DNA of 64,000 bases, taken from assembly GCF_015751895.1 (NCBI RefSeq), contig NZ_JADOTZ010000001.1:930001-994000 (forward strand). The letters are read 5' to 3'. A program made the translations under genes and the position numbers. This document shows positions 1 through 64,000 of this stretch, piece after piece (within the stretch, counting starts at the first letter, position 1; each line of letters starts with the position of its first letter). The notes under the pieces are model-generated. The model was given only the letters and a program-made list of their open reading frames with translations. It was not told the origin of the DNA and did not search any database. The stretch is from Zhihengliuella flava. Lineage in GTDB: Bacteria; Actinomycetota; Actinomycetes; Actinomycetales; Micrococcaceae.

Positions 1-1
1 G

Positions 2-526
2 TTGCGCGGTAAGCGGGCCTGGACGCTGGACGATTTGGCGGCCCGCTCCGGCGTGAGTCGCCGGACGCTGGTGACCATCGAGCAAGGGCAGGCCAACCCC
101 TCCATCGCCGTGCTGTCCTCGATCAGCGACGCGCTCGGCGTCGCCTTCGTCTCCCTCGTGGAGACGGGCCCCAGCGAACAGATTCAGGTGGTCAGGGCTG
201 GTCAGGGACCGCGCTTGTGGGAAGGGAACGACGGCGGCTCGGCGCACCTTGCGGGGTCTCTGCCCGGGACGAACATCGCGGAGCTCTGGGAGTTCCGCAT
301 GTCCCCCGGCGAAGGCTACCTCGGCCAACCTCACCCTGGCGGCACACGAGAGCTCGTGCACGTGGCCTCAGGCGAACTGACCCTCAGCGTCCTCGATCAG
401 GAATTCGTTCTGAAGGCCGGTGACGCGGCCACGCACCCGGCCGACGTCGCCCACGGCTACCGGAACACGGGCACCCGCACCGCGGTGTTCTCCAACGTGG
501 TGCAGTACCCCAACCCGCAGGAGTAG
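2..526 (+). CDS. XRE-family regulator with C-terminal cupin domain (5' partial)
   Basis: The first ~45 visible residues form a helix-turn-helix of the XRE/Cro type (TLDDLAARSGVSRRTLVTIE, then NPSIAVLSSISDALGV). The last ~80 form a cupin barrel with HPGGTRELVHV and HPADVAHGYRN, the usual small-molecule or metal-binding pocket of this regulator class. Such proteins are one-component repressors or activators that sense a metabolite through the cupin. The reading frame begins at the window edge and full-length relatives carry several more N-terminal residues, so the TTG at position 2 is probably not the true start. It converges on the short-chain dehydrogenase downstream, with 6 bp between their stop codons. 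The ligand is unknown. Confidence 0.85.
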   Translation: MRGKRAWTLDDLAARSGVSRRTLVTIEQGQANPSIAVLSSISDALGVAFVSLVETGPSEQIQVVRAGQGPRLWEGNDGGSAHLAGSLPGTNIAELWEFRMSPGEGYLGQPHPGGTRELVHVASGELTLSVLDQEFVLKAGDAATHPADVAHGYRNTGTRTAVFSNVVQYPNPQE

Positions 527-532
527 CGCAGG

Positions 533-1372
533 CTACTGAGCCATGCCCGCCATCTTCTTGGCGATGATAGTGATGGCCCTGGAGGGCATGATGCGGGCCA
601 TGCGGTCCATCATCACGGCGTCTTTGCCGATGAGCACGCGTTGCTTGTTGCCCTCGATGGCCCGGACCATCTCCGCCGCGGCGTCGTAGGCGCTCGTCAT
701 CTGGTGCTTGGCGGGCTTCTTGGCCTTCTTCCGCTTCTTGCCCGCGGGGATTTCCTCGGGTACCGATCGTTCCCGCATCTGGGCGCCGGAGTTCTTGGAA
801 ATCTCCGTTTCAATGGCCCCGGGGAACACCACGGACACGGCCAGCTTGGTTCCCTGGTGCTCAGCGATCAGCCCTTCGGTGAACAACTTCACCGCCGCTT
901 TGGAGGCGCCGTAGGCGCTCTGACCCGGGAACGGAATGAGGCTGCCCATGCTGGCAACGTTCATCAGCGTTGCCGGCGGTCCGGCCATCAGGTCCGGCAG
1001 GAACGCTGTGGTGGTGTTGACCGTGCCCCAGAAGTTCACGTTCATCACGCGCTCGATCGCGGAGCGGTCCAGTTCGGAGATCGGCTTGAAATCGTGAATG
1101 ATCCCGGCCACGTTGATGAGGCCATTCACCTGCCCGTGAATCTGCTTCACTTGGGCCGGTAGGGCTTCGACGGCCTCGCGGTCAGTGATGTTGAGGGCGT
1201 GAGTGGAGAGCTTGTCTCCGGCATTGGCCAAGCGCACGGTTTCCTCCAGTGCGGCCTCGTTGAGGTCAACGGCGGCAACCCGCGCGTTCTTGCCGAGGAG
1301 CTGGAACACTACCTCGCGTCCGATGCCCGCTCCACCGCCGGTCACCACAAACACCTTGTCGATCGTTTCCAT
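533..1372 (-). CDS. Short-chain dehydrogenase/reductase (SDR)
   Basis: A 279-residue classical SDR. The N-terminus has the dinucleotide-binding TGGGAGIGRE motif, followed by the NVAG-like motif (INVAGII) and the catalytic Ser plus YGASK (Tyr-x-x-x-Lys). The C-terminal tail is unusually basic (a GKKRKKAKKPAK stretch), as in some membrane-associated actinobacterial SDRs of the SDR family with unknown substrates. The start is set at the ATG preceded by GAGGAGAAGC; an upstream in-frame extension lacks a ribosome site. It converges with the XRE regulator and is divergent from the DUF4190-like gene. The substrate cannot be inferred from sequence. Confidence 0.88.
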   Translation of the reverse strand: METIDKVFVVTGGGAGIGREVVFQLLGKNARVAAVDLNEAALEETVRLANAGDKLSTHALNITDREAVEALPAQVKQIHGQVNGLINVAGIIHDFKPISELDRSAIERVMNVNFWGTVNTTTAFLPDLMAGPPATLMNVASMGSLIPFPGQSAYGASKAAVKLFTEGLIAEHQGTKLAVSVVFPGAIETEISKNSGAQMRERSVPEEIPAGKKRKKAKKPAKHQMTSAYDAAAEMVRAIEGNKQRVLIGKDAVMMDRMARIMPSRAITIIAKKMAGMAQ

Positions 1373-1486
1373 GCTTCTCCTCATCTCAGGGCCGGGCCGC
1401 GGCGCTGTCCACACCGTAGGTCTCTGACACGCATAATTTCATGCGCGCCAGTCAGGCGCCATGGTCCGGGCCCATACTATGGAGTC

Positions 1487-1792
1487 ATGACTGTGCCTGA
1501 GCAGGTCCCCACGGTGGTTGTCGCCGAGCGCAAGGGCGCCAGCATCACCTCGTTGGTGCTGGGGCTGGTCTCTATTCTGCTTGGCTTCACGATTCTGATT
1601 CCGATGGTGGGCCTTGCCTTCGGAATCCTCGGCTTAGTGCAGGAGCCCGCCGGCCGCGGCCCCGCCCTCGCCGGGGTCATCCTCAACTCGCTCACGATGA
1701 TCGCCTGGATTCTGCTGATCATCATCTTTCTGCCATTCCTCATCATGGCGCTGATCTATGGGATCGCGCCGAACGAGTCGGTCCCGGCCTAG
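1487..1792 (+). CDS. Small DUF4190-type membrane protein
   Basis: A 101-residue protein with two to three hydrophobic segments: about residues 20-35 (SLVLGLVSILLGFTILIP), 39-51 and 63-92. They are separated by a short Gly/Pro/Arg loop (EPAGRGPALAG). The alternation GLxxxLLGF...GIxGL...GxxLN matches the DUF4190 family of small actinobacterial membrane proteins, whose function is not established. The ATG at this position was chosen because the longer in-frame extension crosses the divergent SDR promoter and reads as non-coding. A weak GGAG lies just upstream. Confidence 0.75.
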   Translation: MTVPEQVPTVVVAERKGASITSLVLGLVSILLGFTILIPMVGLAFGILGLVQEPAGRGPALAGVILNSLTMIAWILLIIIFLPFLIMALIYGIAPNESVPA

Positions 1793-1893
1793 GCGCGTGG
1801 CGGGCCACCTGACCCGTGCGCACTCCCAGCGTGCGTCCGGCCAGCGGCCCTAAACTGGCCTCTCCTGAACGCTCCCCGAACGGATTGTCCCCG

Positions 1894-3111
1894 ATGCACC
1901 GTGCACCGCTGACCTTGGCCGGAAACTCCCACCTGGTGCACTTCCAGCGCGCCATCGACATGGGCGCCACACCGGCGCCCCGCCGGCCCCTCCAGTTCCA
2001 CGCCCGGCTGGCGCTCTCCCTGCTCCACCCGTTCTTTGAGGACGACGCAGTCACCCGGCCAGGGCAGGAATGCCTGCTCATGGTGCCCGGTTTCCGGATC
2101 GGCAACCGCGTCCTGACCGACCCGGCCCACCCCGAGGCACACGCCTCCGTGGACGCCGCTCTCATCACGCCGGAGCATGACGCTCAGATGCTGGAGCGCT
2201 ACCTGAACCGACTCGACGATCTGCGCCGGCGCAACCCGGCCATCCGCTTTCTCTTCTGGAGCCTCGTGGCCGGCGAGTACCGCGCGCGTAGCGAGGGGCG
2301 CTACCTCCAGCCGGACGGCACGTACCGGCACCCCACGTGGAATCTGGCGGAGATCGAGCGAGAGTTCCCCGAGCACACCATCTCCTTGGCGCCGTTGCTG
2401 GATTCCGACGTCCTGCCGGCGCTCCTGAAAGACTCCGGCGGGCATCCCACGGAGTTGGCCGCCGCGCTCTTCCACCGCTTCATCGAGGACCCCGAGCGCC
2501 CCACGGATCAGGCCCTCGCCGAGGTCCGCCGCACCGCCACTGTGCCCTGCCTGAGTTTCTGGGAGCCCACGGTCCTCACCGGCGACTCCGCGTGGCTCGC
2601 CACGCTGGCCGACTACGCGGAGCGCGGCATTATTCGGCTCAATCAGCACGTGCGCATCATCGCGGACAGCGCGCGCATCACGGCGCGGGACGGCGTCGTC
2701 CTCTACATCACGGACCTGGACGGCACGGCCCTGCGGGCCGGGCAGGGTGACCACGGGTCCGACGCCGCCCGGCTCCCGGAGGAAGCACTAGCCCCGATCC
2801 GCCGGCTCGCCGCGTTGGGCCTGCGCCCCCGCGTCTTCACCTGGGCCAACAAGGCGAACGAGTTCACCAACCCGCCCGTGACCTGGGCCCCGGATCATCC
2901 GGGTTCGCCCATGGCCCTCGATGAGCAGTTGGCGGCCCGCCTACCCGAGGCCGACGTGTTGCGGGACGCCCACTGGGCCCCGCATTCGGTGAGCCTGCGG
3001 GACGTGGACATTGAACAGCTCTCCGGACGCCCCAAGCCCACCGTGGACGGATTGAGCCAGGTGGTGCGCCTGCTCGGCGGCGGCCGCACGCTCCAGTGGC
3101 TGGACGAGTAA
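1894..3111 (+). CDS. Unassigned protein with SGNH-like N-terminus and HAD-like motif
   Basis: About 405 residues if the ATG used here is right; a GTG at 1816 is possible but has no ribosome site and adds a Pro/Ser-rich stretch. Near the N-terminus GNSH (residues 10-13) followed by a helix resembles block I of SGNH hydrolases, and DSGGHPTELAAALFHRFI further on could be the distal Asp/His block. In the C-terminal third, VLYITDLDGTAL resembles HAD motif I, and LAPIRRLAALGLRPRVFTWAN resembles the following region. The later HAD acidic motif is not obvious. These are motif resemblances only; no function is assigned. The gene stands alone between two intergenic gaps. Confidence 0.7.
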   Translation: MHRAPLTLAGNSHLVHFQRAIDMGATPAPRRPLQFHARLALSLLHPFFEDDAVTRPGQECLLMVPGFRIGNRVLTDPAHPEAHASVDAALITPEHDAQMLERYLNRLDDLRRRNPAIRFLFWSLVAGEYRARSEGRYLQPDGTYRHPTWNLAEIEREFPEHTISLAPLLDSDVLPALLKDSGGHPTELAAALFHRFIEDPERPTDQALAEVRRTATVPCLSFWEPTVLTGDSAWLATLADYAERGIIRLNQHVRIIADSARITARDGVVLYITDLDGTALRAGQGDHGSDAARLPEEALAPIRRLAALGLRPRVFTWANKANEFTNPPVTWAPDHPGSPMALDEQLAARLPEADVLRDAHWAPHSVSLRDVDIEQLSGRPKPTVDGLSQVVRLLGGGRTLQWLDE

Positions 3112-3265
3112 GCGTGTGCTGAGCCGGCGGATCTGTCCGCAGCCTGTGCGTTGCCGAAGAGGTTGGGCAAGATGACGCTGTGGCCTCCCAAAGTGTGGGT
3201 GCCCGGGCGTACTCTTCACACTATGAGCAACACGCTACTGTGATCGACCAACGTGGGGAGTGCCG

Positions 3266-4252
3266 ATGGAGTGGAAAAAGTTCATACCCAAGCCCAGCGC
3301 GCCGAAGCTGCGCTTGACCAAGGTAGAACCCCACACCGGCCACCGCACGGGCATCACGGTGGACGCGTCCAAACGTTTCGGCTTCCTCTGCTGGTCCGCC
3401 GTGAAGTTTCACGGGGACGCCGTCGTCGAGCGCCTGACGGGGAACTTTGATCCGGTAGATCTCAAGGGTGCGCCGCGGCTCACCGGGACCGCCCTGCAGG
3501 ACGCGGTGGATCAGGAGCTCCAGCGCCAGCTCGCGATTGCGGTGATAGACCTCGGCGTGGGGGTGGACTATTCGGTTCATCGCCCGCTGACCACCAGCGC
3601 CTCCTGCGGGGTTCACGATGCCCTCGCGGAGCTCGGTATACCCGTCTCTAGTGCGGCCGCGCCCTCCGCCGTTCGTGCGGCCGCGGCGGAGGCCCTCACC
3701 CAAGAGGGCATCGCCCACCTCGGTGAAATCAAGATTTCAACCGACGCCTCGTGCGGGCGGACTACGACGTCGGGGCACGGCTGGTTCATCGAATCCGCCA
3801 CCATGTACCGGCCGGTTATGGGCCGCACCACGTCCACGCAGCGGACGGTGCGCGCCGCCGAGCTCTACAGCATCCTGAAGGCCCTCAAGGCGGCGGATCG
3901 GCAATTCGGCCGGGAGGCGCTCCGCACGGGCGGCCTCCGGGTGCGCAGTGACTGCGCCATCGCCGTCCGCATGCTGCGGGAACCCGGTTGGCTGCCGGAG
4001 AGCGCCACGTCCCGGGAGATCGCGCTCGCCACCTCCATCCGGGACTTCACCAAAAATCTTCGCGTGCGGTTCGTCTGGGTCCGCGGACACAACGGGGACC
4101 TCGGCAATGAGACTGCGGACCGGCTGGCCGTCGCGGCCCGGCGCCTGCACTACGCCCGCACCCCGAAGGACAGCGCGGCAGCCATCATCGCCAATATTTG
4201 CCATGAGGCCACCGAGCGCTTCCAATCGGAGCGCCACCGCCTCGCCGCCTGA
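3266..4252 (+). CDS. RNase H-like domain protein
   Basis: About 328 residues. The C-terminal ~150 residues carry the acidic constellation of RNase HI: STDAS (Asp), RAAELYSI (Glu), VRSDCAIAV (Asp) and WVRGHNGDLGNETADRLA (His and final Asp). The protein could therefore be an active RNA/DNA-hybrid nuclease. The N-terminal ~140 residues are not a known substrate-binding domain to me, though ITVDASKRFGFLCWSAVKF resembles the first strand pair of the same fold and may be a degenerate duplicate. The ATG is preceded by GGGGAG with 5-nt spacing; a GTG two codons earlier overlaps that site. It is monocistronic by spacing. Confidence 0.8.
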   Translation: MEWKKFIPKPSAPKLRLTKVEPHTGHRTGITVDASKRFGFLCWSAVKFHGDAVVERLTGNFDPVDLKGAPRLTGTALQDAVDQELQRQLAIAVIDLGVGVDYSVHRPLTTSASCGVHDALAELGIPVSSAAAPSAVRAAAAEALTQEGIAHLGEIKISTDASCGRTTTSGHGWFIESATMYRPVMGRTTSTQRTVRAAELYSILKALKAADRQFGREALRTGGLRVRSDCAIAVRMLREPGWLPESATSREIALATSIRDFTKNLRVRFVWVRGHNGDLGNETADRLAVAARRLHYARTPKDSAAAIIANICHEATERFQSERHRLAA

Positions 4253-4319
4253 CTCCGCCTGCCCGTCACGCGGCAGACATCCGCTAACTCAGGACGATGC
4301 CAGTGACCGCGTGGCGGCC

Positions 4320-4808
4320 TCACGCAGCCGCGAGGAGCAGCTTATCCATTTGGCCCACGCACGCTGACAGGGTCTCCTCGAAATCAGCCTCGGCCATGGC
4401 ATCCAACTGGCGGGCGGAGGAAAACTCCACGCACAGGCGGACCAAGGTTCCGGGCTGATTGCCCGGGAGCGCATCGAGGGACAGGGTCATCTGCGTGGTG
4501 CCGCGCGGAAGGTCTTGGCCGGGCTCCCGGCCATCCTCAAAGATCAGCCGGTGATGCTTCTCCACTTCAAGGATTCGCCACCACCCGGAGGCCACCACAC
4601 CGTGTTCGAAGATGGTGAACCGGCACCGCTCCCCCGGCGTCAGGCTGTGTTCGCTGAACTCGGCCGGGTGGCCTGGTGGACCCCACCAGCCCTCCAAGAG
4701 GGAAGGATCCTCGATCAACCGCCACACGGACTCGGGCGCCGCATTCACACGGGAGGACACCGTGAAGGTCAGCGCCTCCAGATCTGTGACCACGCTAGTC
4801 ACCGGCAT
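4320..4808 (-). CDS. SRPBCC / START-like domain protein
   Basis: A 162-residue protein of the Bet v1-like SRPBCC superfamily. It has the N-terminal strand with NAAPESVWRLIEDP, the LEGWWGP turn, then alternating strands and a long C-terminal helix (LDAMAEADFEETLSACVGQMDKLLLAA). This fold makes a hydrophobic pocket; Aha1-type members are found next to ArsR regulators, but none is adjacent here. GAGGAGG lies 5 nt upstream of the ATG. The ligand is unknown. Confidence 0.82.
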   Translation of the reverse strand: MPVTSVVTDLEALTFTVSSRVNAAPESVWRLIEDPSLLEGWWGPPGHPAEFSEHSLTPGERCRFTIFEHGVVASGWWRILEVEKHHRLIFEDGREPGQDLPRGTTQMTLSLDALPGNQPGTLVRLCVEFSSARQLDAMAEADFEETLSACVGQMDKLLLAAA

Positions 4809-4926
4809 ATCCGCCTCCTCACCCCGACGGGAAGGATCCCGGCCTCAGGCTATATGTTCGAGGGTACGGCCCCGGCTCAGGCCGGTAAAGAGCAGAGCTC
4901 GGATTGATCGACGGGTAGGCGGCGCA

Positions 4927-4970
4927 GATGCCCCGGGCGCCGGCAGTGGTCCGCCGGTATCCGGGGCATC
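4927..4970 (-). terminator. Hairpin downstream of the FAD oxidoreductase operon
   Basis: GATGCCCCGG (4927-4936) and CCGGGGCATC (4961-4970) form a perfect 10-bp inverted repeat, with additional GC pairing possible in the loop. It lies 17 bp past the stop codon of the last gene of the leftward transporter/oxidase operon. No strong U-tract is visible, which is common in high-GC genomes. Confidence 0.6.
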
Positions 4971-4986
4971 GCTCACACCCCTCTAC

Positions 4987-6099
4987 TTACCCGAATCGTT
5001 CGGGACGGAACGTCTCCAACATCGGATGCTTCTGACCAGCGGTTACTTCATAGGTGATCAGTTCGCCCGCGAGCAGGCCCAGGGTGGCACCCGAGTGTGT
5101 GAAGGCGGCGTAGCATCCAGGGACGGCTTCCAGTTCGCCGAACACTGGTTCTCCATCCCCCGGGATCGGCTTGCGGCCGATCTTCCACGAGGCTTTCGGC
5201 AGTTCCTCGACGCCGTCCAGCAATCTCGCGGCCTCTTCCATCAGCTCGTCCACGACGCCCTCCGGGATCTCGTAGCCATCCTCGGATTCGATAATCGACT
5301 CCTCGTACCAGTCGTGATCTACCGCCACGGCGCCTCCCGGATTCGGGCGAATGGCGGCACGCGGAGTATTCATCACGGTGGTGACCGGAGACGTCAGTGG
5401 TTCGGAGATGACGACCATCGAGACCGGCGAGGCATCGCCGATCTGCACCCCGAGCGGGGCGATCACCTGTGGGGTCTGTGGCCCGCAAGCCACCACGACG
5501 GCTTCACCCGCGTAGACCGTGCCGTCGGCCGCGCGCACACCGGTAGCGCGTCCGCCGTCGACCACCACGTGGCACTGGCCTGCGCCGGTCACCAGCGTCC
5601 CACCGGCGGCGGTGAAGCCCTCCAACAGGAACTCGATGAGATGCGGCAGAGACACCCACCCCTCGCCGGGGTTATAAACGCCGTCAGCGACCATAGCCTG
5701 GGGGTCCACATCCGTGGTCAGCTCACGCACATTGTCCGCGGTCACGTACCGGGAATCGTACCCGTGGCGGAGTTCGTAGGCATGACGTTCCTTCGCGGCG
5801 GCGGCATCCTCAGCGGCCGGCCAGTAGACCGCGCCATCGAACTGCAGCCAGTCCCGGGTGGGATCCTGGGCGTAGAGCGTTCGGTAGCGATCGATGCCCG
5901 CCATGCGCAGGTCGTGGTAGGGCTTGGACCGTTCGCCGGCCGAGTTCAGCCAGGACAGCGAGCGTCCGGAGGCACCGGACGCCGGCTCCGCGTCGGTCAC
6001 CAAGGTCACCTGCACACCGGCCCGGGCCAAGTGCGTCGCGGCGGACACTCCAATCACCCCACCGCCGAGGACAACGGCTGTCTGCACCTTGTTAGTCAT
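4987..6099 (-). CDS. FAD-dependent amine/amino-acid oxidoreductase (DAO family)
   Basis: A 370-residue flavoprotein. The N-terminal Rossmann motif is AVVLGGGVIGVSAATHLARAG, followed by SGASGRSLSWLNSAGERS (typical of the D-amino-acid oxidase/glycine oxidase superfamily around the flavin), and a C-terminal HSGATLGLLAGEL segment. Such enzymes oxidise C-N bonds of amino acids or N-substituted amines, releasing H2O2 or feeding electrons onward. The start is the ATG behind AAAGGA, overlapping the upstream dehydrogenase gene by 8 bp. It is the last gene of the leftward operon SBP-permease-ATPase-dehydrogenase-oxidase, so its substrate is presumably what the transporter imports. An Amadori compound or opine is one possibility (inference). 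Confidence 0.85.
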   Translation of the reverse strand: MTNKVQTAVVLGGGVIGVSAATHLARAGVQVTLVTDAEPASGASGRSLSWLNSAGERSKPYHDLRMAGIDRYRTLYAQDPTRDWLQFDGAVYWPAAEDAAAAKERHAYELRHGYDSRYVTADNVRELTTDVDPQAMVADGVYNPGEGWVSLPHLIEFLLEGFTAAGGTLVTGAGQCHVVVDGGRATGVRAADGTVYAGEAVVVACGPQTPQVIAPLGVQIGDASPVSMVVISEPLTSPVTTVMNTPRAAIRPNPGGAVAVDHDWYEESIIESEDGYEIPEGVVDELMEEAARLLDGVEELPKASWKIGRKPIPGDGEPVFGELEAVPGCYAAFTHSGATLGLLAGELITYEVTAGQKHPMLETFRPERFG

Positions 6100-7150
6100 G
6101 CTGTTCCTTTCGCTTCGGCCGCGCACGGCCGTGAATCTGTTCGATGATGTCGAGGGAGGTGACGGCCTCCGCGGGATCGACGGGGACGGGGCCGCCGTTC
6201 AAGAGGTGCTCGGCGAGGAGGCGATAAAACTCTCCATACGCGCCGCGCTCCGGTTCCACTTCCCGCGCTCCCGTGGGTGTCGTGAGCGTGCCCCACGATT
6301 CGGGTGGTTCGACGCCGAGTCCCGCATCGCCGGGGCGCACCCCGTCGATCAACTGCGGTTCCTGCCGGTCCAGTCCACGTTTGGTGTAGGTCCCCGCGGT
6401 GCCGAGCACGTGGAAACGCGGGCCCGGGGCTACGGAGACCGCATTCATGGTCAGCCGGCTGCTGACGCCACTGCTGTGCGTGAGCAGGACGACGGCGTCG
6501 TCCTCGGCATCCGCGTCATCGGAGGCCAGATGCCGGGTGAGCTCACCGTGCACGGAATCAACGGGGCCGAAGAGCTGGATGGCCTGATCAATGAGGTGCG
6601 GCCCCAAGTCGTAGAGGATCCCTCCCCCGTCGGCGACGTTGGTGCGGCCCTTCCAATCCCGCATTCCTTCGGGTTTCCACCACTCGAACCGCGATTCGAA
6701 AACCAAGGGCTCACCGAGTTCGCCCGCGGCTATGAGCGCCTTGAGCGTCAGCAAGTCCGCATCCCAACGGCGATTCTGAAAGACCGTCAGACTCACCCCA
6801 GCAGCCTCGGCCTGCCGCATGAGAACGCGCCCCTGCTCGGCACCGACCACGAACGGCTTGTCCACCACGACGTTCAGCCCGGAGGCGATGGCCTCCGCAG
6901 CCAGCTCCGCATGGGTCCGGGGCGGGGTTCCAATCACCACGAGGTCTAGGTGCTCGGCCCGCGCGAAGAGTTCCTCGGGGCGGGCCACGATCATGGCGTC
7001 CGGGTATTCCGCCCGTGCGTGAGCCGCACGTTCGGGATTCGAGGTGACGATGTGGGTGAGTTCGTACCGGTCATCAGCCGCAAGGAATGGGGCGTGAAAA
7101 ATTCGCCCGGAAACACCGAAACCGATGATGGCCGTGCGGATCCGGGTCAT
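6092..7150 (-). CDS. Gfo/Idh/MocA family NAD(P)-dependent oxidoreductase
   Basis: A 352-residue protein with the N-terminal dinucleotide fold IIGFGVSGRIFHAPF and the family motif VVDKPF (Asp-Lys-Pro in place of the common Glu-Lys-Pro). The C-terminal GFO_IDH_MocA domain includes GGILYDLGPHLIDQA with the conserved His. The family oxidises sugar or inositol hydroxyls and includes MocA of rhizopine/opine catabolism. Its start codon overlaps the stop of the ABC ATPase gene and its end overlaps the FAD oxidase, so all are one transcript. Combined with an amino-acid-type transporter and an amine oxidase, it suggests a substrate with both sugar and amino parts (inference). Confidence 0.88.
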   Translation of the reverse strand: MTRIRTAIIGFGVSGRIFHAPFLAADDRYELTHIVTSNPERAAHARAEYPDAMIVARPEELFARAEHLDLVVIGTPPRTHAELAAEAIASGLNVVVDKPFVVGAEQGRVLMRQAEAAGVSLTVFQNRRWDADLLTLKALIAAGELGEPLVFESRFEWWKPEGMRDWKGRTNVADGGGILYDLGPHLIDQAIQLFGPVDSVHGELTRHLASDDADAEDDAVVLLTHSSGVSSRLTMNAVSVAPGPRFHVLGTAGTYTKRGLDRQEPQLIDGVRPGDAGLGVEPPESWGTLTTPTGAREVEPERGAYGEFYRLLAEHLLNGGPVPVDPAEAVTSLDIIEQIHGRARPKRKEQHD

Positions 7151-7914
7151 TACAGCACCTCCGAGAGGAAGGTCTGCAGTCTCGCGGAGCGCGGGTGGTC
7201 GAAAATCTGCTCCGGGGTCCCGGACTCCACCACCTCGCCTTCATCCATGAAGACCACCTGATCAGCGACCTTGCGGGCGAATCCCATCTCATGCGTCACG
7301 ACCACCATGGTCATGCCGCGTTCGCACAGCTCGGCCATGAGACGCAAGACGCCCTTGACCAGTTCCGGGTCAAGCGCAGACGTGGCTTCGTCGAACAACA
7401 TGACCTCAGGGCGCATGGCCAAGGCACGTGCAATCGCGACGCGCTGCTGCTGCCCACCCGAGAGGTCCCGCGGCCGGTGATCCATGCGTTCGCCCAAGCC
7501 GACTTCGCGGAGCCGCTCCTCGGCCAATCGGCGGGCCTCCGCTTTGGACAGCCCCTTCACTTTCCACGGGGCCAAGGCCACATTCTCCAAAGCCGTGTGG
7601 TCCGGGAACAGATTGAAGTGCTGGAAGACCATGCCGATGCGCAGCCGCAGGTCGTCCGGCTTGTCCCCCAGAACTGACCGGCCAGCCACCTGCACGTCTC
7701 CGGAGGCCGGATCGTGCAGCCGGTTAATTCCACGCAACAACGTGGACTTGCCGGACCCCGAGGGCCCGATGACACACGTCGTCGTGCCCGGTGCCACCGT
7801 CAGCGATACGTCGCGCACCACCGCTACATCTCCGTAGGCCAGGGAGAGGTCTCGCAGTTCTACGCTTGAGCCCTCATACACAGCGTCCGGCGTGGTTGTC
7901 TCTACTGCAGTCAT
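7150..7914 (-). CDS. Polar amino-acid ABC transporter ATP-binding protein
   Basis: A 254-residue ATPase of the GlnQ/HisP type. Walker [10 protein letters not shown] is at residues 50-58, the Q-loop at Gln98 (MVFQHFNLF), signature [14 protein letters not shown] from 151, and Walker [15 protein letters not shown] from 171, followed by the H-loop [10 protein letters not shown]. It energises import of a small polar solute together with the permease and binding protein encoded immediately upstream. The start used here overlaps the permease stop (ATGA). A much longer in-frame extension lies inside the permease gene and is not coding. Confidence 0.93.
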
Positions 7915-8693
7915 CGCGTGGCACCTGCCGTTTCTCGATCTTCCAGTTCGGTCACTTCTTTGAGGCCACTCGTTGGACCGGTGGGCTTCCGACGTCCCGT
8001 TCTGAACTTGTGATCGAAGTAGTTCACGAGGTGGGTCAGCGGGACAGTAATCGCGAGGTAGAAGATTCCCGCCAGCACCAAGGGAGACAAATTGCCCGTC
8101 AATACAGCCGCGTCTTGGCCCACGCGGAACAGTTCGCGCTCGCCCACCATCAACCCCAAGAAGTAGACAAGTGACGACGCTTTGACGATGGAGATGAACT
8201 GGTTGACGAGCGCGGGCAACACTCGTCGCACGCCCTGAGGAATAACCACCAAGGCCATTGCGCGGCCGTAGCTCATGCCGAGGGCTCGGCACGCTTCCAG
8301 CTGGCCTTTCTCCACACTCTGGATGCCGGAGCGGAAGATTTCGCCAATGTAGGCACTGGAGATGAGGCTCAGTGCGATGATTCCCAACGGATAGGGTGAC
8401 GGACCGAAAAGCTCCGAGCTAATCCGGTAAAAGCCTTGTCCAATCAGGAGAATGGTCAAGATTTCTGGCAAACCACGGAAAATGTCCGTGTAGACGCGCG
8501 CAGGCGCGCGGACCCAACGGAGCGGCGAAATTCCCATGACGGCCAGCACCATCCCAAAGAAGATGCCAATGATGGTCGCCGCGATGGACAGCACTAGGGT
8601 GTTGACAAGGCCCGTGCCCAGCAGTTGCGGCAGCACCTCTCCCATGGCTTCGAAGTCCAAAAAGGTTCTGGAGAGATTGTCAAAAAAATCCAC
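7911..8693 (-). CDS. Polar amino-acid ABC transporter permease
   Basis: A 260-residue inner-membrane permease of the HisM/GlnP family with about five membrane segments, starting [24 protein letters not shown]. The EAA loop is visible as [27 protein letters not shown], which docks on the ATPase. The C-terminus is a hydrophilic tail rich in Lys/Thr/Glu. Only one permease gene is present, so the transporter probably uses a homodimer. Confidence 0.92.
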
Positions 8694-8734
8694 GAGCTGA
8701 TTCCTCTCAGTGGTGTAGTGGGAGAAGCGAAGGG

Positions 8735-9598
8735 CTAACCTTCGGCGCCCGCTTCGTCGGACTCACCCGTCTGCTCGTCACTCGGCAGGTACTGTTCGGG
8801 CATCGGAGAGCCTGGGAACCACTTCTGGTACAGCTCCTTCCACGTCCCGTCCTCCATGGCAGCGTGCAATGCTTCATTGAGGTCTTCACGGAATTCGTCA
8901 TTTCCCTGCGCGACGGCAAATCCCGCCGGGGCGTCAAAGGACGGGATATCAGCCGCTGATACGTGGCCGTACTGCTCCATGTAGTCCTTTGCGGCTTCAT
9001 AATCGAGGAAGTGAGCGTCAACAGATCCGCTGTTCATGCCGCTGACGGCGGTGTTGTTGTCCGGGAAGCGCACCAAATCCGTGTCGGTGAAATTCTTCTC
9101 CGCATAGGCCTCTTGCAAAGTTCCTTGTACGACGCCGAGGCGGTGCCCCGACAAGGACTCCACGTCTTCGACCTCCGACCCTTCGGGCGTCAGCACGGTC
9201 AGATAACCAGCGAGATACCCGTCGGTGAAATCGACGGTTTGCGAACGCTCGTCCGTGATGCCGATGGCCGCGGCGCCGACGTCGAACTGACCGTTGGCTA
9301 CGCCAGGCAAGATCGCAGCAAAGTCTTGGCCCGTGAACACGACATCGTCAATCCCGATGCGACCGGCGACATCGGTAAAGAGCTCAACGTCAAAACCCGT
9401 GAATTCGCCGTTGGCGTCGGTGTACGTGTACGGCTTCGCGTCGCCGATGCTGGCCACCCGAATTGATCCTGGGTCGATGAGGTCGTAGGGGTTCTCTCCG
9501 GCTGCCTCTCCACTGCCGGAACATCCCGTCATCATCAGCGCGGCGGCGGCCGTTACCGCGCACACGCCCGTCAGCCGAGTCATCATCTTCTTCTGCAT
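8735..9598 (-). CDS. Extracellular solute-binding lipoprotein (amino-acid ABC family 3)
   Basis: A 287-residue protein with a signal peptide (MQKKMMTRL, hydrophobic core [10 protein letters not shown]) and a lipobox ending at Cys26 (MTGC), so it is a lipid-anchored binding protein. The mature part has the SBP family 3 signature [18 protein letters not shown] and the ligand-contact loop [21 protein letters not shown]. This is the family that binds amino acids and their derivatives, including opines. It is the first gene of the leftward operon; the ATG is 23 bp from the nearer of two tandem operators, so the promoter must lie in or near them. Confidence 0.92.
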
Positions 9599-9620
9599 GG
9601 TGCGATCCAATCTGCGAGAT

Positions 9621-9667
9621 AGTGAGTCCGGTCTCACCCTTGCATTTATTGAGTGAGTCCGGTCTCA
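9621..9667. promoter_or_regulatory. Two tandem 16-bp operators for the divergent LacI regulator
   Basis: The 16-mer AGTGAGTCCGGTCTCA occurs twice, at 9621-9636 and 9652-9667, exactly 31 bp apart (about three helical turns). Its core TGAGTCCGGTCTCA is a near-perfect palindrome around a central CG, the usual form of a LacI-family operator. The pair lies in the only intergenic gap between the LacI-type gene and the transporter operon. I infer repression of both directions by the adjacent regulator. Confidence 0.72.
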
Positions 9668-9731
9668 TGAGGATGTGAAGTAAGCTACAGTCGTTGCGAG
9701 ATCGCCGTCAAGGGTTCGGAGAACAATTTTC

Positions 9732-10814
9732 ATGAGCGAAACACAGGCACGACGCCCGGCCACCGTGGCCGACGTTGCTCGCGCGGCGAAGGTGTCCAAA
9801 GCTCAAGCGGCCCGTGCACTCGGCGGGTACGGAGCGGTCAGCGAAGCCGTTCGGCAGAAGGTACTCGACGCCGCCGACGCCCTGGCGTACCGCCCCAACG
9901 CACTCGCGCGCAGCATGAATACAGGTCGCTCACAAACCATCGGAGTCGTGATCGGCGATGTCGAAAATCCGTTCTTCGGCCTGGCCACCAGAGGACTGTC
10001 GGACACCCTGCGCGATCAGGGGTATGACGTCGTGCTCGCCAACACCGGCGAGCGCCCCGACGTCGAACAGGACGCCGTCAGGGTCATGCTCGACAAGCGC
10101 GTCGACGGCCTCGTTGTTTCACCGGCCAGTTCGGCCAGCACGGACCATCTCAGGACCTTTCTCGACTCCGAGCGGCCTCTGGTGTTTTTGGACCGACTCA
10201 TCGAAGGCCTGGACGTCGATGCCGTGACGGTCAACCTGCGCGGCCTAGCCCAACAGGCAACTCAAGGACTCGTGAGCCTCGGGCATCGGCGCATCGGTTT
10301 CATCTCTTCAATCACCGCCCCCACCTCCGGATACTCTCCGGACCTCGCCTTGACCAACTCATCCGTCGCCGAGCGTCTTGGCGGCATTCTGGATGCCTGC
10401 CGCGAAGCAAATATTGTGGTTGACCCGGCATGGATTCAACTCAATGCCCACACCCCGTCCGCCGTGGCTGCTGCGGTTGAGGGCATGCTCTCCAGCGCCG
10501 AACGGCCGACGGCGTTAATCGCCTCGGACTCCGTGGTGGGGCTTGAAGTCCTCACCACTCTTCGCCGCTTGGGACGCGCGGTTCCCAGCGATGTTTCCTT
10601 CCTCATGTTCGATGACATGCCGTGGTCGTCGCTGGTATCCCCGCCCATCTCTGTCATTTCGCAACCGGCATACGACATGGGAGTCGTCGCCGCGAAAACG
10701 CTCTTGGAACGGCTTGCTGGCCCCCGGCCCACAGCCGTTCATCACGTCCTAGAGGGGCAGGTTATTCATCGGGATTCTGTGTCAGTTCCCGCAGCATTAT
10801 CAACGTCTAACTAG
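9732..10814 (+). CDS. LacI-family transcriptional regulator
   Basis: A 360-residue repressor. The N-terminal helix-turn-helix and hinge helix read TVADVARAAKVSKAQAARAL and YRPNALARSMNTGRSQTIGVV. The rest is a periplasmic-binding-protein-like effector domain (VENPFFGLATRGLSD, LGHRRIGFISS, LIASDSVVGLEVLTTLRRLG, DVSFLMFDDMPW). It is transcribed away from the SBP/permease/ATPase/dehydrogenase/oxidase operon, and tandem palindromes lie between them. LacI-type control of an amino-acid-type transporter is less usual than control of sugar transporters and suggests a sugar-containing effector (inference). Confidence 0.93.
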   Translation: MSETQARRPATVADVARAAKVSKAQAARALGGYGAVSEAVRQKVLDAADALAYRPNALARSMNTGRSQTIGVVIGDVENPFFGLATRGLSDTLRDQGYDVVLANTGERPDVEQDAVRVMLDKRVDGLVVSPASSASTDHLRTFLDSERPLVFLDRLIEGLDVDAVTVNLRGLAQQATQGLVSLGHRRIGFISSITAPTSGYSPDLALTNSSVAERLGGILDACREANIVVDPAWIQLNAHTPSAVAAAVEGMLSSAERPTALIASDSVVGLEVLTTLRRLGRAVPSDVSFLMFDDMPWSSLVSPPISVISQPAYDMGVVAAKTLLERLAGPRPTAVHHVLEGQVIHRDSVSVPAALSTSN

Positions 10815-10820
10815 TGGACT

Positions 10821-13430
10821 CTACATCCGGTTTTTCGTGCGCGCCGTTGCCGGCGCCGTCCACGGATCCTCCGGCCACGGGTGCTTCGGGTAGCGCCCCC
10901 GCATCTCAGCACGCACCTGCGCGTACGGACCCTCCCAGAACGAGTGCAAATCCGCCGTGACCGCGAGCGGGCGTCCGGCGGGCGAGAGCAGGTGAAACAA
11001 CACCGGCACCCGCCCGTCCACCAGCCGCGGCGTCTCGGCCCAGCCGTAACACTCCTGCAGCTTGACCGCAACCACGGGCTGACCGTCGTCGTACGTCACC
11101 CGGGCCGTGTTCCCGCTGGGAACGCGCAGGCGCTCCGGAACCAGTTCGTCAAACCGGGCCGCGTCCGGCCACGGCAAGAGGCGCCGGAGCGGTTCCGCCA
11201 GATCGATCTGCCCGGCAGCGGCACCCCCGGCCAGCCGCCCGATCTCCGGAGCCAGCCAGTCCTGCAAACGGCCCAGCAAGGCCTCCTCACTCACGTCCGG
11301 CCACGGCTCCCCGAGCTCACGGTGCAGCAACGCCATGCGTTGGCGCACCGCGTGCGCCGCCGGAGACAGCCCGAGCACCGCGAGCCCCTCGGCCCGCAAC
11401 GCCCGCTGCACCGCCGCTTCCGCCTCCGCGGGACGCGGCGTGACGGGCGTGGACTCCAGCAGCACGGAGCCGAGCCGCCGCTGCCGGCGCGCCCGCACCT
11501 TGGACCCCACAAATTCCGCCTCCACGCAGTCCGTCAGCAGGTGCGCACCCGCCTCCAGCGCGGTGGCCTCATCCACCGCGGCGCCCGCCCGTATCACCGC
11601 GGCACCGCCCGTCCGCGCCACCTCAGCCGCCGCCACCCATGGCTGCCCGGACAGCGCACTTCCGTGGGCCAGCTGGGCCCTGGTGCCGGAGGCCAGCAGG
11701 TACTCCTGCCCGTCCGTGCGCCGGGCGATCCACTCCGGGTTGGCCAGCGCCGTCACGACTCCCACGGCCCGGGCGTCGTCCGCCGCCGACCGGTTCACGC
11801 GCTGGGGCACGACGCCGTCGGCCAGCGCGGCAAACCGGCGCACCTCGGTGCCCCAGCGCTTGGCCTCGGGGCCTTTCCCGGTCCTCAGCGCGGCGAGCGC
11901 GCGGGCGACGTCTCCACCGGCAGGGGCGATCCCGTAGCCGCGCAGGTCTCCGGCCAGCAGGGCCACCACCTCGGCGGCGGGCTGCACCCCGACGATCCCC
12001 GCGCCGTCATACAGCGCACGGGCCAGCCGCGGGTCCGCGGGCACCTCCGCTAAGCGGCGACCCGTCTCCGTGGCGTGGCCCGATTCGGTGATGGCCCCGA
12101 GCCCGCGCAGCACCAACTCGGCGTCGGCCAGCGCGGACGGCGGCAGCGCATCGGGCAGCGGGAGCCCCTCGCCGCGGGGCGATCCCCAGCAGGCTAACGT
12201 CAACGCCGCCTGCGTCAGGTCCGCGGTGTGGACCTCGGCCGTGGCAAAGGGCGCGGCCGCGGCCCACGTCTTCTCCTCAAAGCAGCGCACCACCGTGCCC
12301 GGGCCTTGGCGCGCGGCGCGTCCGGCACGCTGTTCGCACGCGGCGCGGGACGCGGACACCGTGACGAGTCCGCTCATGCCACGGGCGTCCCGGCGCGGCT
12401 CGCGGGCCAGCCCGGCGTCAATGACGAGCCGCACGCCCGGCACGGTGAGTGAGGATTCGGCCAACGCCGTGGAGACCACGATGCGCGGCGGTCCGCCCGG
12501 CTCACGCCCCGAGACGGCACGGTCCTGCGCGGCCGCGGCCAGCTGGCCGTGGAGCGGCAGCACCTCGGTCCCCGGCGCCAGTCGCTCGAGGTGGGCGGCC
12601 ACCCGGTCCACCTCGCGCGCACCGGGCAGGAAGACCAAGGCGTCCACGGCGGCGTCGGCCGCCAGGGCTTCGGCGTGAGCGCTGGCCGCCGTCGCCGCCA
12701 CGTGCTCGAGAAATTCGGGGCGCACCCCGCGCTCATCCAACCGCCCAGACGACGACGCCGGTGCCGCGGCTCGGCCACCGGAACGGGACCCGCGCGCGGG
12801 CAGGGGCGTGTAGCGCACCTCCAACGCGTGCAGAACGGAGGGCGAGTCGACCACCGGGGCCGGACCGCCGCCGTCGTACCGGCCCAAGAGCTCGGCGAAG
12901 CGCGGCGCGTCGAGGGTCGCGGACATGGCCACCACGCGGAGGTCGCCGCGGAGCTCATGCACGTCCGCCAGAAGGCCCAGCAGCAGGTCCGTCTCGAGGC
13001 CGCGCTCATGGACCTCGTCGAGGACAACGGCGCCGACGCCGTCCAGCCCCGGGTCGCCGAGGAGGCGGCGCAGCAATAGCCCGGCGGTCACGAACTCGAC
13101 GCGGGTGGCCGCCGAGGTGCGGGACTCGCCGCGCACCGTGTAGCCCACCAGTTCGCCGAGGCGGGTCCCGGTCAGCTGGGCCAGCCGGCGCGCGGCCGAG
13201 CGGGCGGCGACGCGCCGGGGCTGCGTGACGATCACGCGCGGCGACGCCGGCTCGTCCGCCCCGACCAGGCGCGCCACGAGCGGCGGAACGAGGGTGGTTT
13301 TGCCGGTGCCCGGCGGCGCTTGCACCACGGCGGTGGCGCCCGCACCCGTCAGCGCCTGACGCAGATCGGCCAGGGACTCTGCGAAGGCGAGCCCCTGACC
13401 GATGCGCTGCAGGTCAAAGTCCTGCGTCAA
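10821..13430 (-). CDS. hrpB: ATP-dependent RNA helicase HrpB
   Basis: An 869-residue DEAH-box helicase. Motif I is APPGTGKTT (about residues 38-46), motif Ia TQPRRVAARSAARRLA, motif II VVLDEVHERG with DEVH at 138-141, motif III VAMSATLD, and motif VI region QRAGRAARQGPGTVVRCF. The C-terminal part holds the helicase-associated and HrpB-specific domains (EPWPDVSEEALL, LAEPLRRLLPW, PLAVTADLHSFWEGPYAQVRAEMRGRYPKHPWPEDP). The length and C-terminal signature match bacterial HrpB. The biological role of HrpB is not well defined. The stop lies 6 bp from the LacI stop, so these genes converge. Confidence 0.95.
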   Translation of the reverse strand: MTQDFDLQRIGQGLAFAESLADLRQALTGAGATAVVQAPPGTGKTTLVPPLVARLVGADEPASPRVIVTQPRRVAARSAARRLAQLTGTRLGELVGYTVRGESRTSAATRVEFVTAGLLLRRLLGDPGLDGVGAVVLDEVHERGLETDLLLGLLADVHELRGDLRVVAMSATLDAPRFAELLGRYDGGGPAPVVDSPSVLHALEVRYTPLPARGSRSGGRAAAPASSSGRLDERGVRPEFLEHVAATAASAHAEALAADAAVDALVFLPGAREVDRVAAHLERLAPGTEVLPLHGQLAAAAQDRAVSGREPGGPPRIVVSTALAESSLTVPGVRLVIDAGLAREPRRDARGMSGLVTVSASRAACEQRAGRAARQGPGTVVRCFEEKTWAAAAPFATAEVHTADLTQAALTLACWGSPRGEGLPLPDALPPSALADAELVLRGLGAITESGHATETGRRLAEVPADPRLARALYDGAGIVGVQPAAEVVALLAGDLRGYGIAPAGGDVARALAALRTGKGPEAKRWGTEVRRFAALADGVVPQRVNRSAADDARAVGVVTALANPEWIARRTDGQEYLLASGTRAQLAHGSALSGQPWVAAAEVARTGGAAVIRAGAAVDEATALEAGAHLLTDCVEAEFVGSKVRARRQRRLGSVLLESTPVTPRPAEAEAAVQRALRAEGLAVLGLSPAAHAVRQRMALLHRELGEPWPDVSEEALLGRLQDWLAPEIGRLAGGAAAGQIDLAEPLRRLLPWPDAARFDELVPERLRVPSGNTARVTYDDGQPVVAVKLQECYGWAETPRLVDGRVPVLFHLLSPAGRPLAVTADLHSFWEGPYAQVRAEMRGRYPKHPWPEDPWTAPATARTKNRM

Positions 13431-13438
13431 AATTGTGC

Positions 13439-14059
13439 CTAGAGGACGACGTCGACGGCCTCGGCCAAGTACGGGGCCGGGCTCTCATCATCGGAGAGCG
13501 CCCAGAGCACCCACGCGGCATGGATGGCGGAAATCACCGCGGCGCCCAGGTAGGAGGCTCGCGGCTGCGCGATGCCGGAACGCTCGAGGTACTCCGCGAT
13601 GGCTCGGCCGCGCTCGGCCAGGAAGCTGTAGCCGTAGCCCGCCAGCTCACGGTGCTGGTTGGTCAAACGCAGCCGGATGCGCGTGACCTCCGCGTCCAGG
13701 TCCTCGCTGCTGGCGCGAGCGTACTCGCGCAAGGTGGCAAACGCGTCCTCGGGGGACTTCGCCTTCTTGCCTTCGATCAGGGAAACCGCCTTGGACGCCA
13801 CCGGCAGCGAACCGCCCCACACCAGATCCGCCTTGGAGGCGAAGTACCGGTAGAGGCTCTTGCGGCCGATGCCCGCGGCCTTGGCCACCTGCTCCATGGT
13901 CACGGCGTCATAGCCATGCTCATCAAACAGGCGCAGGGCACACGCCGCCGTCGCCTCCGGATCAATCACGGCCGGGCGGCCCACGCTGCGGCGCGGCCGT
14001 CCATCCTTGGTGCCCCGGTCCGGCGAGAGAATGGCGAATGGCTTGATGCCCTGATTCAT
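13439..14059 (-). CDS. TetR-family transcriptional regulator
   Basis: About 206 residues. The DNA-binding region is VIDPEATAACALRLFDEHGYDAVTMEQVAKAAGIGRKSLYRYFASKADLVWGG, preceded by a basic arm containing GRPRRSVGRPA. The C-terminal part is helical and gives no ligand clue. The ATG (MNQGIK) behind AAGGGAA is preferred to one six codons upstream that lacks a ribosome site. The stop is 8 bp before the hrpB start, so co-transcription into hrpB is possible. Its target is unknown; nested inverted repeats lie in its upstream gap. Confidence 0.88.
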   Translation of the reverse strand: MNQGIKPFAILSPDRGTKDGRPRRSVGRPAVIDPEATAACALRLFDEHGYDAVTMEQVAKAAGIGRKSLYRYFASKADLVWGGSLPVASKAVSLIEGKKAKSPEDAFATLREYARASSEDLDAEVTRIRLRLTNQHRELAGYGYSFLAERGRAIAEYLERSGIAQPRASYLGAAVISAIHAAWVLWALSDDESPAPYLAEAVDVVL

Positions 14060-14133
14060 GTGGTGTGTTCCCTTCATCGGCGCTCGGTGCGGGTGAAGCT
14101 ATGCGCTGCGGTTGCTCAAGGAACCCGAAGTAC

Positions 14134-14194
14134 GGGCCTTGGAGTGTGTCATTATTGTGCACATTCTGGAGTGCTCGACACAACCCCAAGGCCC
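14134..14194. repeat. Nested inverted repeats upstream of the TetR gene
   Basis: GGGCCTTGG (14134-14142) pairs with CCAAGGCCC (14186-14194), and inside it TGTGTC (14145-14150) pairs with GACACA (14177-14182). They lie in the gap between the E2 gene end and the TetR gene start. It could be a long terminator stem for the leftward bkd operon or contain an operator for the TetR protein; the sequence does not decide. Confidence 0.45.
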
Positions 14195-14267
14195 ATAGAG
14201 TGCCTTAACGCTACCGTGACCTGAGCTTCGATTTGCCCGGCCATGACACCGATGGTAGTGAACTACA

Positions 14268-15710
14268 TCACAGGTCGGCCAGTACCGTCCCGGGGTTCTC
14301 GATCGCGTCGGCGATGTACCGCAGGAACCCGCCGGCCGCGCCGCCGTCACACACGCGGTGATCGAACGCGAGGGTCAGCACGGTGACCTTGCGGACGGTC
14401 AGCTCGCCATCGACCACCCACGGCTTGTCGATGATGCGCCCCACGCCAAGGATGGCGACCTCCGGGTAGTTAATGATCGCCGCGGAACCGTCCACACCGA
14501 ACACTCCGTAGTTGTTCAGGGTGAACGTCCCCCGCATGAGCTCGGCGGGTGAGCACTTGCCCTCGCGAGCCTTGGCCGTGAGCTGACGCAACTCCACGTC
14601 GAGCTGGCGGGCGCTCAGGGCCTCCGCGTGCTCGACCGCGGGAACCACGAGGCCGCGGTCCGTCTGCGCCGCAAAGCCCAGGTTCACCCCGTCGAAGCGC
14701 ACGATCTCCTGGCTATCCCCCACCTGCTCAATCCGCGAGTTCAGCTCCGGATACTTAGCCAGCCCGGCGGTCACGAACCGACCCATCAGGGCCAACAGTC
14801 CCGGTGCGCCCGCTGCGGAATTCTTGAGGGACTGACGCAGCTCCAGCAGGGCCGTGGCGTCCACGTCCACCCACACCGTGGCCTCGGGGATCTCATCCCG
14901 CGAGCGCGTCATGGCGTCGGCGATCGCCTTGCGGACCCCGCGCACCGGAGTGCGCTCGGCAACACCCAGGCCGGTGCGCGCGTCCTGCTCGCCCGTGCCC
15001 GCGGCGGAAGTGCTCGGCGTGGCCCCGGCCTGCGGGGCGGCGTCGGCGCCCCCAGCGGCTGGCGCGCCGCTGATGGCGGCCTCGACGTCGGCGCGCAGGA
15101 TCAGGCCGTCCTCACCCGTGCCCTGCAGTCGTGCGACGTCGACCCCGTGCTCGCGCGCCATGCGCCGCACGATCGGGTTGACCACGCGCGGGGCGAGGGC
15201 CGGAGCGGCGGCCTCAGCTGGCGCGGCGGTCTGGGCCGGGGCAGCGGGCGCCGGCACGGCGTCGTTCGCGCGGCCGGAGGCCTTGGGCGCCCGACGGCGC
15301 TTCGTGGCACCAGCACCGCCGGGGGTGCCGTAGCCGATGAGCACGTTCCCCGAGCCGGACTCTGCCGCGGCGTCGTCGGCTGGCGACTCGGCCGGAGCCT
15401 TAACGCCCGCCAACTCCTCCTCGGCGTAGCTCTGCGCCCCCTCGCGTTCGTGAGTATCCGCGGCGGGGGCACTTCCCTCGGCGGCCACGCGGATCAGCGG
15501 CGCGCCCACCAGCAGGGTCTGCCCCGGCTCGCCGCACAGCTCGGCCACGGTCCCGGCAAACGGGCACGGCACCTCCACCGCGGACTTGGCGGTCTCCACC
15601 TCGGCGATCAGCTGGTCCACCACCACGGTGTCCCCGACCGCCACGTGCCACGAGACGAGCTCCGCCTCGGTCAGTCCCTCACCCAAATCGGGCAGGTTGA
15701 ATGTCTGCAT
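14268..15710 (-). CDS. Dihydrolipoamide acyltransferase, E2 of branched-chain 2-oxoacid dehydrogenase
   Basis: A 480-residue E2. An N-terminal lipoyl domain carries the lipoylated Lys42 (VETAKSAVEV). A long Ala/Pro-rich linker follows, then a peripheral-subunit-binding domain (NPIVRRMAREHGVDVARLQGTGEDGLILRADV) and the C-terminal catalytic domain ending in FDHRVCDGGAAGGF, with His451 and Asp455 as the acyltransfer pair. It transfers acyl groups from E1 to CoA. It is the third gene of E1alpha-E1beta-E2, 1 bp after the E1beta stop. No E3 gene is present in the window, so a shared lipoamide dehydrogenase must be encoded elsewhere. Confidence 0.93.
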   Translation of the reverse strand: MQTFNLPDLGEGLTEAELVSWHVAVGDTVVVDQLIAEVETAKSAVEVPCPFAGTVAELCGEPGQTLLVGAPLIRVAAEGSAPAADTHEREGAQSYAEEELAGVKAPAESPADDAAAESGSGNVLIGYGTPGGAGATKRRRAPKASGRANDAVPAPAAPAQTAAPAEAAAPALAPRVVNPIVRRMAREHGVDVARLQGTGEDGLILRADVEAAISGAPAAGGADAAPQAGATPSTSAAGTGEQDARTGLGVAERTPVRGVRKAIADAMTRSRDEIPEATVWVDVDATALLELRQSLKNSAAGAPGLLALMGRFVTAGLAKYPELNSRIEQVGDSQEIVRFDGVNLGFAAQTDRGLVVPAVEHAEALSARQLDVELRQLTAKAREGKCSPAELMRGTFTLNNYGVFGVDGSAAIINYPEVAILGVGRIIDKPWVVDGELTVRKVTVLTLAFDHRVCDGGAAGGFLRYIADAIENPGTVLADL

Positions 15711-15711
15711 C

Positions 15712-16815
15712 TCAGGCCTCCCACTGCAAGTCGTCAACAGCGTCCAAAATGCGGTCCACGCTCGGCAGGAAGTACTCCTCCAGCTTCGGCGCGGGGAACG
15801 GGACGTCGAACCCGGTCACCCGGAGCACAGGCGCGGCCAACGAATGGAAGCAACGCTCCTGAATCCTGGCCACCAATTCGCTGGCCACCGAGGCAAAGCC
15901 CGGAGTCTCAGCGACCACCACGGCCCGGCCCGTCTTGCACACCGCCTCCGTGATCGTCTGATCATCCAGCGGCACGATCGTGCGCAAATCCACGACCTCG
16001 AGGCTGCGCCCCTCCTCGGCGGCAGCCTCGGCGGCGGCCATCGCGGTGGAGACTGACGGCCCGTAGGCGATCAACGTCGCGTCCGTGCCCTGGCGGGCCA
16101 CCACGGCGCGCCCCTCCGAGCGGGAGGCGTCCGCGCCGTCGTCGTACTGCTGACGCAACGCGTCCAGGTCCAAGGTCTCCTTGGACCAGTAGAGCTTCTT
16201 GGGCTCAAAGAACACCACGGGATCATCGGAATCGATGGCCTCGCGCAGCATCCGGTACGCGTCCGCCACCGTGGCCGGCGCGTACACCTTCAGGCCCGGC
16301 GTGTGGGCGTAGTAGGACTCGGACGAATCGCAGTGGTGCTCCACGCCGCCGATGCCGCCCGCGTAGGGAATGCGGATCACGATCGGCATCTTCAGGGCGC
16401 CACGGGTGCGGTTGTGCATCTTGGCGATGTGGCTAAAGATCTGCTCCAGCGCGGGGTACGCGAACGCGTCGAACTGCATTTCCACCACGGGGCGCATGCC
16501 GTTCATGGCCATACCGGCGGCCATGCCGGCGATGCCGGACTCGGCCAACGGCGTATCGAAGCAGCGGTGCTCGCCGAACCGGGCCGTCAGCCCATCGGTA
16601 ATCCGGAACACGCCGCCCAAGGTGCCGATGTCCTCGCCAAAGAGGACGACGTCGTCGCTCGCGGTCAGCGCGTCGGCCAGAGCCGTGTTGAGTGCCTTGG
16701 CAAACGTGACGGGCTGCGGGGCAGCGGCCGCGGCGGACTCCGCCGCGCGCTCGGTGGCCCGAGCCGTCGCCGCGGACACGTTGCCGTTGGCGTCAGAAGA
16801 GGTAGTGACAGTCAT
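15712..16815 (-). CDS. 2-oxoacid dehydrogenase E1 component, beta subunit
   Basis: A 367-residue transketolase-like beta subunit. Key stretches are LFGEDIGTLGGVFRITDGL, FDTPLAESGIAGMAAGMAMNGMRPV, IRIPYAGGIGGVEHHCDSSESY and FEPKKLYW, all characteristic of BkdB/PdhB-type E1beta. The first ~30 residues are Ala/Thr-rich and not conserved. Together with E1alpha it decarboxylates 2-oxo acids using TPP and passes the acyl group to the E2 lipoyl arm. Its start overlaps the E1alpha stop by 4 bp. Confidence 0.93.
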   Translation of the reverse strand: MTVTTSSDANGNVSAATARATERAAESAAAAAPQPVTFAKALNTALADALTASDDVVLFGEDIGTLGGVFRITDGLTARFGEHRCFDTPLAESGIAGMAAGMAMNGMRPVVEMQFDAFAYPALEQIFSHIAKMHNRTRGALKMPIVIRIPYAGGIGGVEHHCDSSESYYAHTPGLKVYAPATVADAYRMLREAIDSDDPVVFFEPKKLYWSKETLDLDALRQQYDDGADASRSEGRAVVARQGTDATLIAYGPSVSTAMAAAEAAAEEGRSLEVVDLRTIVPLDDQTITEAVCKTGRAVVVAETPGFASVASELVARIQERCFHSLAAPVLRVTGFDVPFPAPKLEEYFLPSVDRILDAVDDLQWEA

Positions 16816-18032
16816 CGGGTGGCCTCCGTCTGGGTTGCGGCATCACGGGCGAGTTCATCGGCGAGCCGAGCCTGCTGCTCGGCGAGCTGGCTAGTGGGCT
16901 CGGTAAAGACGTAGCGGAACAGGTCCTCCGGATCCGGCTCCACCTCGGCGTTCAGGCCGTCGCGCAACTGGGACGCCATGGCCTCCGCGGCCTCGGCAAT
17001 GCGGGCCTCCGCCGCCTCGTCGAGCACGCCCTCGCCCTGCAGGTAGGTCCGCATGCGGGTGACCGGGTCCTTGGCCATCCACTCCTGCACCTCGGCATCC
17101 TGCCGGTAGCGGGTGGCATCATCCGCGTTGGTGTGGGCCTGCATGCGGTAGGTGTGGGCCTCCACGAGCAGGGGCCCGTGGCCCTCACGGGCCAGCCGCA
17201 CGGCGCGGCGCATGACGGCCATCAAAGCGATCAGGTCATTGCCGTCCACGCGCTCACCCGCCATGCCGTAGCCGACGGCCTTGTGCGCCAGCGAGGGGGC
17301 CACGCTCTGCTGAGCCAGCGGGACGGAGATCGCGTATTGGTTGTTCTGGACGAAGAACACCACCGGCAGCTTGAAGACGGCCGCGAAGTTCAGCGCCTCG
17401 TGGAAATCGCCCTCACTGGTGGCGCCGTCGCCGCACATGGCGACCACCACGGTGTCCTCCCCGCGCAGTTTGGCGGCGTGAGCCACGCCCACGGCGTGCA
17501 GGAGCTGGGTGGTCAGCGGGGTGGACTGGATGCCGACCTTGTACTTGGCCGGGTCGTAACCACCGTGCCAGTCGCCGCGGAACAGCGTCATGGTCTCCAC
17601 CGGGTCGATGCCCTTGGTCATCACGGCCACGGAGTCCCGGTAGGTGGGGAACATCCAATCGTTGTCCCCGAGGCAGAGGGCCGCGGCGACCTGGCAGGCC
17701 TCCTGGCCGTGGCTGGACGGGTACACGGCCATGCGGCCCTGGCGCACGAGGGCAGAATTCTGATCGTTGACGCGGCGGCCGACGACGAGGGCCTCGTACG
17801 CCGCGAGGAGCTCGTCGGCCTCCGGCATCGGGTACTCGTGCCCCGGCGCGGTGCCCTGCTCGCCGACGTCGCGGAGGCGGCCCGTCTCATCGAGAATCCG
17901 AATGGACCCGTGGGTGGGCAGGAGGTAATCCTCCACCGAGATCCCAAACTTCCGCGCCGTCTCATCGAGGTACGCGGCGCGGTCCACCTCGCCAGCGCTG
18001 GCGGCTGCGGCACCCGGCTGTTCCGTGCCCAT
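16812..18032 (-). CDS. 2-oxoacid dehydrogenase E1 component, alpha subunit
   Basis: A 406-residue alpha subunit with the TPP-binding motif AMCGDGATSEGDFHEALNFAAVFKLPVVFFVQNN and the upstream YPSSHGQEACQVA and DWMFPTYRDS segments of BCKDH/PDH E1alpha. The phosphorylation-loop region reads AHTNADDATRYR. The start is the ATG behind AAGGAGA; upstream in-frame codons are not coding. It is the first gene of the E1alpha-E1beta-E2 operon, divergent from an Lrp-type gene. That arrangement is common for branched-chain oxoacid dehydrogenases in actinobacteria, so leucine/isoleucine/valine breakdown or supply of branched acyl-CoA primers is the likely role. Acetoin or pyruvate use cannot be excluded. Confidence 0.9.
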   Translation of the reverse strand: MGTEQPGAAAASAGEVDRAAYLDETARKFGISVEDYLLPTHGSIRILDETGRLRDVGEQGTAPGHEYPMPEADELLAAYEALVVGRRVNDQNSALVRQGRMAVYPSSHGQEACQVAAALCLGDNDWMFPTYRDSVAVMTKGIDPVETMTLFRGDWHGGYDPAKYKVGIQSTPLTTQLLHAVGVAHAAKLRGEDTVVVAMCGDGATSEGDFHEALNFAAVFKLPVVFFVQNNQYAISVPLAQQSVAPSLAHKAVGYGMAGERVDGNDLIALMAVMRRAVRLAREGHGPLLVEAHTYRMQAHTNADDATRYRQDAEVQEWMAKDPVTRMRTYLQGEGVLDEAAEARIAEAAEAMASQLRDGLNAEVEPDPEDLFRYVFTEPTSQLAEQQARLADELARDAATQTEATR

Positions 18033-18332
18033 GGCGGTCTCCTTCTTCGTTGAAAGCTTCCCGCTGAGTCGCCCCGTCACCGAGCCCGCGTGGGCCGTTC
18101 AACCCGCGTGGCAGGACCGCGCGGGCGCATGACATGAGCCACACTCAGTGGCGTTCATGCCACCAGTATGCGCCGATCTGAACAATCTGTAGTCACCGAA
18201 CGCCCCTATGGCAGACACTTCGGAGCCTATTGCCGTAAAATAAAAGACGAAAGCTCACTGTGAGCGGCGCAATAGCCACGATTGTGAACAGGCTGCCGCG
18301 GCGTCGTTCCGGACCCACCTTGGAGGGCACCA
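18033..18332. promoter_or_regulatory. Divergent promoter region between bkd operon and Lrp regulator
   Basis: This 300-bp gap has no gene. It is locally AT-richer (around 18229-18260), with TAAAAT at 18236-18241 as a possible -10 for the rightward regulator gene. A perfect 13-bp inverted repeat GCTCACTGTGAGC sits at 18253-18265 and is a candidate operator. Lrp-type autoregulation plus control of the leftward dehydrogenase operon is inferred from position only. Confidence 0.5.
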
Positions 18333-18785
18333 GTGCAACAGCCACCCGTCCCGTTGGACGCCACCGACGAGCGCATTCTGGCCGAACTGTCCCGCGACGG
18401 GCGCCAATCCGTCACGGCGATCGCCAAAAAGGCCCACATCTCCCGCGCCCACGCGTATTCGCGCATCAATCGCCTCCAGGACGAGGGCGTCATCACCCGC
18501 TACACGGCTGTCATTGACCCCGTGAAGGCCGGCCTGCAGGCCTCGGCTTACGTGACGCTCAAGCTACGCCAGCATTCGTGGCGGGAAATGCGCGAGCGCC
18601 TCGCCGCAATCAAGCAGGTCCAGCACATTGGACTCGTCGGCGGAAATTTCGACGTGATCCTCTTGGTCCGCGGGCGGGACAACGCGGAACTGCGGCAAGT
18701 CATCTTCGACCAGCTGCAATCCATGCCCGGGGTGTTGGACACGCAAACGTTCCTCGTGTTCGAGGACCTGGATACGCGATACTGA
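18333..18785 (+). CDS. Lrp/AsnC-family transcriptional regulator
   Basis: A 150-residue protein: N-terminal winged helix (LDATDERILAELSRDGRQSVTAIAKKAHISRAHAYSRINRLQDEGVITRYTAVIDP) followed by the RAM/AsnC effector domain (VGGNFDVILLVRGRDN). The start is a GTG with TGGAGGG 5 nt upstream. It is divergent from the E1alpha-E1beta-E2 operon, matching the known role of BkdR-type Lrp proteins as amino-acid-responsive activators of branched-chain oxoacid dehydrogenase genes (inference for this locus). Confidence 0.92.
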   Translation: MQQPPVPLDATDERILAELSRDGRQSVTAIAKKAHISRAHAYSRINRLQDEGVITRYTAVIDPVKAGLQASAYVTLKLRQHSWREMRERLAAIKQVQHIGLVGGNFDVILLVRGRDNAELRQVIFDQLQSMPGVLDTQTFLVFEDLDTRY

Positions 18786-18816
18786 GCGGGAGAAGCCGCC
18801 CACCGAGGAGAACGCC

Positions 18817-19518
18817 ATGACGCACACGTTCAACAAGGCCTACTGGGAAGAGCACTGGGAGCAGCGGCCCGCCGGCGGCATGCTGGCACCCAACCCTCAC
18901 ACCGTGCAGGCCACCCGCGGACTCACGCCCGGCACCGCCCTCGACGTCGGCTGCGGCACGGGGACGGAGGCCGTGTGGCTGGCCGAGCGCGGCTGGTGGG
19001 TGGCCGGGATTGACATCTCCGCCACCGCGCTGGCGACGGCGCGCGAATTCGGGGCCACCGCCGGCGTCGAGGAGCGCGTGCAATGGATCGAGGCGGACGC
19101 CAGCACGTGGACACCGGAACAGCGCTTTGACCTCGTCACCACGCATTACGCCCACGCCCCCATCCCCCAGCTGGAGTTCTACGCGAGGATGGCCGCGTGG
19201 GTCGCCCCGGGAGGGACGCTGATTCTGGTAGGCCACCTGCACGGTCACGGCGGCGGGCACGCTCACGACGACGGCGCCCACGGCGGGCACCAGCACGGCC
19301 ACGGGGCGGCGGAGGAGCTGGATCCGCCGGAGGAGGCCACCGTAACGCTGGAGCAGATGCAGGCGGTGCTGGATCCCGCGGAGTGGGACGTCGTCGAAGC
19401 GTTCGCGACCACGCGTGAGGCCATGCTGCCCGGCGGCGAGGTGCGCGCCCTGCACGACGTCGTCGCCACCGCCCGCCGTCGTCCGGACCCGACTGCCCCC
19501 GCGGACGTCTCCCACTAG
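18817..19518 (+). CDS. SAM-dependent methyltransferase with His-rich insertion
   Basis: A 233-residue class I methyltransferase. The SAM-binding motif I is ALDVGCGTGTEAVWLAERGW and motif II GIDISATALATAREFG; the TehB/thiopurine-like N-terminus YWEEHWEQRP is also present. Between the late strands of the fold lies a Gly/His-rich loop (residues 140-162) with nine histidines, which looks like a metal-binding insertion. The substrate is not evident. It starts 31 bp after the Lrp gene with GAGGAG upstream, so it may be co-transcribed with it. The strong hairpin after the stop probably ends this transcript. Confidence 0.85.
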   Translation: MTHTFNKAYWEEHWEQRPAGGMLAPNPHTVQATRGLTPGTALDVGCGTGTEAVWLAERGWWVAGIDISATALATAREFGATAGVEERVQWIEADASTWTPEQRFDLVTTHYAHAPIPQLEFYARMAAWVAPGGTLILVGHLHGHGGGHAHDDGAHGGHQHGHGAAEELDPPEEATVTLEQMQAVLDPAEWDVVEAFATTREAMLPGGEVRALHDVVATARRRPDPTAPADVSH

Positions 19519-19564
19519 CGGGGCCCGCACACGCGGCGGCCGCACCAAGATGTGGACGGAAGAT

Positions 19565-19614
19565 CGGAACGGGCCGGCCGCAAGGAGGGGGTTTTGCGGC
19601 GCCGGCCCGTTCCG
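19565..19614 (+). terminator. Strong hairpin after the methyltransferase gene
   Basis: CGGAACGGGCCGGC (19565-19578) pairs with GCCGGCCCGTTCCG (19601-19614), and the inner CGCAA pairs with TTGCG. It lies 46 bp past the methyltransferase stop. The 337-bp gap 19519-19855 contains this stem and a second one next to sodA; I see no gene in it. Confidence 0.7.
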
Positions 19615-19795
19615 AACGTTCATCTCCGGCGTCGAACGGAAAACGCCGCCGGAGGCAAGTGCGCGAACGGAAAACGCGCCCTCTTATTGTGGGCAGTGCC
19701 CGGCACCACCGGTGACCACTCCGCGGCGCGGGTGCCGTGATTCACCCGCAAATTCACCCTGCCCCGGGCCACACGGCAGCGGACCCAGAACGCGG

Positions 19796-19827
19796 CAGGG
19801 CGGCCACCGCGCACGGTGGCCGCCCTG
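19796..19827 (-). terminator. Hairpin downstream of sodA (possibly bidirectional)
   Basis: CAGGGCGGCCACCG (19796-19809) and CGGTGGCCGCCCTG (19814-19827) form a perfect 14-bp stem with a 4-nt loop, starting 28 bp past the sodA stop. On the plus strand it is followed by CTGTTTCC, so it could also stop rightward transcription. Confidence 0.72.
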
Positions 19828-19855
19828 CTGTTTCCCCGCGGGCGCGGGATGGCGC

Positions 19856-20485
19856 TTAGGCCGGGGTGATCAGGCCCTTGGCGCCGGAACGCGCGGCGTC
19901 GAAGCGCTTGGCCACGTCCGCCCAGTTCACGATGTTCCAGAACGCCTTGACGTAGTCGCCCTTGACGTTGACGTAGTCCAGGTAGAAGGCGTGCTCCCAC
20001 ATGTCCAGCATCAGCAGCGGGGTGGTCGCCACTGGGACGTTGCCCTGCTGATCGTAGAGCTGCTCGATGACCAGGTTGCCACCGATGCCCTCGTAGGAGA
20101 GCAGCGCCCAACCGGAGCCCTGCAGGCTGAGGGCGGCGTTGTTGAAGTGCTCGCGGAACGCATCGAAGGAGCCAAAGGCGTCATCGATGGCGGCGGCCAG
20201 CTCGCCCTCCGGCTTGTCGCCACCCTCCGGGGAGAGGTTCTGCCAGAAGATCGAGTGGTTGGTGTGGCCGCCCAGGTGGAAGGCGAGGTCCTTGGACAGC
20301 TTCGGGATGTTGCCGTACTCGCCCTTCTCACGCGCCTCGGCGAGCTTCTCCAGCGCGGTGTTGGCGCCAGCCACGTAGGTGGCATGGTGCTTGGAGTGGT
20401 GCAGCTCCATGATGCGAGCGGAGATGCTCGGCTCCAGCGCCGCGTAGTCGTAGTTCAGCTCGGGCAGAGTGTACTTCTCGGTCAT
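19856..20485 (-). CDS. sodA: Superoxide dismutase, Mn/Fe type
   Basis: A 209-residue cytoplasmic superoxide dismutase with all four metal ligands: His29 (MELHHSKHH), His77 ([10 protein letters not shown]), Asp161 and His165 ([12 protein letters not shown]). It dismutates superoxide to hydrogen peroxide and oxygen. The sequence resembles the manganese-preferring actinobacterial enzymes, but metal choice cannot be fixed from sequence alone. It is monocistronic, with a hairpin after the stop and a 23-bp perfect inverted repeat about 120 bp upstream of the start. Confidence 0.96.
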
Positions 20486-20602
20486 GCCAGTTCCTTTCGT
20501 TGATCCGCGGCGGCTTTCGTCGTCGCGGCGTGACGGTGCCCGGACTGCCCGGGCGCACCGTCCACAACTTGGGGTGACAGCGGCGGCGGCGCCGTCGCCG
20601 TC

Positions 20603-20625
20603 GTACCGGATGGAACATCCGGTAC
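20603..20625. repeat. Perfect 10-3-10 inverted repeat between flavin reductase and sodA
   Basis: GTACCGGATG (20603-20612), GAA, CATCCGGTAC (20616-20625). It lies 17 bp past the flavin reductase stop and about 118 bp before the sodA start, so it is either a short terminator stem or an operator for sodA. The symmetric, only moderately GC-rich arms and the lack of a U-tract lean slightly towards an operator. Confidence 0.5.
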
Positions 20626-20641
20626 TCGACTATTAGCCTAG

Positions 20642-21178
20642 TCAGCCAGCGTCCCGAGGCTGAATCAATGACGCCTCGGTGAGTCGGTGAAAGGCACGGT
20701 TGTGGTAGACCATCGGTTCGCTGTGTTCGCCGCGCAGGATCTGATCGACCTCCGCGGCCACCAGCAGTGAACCACCCACCGGGACCCGGCGGACGATCCT
20801 GCAGCGCAACGCCCACGGCGCGTCGTTGAGGACCGGCTCGCCGGTGGCGGCCGGCTCCCACGTTCCCTCGAGGAACCTTGCGGCCCCGGGAGTTGCGTAC
20901 CGTTTGACCGTATCCACGTGGGCCGCATCCATCAAGTGCACGACGACGGTTTCTGCCTCCGCGACGCGGGCCGCCGAGGATCCTCCCGAGACGGAGAAGG
21001 ACAGGGCCGGAGGGTCGGCGGAGACGGAGGCGACGGATGAGGCCGTAATCCCCACCGGAGACGGATTCGCCGCGGTGACAATGGCGACGCCGGCCGGGTG
21101 GTGCCGGAAGGCCTCGCGGAACAGCTCATTCGTGGCGTGCACGGGGTGAGTGGGCTCCGCGCTGGTGGGCAGTGACAT
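20642..21178 (-). CDS. Flavin reductase-like FMN-binding protein
   Basis: A 178-residue protein of the flavin reductase / HpaC-like family: FREAFRHHPAGVAIVTAANPSPVGITASSVASVSADPPALSFSV is the flavin-binding signature, and the C-terminal MVYHNRAFHRL is also typical. Such proteins reduce FMN or FAD with NAD(P)H, often supplying a two-component monooxygenase. No oxygenase partner is next to it. The ATG used here removes a 16-residue extension rich in Arg/Gly that is not family-like. Confidence 0.87.
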   Translation of the reverse strand: MSLPTSAEPTHPVHATNELFREAFRHHPAGVAIVTAANPSPVGITASSVASVSADPPALSFSVSGGSSAARVAEAETVVVHLMDAAHVDTVKRYATPGAARFLEGTWEPAATGEPVLNDAPWALRCRIVRRVPVGGSLLVAAEVDQILRGEHSEPMVYHNRAFHRLTEASLIQPRDAG

Positions 21179-21281
21179 ACAAACGGCTTTCGATCGACGG
21201 CTAATACCCCCACCGTAGAACCTCAAGTTCAGTTGAGGTCAAGGGAAAGGGGCCGGGATGTGCCAGACGCCACAGTCGGCC

Positions 21282-21731
21282 TTAGAGATCCAGTGCCGGA
21301 GCGCCGGGGCCTTCCCTGCCGAGCCGATCCTCCGGGTTGACCAGTGCGCAGGAGGTCATGGACAGGCAACCGCACCCAATGCAGCCATCCAAGCGGTCGC
21401 GCAGGTGCTCCAACCGGTCGATCCTGCCTTGAATTTCCTCCCGCCACGCCTGGGACATGCGCTCCCAGTCAGCCCGGCTCGGGGTCCCCCGCTCCGGGAG
21501 CTGCGCGAAGGCCTCCTCCACCGTGGTCAAGGGGATGCCGGCCCGTTGCGCGGCGCGAATCACCGCCACACGGCGCAGCACCGACCGCGGGTACCGGCGC
21601 TGGTTCCCCGCCGTGCGGCGGCTATGGATCAGGCCCTTGCGCTCATAAAAGTGCAAAGCAGAGACCGCCAGGCCGCTGCGCTGTGCCAGCTGCCCGACGG
21701 TCAATTCCTCGGCAAGTTCTTCCGGCGTCAC
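21282..21731 (-). CDS. soxR: Redox-sensitive MerR-family regulator SoxR
   Basis: A 149-residue protein with the MerR helix-turn-helix ([26 protein letters not shown]) and a C-terminal [2Fe-2S] cluster motif: Cys117, Cys120, Cys122 and Cys128 in the SoxR spacing C-x2-C-x-C-x5-C. It senses redox-cycling compounds by cluster oxidation. The start is taken as a GTG 10 bp after the paaG stop; a TTG nine codons later is possible. The usual SoxR partner is not adjacent. The gene is the distal member of the leftward paa operon, so it may be co-induced by phenylacetate (inference). Confidence 0.92.
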
Positions 21732-21741
21732 ACCCCGGACT

Positions 21742-22524
21742 CTACCGCCCGGAGAACTCCGGCTTCCGCTTCTGCTGGAAGGCCGCGAAGCCCTCGGCGT
21801 AGTCGTCGGTGGAGCACAGATCGGCTTGGGCGCGATTCTCGTTCGCCATGGACTCCCACAGCCCGAGCCGCTGGTCCCGAATCTGGGCCACCAGTTCCTT
21901 AGAGGCGCGGAAGGCCCCGGTGGCTCCTGACGCGACGCGGGCGACGATCTCTTCCGAGCGCTCCATGAGCTCATCCGCCGGGAAGGAGCGGCTGAACAGG
22001 CCCTCCGCCACGGCCTGCTCGCCGCTGATGAGTTCCGCCGTGTAAATCAGATCCAACGTGCGGTGTGCCCCGAGGCGCTCGGTGAACAGCCAGTGCCCGC
22101 CCGAATCCAGCGTGGCCCCGAGGTTGGCGAACGGCGAGCCGATCTTGGCGTTGTCCGCCACGTAGACGACGTCGGTGGCGATCGCGAGGCCGAGCCCGAC
22201 GCCGAGGCACGCGCCCTGGACGGCCGCGAACGTCGGGGCCGGGAACGCGGCCATCTTTTCCAGCACCGGCTGAACGGTGCCGCCGAGGTACCCGATGACG
22301 TCGTCGTCCGCGGGGTCCACGCCGGAGATGTCCCGCCCGGCACAGAACCCGCGCCCCTCCCCCTTCAGGAGCAGGGCGCGGACCTCGCCGCGCTCGACGG
22401 CGGCCGCGGCCGCATCGTAGGCCTCGGACAGTTCCGCCAGCGCGGCGGGGTCCAGCGAGTTCATCTTCTGCGGGGCGTTGAGGGTGACGGTCGCGATACC
22501 GTCCGCGATGCTGAGCTCGATCAC
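21742..22524 (-). CDS. paaG: 2-(1,2-epoxy-1,2-dihydrophenyl)acetyl-CoA isomerase
   Basis: A 260-residue crotonase-fold protein. The oxyanion-hole region is FCAGRDISG and the second glycine loop [11 protein letters not shown]. Position 140 in [13 protein letters not shown] is Asp, aligning with the catalytic Asp of PaaG (consensus DxGG), while the hydratase glutamates are absent; this favours the epoxide-to-oxepin-CoA isomerase over a hydratase. The start is a GTG behind AAAGGAA, 12 bp after paaE. Its position at the end of paaABCDE supports the call. Confidence 0.88.
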
Positions 22525-22536
22525 TGGGCTTCCTTT

Positions 22537-23694
22537 CTAGGCGTCGAAATCGACGCGGACGCGGTCGCTCGTGGGGCGTGACTGGCAGGTGAGGATGTAT
22601 CCGTTGTCCACCTCGTCCTGTTCCAGCGCGTAGTTCTCCCCCATCTTCACGTCGCCGTCGGTCAACTTGGCCCGGCACGTGCCGCACACGCCGCCGGCGC
22701 ACGCGAAGGGAACGTCCGGCCGGGCACGCAGGGCCGCGTTCAGGATGGTCTCGCCGCCCGACTTGGGAGACTTCACCTCGCCCTGCAAGCCGTCGAGGCG
22801 GAACTCGATCTCAAAGTTGTCTCCGGCCTCGTCCACCTGCACGGGGCGGCCGATGTGGCCCTCCGGCTTGGCCGGCTTGCCCGTGGTGAACAGCTCGTAG
22901 CGCACATGGTCCGCCTCGACGCCCTTGGTGTCGAGCGAATCCCGCACCAGCTGCACCAACTCGAACGGTCCGCACAGGAACCACTCATCGACCTGATCGG
23001 TGCGGATCACGTTGTCCAACAGCGCGGTCAGCTTCTCCGCGTCGATGCGCCCGGACAACAGCGGGGAAATGCGCTGCTCGCGGGAGAGCACGTGGTGCAG
23101 CGCGAAGCGGGAGGGGTAGCGGTCCTTCAGGTCCGCCAGTTCCTCGAGGAACATCACGTCCGCGGAGGCCTTGTTCGCGTAGATCAGGTCGAACCGCGTC
23201 GAGTCGTTGGCGGCCAGCACGGTGCGCGCGATGGCCAGCACCGGGGTGATGCCGGAGCCGGCGGCCACGGCCACGAACGTGTGCTCGGTGTCCGTGTCGA
23301 TAGATTCTGGGTCGTTGAGCCCGGTCATCTTGTGCTTGGAGATGAACGCCCCCGTCGGGCTCATCACGTCAATTTTCTCCCCGGCGGCCAGGTGCTCGTT
23401 GGCCCACGTGGAGAAGATGCCGCCGAGGTCCCGCTTAATGGCCACCCGGATTTCCCCGGGCACGGGCTCGGCGCAAATCGAGTAGCTGCGGCGGATCTCC
23501 TGGACCGTGCCCTCAGCGTCCGGCAGTTCCTTGCGCAGGGCCACGTACTGGCCGGGCACGTAGTCGAACTCGCCCTCGAGCGACTCCGGCACCGCGAACG
23601 TCACCTCGACGGCGTCCGCGGTCAGTCGGCGCACCTCGGCGACGTCGAGCGTGTGGAACGCCGCGCGGCGGCGGCTAGTTGCAGTTTCAGTCAT
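22537..23694 (-). CDS. paaE: Phenylacetyl-CoA epoxidase, reductase subunit PaaE
   Basis: A 385-residue flavoprotein-ferredoxin. The FAD-binding RRSYSIC and NAD-binding AAGSGITPVLAIA segments are followed by a C-terminal plant-type [2Fe-2S] domain with Cys332, Cys337, Cys340 and Cys370. It carries electrons from NADPH to the di-iron centre of PaaA during epoxidation of phenylacetyl-CoA. Its start overlaps the paaD stop by 4 bp. Confidence 0.95.
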   Translation of the reverse strand: MTETATSRRRAAFHTLDVAEVRRLTADAVEVTFAVPESLEGEFDYVPGQYVALRKELPDAEGTVQEIRRSYSICAEPVPGEIRVAIKRDLGGIFSTWANEHLAAGEKIDVMSPTGAFISKHKMTGLNDPESIDTDTEHTFVAVAAGSGITPVLAIARTVLAANDSTRFDLIYANKASADVMFLEELADLKDRYPSRFALHHVLSREQRISPLLSGRIDAEKLTALLDNVIRTDQVDEWFLCGPFELVQLVRDSLDTKGVEADHVRYELFTTGKPAKPEGHIGRPVQVDEAGDNFEIEFRLDGLQGEVKSPKSGGETILNAALRARPDVPFACAGGVCGTCRAKLTDGDVKMGENYALEQDEVDNGYILTCQSRPTSDRVRVDFDA

Positions 23695-24182
23695 GACAAA
23701 ACCTTGAAGTAGTCAAATGGTTCCAAGCACTCCTGGCACTGGTAGAGCGCCTTGCAGGAGGTGGAGCCGAAGCGGGAGAGTTCCTTGGTCTTCAGCGAGT
23801 GGCAGCGCGGGCACTTCACGGTCAGTCCCAGCGAGACGGGGCCGGCGGGCTTGGTGCCGGTGGGCGGGGCGATCCCGTAGGCCTCCAGCTTGGCCTTGCC
23901 CTCCTCACTCATCCAGTCCGTGCTCCACGCTGGCGTCAGCACCAGCTCCACGCGGGCGCCGAGGCCGTGCTTGCTGAACACGTTTTCCAGATCCACCTGG
24001 ATGGTGCCCATGGCCGGGCAGCCGGAGTAGGTCGGGGTGATGGTGACGACGACGGCGTCTTCGCCCTCGCGCTGCACGTCACGCAGGATGCCCAGATCCT
24101 CGATGGTCAACACCGGGATCTCCGGGTCCGTCACCTGCGCGGCGATCGTCCAGAGGTCAGTGTCCGTGTTCTGCAGAGCCAT
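23691..24182 (-). CDS. paaD: Phenylacetyl-CoA epoxidase accessory protein PaaD
   Basis: A 163-residue protein: an N-terminal DUF59/MIP18-type domain (VTDPEIPVLTIEDLGIL, TYSGCPAM) followed by a C-terminal zinc-ribbon-like segment (CPRCHS and CQEC). PaaD is thought to help assemble the iron-sulfur or di-iron centre of the epoxidase. It lies 5 bp after paaC and overlaps paaE. Confidence 0.94.
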   Translation of the reverse strand: MALQNTDTDLWTIAAQVTDPEIPVLTIEDLGILRDVQREGEDAVVVTITPTYSGCPAMGTIQVDLENVFSKHGLGARVELVLTPAWSTDWMSEEGKAKLEAYGIAPPTGTKPAGPVSLGLTVKCPRCHSLKTKELSRFGSTSCKALYQCQECLEPFDYFKVLS

Positions 24183-24187
24183 AGCAG

Positions 24188-25060
24188 TTACCAGCTAGCG
24201 CCCGGGTGCTTGCGAGCCAACACCTGCATCTCGGCCAGCAGGTAGCCCAAGTGCTCGGTGTGTTCGCCGTGGCGTCCGCGGCCCATGGCGGCGGGAACCT
24301 GCGGCACGTCCAGGGCGGCGTCGGACAGGATCGCGGTGATCTCCTCATCCCACGCCGCGCGCAAGGTGGACGGGCGCACGCCGGCGTCGCCGACGTCGTC
24401 GTGCAGCTGCTCGTCCGTGAACAGCTCCTCCACATACGGCCACAGGTCCGCCAGTGCGACGCGCATGCGGCGCGCGGACTCCTCCGTGCCCAGACCCAAG
24501 CGCAGCGTCCACTGGATCGCGTGATCCCGGTGGTAGTCCACTTCCTTCACGGCCTTCGCGGCGACGGCGGCGATGGTCTCATCCGAGGACTGCAGCAGCG
24601 CGGTGTACAACAAGTTCTGGTAGACCGAGACCAGCAGCTGGCGGACAATCGTCACGGCGAAATCGCCATTGGGCTGCTCCACGAGGGCGCAGGAGCGGAA
24701 TTCCTCCTCCTCGCGCCAGTAGGCCAGCTCGTCCTCGGACTTGCCGAGGCCCTTGCCCGCATAGATGAGGAAGGACCGGGCATGGCCCAGCTGATCGAGG
24801 GCGATGTTGCCGAGGGCGATGTCCTCTTCGATCTCGGGGCCGCGGGAAATCCACCAGGACAGCCGCTGCGCAAGGATCAGGGCGTCGTCGCCCAGCCACA
24901 GCGCGTACTCGGCGATGGCGTCGCTCGCCGGCGCCTCACCCGCCACGGCAATATCCTCGGGGCGCAGAGCGTTGCCCGGCGTCACGCGCGTCGCGGACGC
25001 CGTGATGTCACCGTAGGACTGCAGGTCCTCGGCGATCTCCTCTTCCAGATGATGGCTCAC
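24188..25060 (-). CDS. paaC: Phenylacetyl-CoA epoxidase, structural subunit PaaC
   Basis: A 290-residue all-helical ferritin-like protein (YALWLGDDALILAQRLSWW, EEDIALGNIALDQLGHARSFLIYAGK, EVDYHRDHAIQWTLRLGLG). PaaC forms the stable core with catalytic PaaA but lacks a functional di-iron site. The start overlaps paaB by 4 bp. The first ~30 residues are a variable extension. Confidence 0.95.
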   Translation of the reverse strand: MSHHLEEEIAEDLQSYGDITASATRVTPGNALRPEDIAVAGEAPASDAIAEYALWLGDDALILAQRLSWWISRGPEIEEDIALGNIALDQLGHARSFLIYAGKGLGKSEDELAYWREEEEFRSCALVEQPNGDFAVTIVRQLLVSVYQNLLYTALLQSSDETIAAVAAKAVKEVDYHRDHAIQWTLRLGLGTEESARRMRVALADLWPYVEELFTDEQLHDDVGDAGVRPSTLRAAWDEEITAILSDAALDVPQVPAAMGRGRHGEHTEHLGYLLAEMQVLARKHPGASW

Positions 25061-25347
25061 AGGTGCTTCACCCCTTCACTCTTGGTGTAGTACGTGGCGT
25101 GCCGGTAGTCCTTGCCCTTGGGGGACTCGAAGAACTGATCCTTGGAGTCGGGGTCGGAGGAGATGATGTCCTCGGACTGCACGACCCACAGGGAGATGCC
25201 CTCGTTCCGGCGCGTGTAGAGGTCCCGAGCGTTGCGGACGGCCATCTCGGCGTCCGGCGCGTGCAACGAACCCGCATGCACATGGGACAACCCGCGGGAG
25301 GAGCGAACGAAGACTTCCCACAGGGGCCAGCTCGTGTTGTCAGTCAT
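25057..25347 (-). CDS. paaB: Phenylacetyl-CoA epoxidase subunit PaaB
   Basis: A 96-residue protein matching PaaB: WPLWEVFVRSSRGLSHVHAGSLHAPDAEMAVRNARDLYTRRNEG, then SLWVVQSEDI. It is a small bridging subunit of the epoxidase complex. It follows paaA after 3 bp and overlaps paaC. Confidence 0.95.
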   Translation of the reverse strand: MTDNTSWPLWEVFVRSSRGLSHVHAGSLHAPDAEMAVRNARDLYTRRNEGISLWVVQSEDIISSDPDSKDQFFESPKGKDYRHATYYTKSEGVKHL

Positions 25348-25350
25348 TCC

Positions 25351-26328
25351 TTAGGCCACCTTTTCTGCCTGCTGAGCCGCGTAGGCCGCGGCGGCTTCGC
25401 GCACCCAGGCGCCGTTCTCATGTGCTTCGCGGCGGCGCGCCAGGCGCTGCGCGTTGCAGGGGCCGTTTCCGGAGATCACGGCCTTGAATTCGTCCCAGTT
25501 CAGGTCCTGATGAATCCACTGTCCGGTTTCCTCGTCGAACCGCAGTTCGGGATCCGGCAAGGTCAGGCCCAGCACCTTGGCCTGTTCCACGATCATGCCC
25601 ACGAACCGCTGGCGCAGGTCATCGTTGGAGAAGCGCTTGATGTTCCATTCCATGGACTGCTGCGAGTTCGGCGAGTCCGCGTCCGGCGGGCCGAACATCA
25701 TCAGCGCCGGCTCGTAGAACCGGTCGACGGCGTCTTGGGCCATCTTCTTCTGTGCCTCGGTGCCGTTGGCCAACTCCAGCAGGATCTCGAAGCCCTGCCG
25801 CTGGTGGAAGGACTCCTCCTTGCAGATGCGCACCATCGCGCGGCCGTAGGGGCCGTAGGAGGCGCGGCACAGCGGGACCTGATTGGCGATCGCGGCGCCG
25901 TCGACCAGCCAGCCGATGGCCCCCATGTCCGCCCACGTGCGGGCCGGGTAGTTGAAGATCGAGGAGTACTTAGCGCGCCCGGAGAGCAGCTGATCGTTCA
26001 GCGTGTCCCGCGGGGTGCCGAGGGTTTCCGCGGCGGAGTACAGGTACAGACCATGGCCGGCCTCGTCCTGCACCTTGGCCATCAGGATGGCCTTGCGCTT
26101 CAGGCTCGGAGCCCGGGTGATCCAGTTGGCCTCCGGCTGCATGCCGATGATCTCCGAATGCGCGTGCTGGGAGACCTGTCGCGTCAGGCCCTTGCGGTAG
26201 GCCTCCGGCATCCAGTCACGGGGCTCGATGCGCGAATCCTTCGCAATGATCTCGTCAAAGTGCGCCTGCCCGGCGCGATCTTCCTCGGATGCGACGGCCG
26301 TTAGGCGGGCGCCGTTTTGCTCAGCCAT
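25351..26328 (-). CDS. paaA: Phenylacetyl-CoA epoxidase, catalytic subunit PaaA
   Basis: A 325-residue ferritin-like di-iron oxygenase. The metal-binding helices include [31 protein letters not shown] (E-x-x-H) and [17 protein letters not shown] (E-x-x-H). It inserts one oxygen atom from O2 into the aromatic ring of phenylacetyl-CoA to give the 1,2-epoxide. It is the first gene of paaABCDE-paaG-soxR, with a predicted PaaR operator 23 bp upstream of the start. Confidence 0.96.
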
Positions 26329-26350
26329 GGTTACCTCACTCAGGAATTAT

Positions 26351-26373
26351 TTACTGACCGTTCGTTCAGAATA
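26351..26373. promoter_or_regulatory. Predicted PaaR operator upstream of paaA
   Basis: TTACTGACCGTTCGTTCA (26351-26368) is identical over 18 bp to the site at 57383 in front of paaJ, and close to those before paaZ (44220) and paaI (35058). It matches the shape of the TetR-type PaaR palindrome known from corynebacteria (ACTnACCGnnCG...). The site lies between the paaA start and the divergent oligopeptidase gene and would overlap the paaA promoter. Confidence 0.78.
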
Positions 26374-26519
26374 TGCGATCGGCGCCGGGTGGTCAACACC
26401 ACATTCGGGCCCGCCGTCGGGCTGCCCGACGGCGAACCGACCGCCACGCTATGCGGCTGTCGGCGAACACGGGCGTGCACGGCGCGCGCCCCGCCCCGCC
26501 CGTGGCGTTCAATGGGGGC

Positions 26520-28781
26520 ATGAGTGATCCCATGCTGTCCGCGAGCTCCCCGGCAGAGCCCGGCCCCTCCCACCGCGACCTCACCGCGGCGACGACGTCG
26601 GCCCCCGCCCCCGTCGCGGCCAAGGTGCCCACCGAGCGCACCCATCACGGCGACACCTTCACCGATGATTACGAATGGCTGCGCGCGAAGGACAACCCCG
26701 ATGTCCTGGCCCACCTGCGCGCAGAGAACGAGTACTCGCAGGCGGTCACGGCCCACCAGCAGCCGCTGCGGGACGCCATCTTCAGCGAGATCAAGGCCCG
26801 GACGGAGGAAACTGACCTCTCCGTACCCTCCCGCAAGCGCGGCTGGTGGTATTTCACGCGCAGCGCCGAAGGTCAGCAATACACCGTCCAGTGCCGCGTC
26901 CCCGCGGCGACCACGGGCGACGACGTTGCCGATTGGACCCCGCCGGCGATCGAGCCGGGGCAACCGATCGACGGCGAGGAGATTCTGCTCGACGGCAACG
27001 CCGAGGCCGAGGGCCAGCCCTTCTTCTCCCTCGGCGGCATGGCGATTTCCGAGGATGGCCACCTGCTGGCCTACGCGGTGGACAACGCAGGTGACGAGCG
27101 ATTCACGCTGCGCGTGAAGGACCTGCGCACCGGCGAGCTGCTGCCGGACACCGTAGACAACGTGTTTTACGGGCTGGCCTTCTCCCCGGATGCCGAGCGC
27201 ATCTACTACACGGTGGTGGACGATTCGTGGCGGCCCTATCAGGTCAAGGTCCACACGCTGGGGACCGCGGCGAGCGACGACGTCGTGCTCTATGAAGAGG
27301 CAGACCCCGGAATGTGGACCGGGTTCGAGCTCTCCCCGGACCGGACAGAACTGCTGATTCAGGTGGGCAACTCGGAGTACGCCGAGACGCACAGCCTAGA
27401 CCTGACCGACGCGGCGGCCCGCCCGCGGCTGCTCATTTCCCGCGAGGCCCGCCTGCTGCACGGCATGGACCCGTTGACCCTGCGCGGCACGCGTCACTAC
27501 CTCATCACCCACAACCACACCCCCGGCGGGGACGCGGCACCGAACAACATGGTCTCGCTCGTACCGGCGACGGAGCTAGAGCGGGAATTCTCGGACCAGT
27601 CCTGGACCACGGTGCTGCCCCACGCAGATGACGTCAAGATCGAGGGCACCGCCCTGACGCACACCCACCTGCTCGTGGTGCTGCGCCGGGAGACCACCGA
27701 ACGGGTGCAGATTCTTCCGCTGGACGGGCTGGGCACCGCCGCGCAGGCCGAGCCCGTGGAGCCCGCGTTCGACGAGGAGCTGTACACGGCCGCCTTGGCC
27801 GGCGCGGACTTCGAGTCCCCGGTGGCCCGCCTGACCTACACCTCCTTCCTCACCCCGCCGCGGGTCTACGACTACGTACTGGGCACCGGAGAACTCCTGT
27901 TGCGCAAGGAAACCCCCGTGCACGGGTACGACGCCTCCGAGTACGTGGCCGAGCGCGACTGGGCGACGGCGGCCGACGGCGTGCGGATTCCGGTGACCAT
28001 CATGCGCCACCGCTCCGTGACCGCTGACGGAACCAACCCGGCGCTCGTCTACGGCTACGGCAGCTACGAGATGAGCATGGATCCAGCCTTCGGGATTCCC
28101 CGCCTATCCGTGCTGGACCGCGGCGTGGTGTTTGTCATTGCCCACGTGCGTGGCGGTGGCGAGCTGGGCCGCCAGTGGTACGACGACGGCAAGAAACTGC
28201 GCAAGAAGAACACCTTCACGGACTTCATCGCGGTCACGGAGCACATCACGCGTGCCGGGTGGGCGGCGCCGGAGCGGATTGCCGCGATGGGCGGCTCGGC
28301 CGGCGGCCTCCTGATGGGAGCCGTGGCCAACCTGGCCCCACAGCTGTACCGCGCCATCTTGGCCCAGGTGCCCTTCGTGGACAATCTGACGTCCATTCTG
28401 GATCCCGACCTGCCGCTGTCCGCCCTCGAATGGGAGGAGTGGGGCAACCCCATCGAGGACGCGGCCGTGTACGAGTACATGAAGTCGTACAGCCCGTACC
28501 AGAACATTGCCGCCGTCCCCTACCCGAAGATCGCGGCCGCAACGAGCCTGAATGACACGCGCGTGCTCTACGTGGAACCAGCCAAGTGGGTCCAGAAGCT
28601 GCGTGAGGTCACCACGGGGACCGAACCGATCGTGATGAAGATCGAGATGGACGGCGGCCACGGCGGCGCCTCCGGGCGGTACGAGGGGTGGAAGGACCGC
28701 GCGTGGGACTACGCCTACGTCCTCGACGCCCTCGAAGCGACCGCTCGGCTGAGCACTGCCTCGGACGTGCCCACCCGCTAA
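26520..28781 (+). CDS. ptrB: Oligopeptidase B (S9 serine peptidase)
   Basis: A 753-residue prolyl-oligopeptidase-family enzyme: an N-terminal seven-bladed propeller (about residues 70-420) and a C-terminal alpha/beta hydrolase domain. The nucleophile motif is GGSAGGLLMGA, followed by ILAQVPFVDNLTSILDPDLPLSALEWEEWGNP, a stretch typical of oligopeptidase B, and the catalytic His in EMDGGHGGASGR. It cleaves short peptides after basic residues in the cytoplasm. The ATG preceded by GGGGG was chosen over a longer extension that runs through the paaA promoter. Confidence 0.93.
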   Translation: MSDPMLSASSPAEPGPSHRDLTAATTSAPAPVAAKVPTERTHHGDTFTDDYEWLRAKDNPDVLAHLRAENEYSQAVTAHQQPLRDAIFSEIKARTEETDLSVPSRKRGWWYFTRSAEGQQYTVQCRVPAATTGDDVADWTPPAIEPGQPIDGEEILLDGNAEAEGQPFFSLGGMAISEDGHLLAYAVDNAGDERFTLRVKDLRTGELLPDTVDNVFYGLAFSPDAERIYYTVVDDSWRPYQVKVHTLGTAASDDVVLYEEADPGMWTGFELSPDRTELLIQVGNSEYAETHSLDLTDAAARPRLLISREARLLHGMDPLTLRGTRHYLITHNHTPGGDAAPNNMVSLVPATELEREFSDQSWTTVLPHADDVKIEGTALTHTHLLVVLRRETTERVQILPLDGLGTAAQAEPVEPAFDEELYTAALAGADFESPVARLTYTSFLTPPRVYDYVLGTGELLLRKETPVHGYDASEYVAERDWATAADGVRIPVTIMRHRSVTADGTNPALVYGYGSYEMSMDPAFGIPRLSVLDRGVVFVIAHVRGGGELGRQWYDDGKKLRKKNTFTDFIAVTEHITRAGWAAPERIAAMGGSAGGLLMGAVANLAPQLYRAILAQVPFVDNLTSILDPDLPLSALEWEEWGNPIEDAAVYEYMKSYSPYQNIAAVPYPKIAAATSLNDTRVLYVEPAKWVQKLREVTTGTEPIVMKIEMDGGHGGASGRYEGWKDRAWDYAYVLDALEATARLSTASDVPTR

Positions 28782-28791
28782 GCCTTAACGT

Positions 28792-28848
28792 GCTCGGCCC
28801 GGACCCGTGCTGCGGGTCCGGGCGGAGGCCCGTTCGGGCGGGCCGAGC
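28792..28848. terminator. Nested convergent terminator hairpins
   Basis: CCCGGACCCG (28798-28807), TGCTG loop, CGGGTCCGGG (28813-28822) is a perfect stem, enclosed by GCTCGGCCC (28792-28800) pairing with GGGCCGAGC (28840-28848). The two alternatives partly compete. They lie between the convergent ptrB and DUF3100 genes and can serve both. Confidence 0.68.
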
Positions 28849-28855
28849 GCGCGGG

Positions 28856-30247
28856 CTAGAGGTTGATCACGGTTTCCGCGAGCAACGCGGCGGCGATGAA
28901 GGTGGAGGAGAACGTCATCATCGCCACGATGACGATCTTCCAATTCAGCGTCTTCAACGCATTCACGTCCCGCCCCAGATTGAGCCCCAACAGGGCGATC
29001 GAGGCGAGCCCCACGAACAGGGCATCGAGGTGCTGAGTCGCGGCCACCACCACGTCGGCGGTGGGCATAAACGGCGCCGTCACGAGCGTGGCCAACGCGA
29101 GGACCCACACGCTCGGGGGCACGCTGCGGAAGCGGTGGGACAGGACAAAGGCCACCGCGGCCAACCCGCCGAGGATCAGGATGCCGGCCACGTCCGCGAA
29201 CCGGAAGCTCCCGGTGCCCAAGACGTTGAGCAGCAGCCCCACGGCGAGGGCGACGGCGAACACAAAGACCCACGTCCTCGGGCGCATCCTGACCTCTGGA
29301 TCGGCCACCACGGCATCGACGTCGACCTCCCGAGCGCGCAGTGCGGCCGCTTCCTTGCGGCCGCCGATGCGGTGGCCGTCGTCGTTCCTGCGGAACACCT
29401 TGGACCAGAACGGGTAGAGCCGCTGTGCCAGCGGCAAGGAGAGGAAGACGCCGGCGTAGAACCCCACCAAGTTGGTCACCAGGTTGGACAGGGCCGCCAG
29501 CGCGAGGATTTCACCCGCGCTCTCGGGATAAATGATGGACAGGGCCGCCACGCCGCCCATCATCATGGATCCCGACCCGAGCCCCAGCCCGAGCGCTAGG
29601 GACCGCGGGTCGAAGAACCCGGTGCCACCGAGCAAGCCCGCCAACAGCGAAACGAAGACCGCGCCGAAGACGCTGCCGAGCAACCACACGGAAAAGACGC
29701 CCCGGTAGATCGGCGACGTGACGCCAAACTTCTGCAGGGCGTACGCCAAATAGGATTCGCGATCAATCGCCCACGTGGCACCGATGGCGGCTCGCCCCAT
29801 GCCGAGGCCCACCGCAACGGGCAGGGCCAGGATGACGGTGCCGAAGATGTGTCCGACCTCCTGCAGGAGGACGGCCGGCCCGATGCCGGTCAGTTCGCTC
29901 AGCGCGGGCCCGACGTTGACGCCCAGCGCGGCCAGGAACAGCACGATGCTGACGTTGAGCAGCACGGAGGACACCGCGCGACTCTGCCCGGAAAGCGGCC
30001 GCAGGCGCTGGACGCCGACGATGGCTCCCATCAGCACGGCCCACAGGATGGGCATCAGGACAATGGCCGCATTGCCGAGCTCTATCTTGTAGGTGCCCAG
30101 CAGGATGGCGCCCGCGCAGATGGCCGTGGACAACACGATGACCAGGCCCCATTGCCGCGGTGTCGGGGTGAATCGCTGGGGTGCGGCCTCCCGGACCGGC
30201 GATTCCTCCGCCGGTCCTGCCGCGTCAGCCGTTGCCTCGCGCTCCAT
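28856..30247 (-). CDS. DUF3100-type multi-pass membrane permease
   Basis: About 463 residues with roughly ten to twelve hydrophobic segments and a charged central loop (FRRNDDGHRIGGRKEAAALRAREVDVDAVVADPEVRMRP). Conserved-looking stretches are GLGLGSGSMMMGGVAALS and LALAALSNLVTNLVGFYAGVF. The architecture fits the DUF3100 family of putative secondary transporters, whose substrates are unknown to me. The ATG preceded by AGGTGGAG is preferred to a GTG three codons upstream. A TTTGGTATACCTGA operator lies 40 bp upstream of the start, shared with three neighbouring units, so it probably imports the substrate of the adjacent amidohydrolases. Confidence 0.82.
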   Translation of the reverse strand: MEREATADAAGPAEESPVREAAPQRFTPTPRQWGLVIVLSTAICAGAILLGTYKIELGNAAIVLMPILWAVLMGAIVGVQRLRPLSGQSRAVSSVLLNVSIVLFLAALGVNVGPALSELTGIGPAVLLQEVGHIFGTVILALPVAVGLGMGRAAIGATWAIDRESYLAYALQKFGVTSPIYRGVFSVWLLGSVFGAVFVSLLAGLLGGTGFFDPRSLALGLGLGSGSMMMGGVAALSIIYPESAGEILALAALSNLVTNLVGFYAGVFLSLPLAQRLYPFWSKVFRRNDDGHRIGGRKEAAALRAREVDVDAVVADPEVRMRPRTWVFVFAVALAVGLLLNVLGTGSFRFADVAGILILGGLAAVAFVLSHRFRSVPPSVWVLALATLVTAPFMPTADVVVAATQHLDALFVGLASIALLGLNLGRDVNALKTLNWKIVIVAMMTFSSTFIAAALLAETVINL

Positions 30248-30286
30248 GTACTCCACCTCTCGCCGATGCCGCTACGGACACTCATA

Positions 30287-30300
30287 TTTGGTATACCTGA
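30287..30300. promoter_or_regulatory. Predicted GntR operator before the DUF3100 permease
   Basis: TTTGGTATACCTGA. It matches, on one strand or the other, the sites at 30406, 33157 and 34965 (core TGGTATACC / GGAATAC). It is 40 bp upstream of the permease start. Confidence 0.62.
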
Positions 30301-30405
30301 GTGTAAGGTGGATCACAGGTCCGAACAAGAGAATGACGCCGGAAATTCACAAACACCGGCGATGACCTGACTCTTGATCGCGCACCGAACGACCGATCGG
30401 CTTAG

Positions 30406-30420
30406 TTTTGGAATACTGAA
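30406..30420. promoter_or_regulatory. Predicted GntR operator before the first amidohydrolase
   Basis: TTTTGGAATACTGAA, 17 bp upstream of the amidohydrolase ATG. It is close to the reverse complement of the site at 34965 (ATTTGGAATACCAAA), the most symmetric member of the set. Confidence 0.6.
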
Positions 30421-30436
30421 AATTACTGGAGGCACC

Positions 30437-31900
30437 ATGATCACGCAGCTCACGGCCCGGCACGTCCTCGGATTCGACGGCACGCAGCACGTCCTCTTCA
30501 CCGACGGCCAGGTGATCATGGAGGATGACGTGATCCGCTACGTCGGGACGTCTTACGACGGCCCCGTCGACGAGTACCGGGACTACGGCAACAGCGTCAT
30601 CACCCCGGGACTCATCGACCTCGACGCCCTCACGGACATCGACCACCTCATCATCGACTCGTGGCCCACCCCCGAGACCGCTCCCGGCCTGCAATGGTCC
30701 CGGGACTACTTTGAGCAGCGCCGCCGCGACGTGTTCACCCTCGAACAGCGCCACACCGTCCGCCGGTTCGCCCTGGCCCAGTTGGCCCTGCACGGCGTGA
30801 CCACGTTCATGCCGATCGCCTCAGAAATCCACAGCGCGTGGGCGGAAAGCCTCGCCGAGCTCAAGGACATGACGGCCACCACACTGGAGCTGGGGCTGCG
30901 CGGCTTCCTCGGCCCGGCGTACCGCTCCGGGATCAATGTCACCGACGACGACGGCTCCCGCGTCATCCTCTTCGACGAGGACGAAGGCCGGCGCGGCTTA
31001 CGCGAGGCCGTGGAGTTCCTCGACTACACCCAAGAGCTCCATCACCCGCTGGTGACGGGCGTCCTGTTGCCGTGCCGCATCGAGACCCTCTCCGCGGATC
31101 TCCTCCGAGAGACCGCGCGTGTGGCCCTGGACCGGGACGCCCTGGTGCGCCTGCACTGCCTTCAGTCCCCCGCCGAGGACGACTTCCTACGGGAACGCAC
31201 GGGGAACACCGTCCTGCAGGAACTCGAGGACTCACGCATGCTGCAGGCGCGGCTCCTCATTCCGCACGGGATCGTCATCGACGCACTGGGCCTAGAAGCC
31301 ACCGCAGCGGGCGGCCCGCTGGAACTGCTCGCGCGCCACGGCGTCAGCGTGGTGCACTGCCCCTTGACCACCTTCCACTACGGCAAGGCGCTGTCCTCCT
31401 TCGACGCCTTCCACGCGGCGGGGATCACGATGTGCCTCGGGACGGACTCCTTCCCGCCGGACCTCATCCGGGGCATCGACGTCGGCACGCACCTCGCCCG
31501 GCTCGTCGAGGGCCGCAGCGATGCCGGCAAGGTCTCAGACTTCTTCAATGCGGCCACCCTCGGTGGTGCGACGGCGCTCGGGCGCCCGGACCTAGGGCGG
31601 ATCGCCCCCGGAGCGCAGGCGGATCTGACGATCTTCTCCCACGATGACTTCCGCGACGGCGTCCAGGAGGACCCCCTGCGCACGCTGGTGCTCAACGGGT
31701 CAGCGCGCAACGTCACGGACACCTTCGTCGCGGGGCGGCCCGTCGTCGTCGACTCCGCCCTCCCGGGCATCGACTTGGCCGAGCTCATGCGCGACGGCCA
31801 AGAGCTCTTCGAGCTCATGGTGGCCGCCTATCCGGAGCGCGACTACCGTCGGCGCAGCGCCGAGGAGCTGTTCCCCGGCACCTACCCGGCGGCTCAGTAA
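30437..31900 (+). CDS. Amidohydrolase-superfamily protein with altered metal motif
   Basis: A 487-residue protein of the ATZ/TRZ-like amidohydrolase branch. The N- and C-terminal composite sandwich domain is recognisable (PGLID, then TLGGATALGRPDLGRIAPGAQADLTIF), and downstream ligand motifs are present (LVRLHC, LLIPHGIVID, VHCPLTTFHYG, GTDSFPPD). The usual HxH after PGLID is missing: residues 57-65 read PGLIDLDAL. The enzyme may therefore bind metal differently or be a divergent subgroup. It hydrolyses or deaminates an unknown C-N substrate. CTGGAGG precedes the ATG. It converges with the second amidohydrolase, overlapping it by 7 bp at the ends. Confidence 0.85.
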   Translation: MITQLTARHVLGFDGTQHVLFTDGQVIMEDDVIRYVGTSYDGPVDEYRDYGNSVITPGLIDLDALTDIDHLIIDSWPTPETAPGLQWSRDYFEQRRRDVFTLEQRHTVRRFALAQLALHGVTTFMPIASEIHSAWAESLAELKDMTATTLELGLRGFLGPAYRSGINVTDDDGSRVILFDEDEGRRGLREAVEFLDYTQELHHPLVTGVLLPCRIETLSADLLRETARVALDRDALVRLHCLQSPAEDDFLRERTGNTVLQELEDSRMLQARLLIPHGIVIDALGLEATAAGGPLELLARHGVSVVHCPLTTFHYGKALSSFDAFHAAGITMCLGTDSFPPDLIRGIDVGTHLARLVEGRSDAGKVSDFFNAATLGGATALGRPDLGRIAPGAQADLTIFSHDDFRDGVQEDPLRTLVLNGSARNVTDTFVAGRPVVVDSALPGIDLAELMRDGQELFELMVAAYPERDYRRRSAEELFPGTYPAAQ

Positions 31901-33117
31901 CTCGTCGGCACCGACAGCACCTTCAGCGCGTCGGCGACCACCCGGCCGCGGTGGATCACGGTGCGGTCCTGCCCGCGGTCCATCACGGCGGAGGCCACGG
32001 TTTCGCCGTCGACGAGGACCAGCTCCGCCGGATCCCCCACCCCCAGGCCGGGCCGATCCTCGACCGAGGTGAGGCGGGGAATCCTTCGATCCATGATGGA
32101 GGCCCCGCCCATCGTGGCAATGGCCAAGGCGTGGCCGATCAGGGCGTCGTCACGGTAGCCGTTAATGAAGGACAGCTGCCACGTCCGGTCCAACATGTCG
32201 CAATTGCCGTACGGGCTCCAGTAGTCCCGTTGCCCGTCCTCCCCCAAGCCGATGCGGACGCCGGCGTCGGTGCAGGAGGCGATCGGGAGGTGCTCGGTCA
32301 CGCGCGGGGCGACCGTGGTCCAAGAGATGTCGAGCTCGGCAAACAGCTCGATGAGCCGGCGCGTGGTGGCGTCGTCAACACCGCCAAGGCCGAAGGCGTG
32401 GGAGATGTTCACGCGGCCCTGCATCCCCAGGGCCCGGGTGCGCTCCGCAATCAGCTCGGCCGAGAAGACGCCCATCGTGCCCATCTCGTGGAGGTGGACG
32501 TCGATGTCCACCTGATACTTCTGTGCCAGCTCAAAGACCGTATCTAGATGAGCCGCCGGGTCCCGGTCCAGCGAGCACGGGTCAATCCCGCCCATGGCAT
32601 CAGCGCCAGCGCGCAGGGCCGCCTCCAAGTAGTCCCGCGTCCCCTGTTCCCGCAGGATGCCGGCCTGCGGGAAGACCATGACCTGCACATCGGCGTCGGC
32701 CGCGAACTTCTCCTTGGCCTCGATGACCGCCTCATACTTCTCAAGGCCACAGTCCACGTCCACCTGCGCGAAGGAGCGGACCCGCGTCGTGCCCCGAGCG
32801 ATCATGCGCTCGAGGGTGCCTGCCACCCGCTCCGGCAGCGGCCGCTCGGCCTCTCTCCAGTTCTCGCGGTCGTTGGTCATCATGGTCCAGACACCCGGCC
32901 CGCCGGTGTGCTCACGGAACGGCAGGCCGATGCGCGTCGAGTCGAGGTGCACGTGGACGTCGGAGAAAGCGGGGATCAGAAGGCGCCCCCGACCGTCGAG
33001 CGCATCGCCCTCTGGAGTTCGCTGAGGCTCATGTGGCACCACTGCCTCGATGACGCCGTCCTTCAGCCGAACATCACTGGATTCCCCACCCCACGGGCGG
33101 ACGTTGCTGATGAGCAC
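31894..33117 (-). CDS. Cytosine deaminase-like amidohydrolase
   Basis: A 407-residue protein of the CodA/AtzC branch. Metal ligands are complete: FSDVHVHLD (HxH), VDVHLHEMG (His), NISHAFGL (His) and GLGEDGQRDYWSPYGN (Asp). The last motif resembles the CodA signature around the metal Asp. Cytosine deaminase relatives act on many ring amines, so the substrate is open. The start is a GTG 10 nt after AAAGG. A GntR-type operator lies 40 bp upstream, and the gene sits between the first amidohydrolase and the GntR gene. Confidence 0.88.
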   Translation of the reverse strand: MLISNVRPWGGESSDVRLKDGVIEAVVPHEPQRTPEGDALDGRGRLLIPAFSDVHVHLDSTRIGLPFREHTGGPGVWTMMTNDRENWREAERPLPERVAGTLERMIARGTTRVRSFAQVDVDCGLEKYEAVIEAKEKFAADADVQVMVFPQAGILREQGTRDYLEAALRAGADAMGGIDPCSLDRDPAAHLDTVFELAQKYQVDIDVHLHEMGTMGVFSAELIAERTRALGMQGRVNISHAFGLGGVDDATTRRLIELFAELDISWTTVAPRVTEHLPIASCTDAGVRIGLGEDGQRDYWSPYGNCDMLDRTWQLSFINGYRDDALIGHALAIATMGGASIMDRRIPRLTSVEDRPGLGVGDPAELVLVDGETVASAVMDRGQDRTVIHRGRVVADALKVLSVPTSY

Positions 33118-33156
33118 GGTGCTACCTTTCCGTTGAGGATCTGCCGATGCTCTGAA

Positions 33157-33170
33157 CTGTATACCAAATG
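33157..33170. promoter_or_regulatory. Predicted GntR operator before the second amidohydrolase
   Basis: CTGTATACCAAATG; on the minus strand CATTTGGTATACAG, matching TTTGGTATACCTGA at 30287 over the first 10 bases. It is 40 bp upstream of the GTG start of the CodA-like gene, the same distance as the site before the DUF3100 gene. Confidence 0.62.
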
Positions 33171-33198
33171 AAACGCGTGTCGGGGCCGTCCGCGTGGC

Positions 33199-33885
33199 TT
33201 AGCTCAGTTCGTGGCCCGTCGCCTCGGCCGCGTTGGCGCGGCTGGTCTCCAAGTGGGCAATCACAAGGTCGCGCATACCAGCCACGTTGCGCGCGGCAAT
33301 GGCCTCATACAGGGCCACGTGTTCGCGGGCGATCCCGTGGAGGTCATGATGCTGGGACAGGAGCCAGCGCATCCGAGCGGATAACTGCGTCTGCACCTCC
33401 AGCAGGAGCTCATTGCCCGCCAGGCGCGTGACCACCTCGTGAAAGCGCACCCCAGCGCGGCGCGCCTCCACGGCAGCGCCCGCGCGGGCAGCGGCGAGTT
33501 CCTCGTCGACGGCAGCGCGCAGCTGTTCCAGATCCTGACGGTGGTGCCGCTGGGCGGCCAGCTCGAACGTGAGTACCTCCAAGGAGGTACGGACCTCAAT
33601 CAGATCCGCGATGTCTGAGGCGGTAAATTCGCGCACAATCGCCCAGCTGCGTGGCCGCGGCGTGACGAGGCCCTCGCCGACCAGCGCCTGCAGGGCTTCA
33701 CGCACCGGCAACCGGCTCACCCCGAGCTCAACGGCCAGATCCCGCTCCACCAGCTTGCTGCCGGGAGCCCGGACGCCGTCCACGATCTCGTTGCGGAGCA
33801 GTTCGGTGACACGCGCCGCCTCCGACTTGAACTCGGCCTGCTCTGCCACTTGATGCCCCCTGCGTCGTGATTCGTCTCCAAGCAT
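33199..33885 (-). CDS. GntR-family (FadR-type) transcriptional regulator
   Basis: A 228-residue protein: a winged helix-turn-helix (EIVDGVRAPGSKLVERDLAVELGVSRLPVREALQALVGEGLV) and a C-terminal FCD-type all-helical effector domain with histidines (FHEVVTRLAGN, SQHHDLHG, EHVALYEAI). The ATG is preceded by GGGGGAG with 5-nt spacing. It lies 43 bp after the ornithine-cyclodeaminase-like gene on the same strand. The proposed operator TTTGGTATTCCAAAT lies before that gene, so it is probably autoregulated and controls the surrounding four transcription units (inference). Confidence 0.9.
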   Translation of the reverse strand: MLGDESRRRGHQVAEQAEFKSEAARVTELLRNEIVDGVRAPGSKLVERDLAVELGVSRLPVREALQALVGEGLVTPRPRSWAIVREFTASDIADLIEVRTSLEVLTFELAAQRHHRQDLEQLRAAVDEELAAARAGAAVEARRAGVRFHEVVTRLAGNELLLEVQTQLSARMRWLLSQHHDLHGIAREHVALYEAIAARNVAGMRDLVIAHLETSRANAAEATGHELS

Positions 33886-33928
33886 TCGCTCCCCCGCGAT
33901 CCTAGAGCATTGACGCACGCCGCGTCGG

Positions 33929-34915
33929 CTAGGCGGATAGATCAATCTCGCATCCTAAACCGCGCTCCCGGGCGCGGTCGTAGGCCAAGCGACCCACGGC
34001 GAGATCCTGCAGGCCGATCCCCACCGAATTGAACAGCGTGATCGCCCCTTGATGCCCGCGGCCAGGGACGCTGCCGGCCACCACCTCTCCCAGCTCGCCG
34101 CGCAGCTGAATGGCCTCCGTGCCCCGCTCGCCGACCGCCAAAAGATAGTCGCCTGACTTGGCCGCGACGGTGCCACGGTGGTCCACGTAGACGTCCGCCC
34201 TGGCCAGGCCCTCGGCGTCGATCTCCCGCTCCGTGGGGCGTGGACGCGCGCCGACCGCGTTGATGTGCTGCCCCGCGCGGAACCATGCGCCCTTCACGAG
34301 CGGCTCAACCGACGGCGTCAGCGTGCACACCACGTCACTGACCGCGAAAACCGACGCGACGTCGTCGGCGGCCTCGACCCTCAGCCCGTGGTGGGCCACG
34401 GCCTGCCGGAACTGTTCCACGCGCTCACGGGTGCGGGACCAGACCACCACCCGCCGCAAGGGCAGCACGTGGACCAAAGCCTCGACGTGGGCGACGGCCA
34501 GCGCGCCGGCACCCACGAGGCCCAGCACACTCGCGTCGGCACGCGCCAAGTGCCGGCTCGCGACGGCGCTCGCGGCCGCCGTCCGCACGCGGGTCGGGAC
34601 CCGCCCGTCGAGAATCGCCAGGGACTCGCCGGTGCGGTAATCGCTCAGCAGGAGGGTGGACCGCTGGGACGGCAGCCCACGCTCGGCGTTGGACGGGATG
34701 TCCGCCAAGAGCTTGACCGCGGAGGCCTGCTGGGTGGAGGCCAGCGAGGGCATGACGATGAAGTGTGAGTCTCCGGCCGGCACCGTCATGGCCACGGGAT
34801 CCGGTTGGCGCGCGCTGCCGCGCACGGTATCCGCAAACACCTGTTCGACGGCGGCGATGGTCGAGGGCATGTCAATGACCTGTTCCAAGTCGGAAGCGGT
34901 GAGAATCAGGGTCAT
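33929..34915 (-). CDS. Ornithine cyclodeaminase / mu-crystallin family protein
   Basis: A 328-residue NAD(P)-binding protein. Segments LASTQQASAVKLLADIPSNAERGLPSQ and ILDGRVPTRVRTAAASAVASRHLA form the substrate-binding N-terminal half. LGLVGAGALAVAHVEALV is the dinucleotide-binding motif, and INAVGARPRPTEREID carries conserved family residues. Members include ornithine cyclodeaminase, alanine dehydrogenase, ketimine reductase and opine-forming enzymes, so the reaction is not fixed. The ATG used here has GGAAGG 7 nt upstream; longer starts read through the predicted operator. It is the first gene of an operon with the GntR regulator. Confidence 0.88.
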   Translation of the reverse strand: MTLILTASDLEQVIDMPSTIAAVEQVFADTVRGSARQPDPVAMTVPAGDSHFIVMPSLASTQQASAVKLLADIPSNAERGLPSQRSTLLLSDYRTGESLAILDGRVPTRVRTAAASAVASRHLARADASVLGLVGAGALAVAHVEALVHVLPLRRVVVWSRTRERVEQFRQAVAHHGLRVEAADDVASVFAVSDVVCTLTPSVEPLVKGAWFRAGQHINAVGARPRPTEREIDAEGLARADVYVDHRGTVAAKSGDYLLAVGERGTEAIQLRGELGEVVAGSVPGRGHQGAITLFNSVGIGLQDLAVGRLAYDRARERGLGCEIDLSA

Positions 34916-34964
34916 GGAACGGCCTTCCGCGGGCGAGTGATCAGGGAAACTCATCCTACGCCGC

Positions 34965-34979
34965 TTTGGTATTCCAAAT
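34965..34979. promoter_or_regulatory. Predicted GntR operator (most symmetric site)
   Basis: TTTGGTATTCCAAAT is nearly palindromic (reverse complement ATTTGGAATACCAAA). It lies 50 bp upstream of the ornithine-cyclodeaminase-like start and would give autoregulation of the downstream GntR gene. Confidence 0.65.
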
Positions 34980-35057
34980 CTAGAGCGCTCCCCAAAAAGA
35001 TGTGCCCCGCCGCCACACTCTTGCATTTTCTCCTTGATGTGGGTCACACTTTCTTCA

Positions 35058-35079
35058 TTACCTAATGATCGTTCGGTAA
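35058..35079. promoter_or_regulatory. Predicted PaaR operator before paaI-paaK-paaR
   Basis: TTACCTAATGATCGTTCGGTAA is a 22-bp imperfect palindrome; the two half-sites agree at 9 of 11 positions. It lies 21 bp before the paaI ATG and belongs with the sites at 26351, 44220 and 57383. It would give PaaR autoregulation. Confidence 0.75.
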
Positions 35080-35100
35080 ATAAAACGAGGAGGACCCGCC

Positions 35101-35586
35101 ATGACGGAGGCCACCACCCAGACCGCCGTTGCGGGCCCGGAGTACTTGTCCGTGGCGCACGAGGACGCCGCGAGCCTGGATCACCCCATCCTGGCCGAAG
35201 ACCGCACCGCCGGTTGGCTCGGCCTCAAAGTCCGCCACCTCGCCGACGGGCACGCGGTCACCACGATGACGCTCCGCGAGGAAATGCTCAACGGCTTCGG
35301 CATTGCCCACGGCGGCATGATCTTCGCGTTCGCGGATACGACGTTCGCCTTGGCCTGCAATCCGCACACTGGCAGCGTCGACACCATCACGGTGGCTTCC
35401 GGCGTCGACGTGAACTTCCTCAAGGCCGGCATCCCCGGCCGCACCCTCACCGCCGTCGCAGACCGCCGCGCCCAGAGCGGCCGCAGCGGGATCTACGACG
35501 TTCGCATTTACCAGTCCGTTCCCGGCGCCGATGACGAGGTCGTCGCCGAGTTCCGCGGCCGCAGCCGCACCATCGCCAAGAAGTAG
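35101..35586 (+). CDS. paaI: Phenylacetate-pathway hotdog thioesterase PaaI
   Basis: A 161-residue hotdog-fold thioesterase. The catalytic stretch is LNGFGIAHGGMIFAFADTTFALACN (GxAHGG and the helix Asp). PaaI hydrolyses ring-hydroxylated phenylacetyl-CoA or stalled intermediates and frees CoA when the pathway blocks. GAGGAGGACCCGCC precedes the ATG. It is the first gene of paaI-paaK-paaR, with 29 bp before paaK. Confidence 0.93.
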   Translation: MTEATTQTAVAGPEYLSVAHEDAASLDHPILAEDRTAGWLGLKVRHLADGHAVTTMTLREEMLNGFGIAHGGMIFAFADTTFALACNPHTGSVDTITVASGVDVNFLKAGIPGRTLTAVADRRAQSGRSGIYDVRIYQSVPGADDEVVAEFRGRSRTIAKK

Positions 35587-35615
35587 CCACCCCACCAACA
35601 CAGAGGTACGCCGCC

Positions 35616-36941
35616 ATGACGCAATCCGCCGCCGAGACCACTCCCGACCTGGCCAACCCGCTGGATCCCGAAGAGACGATGAGCCGGGACCAGATCGAGT
35701 CCCTGCAGCTGGAGCGCCTTCAGGAAACCGTTTCCTACGCGTACAACCGAGTCCCCCTCTACAAGGAAAAGTACGACGCCGCGGGCGTGCACCCGTCCGA
35801 TCTCAAGGAACTGGGCGACCTGGCCAAGTTCCCGTTCACGGAGAAGGAAGACCTGCGCAAGACGTACCCGTTCGGGATGTTCGCGGTCCCGCGCGAGGAA
35901 GTCGCCCGCATTCACGCCTCCTCCGGCACCACCGGACGCGCCACCGTCGTCGGCTACACCAAGAATGATCTCCACAACTGGGCCACGCTCGGCGCCCGCT
36001 GCCTCCGGCTCTCCGGCGTCAAGCCCGGCTGGCGCGTGCACAACGCCTACGGGTACGGGCTCTTCACCGGCGGCCTCGGCGCCCACGCGGCGGCCGAGCA
36101 GCTGGGCGCGACGGTCATCCCCATGTCCGGCGGCCAAACCGAAAAGCAGATCACCCTAATTCAGGACTTTCAGCCCGAGGCCATCCTGTGCACGCCGACC
36201 TACCTGCTGACCATCGGCGATGCAATGCAGCGCGCCGGCATCGACCCGGCGTCGACCTCCCTGCGGAAGGCCGTCCTCGGCGCCGAGCCGTGGACGGCCG
36301 AAATGCGCCGCGAGCTCGAGGAGATGTTCGGCCTGGATGCCTGCGACATCTACGGATTGTCCGAGGTCATGGGCCCGGGCGTCGCCGGCGAGTCGGATGA
36401 GCTCAAGGACGGCTCCCACATTTGGGAGGACCACTTCCGCCCGGAGATCGTGGATGCGTTCGACGAGACGAAGGTGCTCGGCGACGGCGAGCACGGCGAG
36501 CTGGTGTTCACTTCCCTGACCAAGGAAGCCCTGCCGATCATCCGTTACCGCACGCACGACTTGACGCGTCTGCTGCCGGGCACCGCCCGCGCCGGCCACC
36601 GCCGCATGGGCCGCATCACCGGCCGCAGTGACGACATGATCATCCTGCGCGGCGTGAACCTGTTCCCGACCCAGATCGAGGAGCTCATCCTCAAGGTTGA
36701 CGGCCTGTCCCCGCACTTCCAGCTGGAAATCACCCGCCCGGACCGGATGGACCAGCTGGCCGTGAAGGTGGAGCGGCGCACCGACTGCACCTCGGACCGC
36801 GCCGATGCCGCCGGATCGGAGCTGCAGAAGCTCATCAAGATCCACGTCGGCTCCACCTGCCGGATCGACGTCGTCGACCCCGAGTCGCTGCCGCGCTCGG
36901 TCGGCAAGCTCAAGCGGATCCACGATCTGCGCAACCTCTAG
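35616..36941 (+). CDS. paaK: Phenylacetate-CoA ligase
   Basis: A 441-residue ANL-superfamily adenylate-forming enzyme. The nucleotide-binding loop is ASSGTTGRATVVGYT, followed by YGYGLFTGGLGAHAAAEQLGA and IYGLSEVMGPGVAGES, with the C-terminal RITGRSDDMIILRGVNLFPTQIEE and PRSVGKLKRI. All are PaaK signatures. It activates phenylacetate to phenylacetyl-CoA with ATP, the first step of the pathway. Confidence 0.96.
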   Translation: MTQSAAETTPDLANPLDPEETMSRDQIESLQLERLQETVSYAYNRVPLYKEKYDAAGVHPSDLKELGDLAKFPFTEKEDLRKTYPFGMFAVPREEVARIHASSGTTGRATVVGYTKNDLHNWATLGARCLRLSGVKPGWRVHNAYGYGLFTGGLGAHAAAEQLGATVIPMSGGQTEKQITLIQDFQPEAILCTPTYLLTIGDAMQRAGIDPASTSLRKAVLGAEPWTAEMRRELEEMFGLDACDIYGLSEVMGPGVAGESDELKDGSHIWEDHFRPEIVDAFDETKVLGDGEHGELVFTSLTKEALPIIRYRTHDLTRLLPGTARAGHRRMGRITGRSDDMIILRGVNLFPTQIEELILKVDGLSPHFQLEITRPDRMDQLAVKVERRTDCTSDRADAAGSELQKLIKIHVGSTCRIDVVDPESLPRSVGKLKRIHDLRNL

Positions 36942-36960
36942 GAATGACAGAATAGGGCGC

Positions 36961-37596
36961 ATGCCAACCACCACGCAGAACGGGGCCGGTTCGGCCGCGA
37001 CGCAGTCCACGCGTCGCGGCCGGCCCGGCTACGACCAGGACACGGTGCTCAACATCGCCGTGCAGGTCTTCAATAAGCACGGATACGACGCGACGTCGAT
37101 GGGCACCTTGGCCGAGAACCTTGGGATCAGCAAGTCGGCGATCTACCACCACGTGCCGTCGAAGGGAGACCTGCTGCGGCTGGCCCTCAACGAGGCCTTG
37201 GCGCCGCTGGAGCAGCTCGGCGAGGACGAGCGCGGCCTGGCGGGCACCGCCGAGGAGCGCCTCGAGTTCCTGCTGCGTGGAACCATCCGCGTCCTCATGG
37301 AGCGCCAGCCCTACGTGACCCTACTGCTGCGCCTGCGCGGAAACACCGAGGTGGAGCGGGCGGCCATGGAGCGGCGCCGTGCGATGGACCGCCGGGTTGC
37401 CGAGTTGGTGGTGGCCGCGCAAAAGGAGGGCAGCCTCCGCGGCGATATCGACCCGCGCACCACCACCCGCCTCTTGTTCGGCACCATCAACTCCCTCGTG
37501 GAGTGGTACCGCCCCGACGGCCCGTTCTCCGCGGAGGCCGTGGAGGAAAACGCCATCGCCATGATGCTGGACGGCCTGCACACGCGCAACAAATAA
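36961..37596 (+). CDS. paaR: TetR-family phenylacetate regulator (PaaR-like)
   Basis: A 211-residue TetR protein. The DNA-binding domain reads YDQDTVLNIAVQVFNKHGYDATSMGTLAENLGISKSAIYHHVPSKGDLLRLAL. The C-terminal part is of the TetR type found next to actinobacterial paa genes (TTRLLFGTINSLVEWYRPDG). It follows paaK by 19 bp and is probably co-transcribed with it. Actinobacterial PaaR represses paa genes and is released by phenylacetyl-CoA; four matching palindromes in this window stand before the paa units. A longer frame reading into paaK from upstream is not used. Confidence 0.88.
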   Translation: MPTTTQNGAGSAATQSTRRGRPGYDQDTVLNIAVQVFNKHGYDATSMGTLAENLGISKSAIYHHVPSKGDLLRLALNEALAPLEQLGEDERGLAGTAEERLEFLLRGTIRVLMERQPYVTLLLRLRGNTEVERAAMERRRAMDRRVAELVVAAQKEGSLRGDIDPRTTTRLLFGTINSLVEWYRPDGPFSAEAVEENAIAMMLDGLHTRNK

Positions 37597-37618
37597 TCAG
37601 CGGGTAGGATGGCTGGCC

Positions 37619-38311
37619 GTGGATCAGTTGTTCAGCACCCTCTTTAATCAGCCGTTCGGCACGGACACCGGCCTGCAGGTGGCCCTCTCCGCGGTGAGCA
37701 CGCTGCTCACCGCGATCGCCCTCATGGTGCTCGCCCACCGCAATGATTTGGGCTGGTGGTTCCAGATCCTCGCGGTCTTTGCCGGGCCCTTGGTGCTGGC
37801 CCTCACGTTTGGATATGAGGGGCTGTTCTATGCCGTGCCGGCCTTGGGCATCGCGGCCTACGGCTTGTGGCGCTACAGCGCCTTTGATCTGCGCGGCAAA
37901 TTCACCCGCCTCGTCCCGCCCGCCGGATTCTCGATCGGACAACTGGCCTGGGGCGTCGCGCTCGTCGCGCTGCTCACCGCGGCCCAATGGGGCCCCTTCC
38001 TCTTCACCTCGGCGATTATCGATGCGCCCATGACCTGGCTGCAGTTCGGCGCCCTCGCCGTGACCACGGCCTCGTTCGTCGGCATTGCCCAAGGCGTGCG
38101 ATGGGCGTGGTTGGCCAGCGCCGCCGGCACGGCCGCTTATCTCGGTTGGCTCCTGACCTTCGCCCCCGGGTTCGGCAGCCTGCTGGTCTTGGTGCTGCAG
38201 TTCCTGGCCGCTCTCTACGGGTTCGTTCTGGCCGGCGCGTCCCGCCGCGGTCCTGAGGTCGACGACGCGCAGCAGGGCGCCGCGTACCCGCCCAGCCCCT
38301 ACGCCGGCTAG
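37619..38311 (+). CDS. Multi-pass membrane protein of unknown function
   Basis: A 230-residue protein with six to seven hydrophobic segments (SAVSTLLTAIALMVLAH, FQILAVFAGPLVLALTF, GLFYAVPALGIAAYGLWRYS and so on). A C-terminal soluble tail is rich in Gly/Pro/Tyr. It starts at a GTG 22 bp after paaR, so it may be co-transcribed with the paa genes. Spacing of aromatic residues gives a vague PnuC-like impression, but I do not assign it. A role in phenylacetate uptake is conceivable from position only. Confidence 0.78.
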   Translation: MDQLFSTLFNQPFGTDTGLQVALSAVSTLLTAIALMVLAHRNDLGWWFQILAVFAGPLVLALTFGYEGLFYAVPALGIAAYGLWRYSAFDLRGKFTRLVPPAGFSIGQLAWGVALVALLTAAQWGPFLFTSAIIDAPMTWLQFGALAVTTASFVGIAQGVRWAWLASAAGTAAYLGWLLTFAPGFGSLLVLVLQFLAALYGFVLAGASRRGPEVDDAQQGAAYPPSPYAG

Positions 38312-38324
38312 CTTCCTAGCCGGC
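38303..38324 (+). terminator. Hairpin at the end of the membrane protein gene
   Basis: GCCGGCTAG (38303-38311) and CTAGCCGGC (38316-38324) form a perfect 9-bp stem with a CTTC loop; the stem includes the TAG stop codon. No U-tract follows. Confidence 0.5.
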
Positions 38325-38327
38325 GGA

Positions 38328-38354
38328 CTGTGACGTACTCCGGTTTCGTCACAG
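38328..38354. promoter_or_regulatory. Inverted repeat upstream of the TPP-enzyme gene
   Basis: CTGTGACG (38328-38335) and CGTCACAG (38347-38354) are perfect inverted repeats with an 11-bp spacer, 85 bp before the ATG of the TPP enzyme. The 19-bp centre-to-centre distance suits a dimeric regulator, or the pair may extend the preceding terminator. Confidence 0.45.
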
Positions 38355-38438
38355 TGCCACACCCATCTTCGTGAGTTGGACCGCCCTCGGGTAGCTTGAA
38401 AGCAATCCCGACTTTCAATGGCGAAAGGTCCTCTCACC

Positions 38439-40112
38439 ATGACTGAAACTCTCTCCTCCCCCGCCGTGAACTCCGCGGCCACGCCCACGAAGTCCGCGGG
38501 CCACGTGATCGTCGATACCCTCGAGGCCCACGGCGTCCAGCGCACCTACGTGGTCCCGGGCGAAAGCTACCTCGACGTCCTCGACGGGCTGCACCACTCC
38601 AGCATCGACACCGTGGTGTGCCGTCATGAGGGCGGCGCCACCTACATGGCCGAAGCGGACGGCAAAATGCATCCGGTCCCCGGCGTCGCCATGGTCACGC
38701 GCGGCCCCGGCGCGGCCAACGCCCACGTGGGCCTGCACACCGCATGGCAGGATTCGACGCCACTGGTGCTGTTCGTGGGGCTGATCCCTTACGAGCATCG
38801 GGAGAAGGAGGCGTTCCAGGAGTTTGACCCCAAGGCGTGGTTCGGCACCGGAGCCAAGCGTGTCATGGTGCTCGACCACGCGGAGCGAGCCTCCGAGGTC
38901 GTCGCCGAGGCCATGTTCGCGGCGGTTTCCGGCCGGCCGGGCCCCGTCGTGGTCGGCCTGCCGGAGGACATCATCAAAAAGCAGATCCCGGCCGAACTCC
39001 ACCCGCCGATCCCCGTCGCCTTCGGCGGCATGACGGTCACCGACTGGAAGGCCCTCAACGAGGCCCTGCAGGGTTCGGACAAGCCGCTGTTCATCTTTGG
39101 CGGTAACGACTGGAGCCATGAAGGCGCGGCGGAGTTCACGCAGTGGCTGGAAGCCAACCATCTTCCTGCCGCCGCCGAGTGGCGCTGCGAGGGCACTGTT
39201 CCCTTCGACTCTCCGTCCTACGTCGGCCCCATCGGCTACGGGCGCCCGAAGCCCACCTATGACCTGCTGGAGGAAACGGACCTCTTGGTCTTCGTGGGCA
39301 CCGTGCCCGGCGACGTCATCACTGACGGCTTCAATATCCGCCAGAACTGGGATCAGAAGAACTTCTTGGTCACCATCGATCCGTCCCTGCGCGGCCGCTC
39401 CGGTCCCGTCACGCACCAGATCGTTGCCAAGCCGGACGTGTTCGTGCGGGACTTGGTGCGCATGGATTTGACGGTCAAGGACTCGTGGAAGGAATGGACC
39501 ACCAGGATGCGCGGCGAACAGGAGAAGTTTGCTGCGCTGCCCGAGGCTACCCCGGCTTCCGGCCAAGCCCGGATGGCCACGCTCATGGCGCACCTCGTCC
39601 CGCAACTGCCGCGCGACGCGATGGTCACGTTCGGCGCGGGCGAGCACACCAACTGGGCGCACCGCTACTTCCCCACCAACGGTTATGCCTCCATGCTCTC
39701 GGCCCGCAACGGTTCCATGGGCTACTCAATCCCGTCCGCCGTGGCGGCCTCGCTCAGCTACCCGGGACGCACCGTGGTCACCATCGCGGGCGATGGTGAG
39801 TTCCTGATGAACGGCCAGGAGTTGGCCACCGCGGCCCAGTACGGCGCGACGCCGCTGGTCGTCGTCATGGACAACCAGGAGTACGGCACCATCCGCACTC
39901 ACCAGGAGCGGGACTACCCGGAGCGCATCTCCGGCACGCAACTGCAGAACCCCGACTTCGCCGCCATGGCGCAGGCCTTTGGCGGCGTGGGGGTACGGGT
40001 GGAGAACGACGCCGACGTGCCGGCCGCCGTCGAAGCCGCCTTGCAGGCCACCCAGCAGGGCCAGTTTGCCCTCATCCACCTCATCGTCGAACAGCGCGTC
40101 AAGGCCTACTAA
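38439..40112 (+). CDS. Thiamine-diphosphate-dependent enzyme (acetolactate-synthase-like)
   Basis: A 557-residue protein of the POX/AHAS superfamily. The N-terminal pyrimidine-binding domain has the catalytic Glu in TVVCRHEGGATYMAEA, followed by a central domain and a C-terminal diphosphate-binding motif TIAGDGEFLMNGQELATAAQYGATPLVVVMDN (GDG to N). The reaction could be a 2-oxoacid decarboxylase, an acetolactate-synthase-like ligase or a C-C lyase. No regulatory subunit or ilv neighbour is present, so a biosynthetic AHAS is unlikely. The ATG is 10 nt after AAAGG; an ATG seven codons upstream lacks a ribosome site. Confidence 0.85.
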   Translation: MTETLSSPAVNSAATPTKSAGHVIVDTLEAHGVQRTYVVPGESYLDVLDGLHHSSIDTVVCRHEGGATYMAEADGKMHPVPGVAMVTRGPGAANAHVGLHTAWQDSTPLVLFVGLIPYEHREKEAFQEFDPKAWFGTGAKRVMVLDHAERASEVVAEAMFAAVSGRPGPVVVGLPEDIIKKQIPAELHPPIPVAFGGMTVTDWKALNEALQGSDKPLFIFGGNDWSHEGAAEFTQWLEANHLPAAAEWRCEGTVPFDSPSYVGPIGYGRPKPTYDLLEETDLLVFVGTVPGDVITDGFNIRQNWDQKNFLVTIDPSLRGRSGPVTHQIVAKPDVFVRDLVRMDLTVKDSWKEWTTRMRGEQEKFAALPEATPASGQARMATLMAHLVPQLPRDAMVTFGAGEHTNWAHRYFPTNGYASMLSARNGSMGYSIPSAVAASLSYPGRTVVTIAGDGEFLMNGQELATAAQYGATPLVVVMDNQEYGTIRTHQERDYPERISGTQLQNPDFAAMAQAFGGVGVRVENDADVPAAVEAALQATQQGQFALIHLIVEQRVKAY

Positions 40113-40120
40113 CACAACAG

Positions 40121-40158
40121 AAATCCCCCGCCACGGTCGAGACCGTGGCGGGGGATTT
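40121..40158. terminator. Perfect bidirectional terminator
   Basis: AAATCCCCCGCCACGGTC (40121-40138), GA, GACCGTGGCGGGGGATTT (40141-40158): an 18-bp perfect stem with A- and T-ends on both strands. It lies between the convergent TPP-enzyme and BCCT genes, 8 bp after the former stop and 11 bp from the latter. Confidence 0.88.
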
Positions 40159-40169
40159 CGTGTGTGCGC

Positions 40170-41903
40170 TTACTCCTTGACGGAGGACTTGTCCTTGTCC
40201 TGATCCGGGTCGGAGGAGAGATCGAACGGCTCGTCCGTGTACTCCGGTTCCGTCCCCTCGATCGGTTCGGGCACCATGACCGCGTCCTCGGCCTCGCCGG
40301 CACGACGGCGGCGCATCCACTCCTCCGGTGGAAGCACCCGCATCCAGCGGCGGGTTTGTAGCGGTGGTAGCTCGCCCGCATCCTCCTTGAGGGCGCGTTT
40401 GAGGTTGATCATCATGAGGAAGCCGAGCACGAAGAACGGCAACCCCACCACAGTGATGAAGTCCTGCAGAACCGCGAGTCCCTCATCGCCCGAGGCCAAC
40501 AACAGGGCCGCGGCCACCAGACCCACGGCGAACGTCCAGAAGACGCGCTGCTTGGTGGGTGCTGGGTCCTCGTGGCCGTTGGACATGGTGTCCAAGACCA
40601 GGCCCGCGGAGTCCATCGAGGTAATGAAGAAGACGCCTACCAGCATGATGCCGATGGCCGAGGTGACGCCGGCCAGCGGGAAGTTGGAGAGGAACTCGAA
40701 CATGGCGCCCGGGATGTCTCCCTCCCCGACCACGCGGTCCACGAGGCCACCTTCGCCGTTCATCTCGATGTCGAACACACCCATGCCAAAGATACCGAAC
40801 CAGATGATGGTGAAGAGGGTCGGCAGGCCCAGCACGCCCAAGACGAACTGGCGGATGGTACGGCCCTTGGAAATCTTGGCGATGAAGATTCCGACGAACG
40901 GGCTCCACGTGATGGTCCACGCCCAGTAGAACACCGTCCAAGAGCCCTGCCACCCGGTGTCAAGGAACGTGTCATTCCAGAGCATGAGCTCCGGCAGCAT
41001 GTACAGGTACGTGCCCGCGGACTCCACCGTCCCCTTGATCATGACCAACGTCGGGCCCGTAATCAGCACGAACACCAACAGGCCGATGGCCACCAGGATG
41101 TTGACGTTGGAGAGGACCTTAATACCCTTGTTCAGGCCAGCGGCCACAGAGAGAATCGCCACGCCCGTCACGACGGAAATGATGATGATCTGCGCGATGG
41201 CCGATTCACTCACCCCAAAGAGGTCGGACAACCCGGCGTTGATCTGGAGCGTGCCCAGACCAATCGAGACGGCCACGCCCAGCACGGTTCCGACGATGGC
41301 GATCGTGTCGATCGTCTTGCCGGCGGGCCCGTGAATCTTTTCGCCGAGCAGCGGCTGGAACATGGAGCTGACCCGCGGCGGCAGGCGGCGCTTGTGAATG
41401 AAGTACGCGAACGCGAGGGCCGGCAGCGTGAAGATGGTCCACGTGTGCAGGCCGAAGTGGTAGAGCGTGAAGCCCATGGCCTCCTGGGCGGCCTCGATGC
41501 TCTCCGGCTCGACGCCGGCGCGCGGGGGCTGGGCGAAGTGGTACGTCGGCTCCGCAACGGCCCAGAACATCAGAATGGTGCCGATACCGGCAGCGAACAG
41601 CATGGCGAACCACGCCTTGTCTGAGTGCTCCGGCTTTTCCTCCTCATCGCTGAGGCGCACGCGGCCCCACCGGCTCAGCGCCAGGTAAATCAGGAAGAAG
41701 AGAAAGACGGTCACGCCGAGAATGTAAAACCAACCCAGATTGGCCATCAGCCAATCGGAGGCGGTTCCAAAAGCCGACCCCATGGGGCCCGTGAAAATGA
41801 TGGTGGCGACAGCAAAGACCACCACGATTGCTGCGGAGACAAAGAAGAGAAAAGTCCCCGTCTTAAGCCCCCATCTTTGAGCAAGTCGATTCAGCACTGT
41901 CAT
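40170..41903 (-). CDS. BCCT-family transporter (betaine/choline/carnitine type)
   Basis: A 577-residue protein with 12 predicted membrane segments. BCCT signatures are present: LFAAGIGTILMFWAVAEPTYHFAQPP, FGLHTWTIFTLPALAFAYF, and the conserved tryptophan segment VFYWAWTITWSPFVGIFIAKISKGRTIRQF. The C-terminal ~70 residues are highly charged, as in osmoregulated members such as BetP. It imports a quaternary ammonium compound, most likely glycine betaine, coupled to Na+. Substrate and regulation are inferred from family only. Confidence 0.92.
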   Translation of the reverse strand: MTVLNRLAQRWGLKTGTFLFFVSAAIVVVFAVATIIFTGPMGSAFGTASDWLMANLGWFYILGVTVFLFFLIYLALSRWGRVRLSDEEEKPEHSDKAWFAMLFAAGIGTILMFWAVAEPTYHFAQPPRAGVEPESIEAAQEAMGFTLYHFGLHTWTIFTLPALAFAYFIHKRRLPPRVSSMFQPLLGEKIHGPAGKTIDTIAIVGTVLGVAVSIGLGTLQINAGLSDLFGVSESAIAQIIIISVVTGVAILSVAAGLNKGIKVLSNVNILVAIGLLVFVLITGPTLVMIKGTVESAGTYLYMLPELMLWNDTFLDTGWQGSWTVFYWAWTITWSPFVGIFIAKISKGRTIRQFVLGVLGLPTLFTIIWFGIFGMGVFDIEMNGEGGLVDRVVGEGDIPGAMFEFLSNFPLAGVTSAIGIMLVGVFFITSMDSAGLVLDTMSNGHEDPAPTKQRVFWTFAVGLVAAALLLASGDEGLAVLQDFITVVGLPFFVLGFLMMINLKRALKEDAGELPPLQTRRWMRVLPPEEWMRRRRAGEAEDAVMVPEPIEGTEPEYTDEPFDLSSDPDQDKDKSSVKE

Positions 41904-42042
41904 GGATTCTCACCTCAGAGAGTTGGTTCAGTTGCTGACATGCATGATGTCCAACATATCCACCGCGCCCCCGGCACGCTAGGCAATTGCGGGACCTGAG
42001 CGCATTTTTGTCGAACCGTGATAAGTTGTCCCCTTTAACGCG

Positions 42043-42090
42043 CCACGGCGCGGCCGGGGCTGTTCGCCCGGGCCGCGCCGTGGATATTTT
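42043..42090. terminator. GC-rich hairpin with T-tract next to the paaZ stop
   Basis: CCACGGCGCGGCC (42043-42055) pairs with GGCCGCGCCGTGG (42071-42083), followed on the plus strand by ATATTTTTT up to the paaZ stop. The stem ends paaZ on the minus strand, but the U-tract would favour rightward termination; it may work both ways. Confidence 0.68.
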
Positions 42091-44202
42091 TTACCAGTTC
42101 TTGTACGTGGTGTTTTCCTTTTCGACCAGCGTCAGCACATCGTACTGAGCCACGATTTCACCGTCCTGATTGTGCAGCACGGCATCCCAGCGGACCTCGC
42201 CGTATTCATCGGTCACGCGCGGGGTCACCTGCTTGGCGGTCAGCGTCACGCGGACCGAGTCGCCGGCGGCCACCGGGGTGATGAACCGCAGGTTCTCCAG
42301 TCCGTAGTTGGCCAGCACGGGCCCCGGTGCCGGCTCAACGAAGAGCCCGGCTGCCCAGGAGACGAGCAGGTAGCCGTGCGCCACCTGCCCCGGGAAGAAC
42401 GGGTTGGCCTCGGCAGCCCTGGCATCCGTGTGAGCGTAGAACGTGTCCCCGGTCTCCCGGGCGAAGTCCTCGATGTCTTGGAGCGTGATGGTGCGCAAAT
42501 CTGAGGCGAAGGCGTCGCCGATCTGCAGTTCTGCCAGCGACTTGCGGAAGGGATGCTCGTGAGCGGCCTCTGCGCCGAACGCCTCGCAGCCGGCGATCGT
42601 GCGGTCCGCACCCGTGTGCCACACGCCGGTGACCGCGGTGAGCAGGTTCGGCGAGCCCTGCAGCGCCGTGCGCTGCATGTGGTGCTTGACGGAGCGGATG
42701 CCGCCGAGTTCCTCGCCGCCACCGGCGCGGCCCGGGCCACCATGGACTAGGTGCGGTACGGGCGAGCCGTGCCCCGTGGAGGTCTTGGCCGTCTCCCGGT
42801 TGAGGATGTGCACGCGGCCGTGGTGCCCGGCGATTCCAACCGTCAACTCCCGCACCGCCTCCGGATCGTTCGAGCAGACGGTGGCCACCAGCGACCCGGC
42901 GCCCGCTGCCGCCAGCCGCACGGCGTCCGCCACGTCGTCGTACCCCAGCACCGAGGACACGGGGCCGAAGGCCTCCTTCGAGTGCACGGCCTCGGCATTG
43001 ACGTCGTCCCACGTGAGCACGAGGGGGGACATGAAGGCGCCCTCCGGCACGACGGCGTCTTCACCGCCCTGCGTCTTGACCACCGGCGCGTCGAGGCTGC
43101 CGTAGGCCAGCTCGCCGCCGGCGGCCAACATCGCCTCGACGGCCCCGCGGACGTCCTGCAACTGGTCGAGCGAGGCCAAGGCGCCCATGGTGGTGCCCTC
43201 GGCACGCGGATCGCCGACGACGACCCGCTGCTCGATCCGGTCCCGGAGCGCCTCGACGACGGCCTGCTCGCGGCCCTTCGGGACGATCGTGCGGCGGATG
43301 GCAGTGCACTTCTGCCCGGCCTTGACGGTCATCTCCGTCACCACGGCCTTGATGAAGGCCTCAAACTCCGGGGTGCCGGGCTCCGCGTCCGGGCCGAGGA
43401 TCGCGGCGTTCAGGGAATCCGTTTCCGAGGTGAAGCGGACGCCACCCTCGATCACGTTTGGATGGGACTTGAGCCGGTTGGCCGTGCTGGCGGAGCCCGT
43501 GAAGGAGAGCATGTCCCGATAGTCCATGACGTCCAGCAGCTCCCGGGCCGAGCCGGAGATGAGCTGGATGGAGCCGGCCGGCAGAATGCCGGAGTCCACC
43601 ATGAAGCGCACGCAGGCCTCCGTCAGGTGGCCGGTGGGGGTGGCCGGCTTGACGATCGTGGGGACGCCAGCGATGAAGGCGGGGGCGAACTTCTCCAGCA
43701 TGCCCCAGACGGGGAAATTGAAGGCGTTGATCTGGGCGGCGACGCCAGGAATGCGAGTGTAGATGTGAGTTCCGAGGAAGGACCCGTCCTTGGACAGGGG
43801 CTCGGCCGGACCGTCGAGGACCACGTTGGAGTTCGGCATCTCGCGGCGGCCCTTGGAACTGAAGGTGAAGAGCACGCCGATGCCGCCGTCGATATCCACC
43901 ATGGAGTCGATCTTGGTGGCGCCGGTGCCGAAGGACACCTCGTAGAGCTCCTTGCGGTGCTCGTTGAGGTAGATCGCCAGTTCCTTGAGCTTGAGCGCGC
44001 GCTCGTGCAGCGTCAGCTGCCCGAGTTCCCGCTGGCCCACCGTCCGGGCGTGCTCCACCATGGCCGGCAGGTCGAGGCCGTCGGAGCCGAAGCGTGCGAC
44101 GATCTCGCCGGTGTTGGCGTCGCGAACGTCGGCCGTCCGGCTGTCCTCAGCGGGGGTCCACCACGTGTCCTGCACGTAGCTGGGCACAATCTGGGTTGTC
44201 AT
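42091..44202 (-). CDS. paaZ: Bifunctional PaaZ: aldehyde dehydrogenase and oxepin-CoA hydrolase
   Basis: A 703-residue fusion. The N-terminal ~520 residues are an aldehyde dehydrogenase with Glu260 (TSETDSLN) and Cys299 (AGQKCTA) as catalytic residues. The C-terminal ~160 residues are a MaoC-type hydratase (FYAHTDARAAEANPFFPGQVAHGY). The hydratase domain opens the oxepin-CoA ring and the dehydrogenase oxidises the resulting semialdehyde to 3-oxo-5,6-dehydrosuberyl-CoA. The start is an ATG 10 nt after AGGAAGGAA; a longer frame crosses the predicted PaaR site. Confidence 0.95.
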   Translation of the reverse strand: MTTQIVPSYVQDTWWTPAEDSRTADVRDANTGEIVARFGSDGLDLPAMVEHARTVGQRELGQLTLHERALKLKELAIYLNEHRKELYEVSFGTGATKIDSMVDIDGGIGVLFTFSSKGRREMPNSNVVLDGPAEPLSKDGSFLGTHIYTRIPGVAAQINAFNFPVWGMLEKFAPAFIAGVPTIVKPATPTGHLTEACVRFMVDSGILPAGSIQLISGSARELLDVMDYRDMLSFTGSASTANRLKSHPNVIEGGVRFTSETDSLNAAILGPDAEPGTPEFEAFIKAVVTEMTVKAGQKCTAIRRTIVPKGREQAVVEALRDRIEQRVVVGDPRAEGTTMGALASLDQLQDVRGAVEAMLAAGGELAYGSLDAPVVKTQGGEDAVVPEGAFMSPLVLTWDDVNAEAVHSKEAFGPVSSVLGYDDVADAVRLAAAGAGSLVATVCSNDPEAVRELTVGIAGHHGRVHILNRETAKTSTGHGSPVPHLVHGGPGRAGGGEELGGIRSVKHHMQRTALQGSPNLLTAVTGVWHTGADRTIAGCEAFGAEAAHEHPFRKSLAELQIGDAFASDLRTITLQDIEDFARETGDTFYAHTDARAAEANPFFPGQVAHGYLLVSWAAGLFVEPAPGPVLANYGLENLRFITPVAAGDSVRVTLTAKQVTPRVTDEYGEVRWDAVLHNQDGEIVAQYDVLTLVEKENTTYKNW

Positions 44203-44219
44203 CGGCGACAATTCCTTCC

Positions 44220-44237
44220 TGAACGATCGGTCAGTAA
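44220..44237. promoter_or_regulatory. Predicted PaaR operator upstream of paaZ
   Basis: TGAACGATCGGTCAGTAA; its reverse complement TTACTGACCGATCGTTCA differs at one position from the 18-mer at 26351 and 57383. It is 18 bp upstream of the paaZ start, on the promoter side. Confidence 0.78.
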
Positions 44238-44258
44238 TCAGGTTTAGCGTAGCAGGGA

Positions 44259-45923
44259 TCACACCAGCGCACTAGTGAGATGCCACCGCCGGCTGGGCGC
44301 GAGCTGTTGCGCGAAGTCCTCGTCATGGCTCACGAAGACGACGGCGCCGCCAAACCCCTCGAGGGCCGTCACCAGTTGACCCACCGAGGCGTGATCGAGG
44401 TTGTTCGTCGGCTCGTCCAAGATCAGCAACTGCGGCGCCGGATCCGCCAACAGGAGGCGAGCCAAGGCCACCCGGAAGCGCTCACCACCCGAGAGCTGCC
44501 CCACGGCGTCGTTCACGCGGTCGCCGCGCAGGTGAAAGCGCGCCAACTGGGCCCGCACTTGGGCCTGGGTGCCGCTCGTGGCGATCTGCTCGGCCACCGT
44601 GAGGTCGTCACGCAACCCCTCCCACGCACCGTCCGCGTCGAGCTGTTGCCGGAGCCACCCCAGCGGGACGCGCGCCCCGGCCGCCACCTGAGCCAAGAGC
44701 GTGGACTTGCCGACGCCGTTGCGGCCTGTCACCCACACGCGTTCCGGCCCGCGGATCGAGAGGTAAGCATCGGCCGCGTCGAGGCGGGTTCCCTCCGGCA
44801 GCCTGAGCGAGTTGAGCGCGACGTCGAGGACGACGCGCTGGGCCGCGATCTCCGTGCCCGGCAGGTCAATCGAAATGGACAGATCCGCGGGAACGGACTC
44901 GTGAGCAGCCTCGAGCTCGGCGCGCGCCCGCTCCTGACGGCTCGCGAGCTGGGCCCGGAGCTTTCCTCCCGCGGCCTCGGCGTCACTCCGGCGAGCGTTG
45001 GCGAGGATTTTCGGCAGACCGTCGGCCGCCTCTCGGCCCGCCCGGGCGCGGCGGGCCATTGCCGTCTCGGCCGCGGTGCGGCGCTGGCGCTCCGCGTTGA
45101 CCACCGCCCTCGCGTCCCGCACGCGCCGCTCGGCGGCCTGACGCTCCACCTCGGACTCCCGCTGGTAGACCTCCCAGGCACTCTCTGCCGCCGCGGCCCC
45201 AAACTGCCGCACGACGACGCCGTCGGCGGCCATGGACCGCACGCGCCGCGGCCGCAACTCGAGGATGGTCTGAACCCGGCGCAGGATGGCGACGTCGTGG
45301 GTCGCCACCACCAGCGTGCCAGCATCCCACTGCTCCACCGTCTCGGCGAACCGCGCCTGGGCGACGGCATCGAGATTGTTGGTCGGCTCATCACACAGCG
45401 TCAGGGCGGCCGCGCGGCGCTCGAGGCCCGCCAGCGCGGCGATCGTCGCCTCACCTCCGGAGAGGCTCGCGAGTGGCCGCACCAGCAGGTCCGCGCTGGC
45501 TCTGACCCCGTACGTCCCCAGCAAGGCCACGAGGTGCTCCTCGAGATCCCACGCATCGCCGACGCAGTGGAACGCTTCGTCGAGCTCGTCCTCCGGCACG
45601 CTCCCGGCGAGGATCCTGTGCAGCGCCTCGAGCTGCTGCTCGACACCCAGCACATGGGCCACCGTCCGGTCCCGCGAACGGGCCACGTGCTGAGGCAGGT
45701 AGGCCACATCCTGCGGTGCCACGACGTGCCCGGACGTCGGGCGCAACTCGCCGGCGGCCACGCGGAGGAGGGCTGACTTGCCGAGGCCATTGGAACCAAC
45801 GACGCCGACGGTCCCGGTCAGCGTGACGGAGAGGTCCGCGAAGACGTTGCGGCCATTCGGCCACGTCAGGCCGAGGTGGTCAAAGGTGAGAGAAGAATCA
45901 TTTCGTAATGGGCGTGAAGGCAT
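44259..45923 (-). CDS. ABC-F family ATPase
   Basis: A 554-residue soluble protein with two ABC cassettes in tandem. The first has Walker A VGSNGLGKSAL, signature SLSGGEAT and Walker B LTLCDEPTNNLD. The second has GRNGVGKSTL, QLSGGERFRVALARLL and LLILDEPTNNLD. A long charged, Arg/Ala-rich linker lies between them. There are no membrane segments. ABC-F proteins act on the ribosome, either in translation control or in antibiotic resistance by target protection; the subfamily cannot be set here. GGGAG lies 6 nt upstream of the ATG. It is monocistronic. Confidence 0.9.
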   Translation of the reverse strand: MPSRPLRNDSSLTFDHLGLTWPNGRNVFADLSVTLTGTVGVVGSNGLGKSALLRVAAGELRPTSGHVVAPQDVAYLPQHVARSRDRTVAHVLGVEQQLEALHRILAGSVPEDELDEAFHCVGDAWDLEEHLVALLGTYGVRASADLLVRPLASLSGGEATIAALAGLERRAAALTLCDEPTNNLDAVAQARFAETVEQWDAGTLVVATHDVAILRRVQTILELRPRRVRSMAADGVVVRQFGAAAAESAWEVYQRESEVERQAAERRVRDARAVVNAERQRRTAAETAMARRARAGREAADGLPKILANARRSDAEAAGGKLRAQLASRQERARAELEAAHESVPADLSISIDLPGTEIAAQRVVLDVALNSLRLPEGTRLDAADAYLSIRGPERVWVTGRNGVGKSTLLAQVAAGARVPLGWLRQQLDADGAWEGLRDDLTVAEQIATSGTQAQVRAQLARFHLRGDRVNDAVGQLSGGERFRVALARLLLADPAPQLLILDEPTNNLDHASVGQLVTALEGFGGAVVFVSHDEDFAQQLAPSRRWHLTSALV

Positions 45924-46247
45924 GGGCGCTCCCGAGGTTGAGGTGGGCGCACCAGCGGTTGGCGGCGCGCTTTAGGCGGGTCGGCGCGCTGTCTTCACTG
46001 CATCAACTCCCGGATCGGCCATCACGAACCTCACCAGCATAGGCGATTGGTTGATCTTTGCCAATCAGTGAGCGGCGCATTGCCACACCGGCGCGCGCAA
46101 TCTATCGGACACCCTGAGACTTGAATTAGGTACCAGATGTGTGCGCTTAATGTTCCGGCTTTAGGTAAGCCTTACTTAAACATTGAAGTGTCAGCGCTCC
46201 CGTCGTGCACCGAGAGTGCACGTCAGGAGCCAACATCAGGAGAGTTC
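45924..46247. promoter_or_regulatory. Divergent regulatory gap: ABC-F leader and siderophore promoter
   Basis: A 324-bp gap without a gene. The left part is GC-rich, with repeated GCGCGCT segments (around 45966 and 45986) that could fold in a leader of the ABC-F mRNA. The right part is AT-richer and contains the DtxR/IdeR box at 46161-46179 and TTGAAT/TTAAT-type promoter-like hexamers near 46121-46151. Confidence 0.5.
46161..46179. promoter_or_regulatory. DtxR/IdeR iron box before the siderophore operon
   Basis: TTAGGTAAGCCTTACTTAA matches the 19-bp iron-box consensus of actinobacterial DtxR/IdeR/DmdR repressors (TTAGGTTAGGCTAACCTAA) at most positions and is nearly palindromic. It is 68 bp upstream of the decarboxylase ATG, so the operon should be repressed by Fe(II)-loaded regulator. 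Confidence 0.85.
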
Positions 46248-47792
46248 ATGACTGAAGTGAACGCCGCCGGTGACGCCACCCGGCCACACGCCCTCGGCCG
46301 GCTCGACGCCGTCGTCGCCGAGCCACATCCGCTCGCCGCAGCCAATCAGCTGCTCGCGGGTGAGACGGTGCACCAGTACATCGCCGAGTCCGGCGCGGCC
46401 ACCCTCCTCGCGGCGTCCGCCATCACCGGCGCTCAGGGGCCCACTACCGGCCCGACGCCCGAGGCTCTGTCCCACCGAATTGACGCCGTGGACCTCGGCA
46501 CGCCGCTCGGCGACACGAATGCCGCGCTCGCGGAGGCCCAGCACCTCTACCTCGACGACGCCGTCTACTTCCACCACCCCCGCTACCAGGCGCACCTGAA
46601 TTGCCCGGTACTCATCCCCGCGGTGGCGGCCGAGGCGCTGGTGACCAGCATCAATTCCTCGCTGGACACGTGGGACCAGTCGGCCGGCGGCACTCTGATC
46701 GAACGCCGCCTCACCCGCTGGGCCGCTGACCTCATCGGATTCGGCCCCACCGCCGACGGCATCTTTACCTCCGGCGGCACCCAGTCCAATCTGCAAGCCC
46801 TCCTCATTGCCCGTAATCGGGCGGTCGCCCCACGCTCCGGACCCTTGCCTCAGCGGCTTATGGGGCTGCGGATCTACGCCTCCACTCAGGCCCACTTCAG
46901 CATTCGCAACGCCGCCACACTGCTGGGACTCGGCGAAGACGCCGTCGTGCCAGTCCCCACCGATGCTCACCGGCGGCTCGACGCCGCCGCACTGCGCGCG
47001 GCCGTCGAGCGGGACGTGGCCGCGGGCCACACCCCGATGGCCATCGTGGCCACGGCGGGAACCACCGACTTTGGGGCGATCGATCCGCTGGCCGCCTGCG
47101 CAGACCTCGCCGCGGAACACGGCGCGTGGTTCCACGTCGATGCCGCGTATGGTTGCGGACTGCTCATCTCCCGCCGGCGCGATCGCCTCGCCGGGATCGA
47201 GCGCGCCGACTCGGTGACCACCGACTTCCACAAGTCCTTCTTCCAGCCGATCGGCTCCAGCGCGCTGCTGCTGGCCGACGGCACCGACTTTGGGCACATC
47301 ACGCACTACGCCGACTACCTCAACCCTGCGGCCGAGGCCGGCACCGTGCCCAACCAGGTGGACAAGTCCCTGCAGACCACGCGGCGGTTTGATGCGCTCA
47401 AGCTCTGGATCTCCCTGCGCTCGCTCGGCGCCGAGGCGATGGGTGCGCTCTTCGATGAGTTGATCGACCTCGCCGAAACCGCTGCCGACCGCGTCGACGC
47501 CCACCCGCGCTTGGAGCTCGCCGCGCCGGCCCAGTTAAGCACCGTGGTGTTCCGCTTCCGGCCCGCGGCCCACGACGCCGGGTCCCCGGCCGCGCTGGAC
47601 GCCCTGCAGGATCGCATCCGGGCCGCGCTCTATGCCTCCGGCGAGGCGATGGTGGCCGCGACAACGGTGGACGGAGCCCGCCACCTGAAGCTCACCCTGC
47701 TCAATCCCCGCGCCCGCATGGCGGACCTCGAGGCGGTGCTCGAGGCCGTCGTCGCGGCCGGCGAGCGCCTCAGCCAGGAGGTGGCGGCATGA
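46248..47792 (+). CDS. desA: PLP-dependent (lysine/diaminobutyrate-type) decarboxylase, siderophore
   Basis: A 514-residue group II decarboxylase. Features are the PLP-ring His region ASTQAHFSIRNAATLLG, HVDAAYGCGLL with the PLP-binding Asp, and Schiff-base Lys329 in TTDFHKSFFQPIG. In desferrioxamine operons DesA makes cadaverine from lysine; close relatives use ornithine or 2,4-diaminobutyrate, so the diamine is not certain. The ATG is behind AGGAGA. It is the first gene of a three-gene overlapping operon below an iron box. Confidence 0.9.
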   Translation: MTEVNAAGDATRPHALGRLDAVVAEPHPLAAANQLLAGETVHQYIAESGAATLLAASAITGAQGPTTGPTPEALSHRIDAVDLGTPLGDTNAALAEAQHLYLDDAVYFHHPRYQAHLNCPVLIPAVAAEALVTSINSSLDTWDQSAGGTLIERRLTRWAADLIGFGPTADGIFTSGGTQSNLQALLIARNRAVAPRSGPLPQRLMGLRIYASTQAHFSIRNAATLLGLGEDAVVPVPTDAHRRLDAAALRAAVERDVAAGHTPMAIVATAGTTDFGAIDPLAACADLAAEHGAWFHVDAAYGCGLLISRRRDRLAGIERADSVTTDFHKSFFQPIGSSALLLADGTDFGHITHYADYLNPAAEAGTVPNQVDKSLQTTRRFDALKLWISLRSLGAEAMGALFDELIDLAETAADRVDAHPRLELAAPAQLSTVVFRFRPAAHDAGSPAALDALQDRIRAALYASGEAMVAATTVDGARHLKLTLLNPRARMADLEAVLEAVVAAGERLSQEVAA

Positions 47793-49096
47793 TGTATGAC
47801 GCCGTCGGAATCGGTGCTGGCCCCTTCAACCTGGGATTCGCCGCGCTCGCGGACGGCGCGCCCGAGCTCTCCGTGGCCGTCTTTGAGGCGGCCGAGGACT
47901 TCGCCTGGCACCCGGGCATGATGCTGCCGGGAACGCACCTGCAAGTCCCCTTCATGGCGGACCTCGTCACGCTGGCTGACCCTACCAGCGAGTACAGTTT
48001 CCTGAACTACCTCAAACTCTCCGGGCGCCTTTACCCGTTCTACATTCGGGAGAACTTCTACGCTCTGCGCCGCGAGTACAGCGACTATCTCCGCTGGGCC
48101 GCGCACCGGCTGGACAGCGTGCACTTTTCCCACACCGTGACCGGCCTCGAATACGACGACGGCCGCTACCTCCTCACCGTGCAGTCACCGGACGGTGTCC
48201 GGCAGGTTGAAACCCGGCAGGTGGTGCTCGGCACGGGCACACAACCCTGGGTTCCTGACGCCGTCGAGCCGGCCGTGCAGGCGGCGGGCCAGGCGTTCCA
48301 CAGCAGCGACTACACCCGTCGGCGCGCTGACCTAGACGGCGCGCGGCGCGCGGTCGTGGTGGGCAGCGGCCAGTCCGCCGCGGAGATCGTCGCCGACCTA
48401 CTGGCCGGCTGGGTGGATGAGGCCCCGGGGCGGGAGCTGACGTGGATGACGCGCTCACCGCGCTTCTTCCCCCTGGAGTACACCAAGCTGACGCTGGAGA
48501 TGACCTCCCCCGACTACATCGACCACTTTCACGGTTTGCCCGCGGACACGCGGGATCGCCTGGGCGCCGAGCAGCGTGGCCTGTACAAGGGCATCAATGC
48601 TGACCTCATCAACCAGATCCACGAACAGCTCTATCAACGCCACGTGGAACGGGGGCCGGGCACCGTGCGGCTCAAGACCGCGACGGCACTCGAGTCGCTG
48701 ACCCAAGCGCCGGACGGCGGGCTGCGCCTCACCGTCACCGACGCGGACGACGGCGGCACGCAGCACATCGCGGCCGACGCCGCCGTGCTGGCCACGGGGT
48801 ACCGCTACCGGGAGCCCGCCTTCCTCGCCGGCATCGCCGATCGCATCCACCGCGGGCCCGATGGCCGGTTCGCCGTCGACCGAGAATACGGGATCGGCGA
48901 GGGCCTTCTGGTGCAGAACGCCGAGTTACACACCCATGGCTTCACGGCCCCGGACCTCGGCATGGGCGCCTACCGCAACTCGGTGATCTTGAACCGGATC
49001 GCTGGGCGCGAGGTGTACCCCGTCGAGCGTCGCATCGCCTATCAGGAGTTCGGTTCCGCCCTCCCCACCCACCGACTGCAGGAGTCCACCCCATGA
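47789..49096 (+). CDS. desB: Diamine/lysine N-monooxygenase, siderophore
   Basis: A 435-residue flavin N-hydroxylase of the IucD/DesB type. It has the FAD motif GIGAGPFNLGFAAL, the PGMMLPGTHLQVPFMADLVTLADPTSEYSFLNYL stretch, and the NADPH motif VVVGSGQSAAEIVADLL. The C-terminal ATGYRYREPAF motif is also present. It hydroxylates the primary amine of the diamine to prepare a hydroxamate. The start overlaps the decarboxylase stop (ATGA). Confidence 0.93.
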   Translation: MMYDAVGIGAGPFNLGFAALADGAPELSVAVFEAAEDFAWHPGMMLPGTHLQVPFMADLVTLADPTSEYSFLNYLKLSGRLYPFYIRENFYALRREYSDYLRWAAHRLDSVHFSHTVTGLEYDDGRYLLTVQSPDGVRQVETRQVVLGTGTQPWVPDAVEPAVQAAGQAFHSSDYTRRRADLDGARRAVVVGSGQSAAEIVADLLAGWVDEAPGRELTWMTRSPRFFPLEYTKLTLEMTSPDYIDHFHGLPADTRDRLGAEQRGLYKGINADLINQIHEQLYQRHVERGPGTVRLKTATALESLTQAPDGGLRLTVTDADDGGTQHIAADAAVLATGYRYREPAFLAGIADRIHRGPDGRFAVDREYGIGEGLLVQNAELHTHGFTAPDLGMGAYRNSVILNRIAGREVYPVERRIAYQEFGSALPTHRLQESTP

Positions 49097-51510
49097 GTCT
49101 CGTCCCGACTGTCTCCCCCAACCATGCCGACCGTCCTCGCGGTGGCAGCGCCACGGGCGTGCCGTCGTCGTTCTCCTTCCGCCCGGTGGACCCAGCCTCT
49201 GACGCGGCGCTGTTGCACGCGTGGATCGCCACCGAACACGCACGGTTCTGGGGCATGCCGCACGCCACGGAAGCCGAGGTCCGTGCCGAGTACGAACGGC
49301 TGGATGCTGACCCGCATCACCTCCCGCTCGTGGCCGAGCGGGAGGGCACAGCCCAGTTCCTCGTCGAGGTGTATGACCCGGCGCACTCGCAGCTGGCCGG
49401 CCACTACACGCACCGCGACGGCGACGCCGGGCTGCACCTACTCCTGCCGGCGCCAAAAACGCCGCGACCAGGTTTCAGCCAAGCGGCCCTGACCGCGGCG
49501 CTGGCTCACGTGTTCACCGACCCCGCCATCACCCGGGTGGTCGTCGAGCCGGATGCGTCCAATACGGCCATTCATGCGCTCAATTCTCGGGTGGGCTTCC
49601 GGCCGCAGGGCCGGATTGACCTCCCGGCGTTCGGCGCCGAGCCGGCCAAGCGGGCCCTGCTCTCCTTCTGCGACCGGTTCGATTTTGCCCGCGCCACGGG
49701 CACGAGTTCCACGATCGCCGCCCACCTGGACCCCGCGCGCTGGGCGGCGGCCAACCGTCACGTGGTGGCCAAAGCGATCGGTGAGTTCAGCCACGAGCGC
49801 CTCCTCGAACCGGAACCGCAGTCCGCCAGCGCGGGGGCCGGGACCTACGTCCTGCGCGGCACCGGTCCCGACGGCGTCGAACACGGCTACACGTTCGCCG
49901 CCACACGGCACCTGCTCAACCACTGGCGCGTGGACGCCGCCTCCGTCACGCACACCGCCGCCGGGCAGTCCGCGGCGGTCGACGCGCAGGAGTTCGCCGT
50001 CGTGTTTCAGCGGCAGCTGGGGATCTCCGCGGAGCAGTTGCCCACCTATGTGGAGGAACTCGGCTCCACCCTGGCGAGCCACTGCTATAAGCAGTTGCAC
50101 TCCACCGTGTCGGCCCGCGAGCTCGCCGCTGGCGATCCGGACCCCATCAGCGCATTTCAGCGGATCGAAGCCGCCATGACGGAGGGCCACCCGTGCTTCG
50201 TCGCCAACAACGGGCGGATCGGGCTCGGCGCCCAGGACTACCTGAACTATGCGCCGGAGACCGGCAGCGCGGTGGACTTGGAGTGGGTGGCGCTGCACGC
50301 GACGCGCGCGCGGTACGACGCCGTCGACGGCCTGACGCACCGCAGCCTGCTGGCCTCGGAGCTGGGCGAGTCAGCGCTGGCCGAGTTCGACGAGCGGCTG
50401 AGCGCGGCGGGGCTGGAACCGCAGGACTACCTGTATCTCCCGGTACACCCGTGGCAGTGGGAGCACCGGTTGGCCGTCACGTTCGCCGCCGACGTCGCGG
50501 CCCGCACGATGGTGCACTTGGGCACGGGCCCCGACCAGTACCAGCCGCAACAGTCCATCCGGACCTTCTTCAATCGCAGCCGCCCGGAGAAGCACTATGT
50601 CAAGACGGCCCTGTCGATCGTGAACATGGGTTTTCTGCGCGGGTTGAGCGCCGCTTACATGGAATCCACCCCGGCGATCAACGAATGGCTGGAATCCGTG
50701 GTGGCCACCGATGCCGAACTGCACGAGCGCCGGGTCGACCTCCTCAAGGAAGTCGCCGCCGTCGGCTACCGGAACCCCTTATTCGAGGCGGCGACGGATG
50801 CGACGAGCGCTTACCGGAAAATGCTCGCGGCCCTGTGGCGCGAGTCCCCCGCGGACCGGCTGGCAGAGGGCGAGGAGCTGGCCACCATGGCCTCGCTGCT
50901 GCATGTGGACGCCGACGGGAAGTCCGTCGCAGCGGCGATGATCCGCCGCTCCGGCGTCGGCGCTGAGGCGTGGCTGCAGTGCTACTTCGACGCCTATCTG
51001 GTGCCACTGGTGCACTTCCTGCTGCGCTATGACCTGGTGTTCATGCCGCACGGGGAGAACATCATTCTGGTCACCCGGGAGGGCCTGCCGGACCGGATGC
51101 TCATGAAGGACTTGGCCGAGGAAGTGGCCGTCTTGGGCCCGCGCACTCCCCTTCCCGAGGCGGCCGAGCGAATCCGGGTGGACGTGCCGGCCTCCGAGCG
51201 CGTGTATTCCGTCTTCACGGACGTCTTCGACTGCATTTTCCGTTTCCTCGCCCCGCTCTTGGCCGAGGAGGGACTCATCTCCGAAGCGGACTTCTGGACG
51301 GTCGTGGCCGAGCGGTTGCGCGCGTACCGGGACCGCAACCCGGAACTCGCCGCGGAATTCGACGAGCTGGGACTGTTTGACGCCGAGTTTCGCCTGTCCT
51401 GCCTCAACCGGCTCCAGCTGCGGAACAACCAGCAGATGCTGGACTTGGGCGACCAGGCTAGCGGGCTGATCTACGCGGGATCACTCGAGAACCCGATCGC
51501 CTCCGGCTAA
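49093..51510 (+). CDS. Fused acyltransferase (DesC-like) and NIS synthetase (DesD-like)
   Basis: An 805-residue fusion. Residues ~20-195 are a GNAT-type hydroxamate acyltransferase of the IucB/DesC kind (FRPVDPASDAALLHAWIATEHARFWGM and VVEPDASNTAIHALNSRVGFRPQGRIDLP). Residues ~200-805 are an IucA/IucC NRPS-independent siderophore synthetase with EGHPCFVANNGRIGL, YLPVHPWQW, IRTFFNRSRPEKHYVKTALSIVNMGFLRGL and PHGENIILV. The first half acylates N-hydroxydiamine, and the second joins and cyclises the units with ATP. In Streptomyces these are separate proteins, so the fusion is notable. It overlaps desB by 4 bp and ends at a strong terminator. No siderophore uptake genes are adjacent. Confidence 0.92.
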   Translation: MSLVPTVSPNHADRPRGGSATGVPSSFSFRPVDPASDAALLHAWIATEHARFWGMPHATEAEVRAEYERLDADPHHLPLVAEREGTAQFLVEVYDPAHSQLAGHYTHRDGDAGLHLLLPAPKTPRPGFSQAALTAALAHVFTDPAITRVVVEPDASNTAIHALNSRVGFRPQGRIDLPAFGAEPAKRALLSFCDRFDFARATGTSSTIAAHLDPARWAAANRHVVAKAIGEFSHERLLEPEPQSASAGAGTYVLRGTGPDGVEHGYTFAATRHLLNHWRVDAASVTHTAAGQSAAVDAQEFAVVFQRQLGISAEQLPTYVEELGSTLASHCYKQLHSTVSARELAAGDPDPISAFQRIEAAMTEGHPCFVANNGRIGLGAQDYLNYAPETGSAVDLEWVALHATRARYDAVDGLTHRSLLASELGESALAEFDERLSAAGLEPQDYLYLPVHPWQWEHRLAVTFAADVAARTMVHLGTGPDQYQPQQSIRTFFNRSRPEKHYVKTALSIVNMGFLRGLSAAYMESTPAINEWLESVVATDAELHERRVDLLKEVAAVGYRNPLFEAATDATSAYRKMLAALWRESPADRLAEGEELATMASLLHVDADGKSVAAAMIRRSGVGAEAWLQCYFDAYLVPLVHFLLRYDLVFMPHGENIILVTREGLPDRMLMKDLAEEVAVLGPRTPLPEAAERIRVDVPASERVYSVFTDVFDCIFRFLAPLLAEEGLISEADFWTVVAERLRAYRDRNPELAAEFDELGLFDAEFRLSCLNRLQLRNNQQMLDLGDQASGLIYAGSLENPIASG

Positions 51511-51538
51511 CCGGGTCCGTTCCTCCGCCCATCGAGAA

Positions 51539-51573
51539 GATCCCGCGCGAATCGAGTCGATTCGCGCGGGATC
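51539..51573. terminator. Perfect 17-bp bidirectional terminator stem
   Basis: GATCCCGCGCGAATCGA (51539-51555), G, TCGATTCGCGCGGGATC (51557-51573), then CTTCTATCATT on the plus strand. It ends the siderophore operon and also faces the leftward small genes at 51616. Confidence 0.8.
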
Positions 51574-51615
51574 CTTCTATCATTGCGGGACGAACGAGCA
51601 CTACGCAGGGAGACT

Positions 51616-51813
51616 CTACGTGCGGCGACCGAACCAACCACGCTTCGGTTCACTTTCGCGGTCGCTCACGCCCGTCAACGGACCGTACTTGGCTTCGTAC
51701 CGTGCGCGGATGCCGGCCGCGATCTCCCGCTCTCTTGGAGTGATGGGGTCGGCTCTCCCATCTCGAATTTTTCGCTCGAGAGCGCTGGGGCGACGGCTAT
51801 TCAACTGAGTCAC
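51616..51813 (-). CDS. Small basic protein of unknown function
   Basis: A 65-residue hydrophilic protein (ALERKIRDGRADPITPREREIAAGIRARYEAKYGPL, ending in GWFGRRT). The GTG start has a clear AGGAGG 7 nt upstream, which supports it as real. It follows the membrane-protein gene by 11 bp and is probably co-transcribed with it. I do not recognise the family. Confidence 0.62.
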   Translation of the reverse strand: MTQLNSRRPSALERKIRDGRADPITPREREIAAGIRARYEAKYGPLTGVSDRESEPKRGWFGRRT

Positions 51814-51824
51814 AACGCAACCTC

Positions 51825-52268
51825 CTACTCCCCATCATTATCCGCCCCCTGCAGTTGGCCGTCCATAGGCGCATCTCCTGCCACCGCTGTGGTCACAGCG
51901 GCCATCATGGCGTATTCAGCTCGGGTTGCGTCCGTTTCTAGCGCTTCGAATGCCTTCAATCCGATATACCTCGAGCTATCGTCTTCACTCATGGCTAGAT
52001 TGAAGGCCCATTCGGCACGGTCCCACCATTCCTGGCGCTCGGCCGCACGCCGTTGCACGCGAGCCGACTTGGTCGCGGCCACAAACGCGACCGCGGCGCC
52101 CACCAGCGCGAAGACGCCCGCAGCCGGTGGGCCCGTCCAGAAATCACGCCACAACGGATCGTCGAGGACGAAAGGTGGCATCACGCGACCGACTGCGGCG
52201 CCACCAACGGCGAAGAGTGCCATCATGACGCCGGGCCGCCACCACTGCCGCACCCACCTTGTCACCAT
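51825..52268 (-). CDS. Small membrane protein of unknown function
   Basis: A 147-residue protein with two N-terminal hydrophobic segments (VMMALFAVGGAAVG and AAGVFALVGAAVAFVAATKSA). A cytoplasmic helical tail follows (AERQEWWDRAEWAFNLAMSEDDSSRYIGLKAFEALETDATRAEYAMMAAV). The ATG is 5 nt after AGGAGG; longer starts are possible. It is paired with the 65-residue gene downstream. No function is recognised. Base composition around it is slightly lower in GC than the neighbours. Confidence 0.65.
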   Translation of the reverse strand: MVTRWVRQWWRPGVMMALFAVGGAAVGRVMPPFVLDDPLWRDFWTGPPAAGVFALVGAAVAFVAATKSARVQRRAAERQEWWDRAEWAFNLAMSEDDSSRYIGLKAFEALETDATRAEYAMMAAVTTAVAGDAPMDGQLQGADNDGE

Positions 52269-52410
52269 CACGCCCTCCTGACGTTGCATTACCACCTAAC
52301 TACCTGTGCGTCACGCTAATGCAACGGCGTGATAGTCCTCGCCTGACATCGACAAAACGACAGTTCTCCACGGCCAGGCCACTACGGCTTCCAAACCACA
52401 GATCTGAGTG

Positions 52411-53154
52411 CTAGGTCAGGAGAGCGCGCACAGCGTCCAGCTCTTCCCGCGTCACGCCGTGCGAGGCATCCCCGCCCGGCGCGAGCAACAATTGCTCGAC
52501 GTCGAGCCCCTCCAGAAACTCATGAAGCCGCTCCAACTTTCCCTCCAGCTCCGCCGAGACGCGGCTCTCGGGCTGGTGGCTCTCGTGAGGGTGCGGCACC
52601 GGGCTCACCGCATGCCACGCGTTGATGCCGCGCAGCGCCTGTTCATACTGGGCGTCAATCAGGTCCTCGCGCCCCGCGAGTTTGAGGGCCATGCTGATGA
52701 TGAGCCCCGTCCGGTCCCGGCCCGCCGAACAGTGAACCACCACCCCACCGGCTTGCTGGCCAGCGGCTAATGCCCGGAAAGCCGCGGCGATCTTCTCTGG
52801 AAACAGGCGTGCGTTTTCGCCGTAGTACGCCGGGTCGCTGAGGTAGTGGCCCACGAGCGCCATGAACTCCTCGTTGCTCTGATCCTCCGTCGGCGTATTC
52901 ACGACGGCCAGCGGGGGCAACAGGTCCGCCGTGACCGCCGGGTCCGTGGTGCGCCGCACCCGTTCGGCCGGGTTCCGCAGGTCGATCACCGTCCGGACGC
53001 CGTCGTCGTACAGCTGGGCCCACCCGGCCGGGGTGAGCCATTCGCTGCGTCCCATACGGTAGAGCCCTCCCGCGACGTGGTGGGCGTTCACCGCGCCGTC
53101 CCACGTGACGGTGGAGTGGGAGGCAGCGGGCTGGGCGGGTGGCGTCGGCGTCAT
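52411..53154 (-). CDS. Tyrosine-protein phosphatase (PTP-like, lipid-A/Y-phosphatase class)
   Basis: A 247-residue protein with the phosphatase P-loop HCSAGRDRTG (Cys142, Arg148) and upstream DDGVRTVIDLRNPAERVRR. This fits the YPTP3/MptpB-like class that acts on phosphotyrosine and sometimes phosphoinositides. No signal peptide is seen with this start, though longer in-frame starts exist. It is divergent from the Cds1-like gene. GGGC-type ribosome sites make the start somewhat uncertain. Confidence 0.85.
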   Translation of the reverse strand: MTPTPPAQPAASHSTVTWDGAVNAHHVAGGLYRMGRSEWLTPAGWAQLYDDGVRTVIDLRNPAERVRRTTDPAVTADLLPPLAVVNTPTEDQSNEEFMALVGHYLSDPAYYGENARLFPEKIAAAFRALAAGQQAGGVVVHCSAGRDRTGLIISMALKLAGREDLIDAQYEQALRGINAWHAVSPVPHPHESHQPESRVSAELEGKLERLHEFLEGLDVEQLLLAPGGDASHGVTREELDAVRALLT

Positions 53155-53232
53155 GAGCCCATGATGCCTCATCCGGCCGGCCTCACTGCGGCGCTCTCCG
53201 CCGCTGCACGGCCCGGGCCATAAGCTGGTTCT

Positions 53233-54351
53233 ATGCTCACCAATACCCGCCGTAATGCGTGGGTGGACGACGCCGTCCGCGCCATCGAGGCCGATGCCAC
53301 CCGCAGCGCCGATACCCATTTGCACCGCCTACCCTTGCCACCAGCGTGGGGCATCGACCTTTATCTCAAGGACGAATCGACGCACCGAACGGGCAGCCTC
53401 AAGCACCGGCTAGCGCGTTCCCTGTTTCTCTATGGCCTCGTCAACGGATGGATCACGGAGGACACCACCATCGTGGAGGCCTCCAGCGGCAGCACAGCGG
53501 TCTCCGAGGCGTACTTCGCCCAGCTCTTGGGGCTCGACTTCGTGGCCGTCATGGCGGCCAGTACGAGCGCCGAGAAGATCGAGTTGATTGAACGCTTCGG
53601 CGGCCGCTGCGAGCTCGTCGAGGACCCGGGCACGGTCTACACGGTCGCCGAGCGCATCGCGGCCGAATCCGGCGGCCACTACATGGATCAGTTCACGTAC
53701 GCCGAGCGGGCCACGGACTGGCGCGGCAACAACAATATTGCCGAGTCCATCTTCGAGCAGCTGGCCGCCGAACCGTACCCGATTCCCACGTGGGTCGTCG
53801 TCGGCGCCGGCACGGGCGGTACCAGCGCCACTATTGGCCGCTACGTGCGTTACCACCGGCACGCCAGCCAGCTGGCCGTGGCCGATCCAGAGGGTTCCGC
53901 GTTCCTGCCGGCGTGGCAGGCATGGAACGACGGCGGGGACCCGGCCGCCGTGGTCGGCTCGCCCAGCCGGATCGAGGGGATCGGCCGCGCGCGGCCCGAG
54001 CCAAGCTTTGTCCCGTCGGTCATAGATGCGATCGCGCAGGTCCCAGACGGCGCGTCCGTGGCCGCGATGCGGCACCTTGCATGTCGCTTCGGCCTCAGCG
54101 CTGGCCCTTCCACAGGTACCAACCTCTGGCTGACGTGGCAGCTCATCGCCTCCATGGTGGCCCGCGGCGAGCGCGGCAGTGTGGTGACGCTCTTGTGCGA
54201 TAGCGGCGAACGCTACCGGCGCAGCTATGCGGACCAGCGCTGGCTGGCCGGCCAGGAGATCGACCCGGCGCCCTACGAGGGCGTGATTGACGCGTTCTTG
54301 GCCAGCGGAGCCTGGCCCGCCGCTTCTGCGGAACCCTCGGCTAACCATTAA
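53233..54351 (+). CDS. PLP-dependent cysteine synthase/desulfhydrase family protein (Cds1-like)
   Basis: A 372-residue fold-type II PLP enzyme. Lys57 in TGSLKHRLA is the Schiff-base lysine, and [11 protein letters not shown] and [14 protein letters not shown] are the PLP phosphate and substrate loops. The C-terminus has [13 protein letters not shown]. Length and motifs resemble mycobacterial Cds1 (L-cysteine desulfhydrase), which releases H2S, pyruvate and ammonia, rather than canonical CysK. It stands alone, with a hairpin after the stop. Confidence 0.87.
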
Positions 54352-54357
54352 CCGCGT

Positions 54358-54394
54358 GTGCCCGGCCGGCCTCACGAGGAGGTCGGCCGGGCAC
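54358..54394. terminator. Hairpin between convergent Cds1-like and paaH genes
   Basis: GTGCCCGGCCGGCCT (54358-54372) pairs with AGGTCGGCCGGGCAC (54380-54394) with a single mismatch. It begins 6 bp after the Cds1-like stop and 35 bp from the paaH stop. No U-tract. Confidence 0.65.
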
Positions 54395-54429
54395 GGGCCG
54401 TGGCGCGCTCGTCAGGGTGCCAGCGCGGG

Positions 54430-55278
54430 CTAGCTCCAGTCGAAGAAGCCCCGGCCGGACTTGCGGCCCAGCTCCCCAGCGGCCACCTTATCCTTGAGAA
54501 TCTGCGGCGGGGCAAAGCGCGGTCCCAGCTTGGACTCGAGGTACTCGGCAATCCCGAGGCGCACGTCCAGACCCACAATGTCCGTGGTGCGCAGCGGGCC
54601 CGTGGGGTGCTTGTATCCCAGCACCATGGCGTTGTCGATGTCCTCGGGGCTGGCCACCCCCTCCTCGACCATGCGCATCGCTTCCAGCGCAATCGCCACG
54701 CCGAGGCGGGAAGAGGCGAAGCCCGGGGCGTCATTGACGACGACGGGCGTCTTCTCCAACGCCTCGGTCCAGCCGCGCGCGGCCTCAATGTGGTCCGGAG
54801 CGGTCTGCTCTCCGATGACCACCTCGATCAGCGTCGACGCCGGGACCGGGTTGAAGAAATGCAGGCCCAGGAATTGTTCCGGGCGCTGCAATTCGTTGGC
54901 GAGGGTGGAAACGGACATCGAGGAGGTGTTAGAGGCCAACACCGCGTCAGCGGCCAGATGCTCCTCCACCGCGCGCAGGGATGCGACCTTCAGGTCCCAG
55001 ATCTCCGGCACCGCCTCGATGACCAGGTGGCGGTCAGCAAAGGCCGCGTAGTCCGTGGTCACGGTCAGGTGTGCGGCGTAGTCCTGCTCGGGCAGCCCGC
55101 GGGCAATGGACTTCTCGACGGCGGACACCACGCGCTCGCGGGCTCCCTCCGCGGCGTCGTCGTTCCGTTCCACCACGACGACGTCCGCACCGTGGATCAG
55201 GAAGGCGTGGGCGATGCCCGCGCCCATGCGGCCGCCGCCAAGAACGCCGACCTTCGCCGGCAGGTTCTGCTCAGTCAT
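54430..55278 (-). CDS. paaH: 3-hydroxyadipyl-CoA dehydrogenase PaaH
   Basis: A 282-residue 3-hydroxyacyl-CoA dehydrogenase. The NAD motif is VGVLGGGRMGAGIAHAF, with SNTSSMSVSTLA (Ser), LGLHFFNPVP (His) and VVVNDAPGFASSRL. It oxidises 3-hydroxyadipyl-CoA to 3-oxoadipyl-CoA in the last part of phenylacetate breakdown. It is the last gene of paaJ-paaF-paaH, 11 bp after paaF, in an operon with a PaaR-type operator. Confidence 0.92.
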   Translation of the reverse strand: MTEQNLPAKVGVLGGGRMGAGIAHAFLIHGADVVVVERNDDAAEGARERVVSAVEKSIARGLPEQDYAAHLTVTTDYAAFADRHLVIEAVPEIWDLKVASLRAVEEHLAADAVLASNTSSMSVSTLANELQRPEQFLGLHFFNPVPASTLIEVVIGEQTAPDHIEAARGWTEALEKTPVVVNDAPGFASSRLGVAIALEAMRMVEEGVASPEDIDNAMVLGYKHPTGPLRTTDIVGLDVRLGIAEYLESKLGPRFAPPQILKDKVAAGELGRKSGRGFFDWS

Positions 55279-55289
55279 GAATCTTCCCT

Positions 55290-56081
55290 TTACTTCTTGC
55301 GGTCCAAGTAGTCCTGCATGCGGCGGAACTTCTCCTCGGATTCGAACAACATTCCCTGCGTCAGCGTGTCGATGACGGGGTGCGCCTCACGCGGGGCGTG
55401 GAAGACGGACTTGGTCAGGCGCACCGCGAGCGGGTCCTGCTTGCCGATCCGGTCCGCGAGCGCGTGCGCAGCGTCCATCAGGTCGGCTGCGTCGACCAAC
55501 TCGGTGATCAGCCCCACGGCCAGGCACTCCTCGCCGCGCAGAATTTTCCCGGCCAGCAGGATTTCCTTGGCCAGCGGCTCGCCCACCAGCTCCTTGAGGC
55601 GCCACGTGGCGCCGGCGGCAGCCATGATGCCGAGGCCGGTCTCTGGCTGGCCCATGCGCAGCTCGGGCGTACCGATCCGGAAGTCCGCCGCGTACGCGAG
55701 CTCCGCACCGCCGCCCAACGCGTAGCCGTCTAGGGCGGCGATCACGGGCATCGGCAGCTTGGCCAAACGGTCAAAGAGCGAGGAATTGATGCCGGCGAGC
55801 GCGTCGTCGCGGCGCCGCTCGCGCAACTGCCCGATGTCCGCGCCGGAGGCGAAGATCCCCTTGACGCCCTTCGGGTTCTCCTCCGTGGGAGCCTGTGAGG
55901 CCGTGCCGGCCAAGATCAGAACCTTGGGGGTTCGTTCCAGATACGCGCAGACCGCGTGCAGCTCGTCCACCATCTGTTGGTCGATCGCGTTGCGTACCTC
56001 GGGGCGATGCAACCGGGCCACCAGCCGACCACTGGTTTCGGTCAGCCGCAGGGTGGTGAACTGGGATCCGTCGAGCTGCAT
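55290..56081 (-). CDS. paaF: 2,3-dehydroadipyl-CoA hydratase PaaF
   Basis: A 263-residue crotonase-fold protein with the oxyanion-hole segments GIFASGADIGQL and IAALDGYALGGGAELAYAADFRIG, and ELRMGQPETGLGIMAAAGAT where the hydratase Glu is retained. This fits the hydratase PaaF, in contrast to the Asp-bearing PaaG at 21742. The start follows the thiolase stop by 2 bp. Confidence 0.88.
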   Translation of the reverse strand: MQLDGSQFTTLRLTETSGRLVARLHRPEVRNAIDQQMVDELHAVCAYLERTPKVLILAGTASQAPTEENPKGVKGIFASGADIGQLRERRRDDALAGINSSLFDRLAKLPMPVIAALDGYALGGGAELAYAADFRIGTPELRMGQPETGLGIMAAAGATWRLKELVGEPLAKEILLAGKILRGEECLAVGLITELVDAADLMDAAHALADRIGKQDPLAVRLTKSVFHAPREAHPVIDTLTQGMLFESEEKFRRMQDYLDRKK

Positions 56082-56083
56082 CC

Positions 56084-57304
56084 TTACACCCGCTCCAGCA
56101 GCAGGGCCGAGCCCTGGCCGACGCCCACGCACATCGTGGCCAGACCCAGTGCGCCCGGATCAGCCTCCCGCTCCAGCCGGCCCAGCAGTGTAATCGCGAG
56201 CCGGGACCCGGACGAGCCCAGCGGGTGCCCCAGGGCGATCGCGCCGCCATCGTTGTTGACCATGCCCTCGTCGAGACCGAGCTCGCGGACGCAGGCCAGC
56301 GACTGAGAGGCGAACGCCTCGTTGAGCTCGACGGCGGCCAGCTGGCCGATCTGGTGGCCCGTGCGCTCCAGCAGCTTGCGGGTGGCCGGAACGGGGCCGA
56401 CGCCCATGATTTCCTGAGCGAGGCCGGCCGAGGCACCGCCGATTACGCGGGCCCGCGGGGTCAGCCCGTACTTCTCGATTGCGGCCTCGGAGGCGACGAT
56501 GATGGCCGAGGCGCCGTCGTTGAGCGTGGAGGAGTTTCCGGCGGTGACCACCTCGCCGCCCTTGACCACCGGGCGCAACCCGCCGAGAACCTCGGCGGTC
56601 GTGCCGGGGCGCGGCCCCTCATCGGTGTCGACGACCGTGACCTTGCCCTTGCGGCCGGTCACCTCCACCGGCACGATCTCGTCCGCGAAGCGGCCGGCCT
56701 CGATCGCCGCGATGGCGCGCTCGTGGGAGCGCACGGCAAACGCGTCGCAGTCTTCCCGGGAGACGTTGAACGTGCGGGCGACTTCCTCAGCCGTCTCCGG
56801 CATGGAGTAGGTGGCCTTCCCCTCGCGGGAGAGCTCGCCGGAGAGGAACGCGGGGTTCGGGAAGCGCCAGCCGATCGAGGTGTCATAGGAGGCGCCGGGC
56901 TTGGCGAACGGCGTCGTCGGCTTCTCCATGACCCACGGGGCGCGGGACATGGATTCGACGCCGCCGGCCACCACGATGTCGGCGGCGCCCGCCGCGACCA
57001 TGTGCTGGGCCATCGTGATGGCGGACATGCCGGAGGCGCAGAGGCGATTGACAGTGATGCCCGGAACGGTGTCCGGGAATCCGGCCAGGAGCCACGCCAT
57101 GCGGGCGACGTTTCGGTTCTCCTCGCCGGCGCCGTTGGCGTTGCCGAGGATCACCTCGTCGACCAGCGCGGGATCAATCCCGGCGCGCTCGACGGCGGCG
57201 CGCACCGTCAGCGCCGCGAGGTCGTCCGGGCGGACGGAGCTGAGCGCTCCGCCATAGCGGCCCACGGGGGTGCGGGCACCGCCCACCAAGAATGCTTCTG
57301 CCAT
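56084..57304 (-). CDS. paaJ: 3-oxoadipyl-CoA/3-oxo-5,6-dehydrosuberyl-CoA thiolase PaaJ
   Basis: A 406-residue thiolase. The nucleophile is Cys89 in VNRLCASGM, with VELNEAFASQSL, GGAIALGHPLGSSG (His) and CVGVGQGSALL (second Cys). In the paa context it cleaves 3-oxo-5,6-dehydrosuberyl-CoA and 3-oxoadipyl-CoA to acetyl-CoA and succinyl-CoA products. AAGGAGA is 6 nt before the ATG. It is the first gene of the operon, with a PaaR-type site about 80 bp upstream. A general acetyl-CoA acetyltransferase is the alternative reading. Confidence 0.92.
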   Translation of the reverse strand: MAEAFLVGGARTPVGRYGGALSSVRPDDLAALTVRAAVERAGIDPALVDEVILGNANGAGEENRNVARMAWLLAGFPDTVPGITVNRLCASGMSAITMAQHMVAAGAADIVVAGGVESMSRAPWVMEKPTTPFAKPGASYDTSIGWRFPNPAFLSGELSREGKATYSMPETAEEVARTFNVSREDCDAFAVRSHERAIAAIEAGRFADEIVPVEVTGRKGKVTVVDTDEGPRPGTTAEVLGGLRPVVKGGEVVTAGNSSTLNDGASAIIVASEAAIEKYGLTPRARVIGGASAGLAQEIMGVGPVPATRKLLERTGHQIGQLAAVELNEAFASQSLACVRELGLDEGMVNNDGGAIALGHPLGSSGSRLAITLLGRLEREADPGALGLATMCVGVGQGSALLLERV

Positions 57305-57382
57305 GAGTTCTCCTTGAGGCGTTCGCGGCCCTCTGCGTTGAGGCATGCCGCAGCGTCCGGACGCTCTCGCGCCGCACGTGAC

Positions 57383-57406
57383 TTACTGACCGTTCGTTCA
57401 CTAATA
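57383..57406. promoter_or_regulatory. Predicted PaaR operator upstream of paaJ-paaF-paaH
   Basis: TTACTGACCGTTCGTTCA (57383-57400) is identical to the 18-mer before paaA at 26351, followed by CTAATA. It lies in the 177-bp gap between the amino-acid permease gene end and paaJ. Confidence 0.8.
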
Positions 57407-57481
57407 GTGTCACTCGTCACGGCCTCGGTCAACCACTGAGGCGTCACACGGCACCGCCGCACCGCGCAGCGCGAAGCAGGG

Positions 57482-58969
57482 CTAGGCGCCGGAGCGTTCG
57501 CCGTCCGCGTCAGACCTGCGCTCTGCGCGGCGCACCCGGCGCCACCCCAGCCAGAGGGCGAGCGCGAACACTGGCACGGTACAGATCGTGTACAGCCCCA
57601 GCCGGAAGACCTCGCCCGTGGTCGGGTCCACCATGGAATCAAAGGTGATGAGGAAACCGATGATGGCCAGCGCCGTCAGGCCGATCCAGCTGGTCCACGG
57701 CGAGCCCGGCATGGGCAGGGAGGAGACCTTGCCGCGCGTGCGGCGCAGCATGATCTGGCAGGCGAAGATGGTGCCCCACGTAAACAGCACGCCGATCGAG
57801 GCGGTGTTGAGCGCCAAATCGAACGCGTAAGTGCCGCCCAACCAAATGTTGACCAGGATGCCGATCACGTACACCGCACCGACGCTCAGGATGGCCATGT
57901 ACGGCACGTGGCGGCTACTCATCTTGGTGAGCCACGTCGGCGCGTGGCCGTTGTTCGCCATGGCCCGGAAGACGCGGCCCAGTGAGTACAGCCCGGAATT
58001 GCAGGAGCTCAGCGCGGCGACGATCACCACGAAGTTCATGACATCGCCGATCCACCCAATCCCCAGTTGAGCGAAGACGGTGACGAACGGACTCTCGCCT
58101 GCTTTGTACTGATCACTGGGCAACAGCATCGCCAACAGGAGCACGGAACCCACGTAGAACACGGCAATACGGACGACGACGGCGCGGATGGCCCGGGGAA
58201 CTTCCCGCTCCGGCTGCTTCATTTCACCCGCCGTGATGCCCACCAGCTCCACGCCGTTGTAGGCGAAAATCACCGCGTTCAACACCAAGATGGAGACCAT
58301 GAATCCGAAGGGAAACAGGCCACCCTCGGCAGCGAAGAGGTTATTGACCGAGGCCTGCGTCTGGCCGATCTGCGTGTTCATCACCACCATGACGGTGCCG
58401 GTGATCAAGAAGAGGATGATGGCGGCGACTTTCAGGAAGGACGCCCAGAATTCCACCTCACCGAACGCCTTGGCGCTGAACAGGTTGACGCCCACCAGAA
58501 CGGCGAGCGCGCACAGCGCCGAGATCTCCACCGGGACCCCGGGGAAGAAGAACTGGAAATACAGGCCCACCGCAATGAGCTCGGCAATGCCGGTCATGAC
58601 CCAGTTGAGCACGTACATCCAGCCAGAGACGTAGGCGCCCTTGGGGCCGAACAGCTCCGCGGCGTAGGAAACGAAGGAACCGGAGGTTTGGCGGTACATG
58701 ATCAGCTCGCCCAGGGCGCGCATCAGGAAGTAGGCGATCAGCCCGGCGAGCGCGTAGGACAAGACGAGTCCGGGCCCTGTAGAGGCCAGACGCCCGCCGG
58801 CACCCATGAAGAGGCCGACGCCGATGGCCCCGCCCATCGCGATCATCTGGACATGGCGGCGGGAAAGGGACTTCTGGTACCCCTCCCCCGTCAGCTGGGA
58901 GGCGGCCTCATTGCCGCCGTCGTGCTGGTCGGCGCCGGTAGGCGACGAACTGTGAGTGCTCGTAGACAC
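57482..58969 (-). CDS. Amino-acid permease (APC family)
   Basis: A 495-residue protein with 12 hydrophobic segments. The N-terminal LSRRHVQMIAMGGAIGVGLFMGAGGRL and TGPGLVLSYALAGLIAYFLMRALGELIMY are the APC/AnsP-GabP signature, and NGVELVGITAGEMKQPEREVPRAI is the family consensus. It is an H+-symporter for an amino acid (asparagine, GABA, proline or aromatic type; not resolved). The GTG start has AGGAG 6 nt upstream. It is in the same direction as the paa genes but separated from them by the PaaR-type site. Confidence 0.9.
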   Translation of the reverse strand: MSTSTHSSSPTGADQHDGGNEAASQLTGEGYQKSLSRRHVQMIAMGGAIGVGLFMGAGGRLASTGPGLVLSYALAGLIAYFLMRALGELIMYRQTSGSFVSYAAELFGPKGAYVSGWMYVLNWVMTGIAELIAVGLYFQFFFPGVPVEISALCALAVLVGVNLFSAKAFGEVEFWASFLKVAAIILFLITGTVMVVMNTQIGQTQASVNNLFAAEGGLFPFGFMVSILVLNAVIFAYNGVELVGITAGEMKQPEREVPRAIRAVVVRIAVFYVGSVLLLAMLLPSDQYKAGESPFVTVFAQLGIGWIGDVMNFVVIVAALSSCNSGLYSLGRVFRAMANNGHAPTWLTKMSSRHVPYMAILSVGAVYVIGILVNIWLGGTYAFDLALNTASIGVLFTWGTIFACQIMLRRTRGKVSSLPMPGSPWTSWIGLTALAIIGFLITFDSMVDPTTGEVFRLGLYTICTVPVFALALWLGWRRVRRAERRSDADGERSGA

Positions 58970-59138
58970 ACGGACTCCTAGGGATGGTAGAGCCAATTGC
59001 TTGAGGGTGGTCGCGAATAGCGACAGTCCAGTCTAGAGAACTTTCCGCGCCACCTCGTGGCACCCGTCGCGCCCGCCGACGCGTCGATGCCGCCCAAGGC
59101 CACGTGACGGCGGCCGGTGGAGAGCTAGACTCGTCCGG

Positions 59139-60092
59139 GTGAGTGCTGAAACGTTCCCTGAACAGGTATCCGATCTTTTCGACCCGACGCACTGGCGTGT
59201 CGTCGACGGCTTCGACTTCACCGACATGACCTATCACCGCCAGGTGGAGCGAACTACCGACGGGGAAATCCTGCGTGATTTGCCGACCGTGCGCATCGCG
59301 TTCAACCGGCCCGAGGTCCGCAACGCGTTCCGCCCCTCCACGGTGGACGAGCTCTACCGGGCCCTCGATCACGCGCGCATGACTCCCGATGTCGCCACGG
59401 TGCTGCTGACGGGCAATGGGCCTTCCCCCAAGGACGGCGGCCACAGCTTCTGCTCCGGCGGCGACCAGCGCATCCGGGGTCGGGACGGCTACCGCTACGC
59501 CGAGGGCGAGACCGCCGAGACCATCGACCCGGCGCGCGCCGGCCGGCTGCACATCCTCGAGGTCCAGCGCCTCATCCGGACCATGCCCAAGGTGGTGATC
59601 GCCGTCGTCAACGGCTGGGCCGCGGGCGGCGGGCACTCGCTGCACGTGGTCTCCGACCTCACCATCGCCTCGAAGGAATACGGCAAGTTCAAACAGACCG
59701 ACGCGACGGTGGGCTCCTTCGACGCTGGCTACGGCTCAGCCCTCTTGGCCCGCCAAGTCGGCCAGAAGGCCGCCCGGGAGATCTTCTTCCTCGCCCGCGA
59801 GTACTCCGCGGAGGACATGGTCCGCCTCGGCGCGGTCAATGAGGCCGTAGAGCACGAGCGTCTCGAGCAGGTGGCGCTGGAGTACGCCGCGGACATCGCC
59901 CGTCAATCGCCGCAGGCGGTGCGCATGCTGAAGTTCGCCTTCAACCTGGCTGACGACGGGCTGGCGGGTCAGCAGGTCTTCGCGGGCGAGGCGACGCGCA
60001 TGGCCTACATGACGGACGAGGCCGTCGAGGGCCGCGACGCGTTCCTCGGCAAACGGGACCCGAACTGGTCCGCCTACCCCTACTACTTCTAA
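59139..60092 (+). CDS. menB: 1,4-dihydroxy-2-naphthoyl-CoA synthase
   Basis: A 317-residue crotonase-fold enzyme with MenB hallmarks: FCSGGDQRIRGRDGYRY, VNGWAAGGGHSLHVVSDLTIAS, TDATVGSFDAGYGSALLARQVG and the C-terminal YPYYF. It cyclises o-succinylbenzoyl-CoA in menaquinone synthesis. The start is a GTG. It is the first of menB-menE-menA on the plus strand. It is longer than E. coli MenB by an N-terminal extension, as usual in actinobacteria. Confidence 0.95.
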   Translation: MSAETFPEQVSDLFDPTHWRVVDGFDFTDMTYHRQVERTTDGEILRDLPTVRIAFNRPEVRNAFRPSTVDELYRALDHARMTPDVATVLLTGNGPSPKDGGHSFCSGGDQRIRGRDGYRYAEGETAETIDPARAGRLHILEVQRLIRTMPKVVIAVVNGWAAGGGHSLHVVSDLTIASKEYGKFKQTDATVGSFDAGYGSALLARQVGQKAAREIFFLAREYSAEDMVRLGAVNEAVEHERLEQVALEYAADIARQSPQAVRMLKFAFNLADDGLAGQQVFAGEATRMAYMTDEAVEGRDAFLGKRDPNWSAYPYYF

Positions 60093-60112
60093 ACCCCAAC
60101 ACCTAGGTGGTT

Positions 60113-61222
60113 ATGCTCTCCGAACCGCTCCAGGCCCTGTATGGCCAACTGGCCGACGCGCTCGACGAAGGACCCGCGATCGAACCGGTCGATTCGTCGA
60201 TCGGCGGCGACCCCGTCGTTGAACACCCCACCGACGGCCCGGCGGGCACCGCCGTCGTCATTCGCACGTCCGGCTCCAGCGGCACGCCCAAGCGCACCGC
60301 CTTGACGGTGGAGGCCCTCGCCGCGTCCGCCGAGGCGACGGCGATGGCCTTGCGCGCCGACGGCCAATGGCTGCTGGCCCTGCCGCCGCACTATGTGGCC
60401 GGGCTCTCCGTCCTGACGCGCTCACTGTTCGCCGGCACAGCGCCGGTGGGCCTCGACCTCTCCGCGCCTTTCTCCGTGCAGGGTTTTACGGAGGCGGCGG
60501 CCGGCATGACGGACCGGACGCGCCTGACGTCGCTCGTGCCAACCCAATTGCAGCGCCTGCTCACGGACCCCAGCGCGGAGACCTTGGCCGTTCTCCAACG
60601 GTTCAACGCCATATTGGTCGGCGGCGGGCGCACGCCGGACGCCGTGCGCGCGGAAGCCGCCAAGCACGGCCTGGCCATCCATTTGACCTACGGCATGAGC
60701 GAAACGTGTGGCGGGTGTGTGTACGACGGCGTACCGCTGCCGGGCGTGCAGGTCAGCGCCGACGGCGGGCGGCTCAGCCTCGGCGGGCCGATGGTTGCCG
60801 CCGGGTACATCGGTGAGCCGCAGCGCACGGCCGAGCACTTCAGCACGGACGAATCCGGCGAGCGCTGGTTCCGGACCGACGACGTCGGGACGGTGACCGA
60901 CGGCCGACTCACCGTGCAGGGGCGCCTCGACGACGTCGTCATTACCGGAGGCGTCAAGGTCTCCGCGGACGCCGTGCAGAGGGCCCTCGAGGCCGTGCCG
61001 GCCGCCGGGGAGGTGCTCGTGACCGGCGTACCGGACGACGAGTGGGGCGCCGTCGTCGTCTGTGTGTACACGGGTGAGGCCAGTCCTCACGAGCTCTCGG
61101 CCGCGGCTCGGGCAGCCCACGGCCCCGCCGCTGTACCCAAGCGGTACCTGCGCGTGCCGGAGCTGCCGCGTCTGTCCACCGGCAAACCGGACCGGCAGGC
61201 CGTGGCGGCCCTCTTCGCGTGA
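60113..61222 (+). CDS. menE: o-succinylbenzoate-CoA ligase
   Basis: A 369-residue adenylate-forming enzyme with RTSGSSGTPKRTALT (P-loop), LTYGMSETCGGCVYDG, WFRTDDVGTVTDGRLTVQGRLDDVVITGGVKVSA and LSTGKPDRQAV (Lys). The N-terminal domain is compact, typical of short actinobacterial MenE. It activates o-succinylbenzoate for MenB. The ATG two codons after a GTG is used; AGGTGG lies just upstream. It follows menB by 20 bp. Confidence 0.93.
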   Translation: MLSEPLQALYGQLADALDEGPAIEPVDSSIGGDPVVEHPTDGPAGTAVVIRTSGSSGTPKRTALTVEALAASAEATAMALRADGQWLLALPPHYVAGLSVLTRSLFAGTAPVGLDLSAPFSVQGFTEAAAGMTDRTRLTSLVPTQLQRLLTDPSAETLAVLQRFNAILVGGGRTPDAVRAEAAKHGLAIHLTYGMSETCGGCVYDGVPLPGVQVSADGGRLSLGGPMVAAGYIGEPQRTAEHFSTDESGERWFRTDDVGTVTDGRLTVQGRLDDVVITGGVKVSADAVQRALEAVPAAGEVLVTGVPDDEWGAVVVCVYTGEASPHELSAAARAAHGPAAVPKRYLRVPELPRLSTGKPDRQAVAALFA

Positions 61223-61292
61223 CGATTTCCCTCCGGCCGGTGAGCGGAGGAAAATAAGCGGCTGAGAGATCTCAATTCTTCAGGAGGCGTTC

Positions 61293-62201
61293 GTGGCGAC
61301 AGTTGGCCAATGGGTCCAAGGAGCGCGGCTGCGAACGCTGCCGATGGCGGTCGCGCCGGTCGTGATCGGCACGGCCGCCGCGTTCGAGGTCGACGGACGG
61401 TTCCACTGGGTACGGGCTCTGCTCGCCGCGTTCGTGGCGCTCATGCTGCAGATTGGCGTGAACTATTCCAACGACTACTCGGATGGGATCCGCGGAACGG
61501 ACGACCACCGGGTGGGACCGCTACGGCTGACCGCGTCCGGGGCCGCGCCCGCAGTCCAGGTGAAGTTCGCGGCCTTCGCCTGCTTCGGCCTGGCCGCGAT
61601 CGCTGGCGCCCTGCTGGTGTGGGTCTCGCAGGCGTGGCCGCTTCTGCTCGTCGGGGCGGCCGCCGTCGTCGCGGCCTGGGGCTACACCGGCGGCAAGAAC
61701 CCCTACGGATATCTGGGCCTCGGTGACCTGTTTGTCTTCCTGTTCTTCGGGCTGGCGGCGACACTAGGCACCACCTTCACCCAGGTGCTGGAATTGACCG
61801 GGCCCGCATGGATCGGGGCGATCGGGTCTGGTCTGATCGCGGCGGCCCTGCTCATGGCCAACAATGTGCGCGACATCCCGACTGACCGCCAGGCCGGCAA
61901 GATGACCCTCGCCGTGCGCCTCGGCGACGAGTGGGCGCGGGCCAGCTACGTGCTGATGATTGCTCTGGCGCTCTTGCTCCCGGTCCTCCTGGTTGGCTCC
62001 CACCCCTGGCTGCTGCTGGTGGCTCTGGCCGCTCCCCTGTGCATCGGGCCGTCGTTGACCATGATGCGGGCAGGCCACGAACCGGGCGCCGCACGCAGCG
62101 CCCTCATTCCGGTGCTCAAGCAAACCGGGATCATCAGCTTGGCCTACGCGGGGCTCTTCGCCGTCGGCATGGTCATCTCCGTGAGCTTGGGTTCCCTCTA
62201 A
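61293..62201 (+). CDS. menA: 1,4-dihydroxy-2-naphthoate polyprenyltransferase
   Basis: A 302-residue UbiA-family membrane enzyme with eight or nine hydrophobic segments. The Asp-rich prenyl-diphosphate site is NYSNDYSDGIRGTDDHR, and the second site MANNVRDIPTDRQAGKMTLAVRLG. It attaches the isoprenoid chain to DHNA at the membrane. The GTG start has AGGAGG 6 nt upstream. It is the third gene of the men group, 70 bp after menE. Confidence 0.95.
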   Translation: MATVGQWVQGARLRTLPMAVAPVVIGTAAAFEVDGRFHWVRALLAAFVALMLQIGVNYSNDYSDGIRGTDDHRVGPLRLTASGAAPAVQVKFAAFACFGLAAIAGALLVWVSQAWPLLLVGAAAVVAAWGYTGGKNPYGYLGLGDLFVFLFFGLAATLGTTFTQVLELTGPAWIGAIGSGLIAAALLMANNVRDIPTDRQAGKMTLAVRLGDEWARASYVLMIALALLLPVLLVGSHPWLLLVALAAPLCIGPSLTMMRAGHEPGAARSALIPVLKQTGIISLAYAGLFAVGMVISVSLGSL

Positions 62202-62242
62202 CGCGTACCGTTCGCGGCTGCTTGGACGAGGCCGGATCTCGC

Positions 62243-62542
62243 TTAGTCGCTGGTGGATTCGCCTCGCCGGCGGTCCGCCTGCTCCATGGCCTCGTCCTCC
62301 GCGGCGGCGTCCTCCTCAGCGATGCGCGCGGCCTGACCGCGGCGCCCCGCCATGCGATCCGCCATCTCGTTGACGGCCTGCAGGCGCAGCGAGTTGAAGA
62401 ACAGGTAGCTCACGGCGAAGGCAATCACGAGGCCAAGCACCGCTGCCACCCACAGGTTCCACCCGATGACCCAGTAGATGAACGCAAAGACGGCGAGGAA
62501 CAGGGCGAGGCGGAGCAGCGTAAATTTCAGAAAATGCACCAC
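62243..62542 (-). CDS. DUF4229 small membrane protein
   Basis: A 99-residue protein with two adjacent hydrophobic segments (LLRLALFLAVFAFIYWVIGW and WVAAVLGLVIAFAVSYLFF) and a charged C-terminal tail (ADRMAGRRGQAARIAEEDAAAEDEAMEQADRRRGES). This fits DUF4229, a family seen near menaquinone and cytochrome genes in actinobacteria. No function is known. It converges with menA. Confidence 0.8.
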   Translation of the reverse strand: MVHFLKFTLLRLALFLAVFAFIYWVIGWNLWVAAVLGLVIAFAVSYLFFNSLRLQAVNEMADRMAGRRGQAARIAEEDAAAEDEAMEQADRRRGESTSD

Positions 62543-62641
62543 TTCATTCTACCGGGCGGGTGATCTGCCGGCCGAGCCGCTGCACTTGGCCCTGCGCGGA
62601 ATCGACACGCGCGCCCGCCGCCGCTGACCTAAACTAGATTC

Positions 62642-63094
62642 ATGGTTATCCGGCTGATTGTCGCGGCGTCGATCATCGCGCTGTTCGTCATTATTTACGC
62701 GCTGGTGGAGTGCGTGCGCACCCGCCCTCACGAGGTGCGCAGCATCTCCAAGCCCGCCTGGATACTCTCCATCCTGCTCCTGCCGCTGATCGGCGCCGTG
62801 CTGTGGTTTGCCCTCGGCCGCCCGCGAGCTGGCGCCCAGCCGGATCCGTATTCCGCACCGGGTTCCTCCTCGCGCAGCTCGGCCCCGGATGACGACGCCG
62901 CGTTCCTGCGCCGCCTGCAAGCCGAGCGCGAGCACAAGGCCCGGGAAGCCGAACTGCGCCGCCGCGAGGATGAGCTGAACAAGCGGGAGAACGGTTCCCA
63001 GAAGCCCGGTGAGGCCTCCTCGGGGCCCTCAGATCCTGACCAAGAGGGTGACGACTCCGGCGCGGGCCCCAACCCTGAATCCAAGGATACCTAG
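62642..63094 (+). CDS. PLDc_N-type small membrane protein
   Basis: A 150-residue protein with an N-terminal signal-anchor (VIRLIVAASIIALFVIIYALVECV) and a second segment (PAWILSILLLPLIGAVLWFALGRPR). This is the PLDc_N two-helix signature seen at the N-terminus of cardiolipin synthases and in small stand-alone proteins. The C-terminal half is charged, with a helical repeat (AEREHKAREAELRRREDELNKRE) and a Ser/Gly-rich end. No catalytic domain is attached. Function unknown. Confidence 0.8.
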   Translation: MVIRLIVAASIIALFVIIYALVECVRTRPHEVRSISKPAWILSILLLPLIGAVLWFALGRPRAGAQPDPYSAPGSSSRSSAPDDDAAFLRRLQAEREHKAREAELRRREDELNKRENGSQKPGEASSGPSDPDQEGDDSGAGPNPESKDT

Positions 63095-63252
63095 GGGCAA
63101 TCCCTCCCAGCTCCAGCAGCGAGGGCCATGCGGCACTGGCTGAGGGCAGGCACACCGACCATTCGGCGCTGAGTGGTCCTTGTGGCACGCACAAGCCCCA
63201 CAGACGCGGAGTCGTCGGCACCGCACACGCTGATACCGTCCCCTCAAACACG

Positions 63253-63289
63253 GAGTCGGCCACCTCCGCCCCGCGGAAGTGGCCGACTC
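63253..63289. terminator. Hairpin downstream of ccsB
   Basis: GAGTCGGCCACCTCCGC (63253-63269) pairs with GCGGAAGTGGCCGACTC (63273-63289) with one mismatch. It is 19 bp past the ccsB stop on the minus strand. The rest of the gap 63095-63308 shows nothing recognisable. Confidence 0.72.
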
Positions 63290-63308
63290 GATGCCGTGCG
63301 TGACCTGG

Positions 63309-64000
63309 CTAGACGCCGGCGTAGGAGTGCAGGCCGTCGAAGTAGATGTTCACCACGGTGAAATTGAAGATCAGGCACGCGTAACCGACGATGCTCAACC
63401 ATGCCGAACGCACGCCCGTCCAGCCGCGCGTTGCGCGCGCGTGCAGGTAGCCCGCGTAGACCACCCAAATGACAAAGCTCCAGACTTCCTTGGGGTCCCA
63501 GCCCCAGTAGCGCCCCCATGCCTGCTCGGCCCAGATGGCGCCCGCCATCACCGTGAACGTCCACATCACGAAGGACACGGCGTTGATCCGGTACGCCAAA
63601 TTCTCCAGCGCCCCCGCGGACGGGACCAGGCGCAGCCACGGCATGACGTCCCGGCCTGTCTCCTTGAGCTTCGTCATGCGGCGGTGCTGCAACAGCTGCA
63701 GCACGTTGGCGACGAACGTGATGGTGAACAGGGAGGAGGCGAGGACGGCGATCGAGACGTGAATGATCAGCCAGTACGACTGCAGGGCCGGGACCAAGTG
63801 GCCCACGGGGGTCGGGAATCCAATCGTCGCCGCGCACAGCATGACGGTCACCAGCAGCGTGACAAACACGCCCATGAAACGCAGGTCCTTCTTGAGCAGC
63901 ACCAGCAAGTACACGAGGGCCACCAACAGCGCGCCGGTGGTCAAGAACTCGTACATATTGCCCCAGGGCACCCGGCCCGCGGCGAAGGCGCGGGTCAGGA
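63309..64000 (-). CDS. ccsB: c-type cytochrome biogenesis protein CcsB (partial)
   Basis: About 230 C-terminal residues of a heme-handling membrane protein. RVPWGNMYEF, the WGRYWGWDPKEVWSFVIWVVYAGYLHAR tryptophan-rich WWD-type motif, and conserved histidines (WLIIHVSIAVLA, DGLHSYAGV end) are visible, with about six hydrophobic segments. CcsB (ResC) forms the system II cytochrome c synthase with CcsA/ResB and exports heme to apocytochromes. The frame stays open to the window edge, so the true start lies outside. It sits near menaquinone genes, as expected for a respiratory gene block. Confidence 0.93.
   Translation of the reverse strand, partial: LTRAFAAGRVPWGNMYEFLTTGALLVALVYLLVLLKKDLRFMGVFVTLLVTVMLCAATIGFPTPVGHLVPALQSYWLIIHVSIAVLASSLFTITFVANVLQLLQHRRMTKLKETGRDVMPWLRLVPSAGALENLAYRINAVSFVMWTFTVMAGAIWAEQAWGRYWGWDPKEVWSFVIWVVYAGYLHARATRGWTGVRSAWLSIVGYACLIFNFTVVNIYFDGLHSYAGV

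Follow-up and report, generated by a model that had tools for sequence, protein, structure and literature searches.

Here, we show that one palindromic sequence, a putative operator, stands at four promoters of a compact gene block in Zhihengliuella flava, and that its conservation goes hand in hand with that of the gene set and of one clade of GntR/FCD regulators. The block lies within a 64,000-nucleotide stretch of DNA (hereafter the window), and it is probably a local, autoregulated regulon in which GntR controls the catabolism of an amino-acid-like N-heterocycle. In local catabolic clusters governed by GntR/FCD proteins of the FadR subfamily, a palindromic operator stands at the catabolic promoters and the regulator is encoded within the cluster. 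The block shares both traits, whereas its gene content and operator sequence were not found in the open-licence literature. The regulatory logic is ordinary; the gene set, its first amidohydrolase (AH1) and its DUF3100 protein appear to be undescribed. The original prediction had not recognised the gene set as a described pathway, and the open-licence literature likewise yielded no description of it. The features of the block are as follows.

28856..30247, minus strand: DUF3100 membrane protein, putative importer (PF11299)
30287..30300, plus strand: putative operator O1, TTTGGTATACCTGA, between the permease and AH1, on the permease side
30407..30420, plus strand: putative operator O2, TTTGGAATACTGAA, 16 bases 5' of the AH1 start codon
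30437..31900, plus strand: AH1, amidohydrolase of the PRK06151 chlorohydrolase family (NF004801)
31894..33117, minus strand: AH2, AtzC/cytosine-deaminase-type amidohydrolase with a GTG start (NF004636)
33155..33168, minus strand: putative operator O3, TTTGGTATACAGTT, upstream of AH2, imperfect, with one strong half
33199..33885, minus strand: GntR-family (FCD) transcriptional regulator (PF00392 and PF07729)
33929..34915, minus strand: OCD/mu-crystallin family NAD(P)-dependent reductase (PF02423, 227 bits)
34965..34978, plus strand: putative operator O4, TTTGGTATTCCAAA, a near-perfect palindrome upstream of OCD-GntR

The four TTTGGTATACC-like sites belong to the promoters that serve the DUF3100 permease, AH1, AH2 and the OCD-GntR pair, and all were found where the motif had been predicted (30287, 30406, 33157 and 34965). 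The claim that GntR shares the operator would hold for GntR as part of the OCD-GntR pair and not for the gene by itself, as no site lies directly 5' of it. Being 3' of OCD on one strand, with a gap of 43 bases, GntR is presumably governed by the site at 34965. With at most one mismatch, TTTGGWATWCC has five matches in the window, all inside the block, which correspond to four sites because a palindrome matches both ways and is counted twice. Shuffled windows (n = 100) gave a mean of 0.71 matches, and none of the 100 reached five. The whole genome (2.9 Mb) holds 32 matches at this threshold, against 12 for a reversed-pattern control. Five of the 32, and three of the four exact ones, fall in the 6-kb block; the binomial chance of 5/32 is about 8e-9, or 5e-7 when counted as 4/30 distinct sites. 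The motif is thus enriched in the block rather than equally common before unrelated genes, and the predicted regulon survived this check.

Operator conservation extends beyond the window. TTTGGTATAC in O1 and TTTGG-ATAC in O2 are each invariant in 6/6 aligned sequences (five from the same genus and one from Glutamicibacter), TGGTATACAGTT in O3 is invariant in 4/4 aligned same-genus sequences, and O4 is kept in 5/5. The fifth same-genus locus, L093, has no site before AH2 and also has no GntR gene there. In a set of 76 loci from the same family, the site is found before AH1 in 35/38 and before the permease in 26/27 loci (27/29 by pieces, since the permease genes of L072 and L104 come as two pieces each), two counts that are not independent because the genes are mostly divergent from one intergenic region; other genes carry it in 12/786 cases. 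The reversed pattern precedes AH1 in 1/38, permease pieces in 2/29 and other genes in 1/786. All these counts leave out the window, L038, L039, L091, L118 and the alphaproteobacterial loci, and they come from related genomes, the AH1 loci L084 and L117 being near-identical in several genes. Seven of the 12 other genes belong to families recurrent in these clusters (three CynX-like genes, two AH2 relatives, a third amidohydrolase and one GntR). The first Opp gene is preceded by the operator in 16/16 cases, OCD in 8/20 and a close GntR gene in 3/8. The alphaproteobacterial clusters are without this operator, the best matches in the regions scanned having 4 to 6 mismatches; three of these loci carry ATTGT-N-N-ACAAT-like palindromes instead.

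The gene set is conserved as well. Loci were hand-picked from match lists, giving 40 regions that cover 39 of the 50 AH1 genomes, 36 further regions that mainly represent AH2 matches, and 19 plasmid regions. The regulon recurs across Micrococcaceae, with the five genes in rearranged orders, and the AH2-AH1 pair is also found on rhizobial and roseobacterial plasmids. AH2 is present in 49/50 AH1-positive genomes vs 58/345 AH1-negative ones, as counted by eye from match lists with thresholds of E 1e-60 and 1e-90. Four genomes have the genes of the set at separate loci with a common operator; these loci lie on the same contig in G156, at a distance of about 2 Mb, and on different contigs in G288, G308 and G356. 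Scanning related genomes thus revealed both the gene set and the motif to be conserved across genera, and the co-conservation of the genes left the compact regulon of the original prediction standing. AH2 itself must have other uses, because it occurs without AH1 in 58 genomes and a site lies within 300 bp of only 9/67 AH2 genes, a number of the others lying inside operons.

Both the N-terminal wHTH domain (PF00392, 59.5 bits, cut-off 27) and the C-terminal FCD domain (PF07729, 72 bits, cut-off 24.3) place the regulator in the FCD (FadR-type) subfamily. The GntR proteins of the clusters fall into one clade (support 99/93), which comprises 42 rows, all taken from loci of the same family; the GntR of L088, beside a distant AH1 relative, falls outside it. 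The pairing of one operator with one local GntR/FCD regulator is supported by operator conservation and by the regulator clade, both read from sequence.

The metal site of AH1 is altered. AH1 belongs to the PRK06151 family (NF004801, 600.9 bits, cut-off 416); in profile comparison with the PDB, 7ww2 (8-oxoguanine deaminase / hydroxydechloroatrazine ethylaminohydrolase) came out best. Most of the AH1 chain is homologous to 8-oxoguanine deaminase/AtzB and the TRZ/ATZ family (COG0402-type), and AH1 retains their beta-5 His, beta-6 His and beta-8 Asp in 58/58 homologues. Unlike them, AH1 homologues have D/N-x-L in place of the beta-1 HxH metal motif (D63-x-L65 here) and Gln in place of the beta-5 catalytic Glu (Q243 here), again in 58/58. 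Motif positions were placed by alignment to 4f0r and 7ww2, and residues were counted, for AH1 and AH2 alike, over matches that cover 80% of the query at 36% identity or higher. As an 8-oxoguanine deaminase/AtzB, AH1 is rejected by its score (132.6 bits, NCBIfam equivalog cut-off 532). Because HxH is absent in 58/58, catalysis by AH1 is doubtful. The predicted “two hydrolytic steps” are unsafe, since the canonical catalytic residues are gone from every homologue aligned. Nine further pocket candidates (D61, D67, D69, R163, R214, E216, H240, H277 and D337) are invariant in 58/58, which suggests a site that is working but rebuilt.

AH2 has a complete metal-ligand set of the kind seen in AtzC (N-isopropylammelide isopropylaminohydrolase) and cytosine deaminase: the HxH, both His of the HLH stretch, the later His and the Asp are found in 81/81 homologues and the HLHE Glu in 80/81, with Asp in the remaining one. 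Its best PDB matches are named N-isopropylammelide isopropylaminohydrolase, and it aligns with 6nbo over near-full length and with 2qt3 over residues 37-395. It had been called CodA-like, a label that we replace, as the alignments put AtzC nearer than CodA. Two differences are to be noted: AH2 scores just under the cut-off of PRK05985 (NF004636, 398.5 bits vs 408) and so stands just short of membership, and, unlike the atz operon, it sits in a GntR regulon whose importers are of the amino-acid or peptide type.

The “OCD-like” enzyme belongs to the PF02423 family; no cut-off for an ornithine cyclodeaminase is reached, and the best alignments are to pyrroline-2-carboxylate and other ketimine reductases. 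It aligns across most of its length with 6t3e (its best PDB match), 1omo and 4bv8, the group comprising pyrroline-2-carboxylate reductase, mu-crystallin ketimine reductase and archaeal alanine dehydrogenase, although it lies under the cut-off of all 14 NCBIfam models matched, including the best, PRK06141 (pyrroline/piperideine-2-carboxylate reductase; 245.1 bits, cut-off 322). A true ornithine cyclodeaminase was rejected on PRK07589 (114.7 vs 350 bits), PRK08618 (218.7 vs 417), PRK06823 (144.8 vs 438) and PRK06407 (68.5 vs 337). By sequence, then, the protein resembles the ketimine reductases.

The DUF3100 protein matches PF11299 with 261.1 bits (Pfam cut-off 27) and is likely to start at the ATG at 30247, a GTG at 30256 being possible. 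It is one fused chain here; in three proteobacterial plasmids its halves are two adjacent separate genes. Among the 38 loci with AH1 at at least 50% identity, 26 have DUF3100 (two of these also close Opp genes), 10 have only close Opp genes and two have neither. Because an Opp-type ABC importer takes its place in 10/38 AH1 loci, the DUF3100 protein is probably an importer. A profile search for a structural relative found none solved, its one hit being a 42-residue photosystem chain at the level of noise (E 0.89). The word DUF3100 was not found in the open-licence literature searched, and viral contigs held no relatives of AH1 or DUF3100. Other transporters accompany the cluster elsewhere: in L134 the genes next to GntR, OCD and AH2 include one for a ProY-like amino-acid permease, and CynX/NimT-like MFS genes with the same operator are found in several relatives (the one scored reached 219.5 bits, cut-off 406).

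Could these genes be unrelated neighbours with chance motif matches? The longer palindrome TTTGGWATWCCAAA at three mismatches is indeed at background level (39 sites per strand vs 44 in the control), though at up to two mismatches three of its six genome sites lie inside the block. Chance clustering is ruled out by the enrichment over genome and shuffles, the binomial figures and the counts in same-family loci, and the operator and gene set are kept across genera and at separate loci, so that this explanation is refuted and retains practically no probability. A more serious alternative is that AH1 is catalytically dead, or a structural or regulatory partner of AH2, in a pathway with one hydrolytic step. 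The lost motif residues speak for it, as do the absence of AH2 from only 1/50 AH1 genomes and the adjacency of the two genes in 10 of the 12 alphaproteobacterial loci fetched. However, the invariant pocket candidates point to a rebuilt site, AH1 and AH2 lie on opposite strands in the window and its genus, and DUF3100-AH1 pairs stand apart from AH2 in four genomes; we regard this alternative as rather unlikely.

It is also conceivable, though distinctly unlikely, that the regulon serves detoxification or antimetabolite resistance, a toxic heterocycle being removed or exported rather than fed on. The operator-bearing CynX/NimT-like genes could mean export, and the one flavin reductase tested from the alphaproteobacterial loci has 2-nitrobenzoate nitroreductase as its nearest match; yet transporters of the Opp, DUF3100 and ProY-like types that carry the same operator suit assimilation, as do the reductase and the hydantoinase neighbours. 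Finally, an AtzB-like AH1 and an AtzC-like AH2 might strip two amines from an s-triazine-like ring, as a naturally occurring parallel to the lower part of atrazine breakdown. The best PDB matches of both proteins would agree with this, but the failed deaminase score of AH1 and its missing HxH make it very improbable. Cyanuric acid hydrolase AtzD/TrzD (PF09663) has no match in the genome, but also none in 14 control genomes.

Under the catabolic regulon that we prefer, it is plausible that the block imports and dismantles one nitrogen-containing compound, as originally predicted. GntR would act as a repressor that leaves the operator when the compound taken up, or an intermediate, is present, and the DUF3100 protein would bring the compound in. 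AH2, in the manner of AtzC or cytosine deaminase, could attack the amino-acid-like N-heterocycle hydrolytically, either at a substituent (amino, alkylamino or imino) or at a bond of the ring; AH1 may carry out a second step with a rebuilt active site or help AH2. An imino acid, perhaps cyclic, would be released and turned by the OCD-like reductase into an amino acid for central metabolism. As substrates, the neighbours are best matched by cyclic amidines linked to an amino acid or by iminohydantoin-like rings. A bolder reading, which we consider unlikely, is an undescribed pathway for an amino acid with a cyclic amidine/imidazolone ring, with a core enzyme pair common to Micrococcaceae and Alphaproteobacteria; AH1 would found an amidohydrolase subclass that works without HxH, and DUF3100 would be a new importer type built from two membrane parts, which form one chain here but are separate in other organisms. 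A speculative example of a substrate under this reading is an arginine-derived hydroimidazolone, a glycation product, from which AtzC-type cleavage could give ornithine and a methylhydantoin. The block offers a test bed for the transport role of DUF3100, the chemistry of the HxH-less amidohydrolase branch and the substrate of the regulon. The conserved operator makes the regulon directly testable and, with transcriptomics, its inducer too.

The neighbours of the cluster in other genomes are in keeping with the catabolic reading. Of the 12 plasmid loci fetched from Alphaproteobacteria, 10 have AH2 next to AH1 and Opp genes as well, and six of these 10 also have an Asp/Glu racemase, the one tested resembling hydantoin and allantoin racemases. 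Against this reading, the window's block contains no racemase, hydantoinase or flavin reductase. Ring opening of the hydantoinase A type was rejected for this genome, in which PF01968 has no match, whereas 6/14 control genomes were positive. A PF01177 racemase is present at 1.54 Mb, in what by eye is an apparent allantoin/urate gene block, and was not counted as a regulon member, being distant from the window. The same-family loci L073 and L107 adjoin a hydantoinase-racemase operon, and the GntR encoded by that operon is closely related to the one in the window.

Judged from its sequence and from its relatives, the regulon formed by this block is both real and conserved, and the best reading of it is catabolism of an amino-acid-like N-heterocycle. 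Its regulation is of an ordinary type. The gene set, importer family and altered amidohydrolase look new, and among open-licence papers we found none on any of the three. The window covers positions 930001-994000 of a 2,895,551-base genome in one contig, with the following features (cut-offs are each model's own score threshold):

22540-23694: PaaE, model above cut-off
26373-28781: oligopeptidase-B-like gene adjoining the permease (501.7 bits, cut-off 1313)
28856-30247, minus strand: DUF3100 membrane protein (the permease)
30437-31900, plus strand: amidohydrolase 1 (AH1)
31894-33117, minus strand: amidohydrolase 2 (AH2)
33199-33885, minus strand: GntR/FCD regulator
33929-34915, minus strand: OCD/mu-crystallin family reductase (OCD)
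42094-44262: PaaZ, model above cut-off

A phenylacetate-degradation region encloses the block, with PaaE and PaaZ one on each side; its flanks of the regulon occupy 22540-28781 and 35101-44262. Siderophore-type genes lie at 46137-51510, among them a diaminobutyrate decarboxylase-like gene (423 bits, cut-off 900) and an SbnF-like synthetase (184.6 bits, cut-off 900).

All four operator sites of the original prediction are present in the sequence (O1, 30287-30300; O2, 30407-30420; O3, 33155-33168; O4, 34965-34978). With at most one mismatch, TTTGGWATWCC matches five times in the window, every time inside the block, against 0.71 expected; these are five of 32 matches genome-wide, compared with 12 for the reversed control. 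The footprints of O1 and O2 are kept in 6/6 aligned sequences, Glutamicibacter among them, that of O3 in 4/4 and that of O4 in 5/5. Among named relatives, those closest to AH1 share 77% identity (a Zhihengliuella MAG) and 71% (Glutamicibacter) with it, and we therefore take the sampled family to be Micrococcaceae. Across 76 loci of this family (1.41 Mb), counting sites within 300 bp upstream of a gene, the motif precedes AH1 in 35/38 cases (reversed pattern, 1/38), the permease in 26/27 and OppC, the first gene of the oligopeptide-type ABC importer (Opp), in 16/16. It is found before OCD in 8/20, close GntR genes in 3/8, AH2 in 9/67, OppA in 0/17 and other predicted genes in 12/786, seven of these twelve belonging to families that recur in the clusters. 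The three AH1 genes without a site (L074, L076, L079) are probably operon-internal, since each follows AH2 and is read the same way. The best-site consensus from the AH1 upstream regions of 39 loci is TTTGGTATACCAAA; in 34 of them the best site has no more than two mismatches. In relatives the operator is also linked to CynX/NimT-like MFS genes and to a third, Xaa-Pro dipeptidase-like amidohydrolase (185 bits, cut-off 500).

The block's gene order recurs in four same-genus genomes (L090-L092 and L093). The fifth same-genus locus, L093 (G048), has four block genes and operators upstream of three units, with no operator site upstream of AH2 and no GntR gene; its regulator must be encoded elsewhere or be lost.

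In the family the genes travel together: AH1 occurs in 50/395 genomes (E≤1e-60) and AH2 in 107/395 (E≤1e-90), AH2 being present in 49/50 AH1 genomes versus 58/345 without AH1 (counted from search lists; Fisher 3e-31). The lone AH1 genome without AH2, G121, has a weaker AH2 relative (37%) near AH1. Where the set is split, both loci carry the operator: AH1-permease lies about 2 Mb from AH2-Opp-GntR-OCD on one contig in G156, and on a different contig from GntR-Opp-AH2 in G288, G308 and G356. Among 396 genomes sampled across the phylum, AH1 occurs solely in the window's own. Relatives below 60% identity occur in 89 plasmid records, mostly rhizobial, with one from Arthrobacter and one from Rhodococcus.

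We placed 65 GntR proteins in a maximum-likelihood tree (several long branches, arbitrary rooting), where 42 rows from same-family loci, window included, form a single supported clade (99/93). Six sampled Z. flava paralogues, other GntR genes merely present in loci and the GntR adjoining a distant AH1 relative in L088 fall outside it; nine alphaproteobacterial cluster regulators form a separate clade (99/97). Two regulators that adjoin a hydantoinase-racemase operon (L073, L107) share a subclade with the window's GntR (96/83). In L073 (12313-16009) a D-hydantoinase-like gene (360.7 bits, cut-off 393), two racemase-family genes and GntR lie beside the permease.

Of the loci covered, 38 have AH1 at ≥50% identity: 26 of them carry DUF3100 (two of these also with close Opp genes), ten a close OppABCDF-type importer alone and two neither. 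In L134, GntR, OCD and AH2 adjoin a ProY-like amino-acid permease (scored at 608 bits, cut-off 736). We infer that DUF3100 imports the same compound or a similar one. The window's fused DUF3100 protein has 466 residues; from residue 326 on, its C-terminal half corresponds to the product of a separate gene annotated "hypothetical protein", directly downstream of DUF3100 on three proteobacterial plasmids (L120:5980-7254, L122:5995-7345, L123:5974-7302; scores of 68-89 bits among ten test sequences, non-matching proteins below 1); the Pfam domain is thus only one of two parts of the protein. Of five plasmid loci fetched for DUF3100, three have an M20 peptidase or aminoacylase gene nearby, one an unspecified "amidohydrolase", and one lacks M20 peptidase/aminoacylase.

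AtzC and cytosine deaminase both align with AH2, which shares their metal ligands, all kept in 81/81 homologues. AH1 belongs to PRK06151 (600.9 bits, cut-off 416); in 58/58 aligned sequences D/N-x-L replaces the HxH of relatives and Gln the beta-5 catalytic Glu, while His240, His277, Asp337, D61, D67, D69, R163, R214 and E216 are invariant. Its active site would be either rebuilt or dead. The OCD-like protein is closest to pyrroline-2-carboxylate reductase and other ketimine reductases, scoring below every cut-off.

AH2-AH1 are adjacent, with Opp genes, in 10/12 fetched alphaproteobacterial plasmid loci. Eight of these ten have a flavin-reductase-like gene (one tested, nearest 2-nitrobenzoate nitroreductase) and six an Asp/Glu racemase (one tested, nearest hydantoin and allantoin racemases). 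Such cluster neighbours in relatives point to a hydantoin-like ring on an amino-acid-like molecule. The Micrococcaceae operator was not found in the regulator regions of the alphaproteobacterial loci; ATTGT-N-N-ACAAT-like palindromes occur instead in the promoter regions of three (L115, L116, L127). Elsewhere in the Z. flava genome, L167 (G000:C1:1532500-1552000) holds what looks like an allantoin/urate block that includes a PF01177 racemase, its remaining genes named by eye only.
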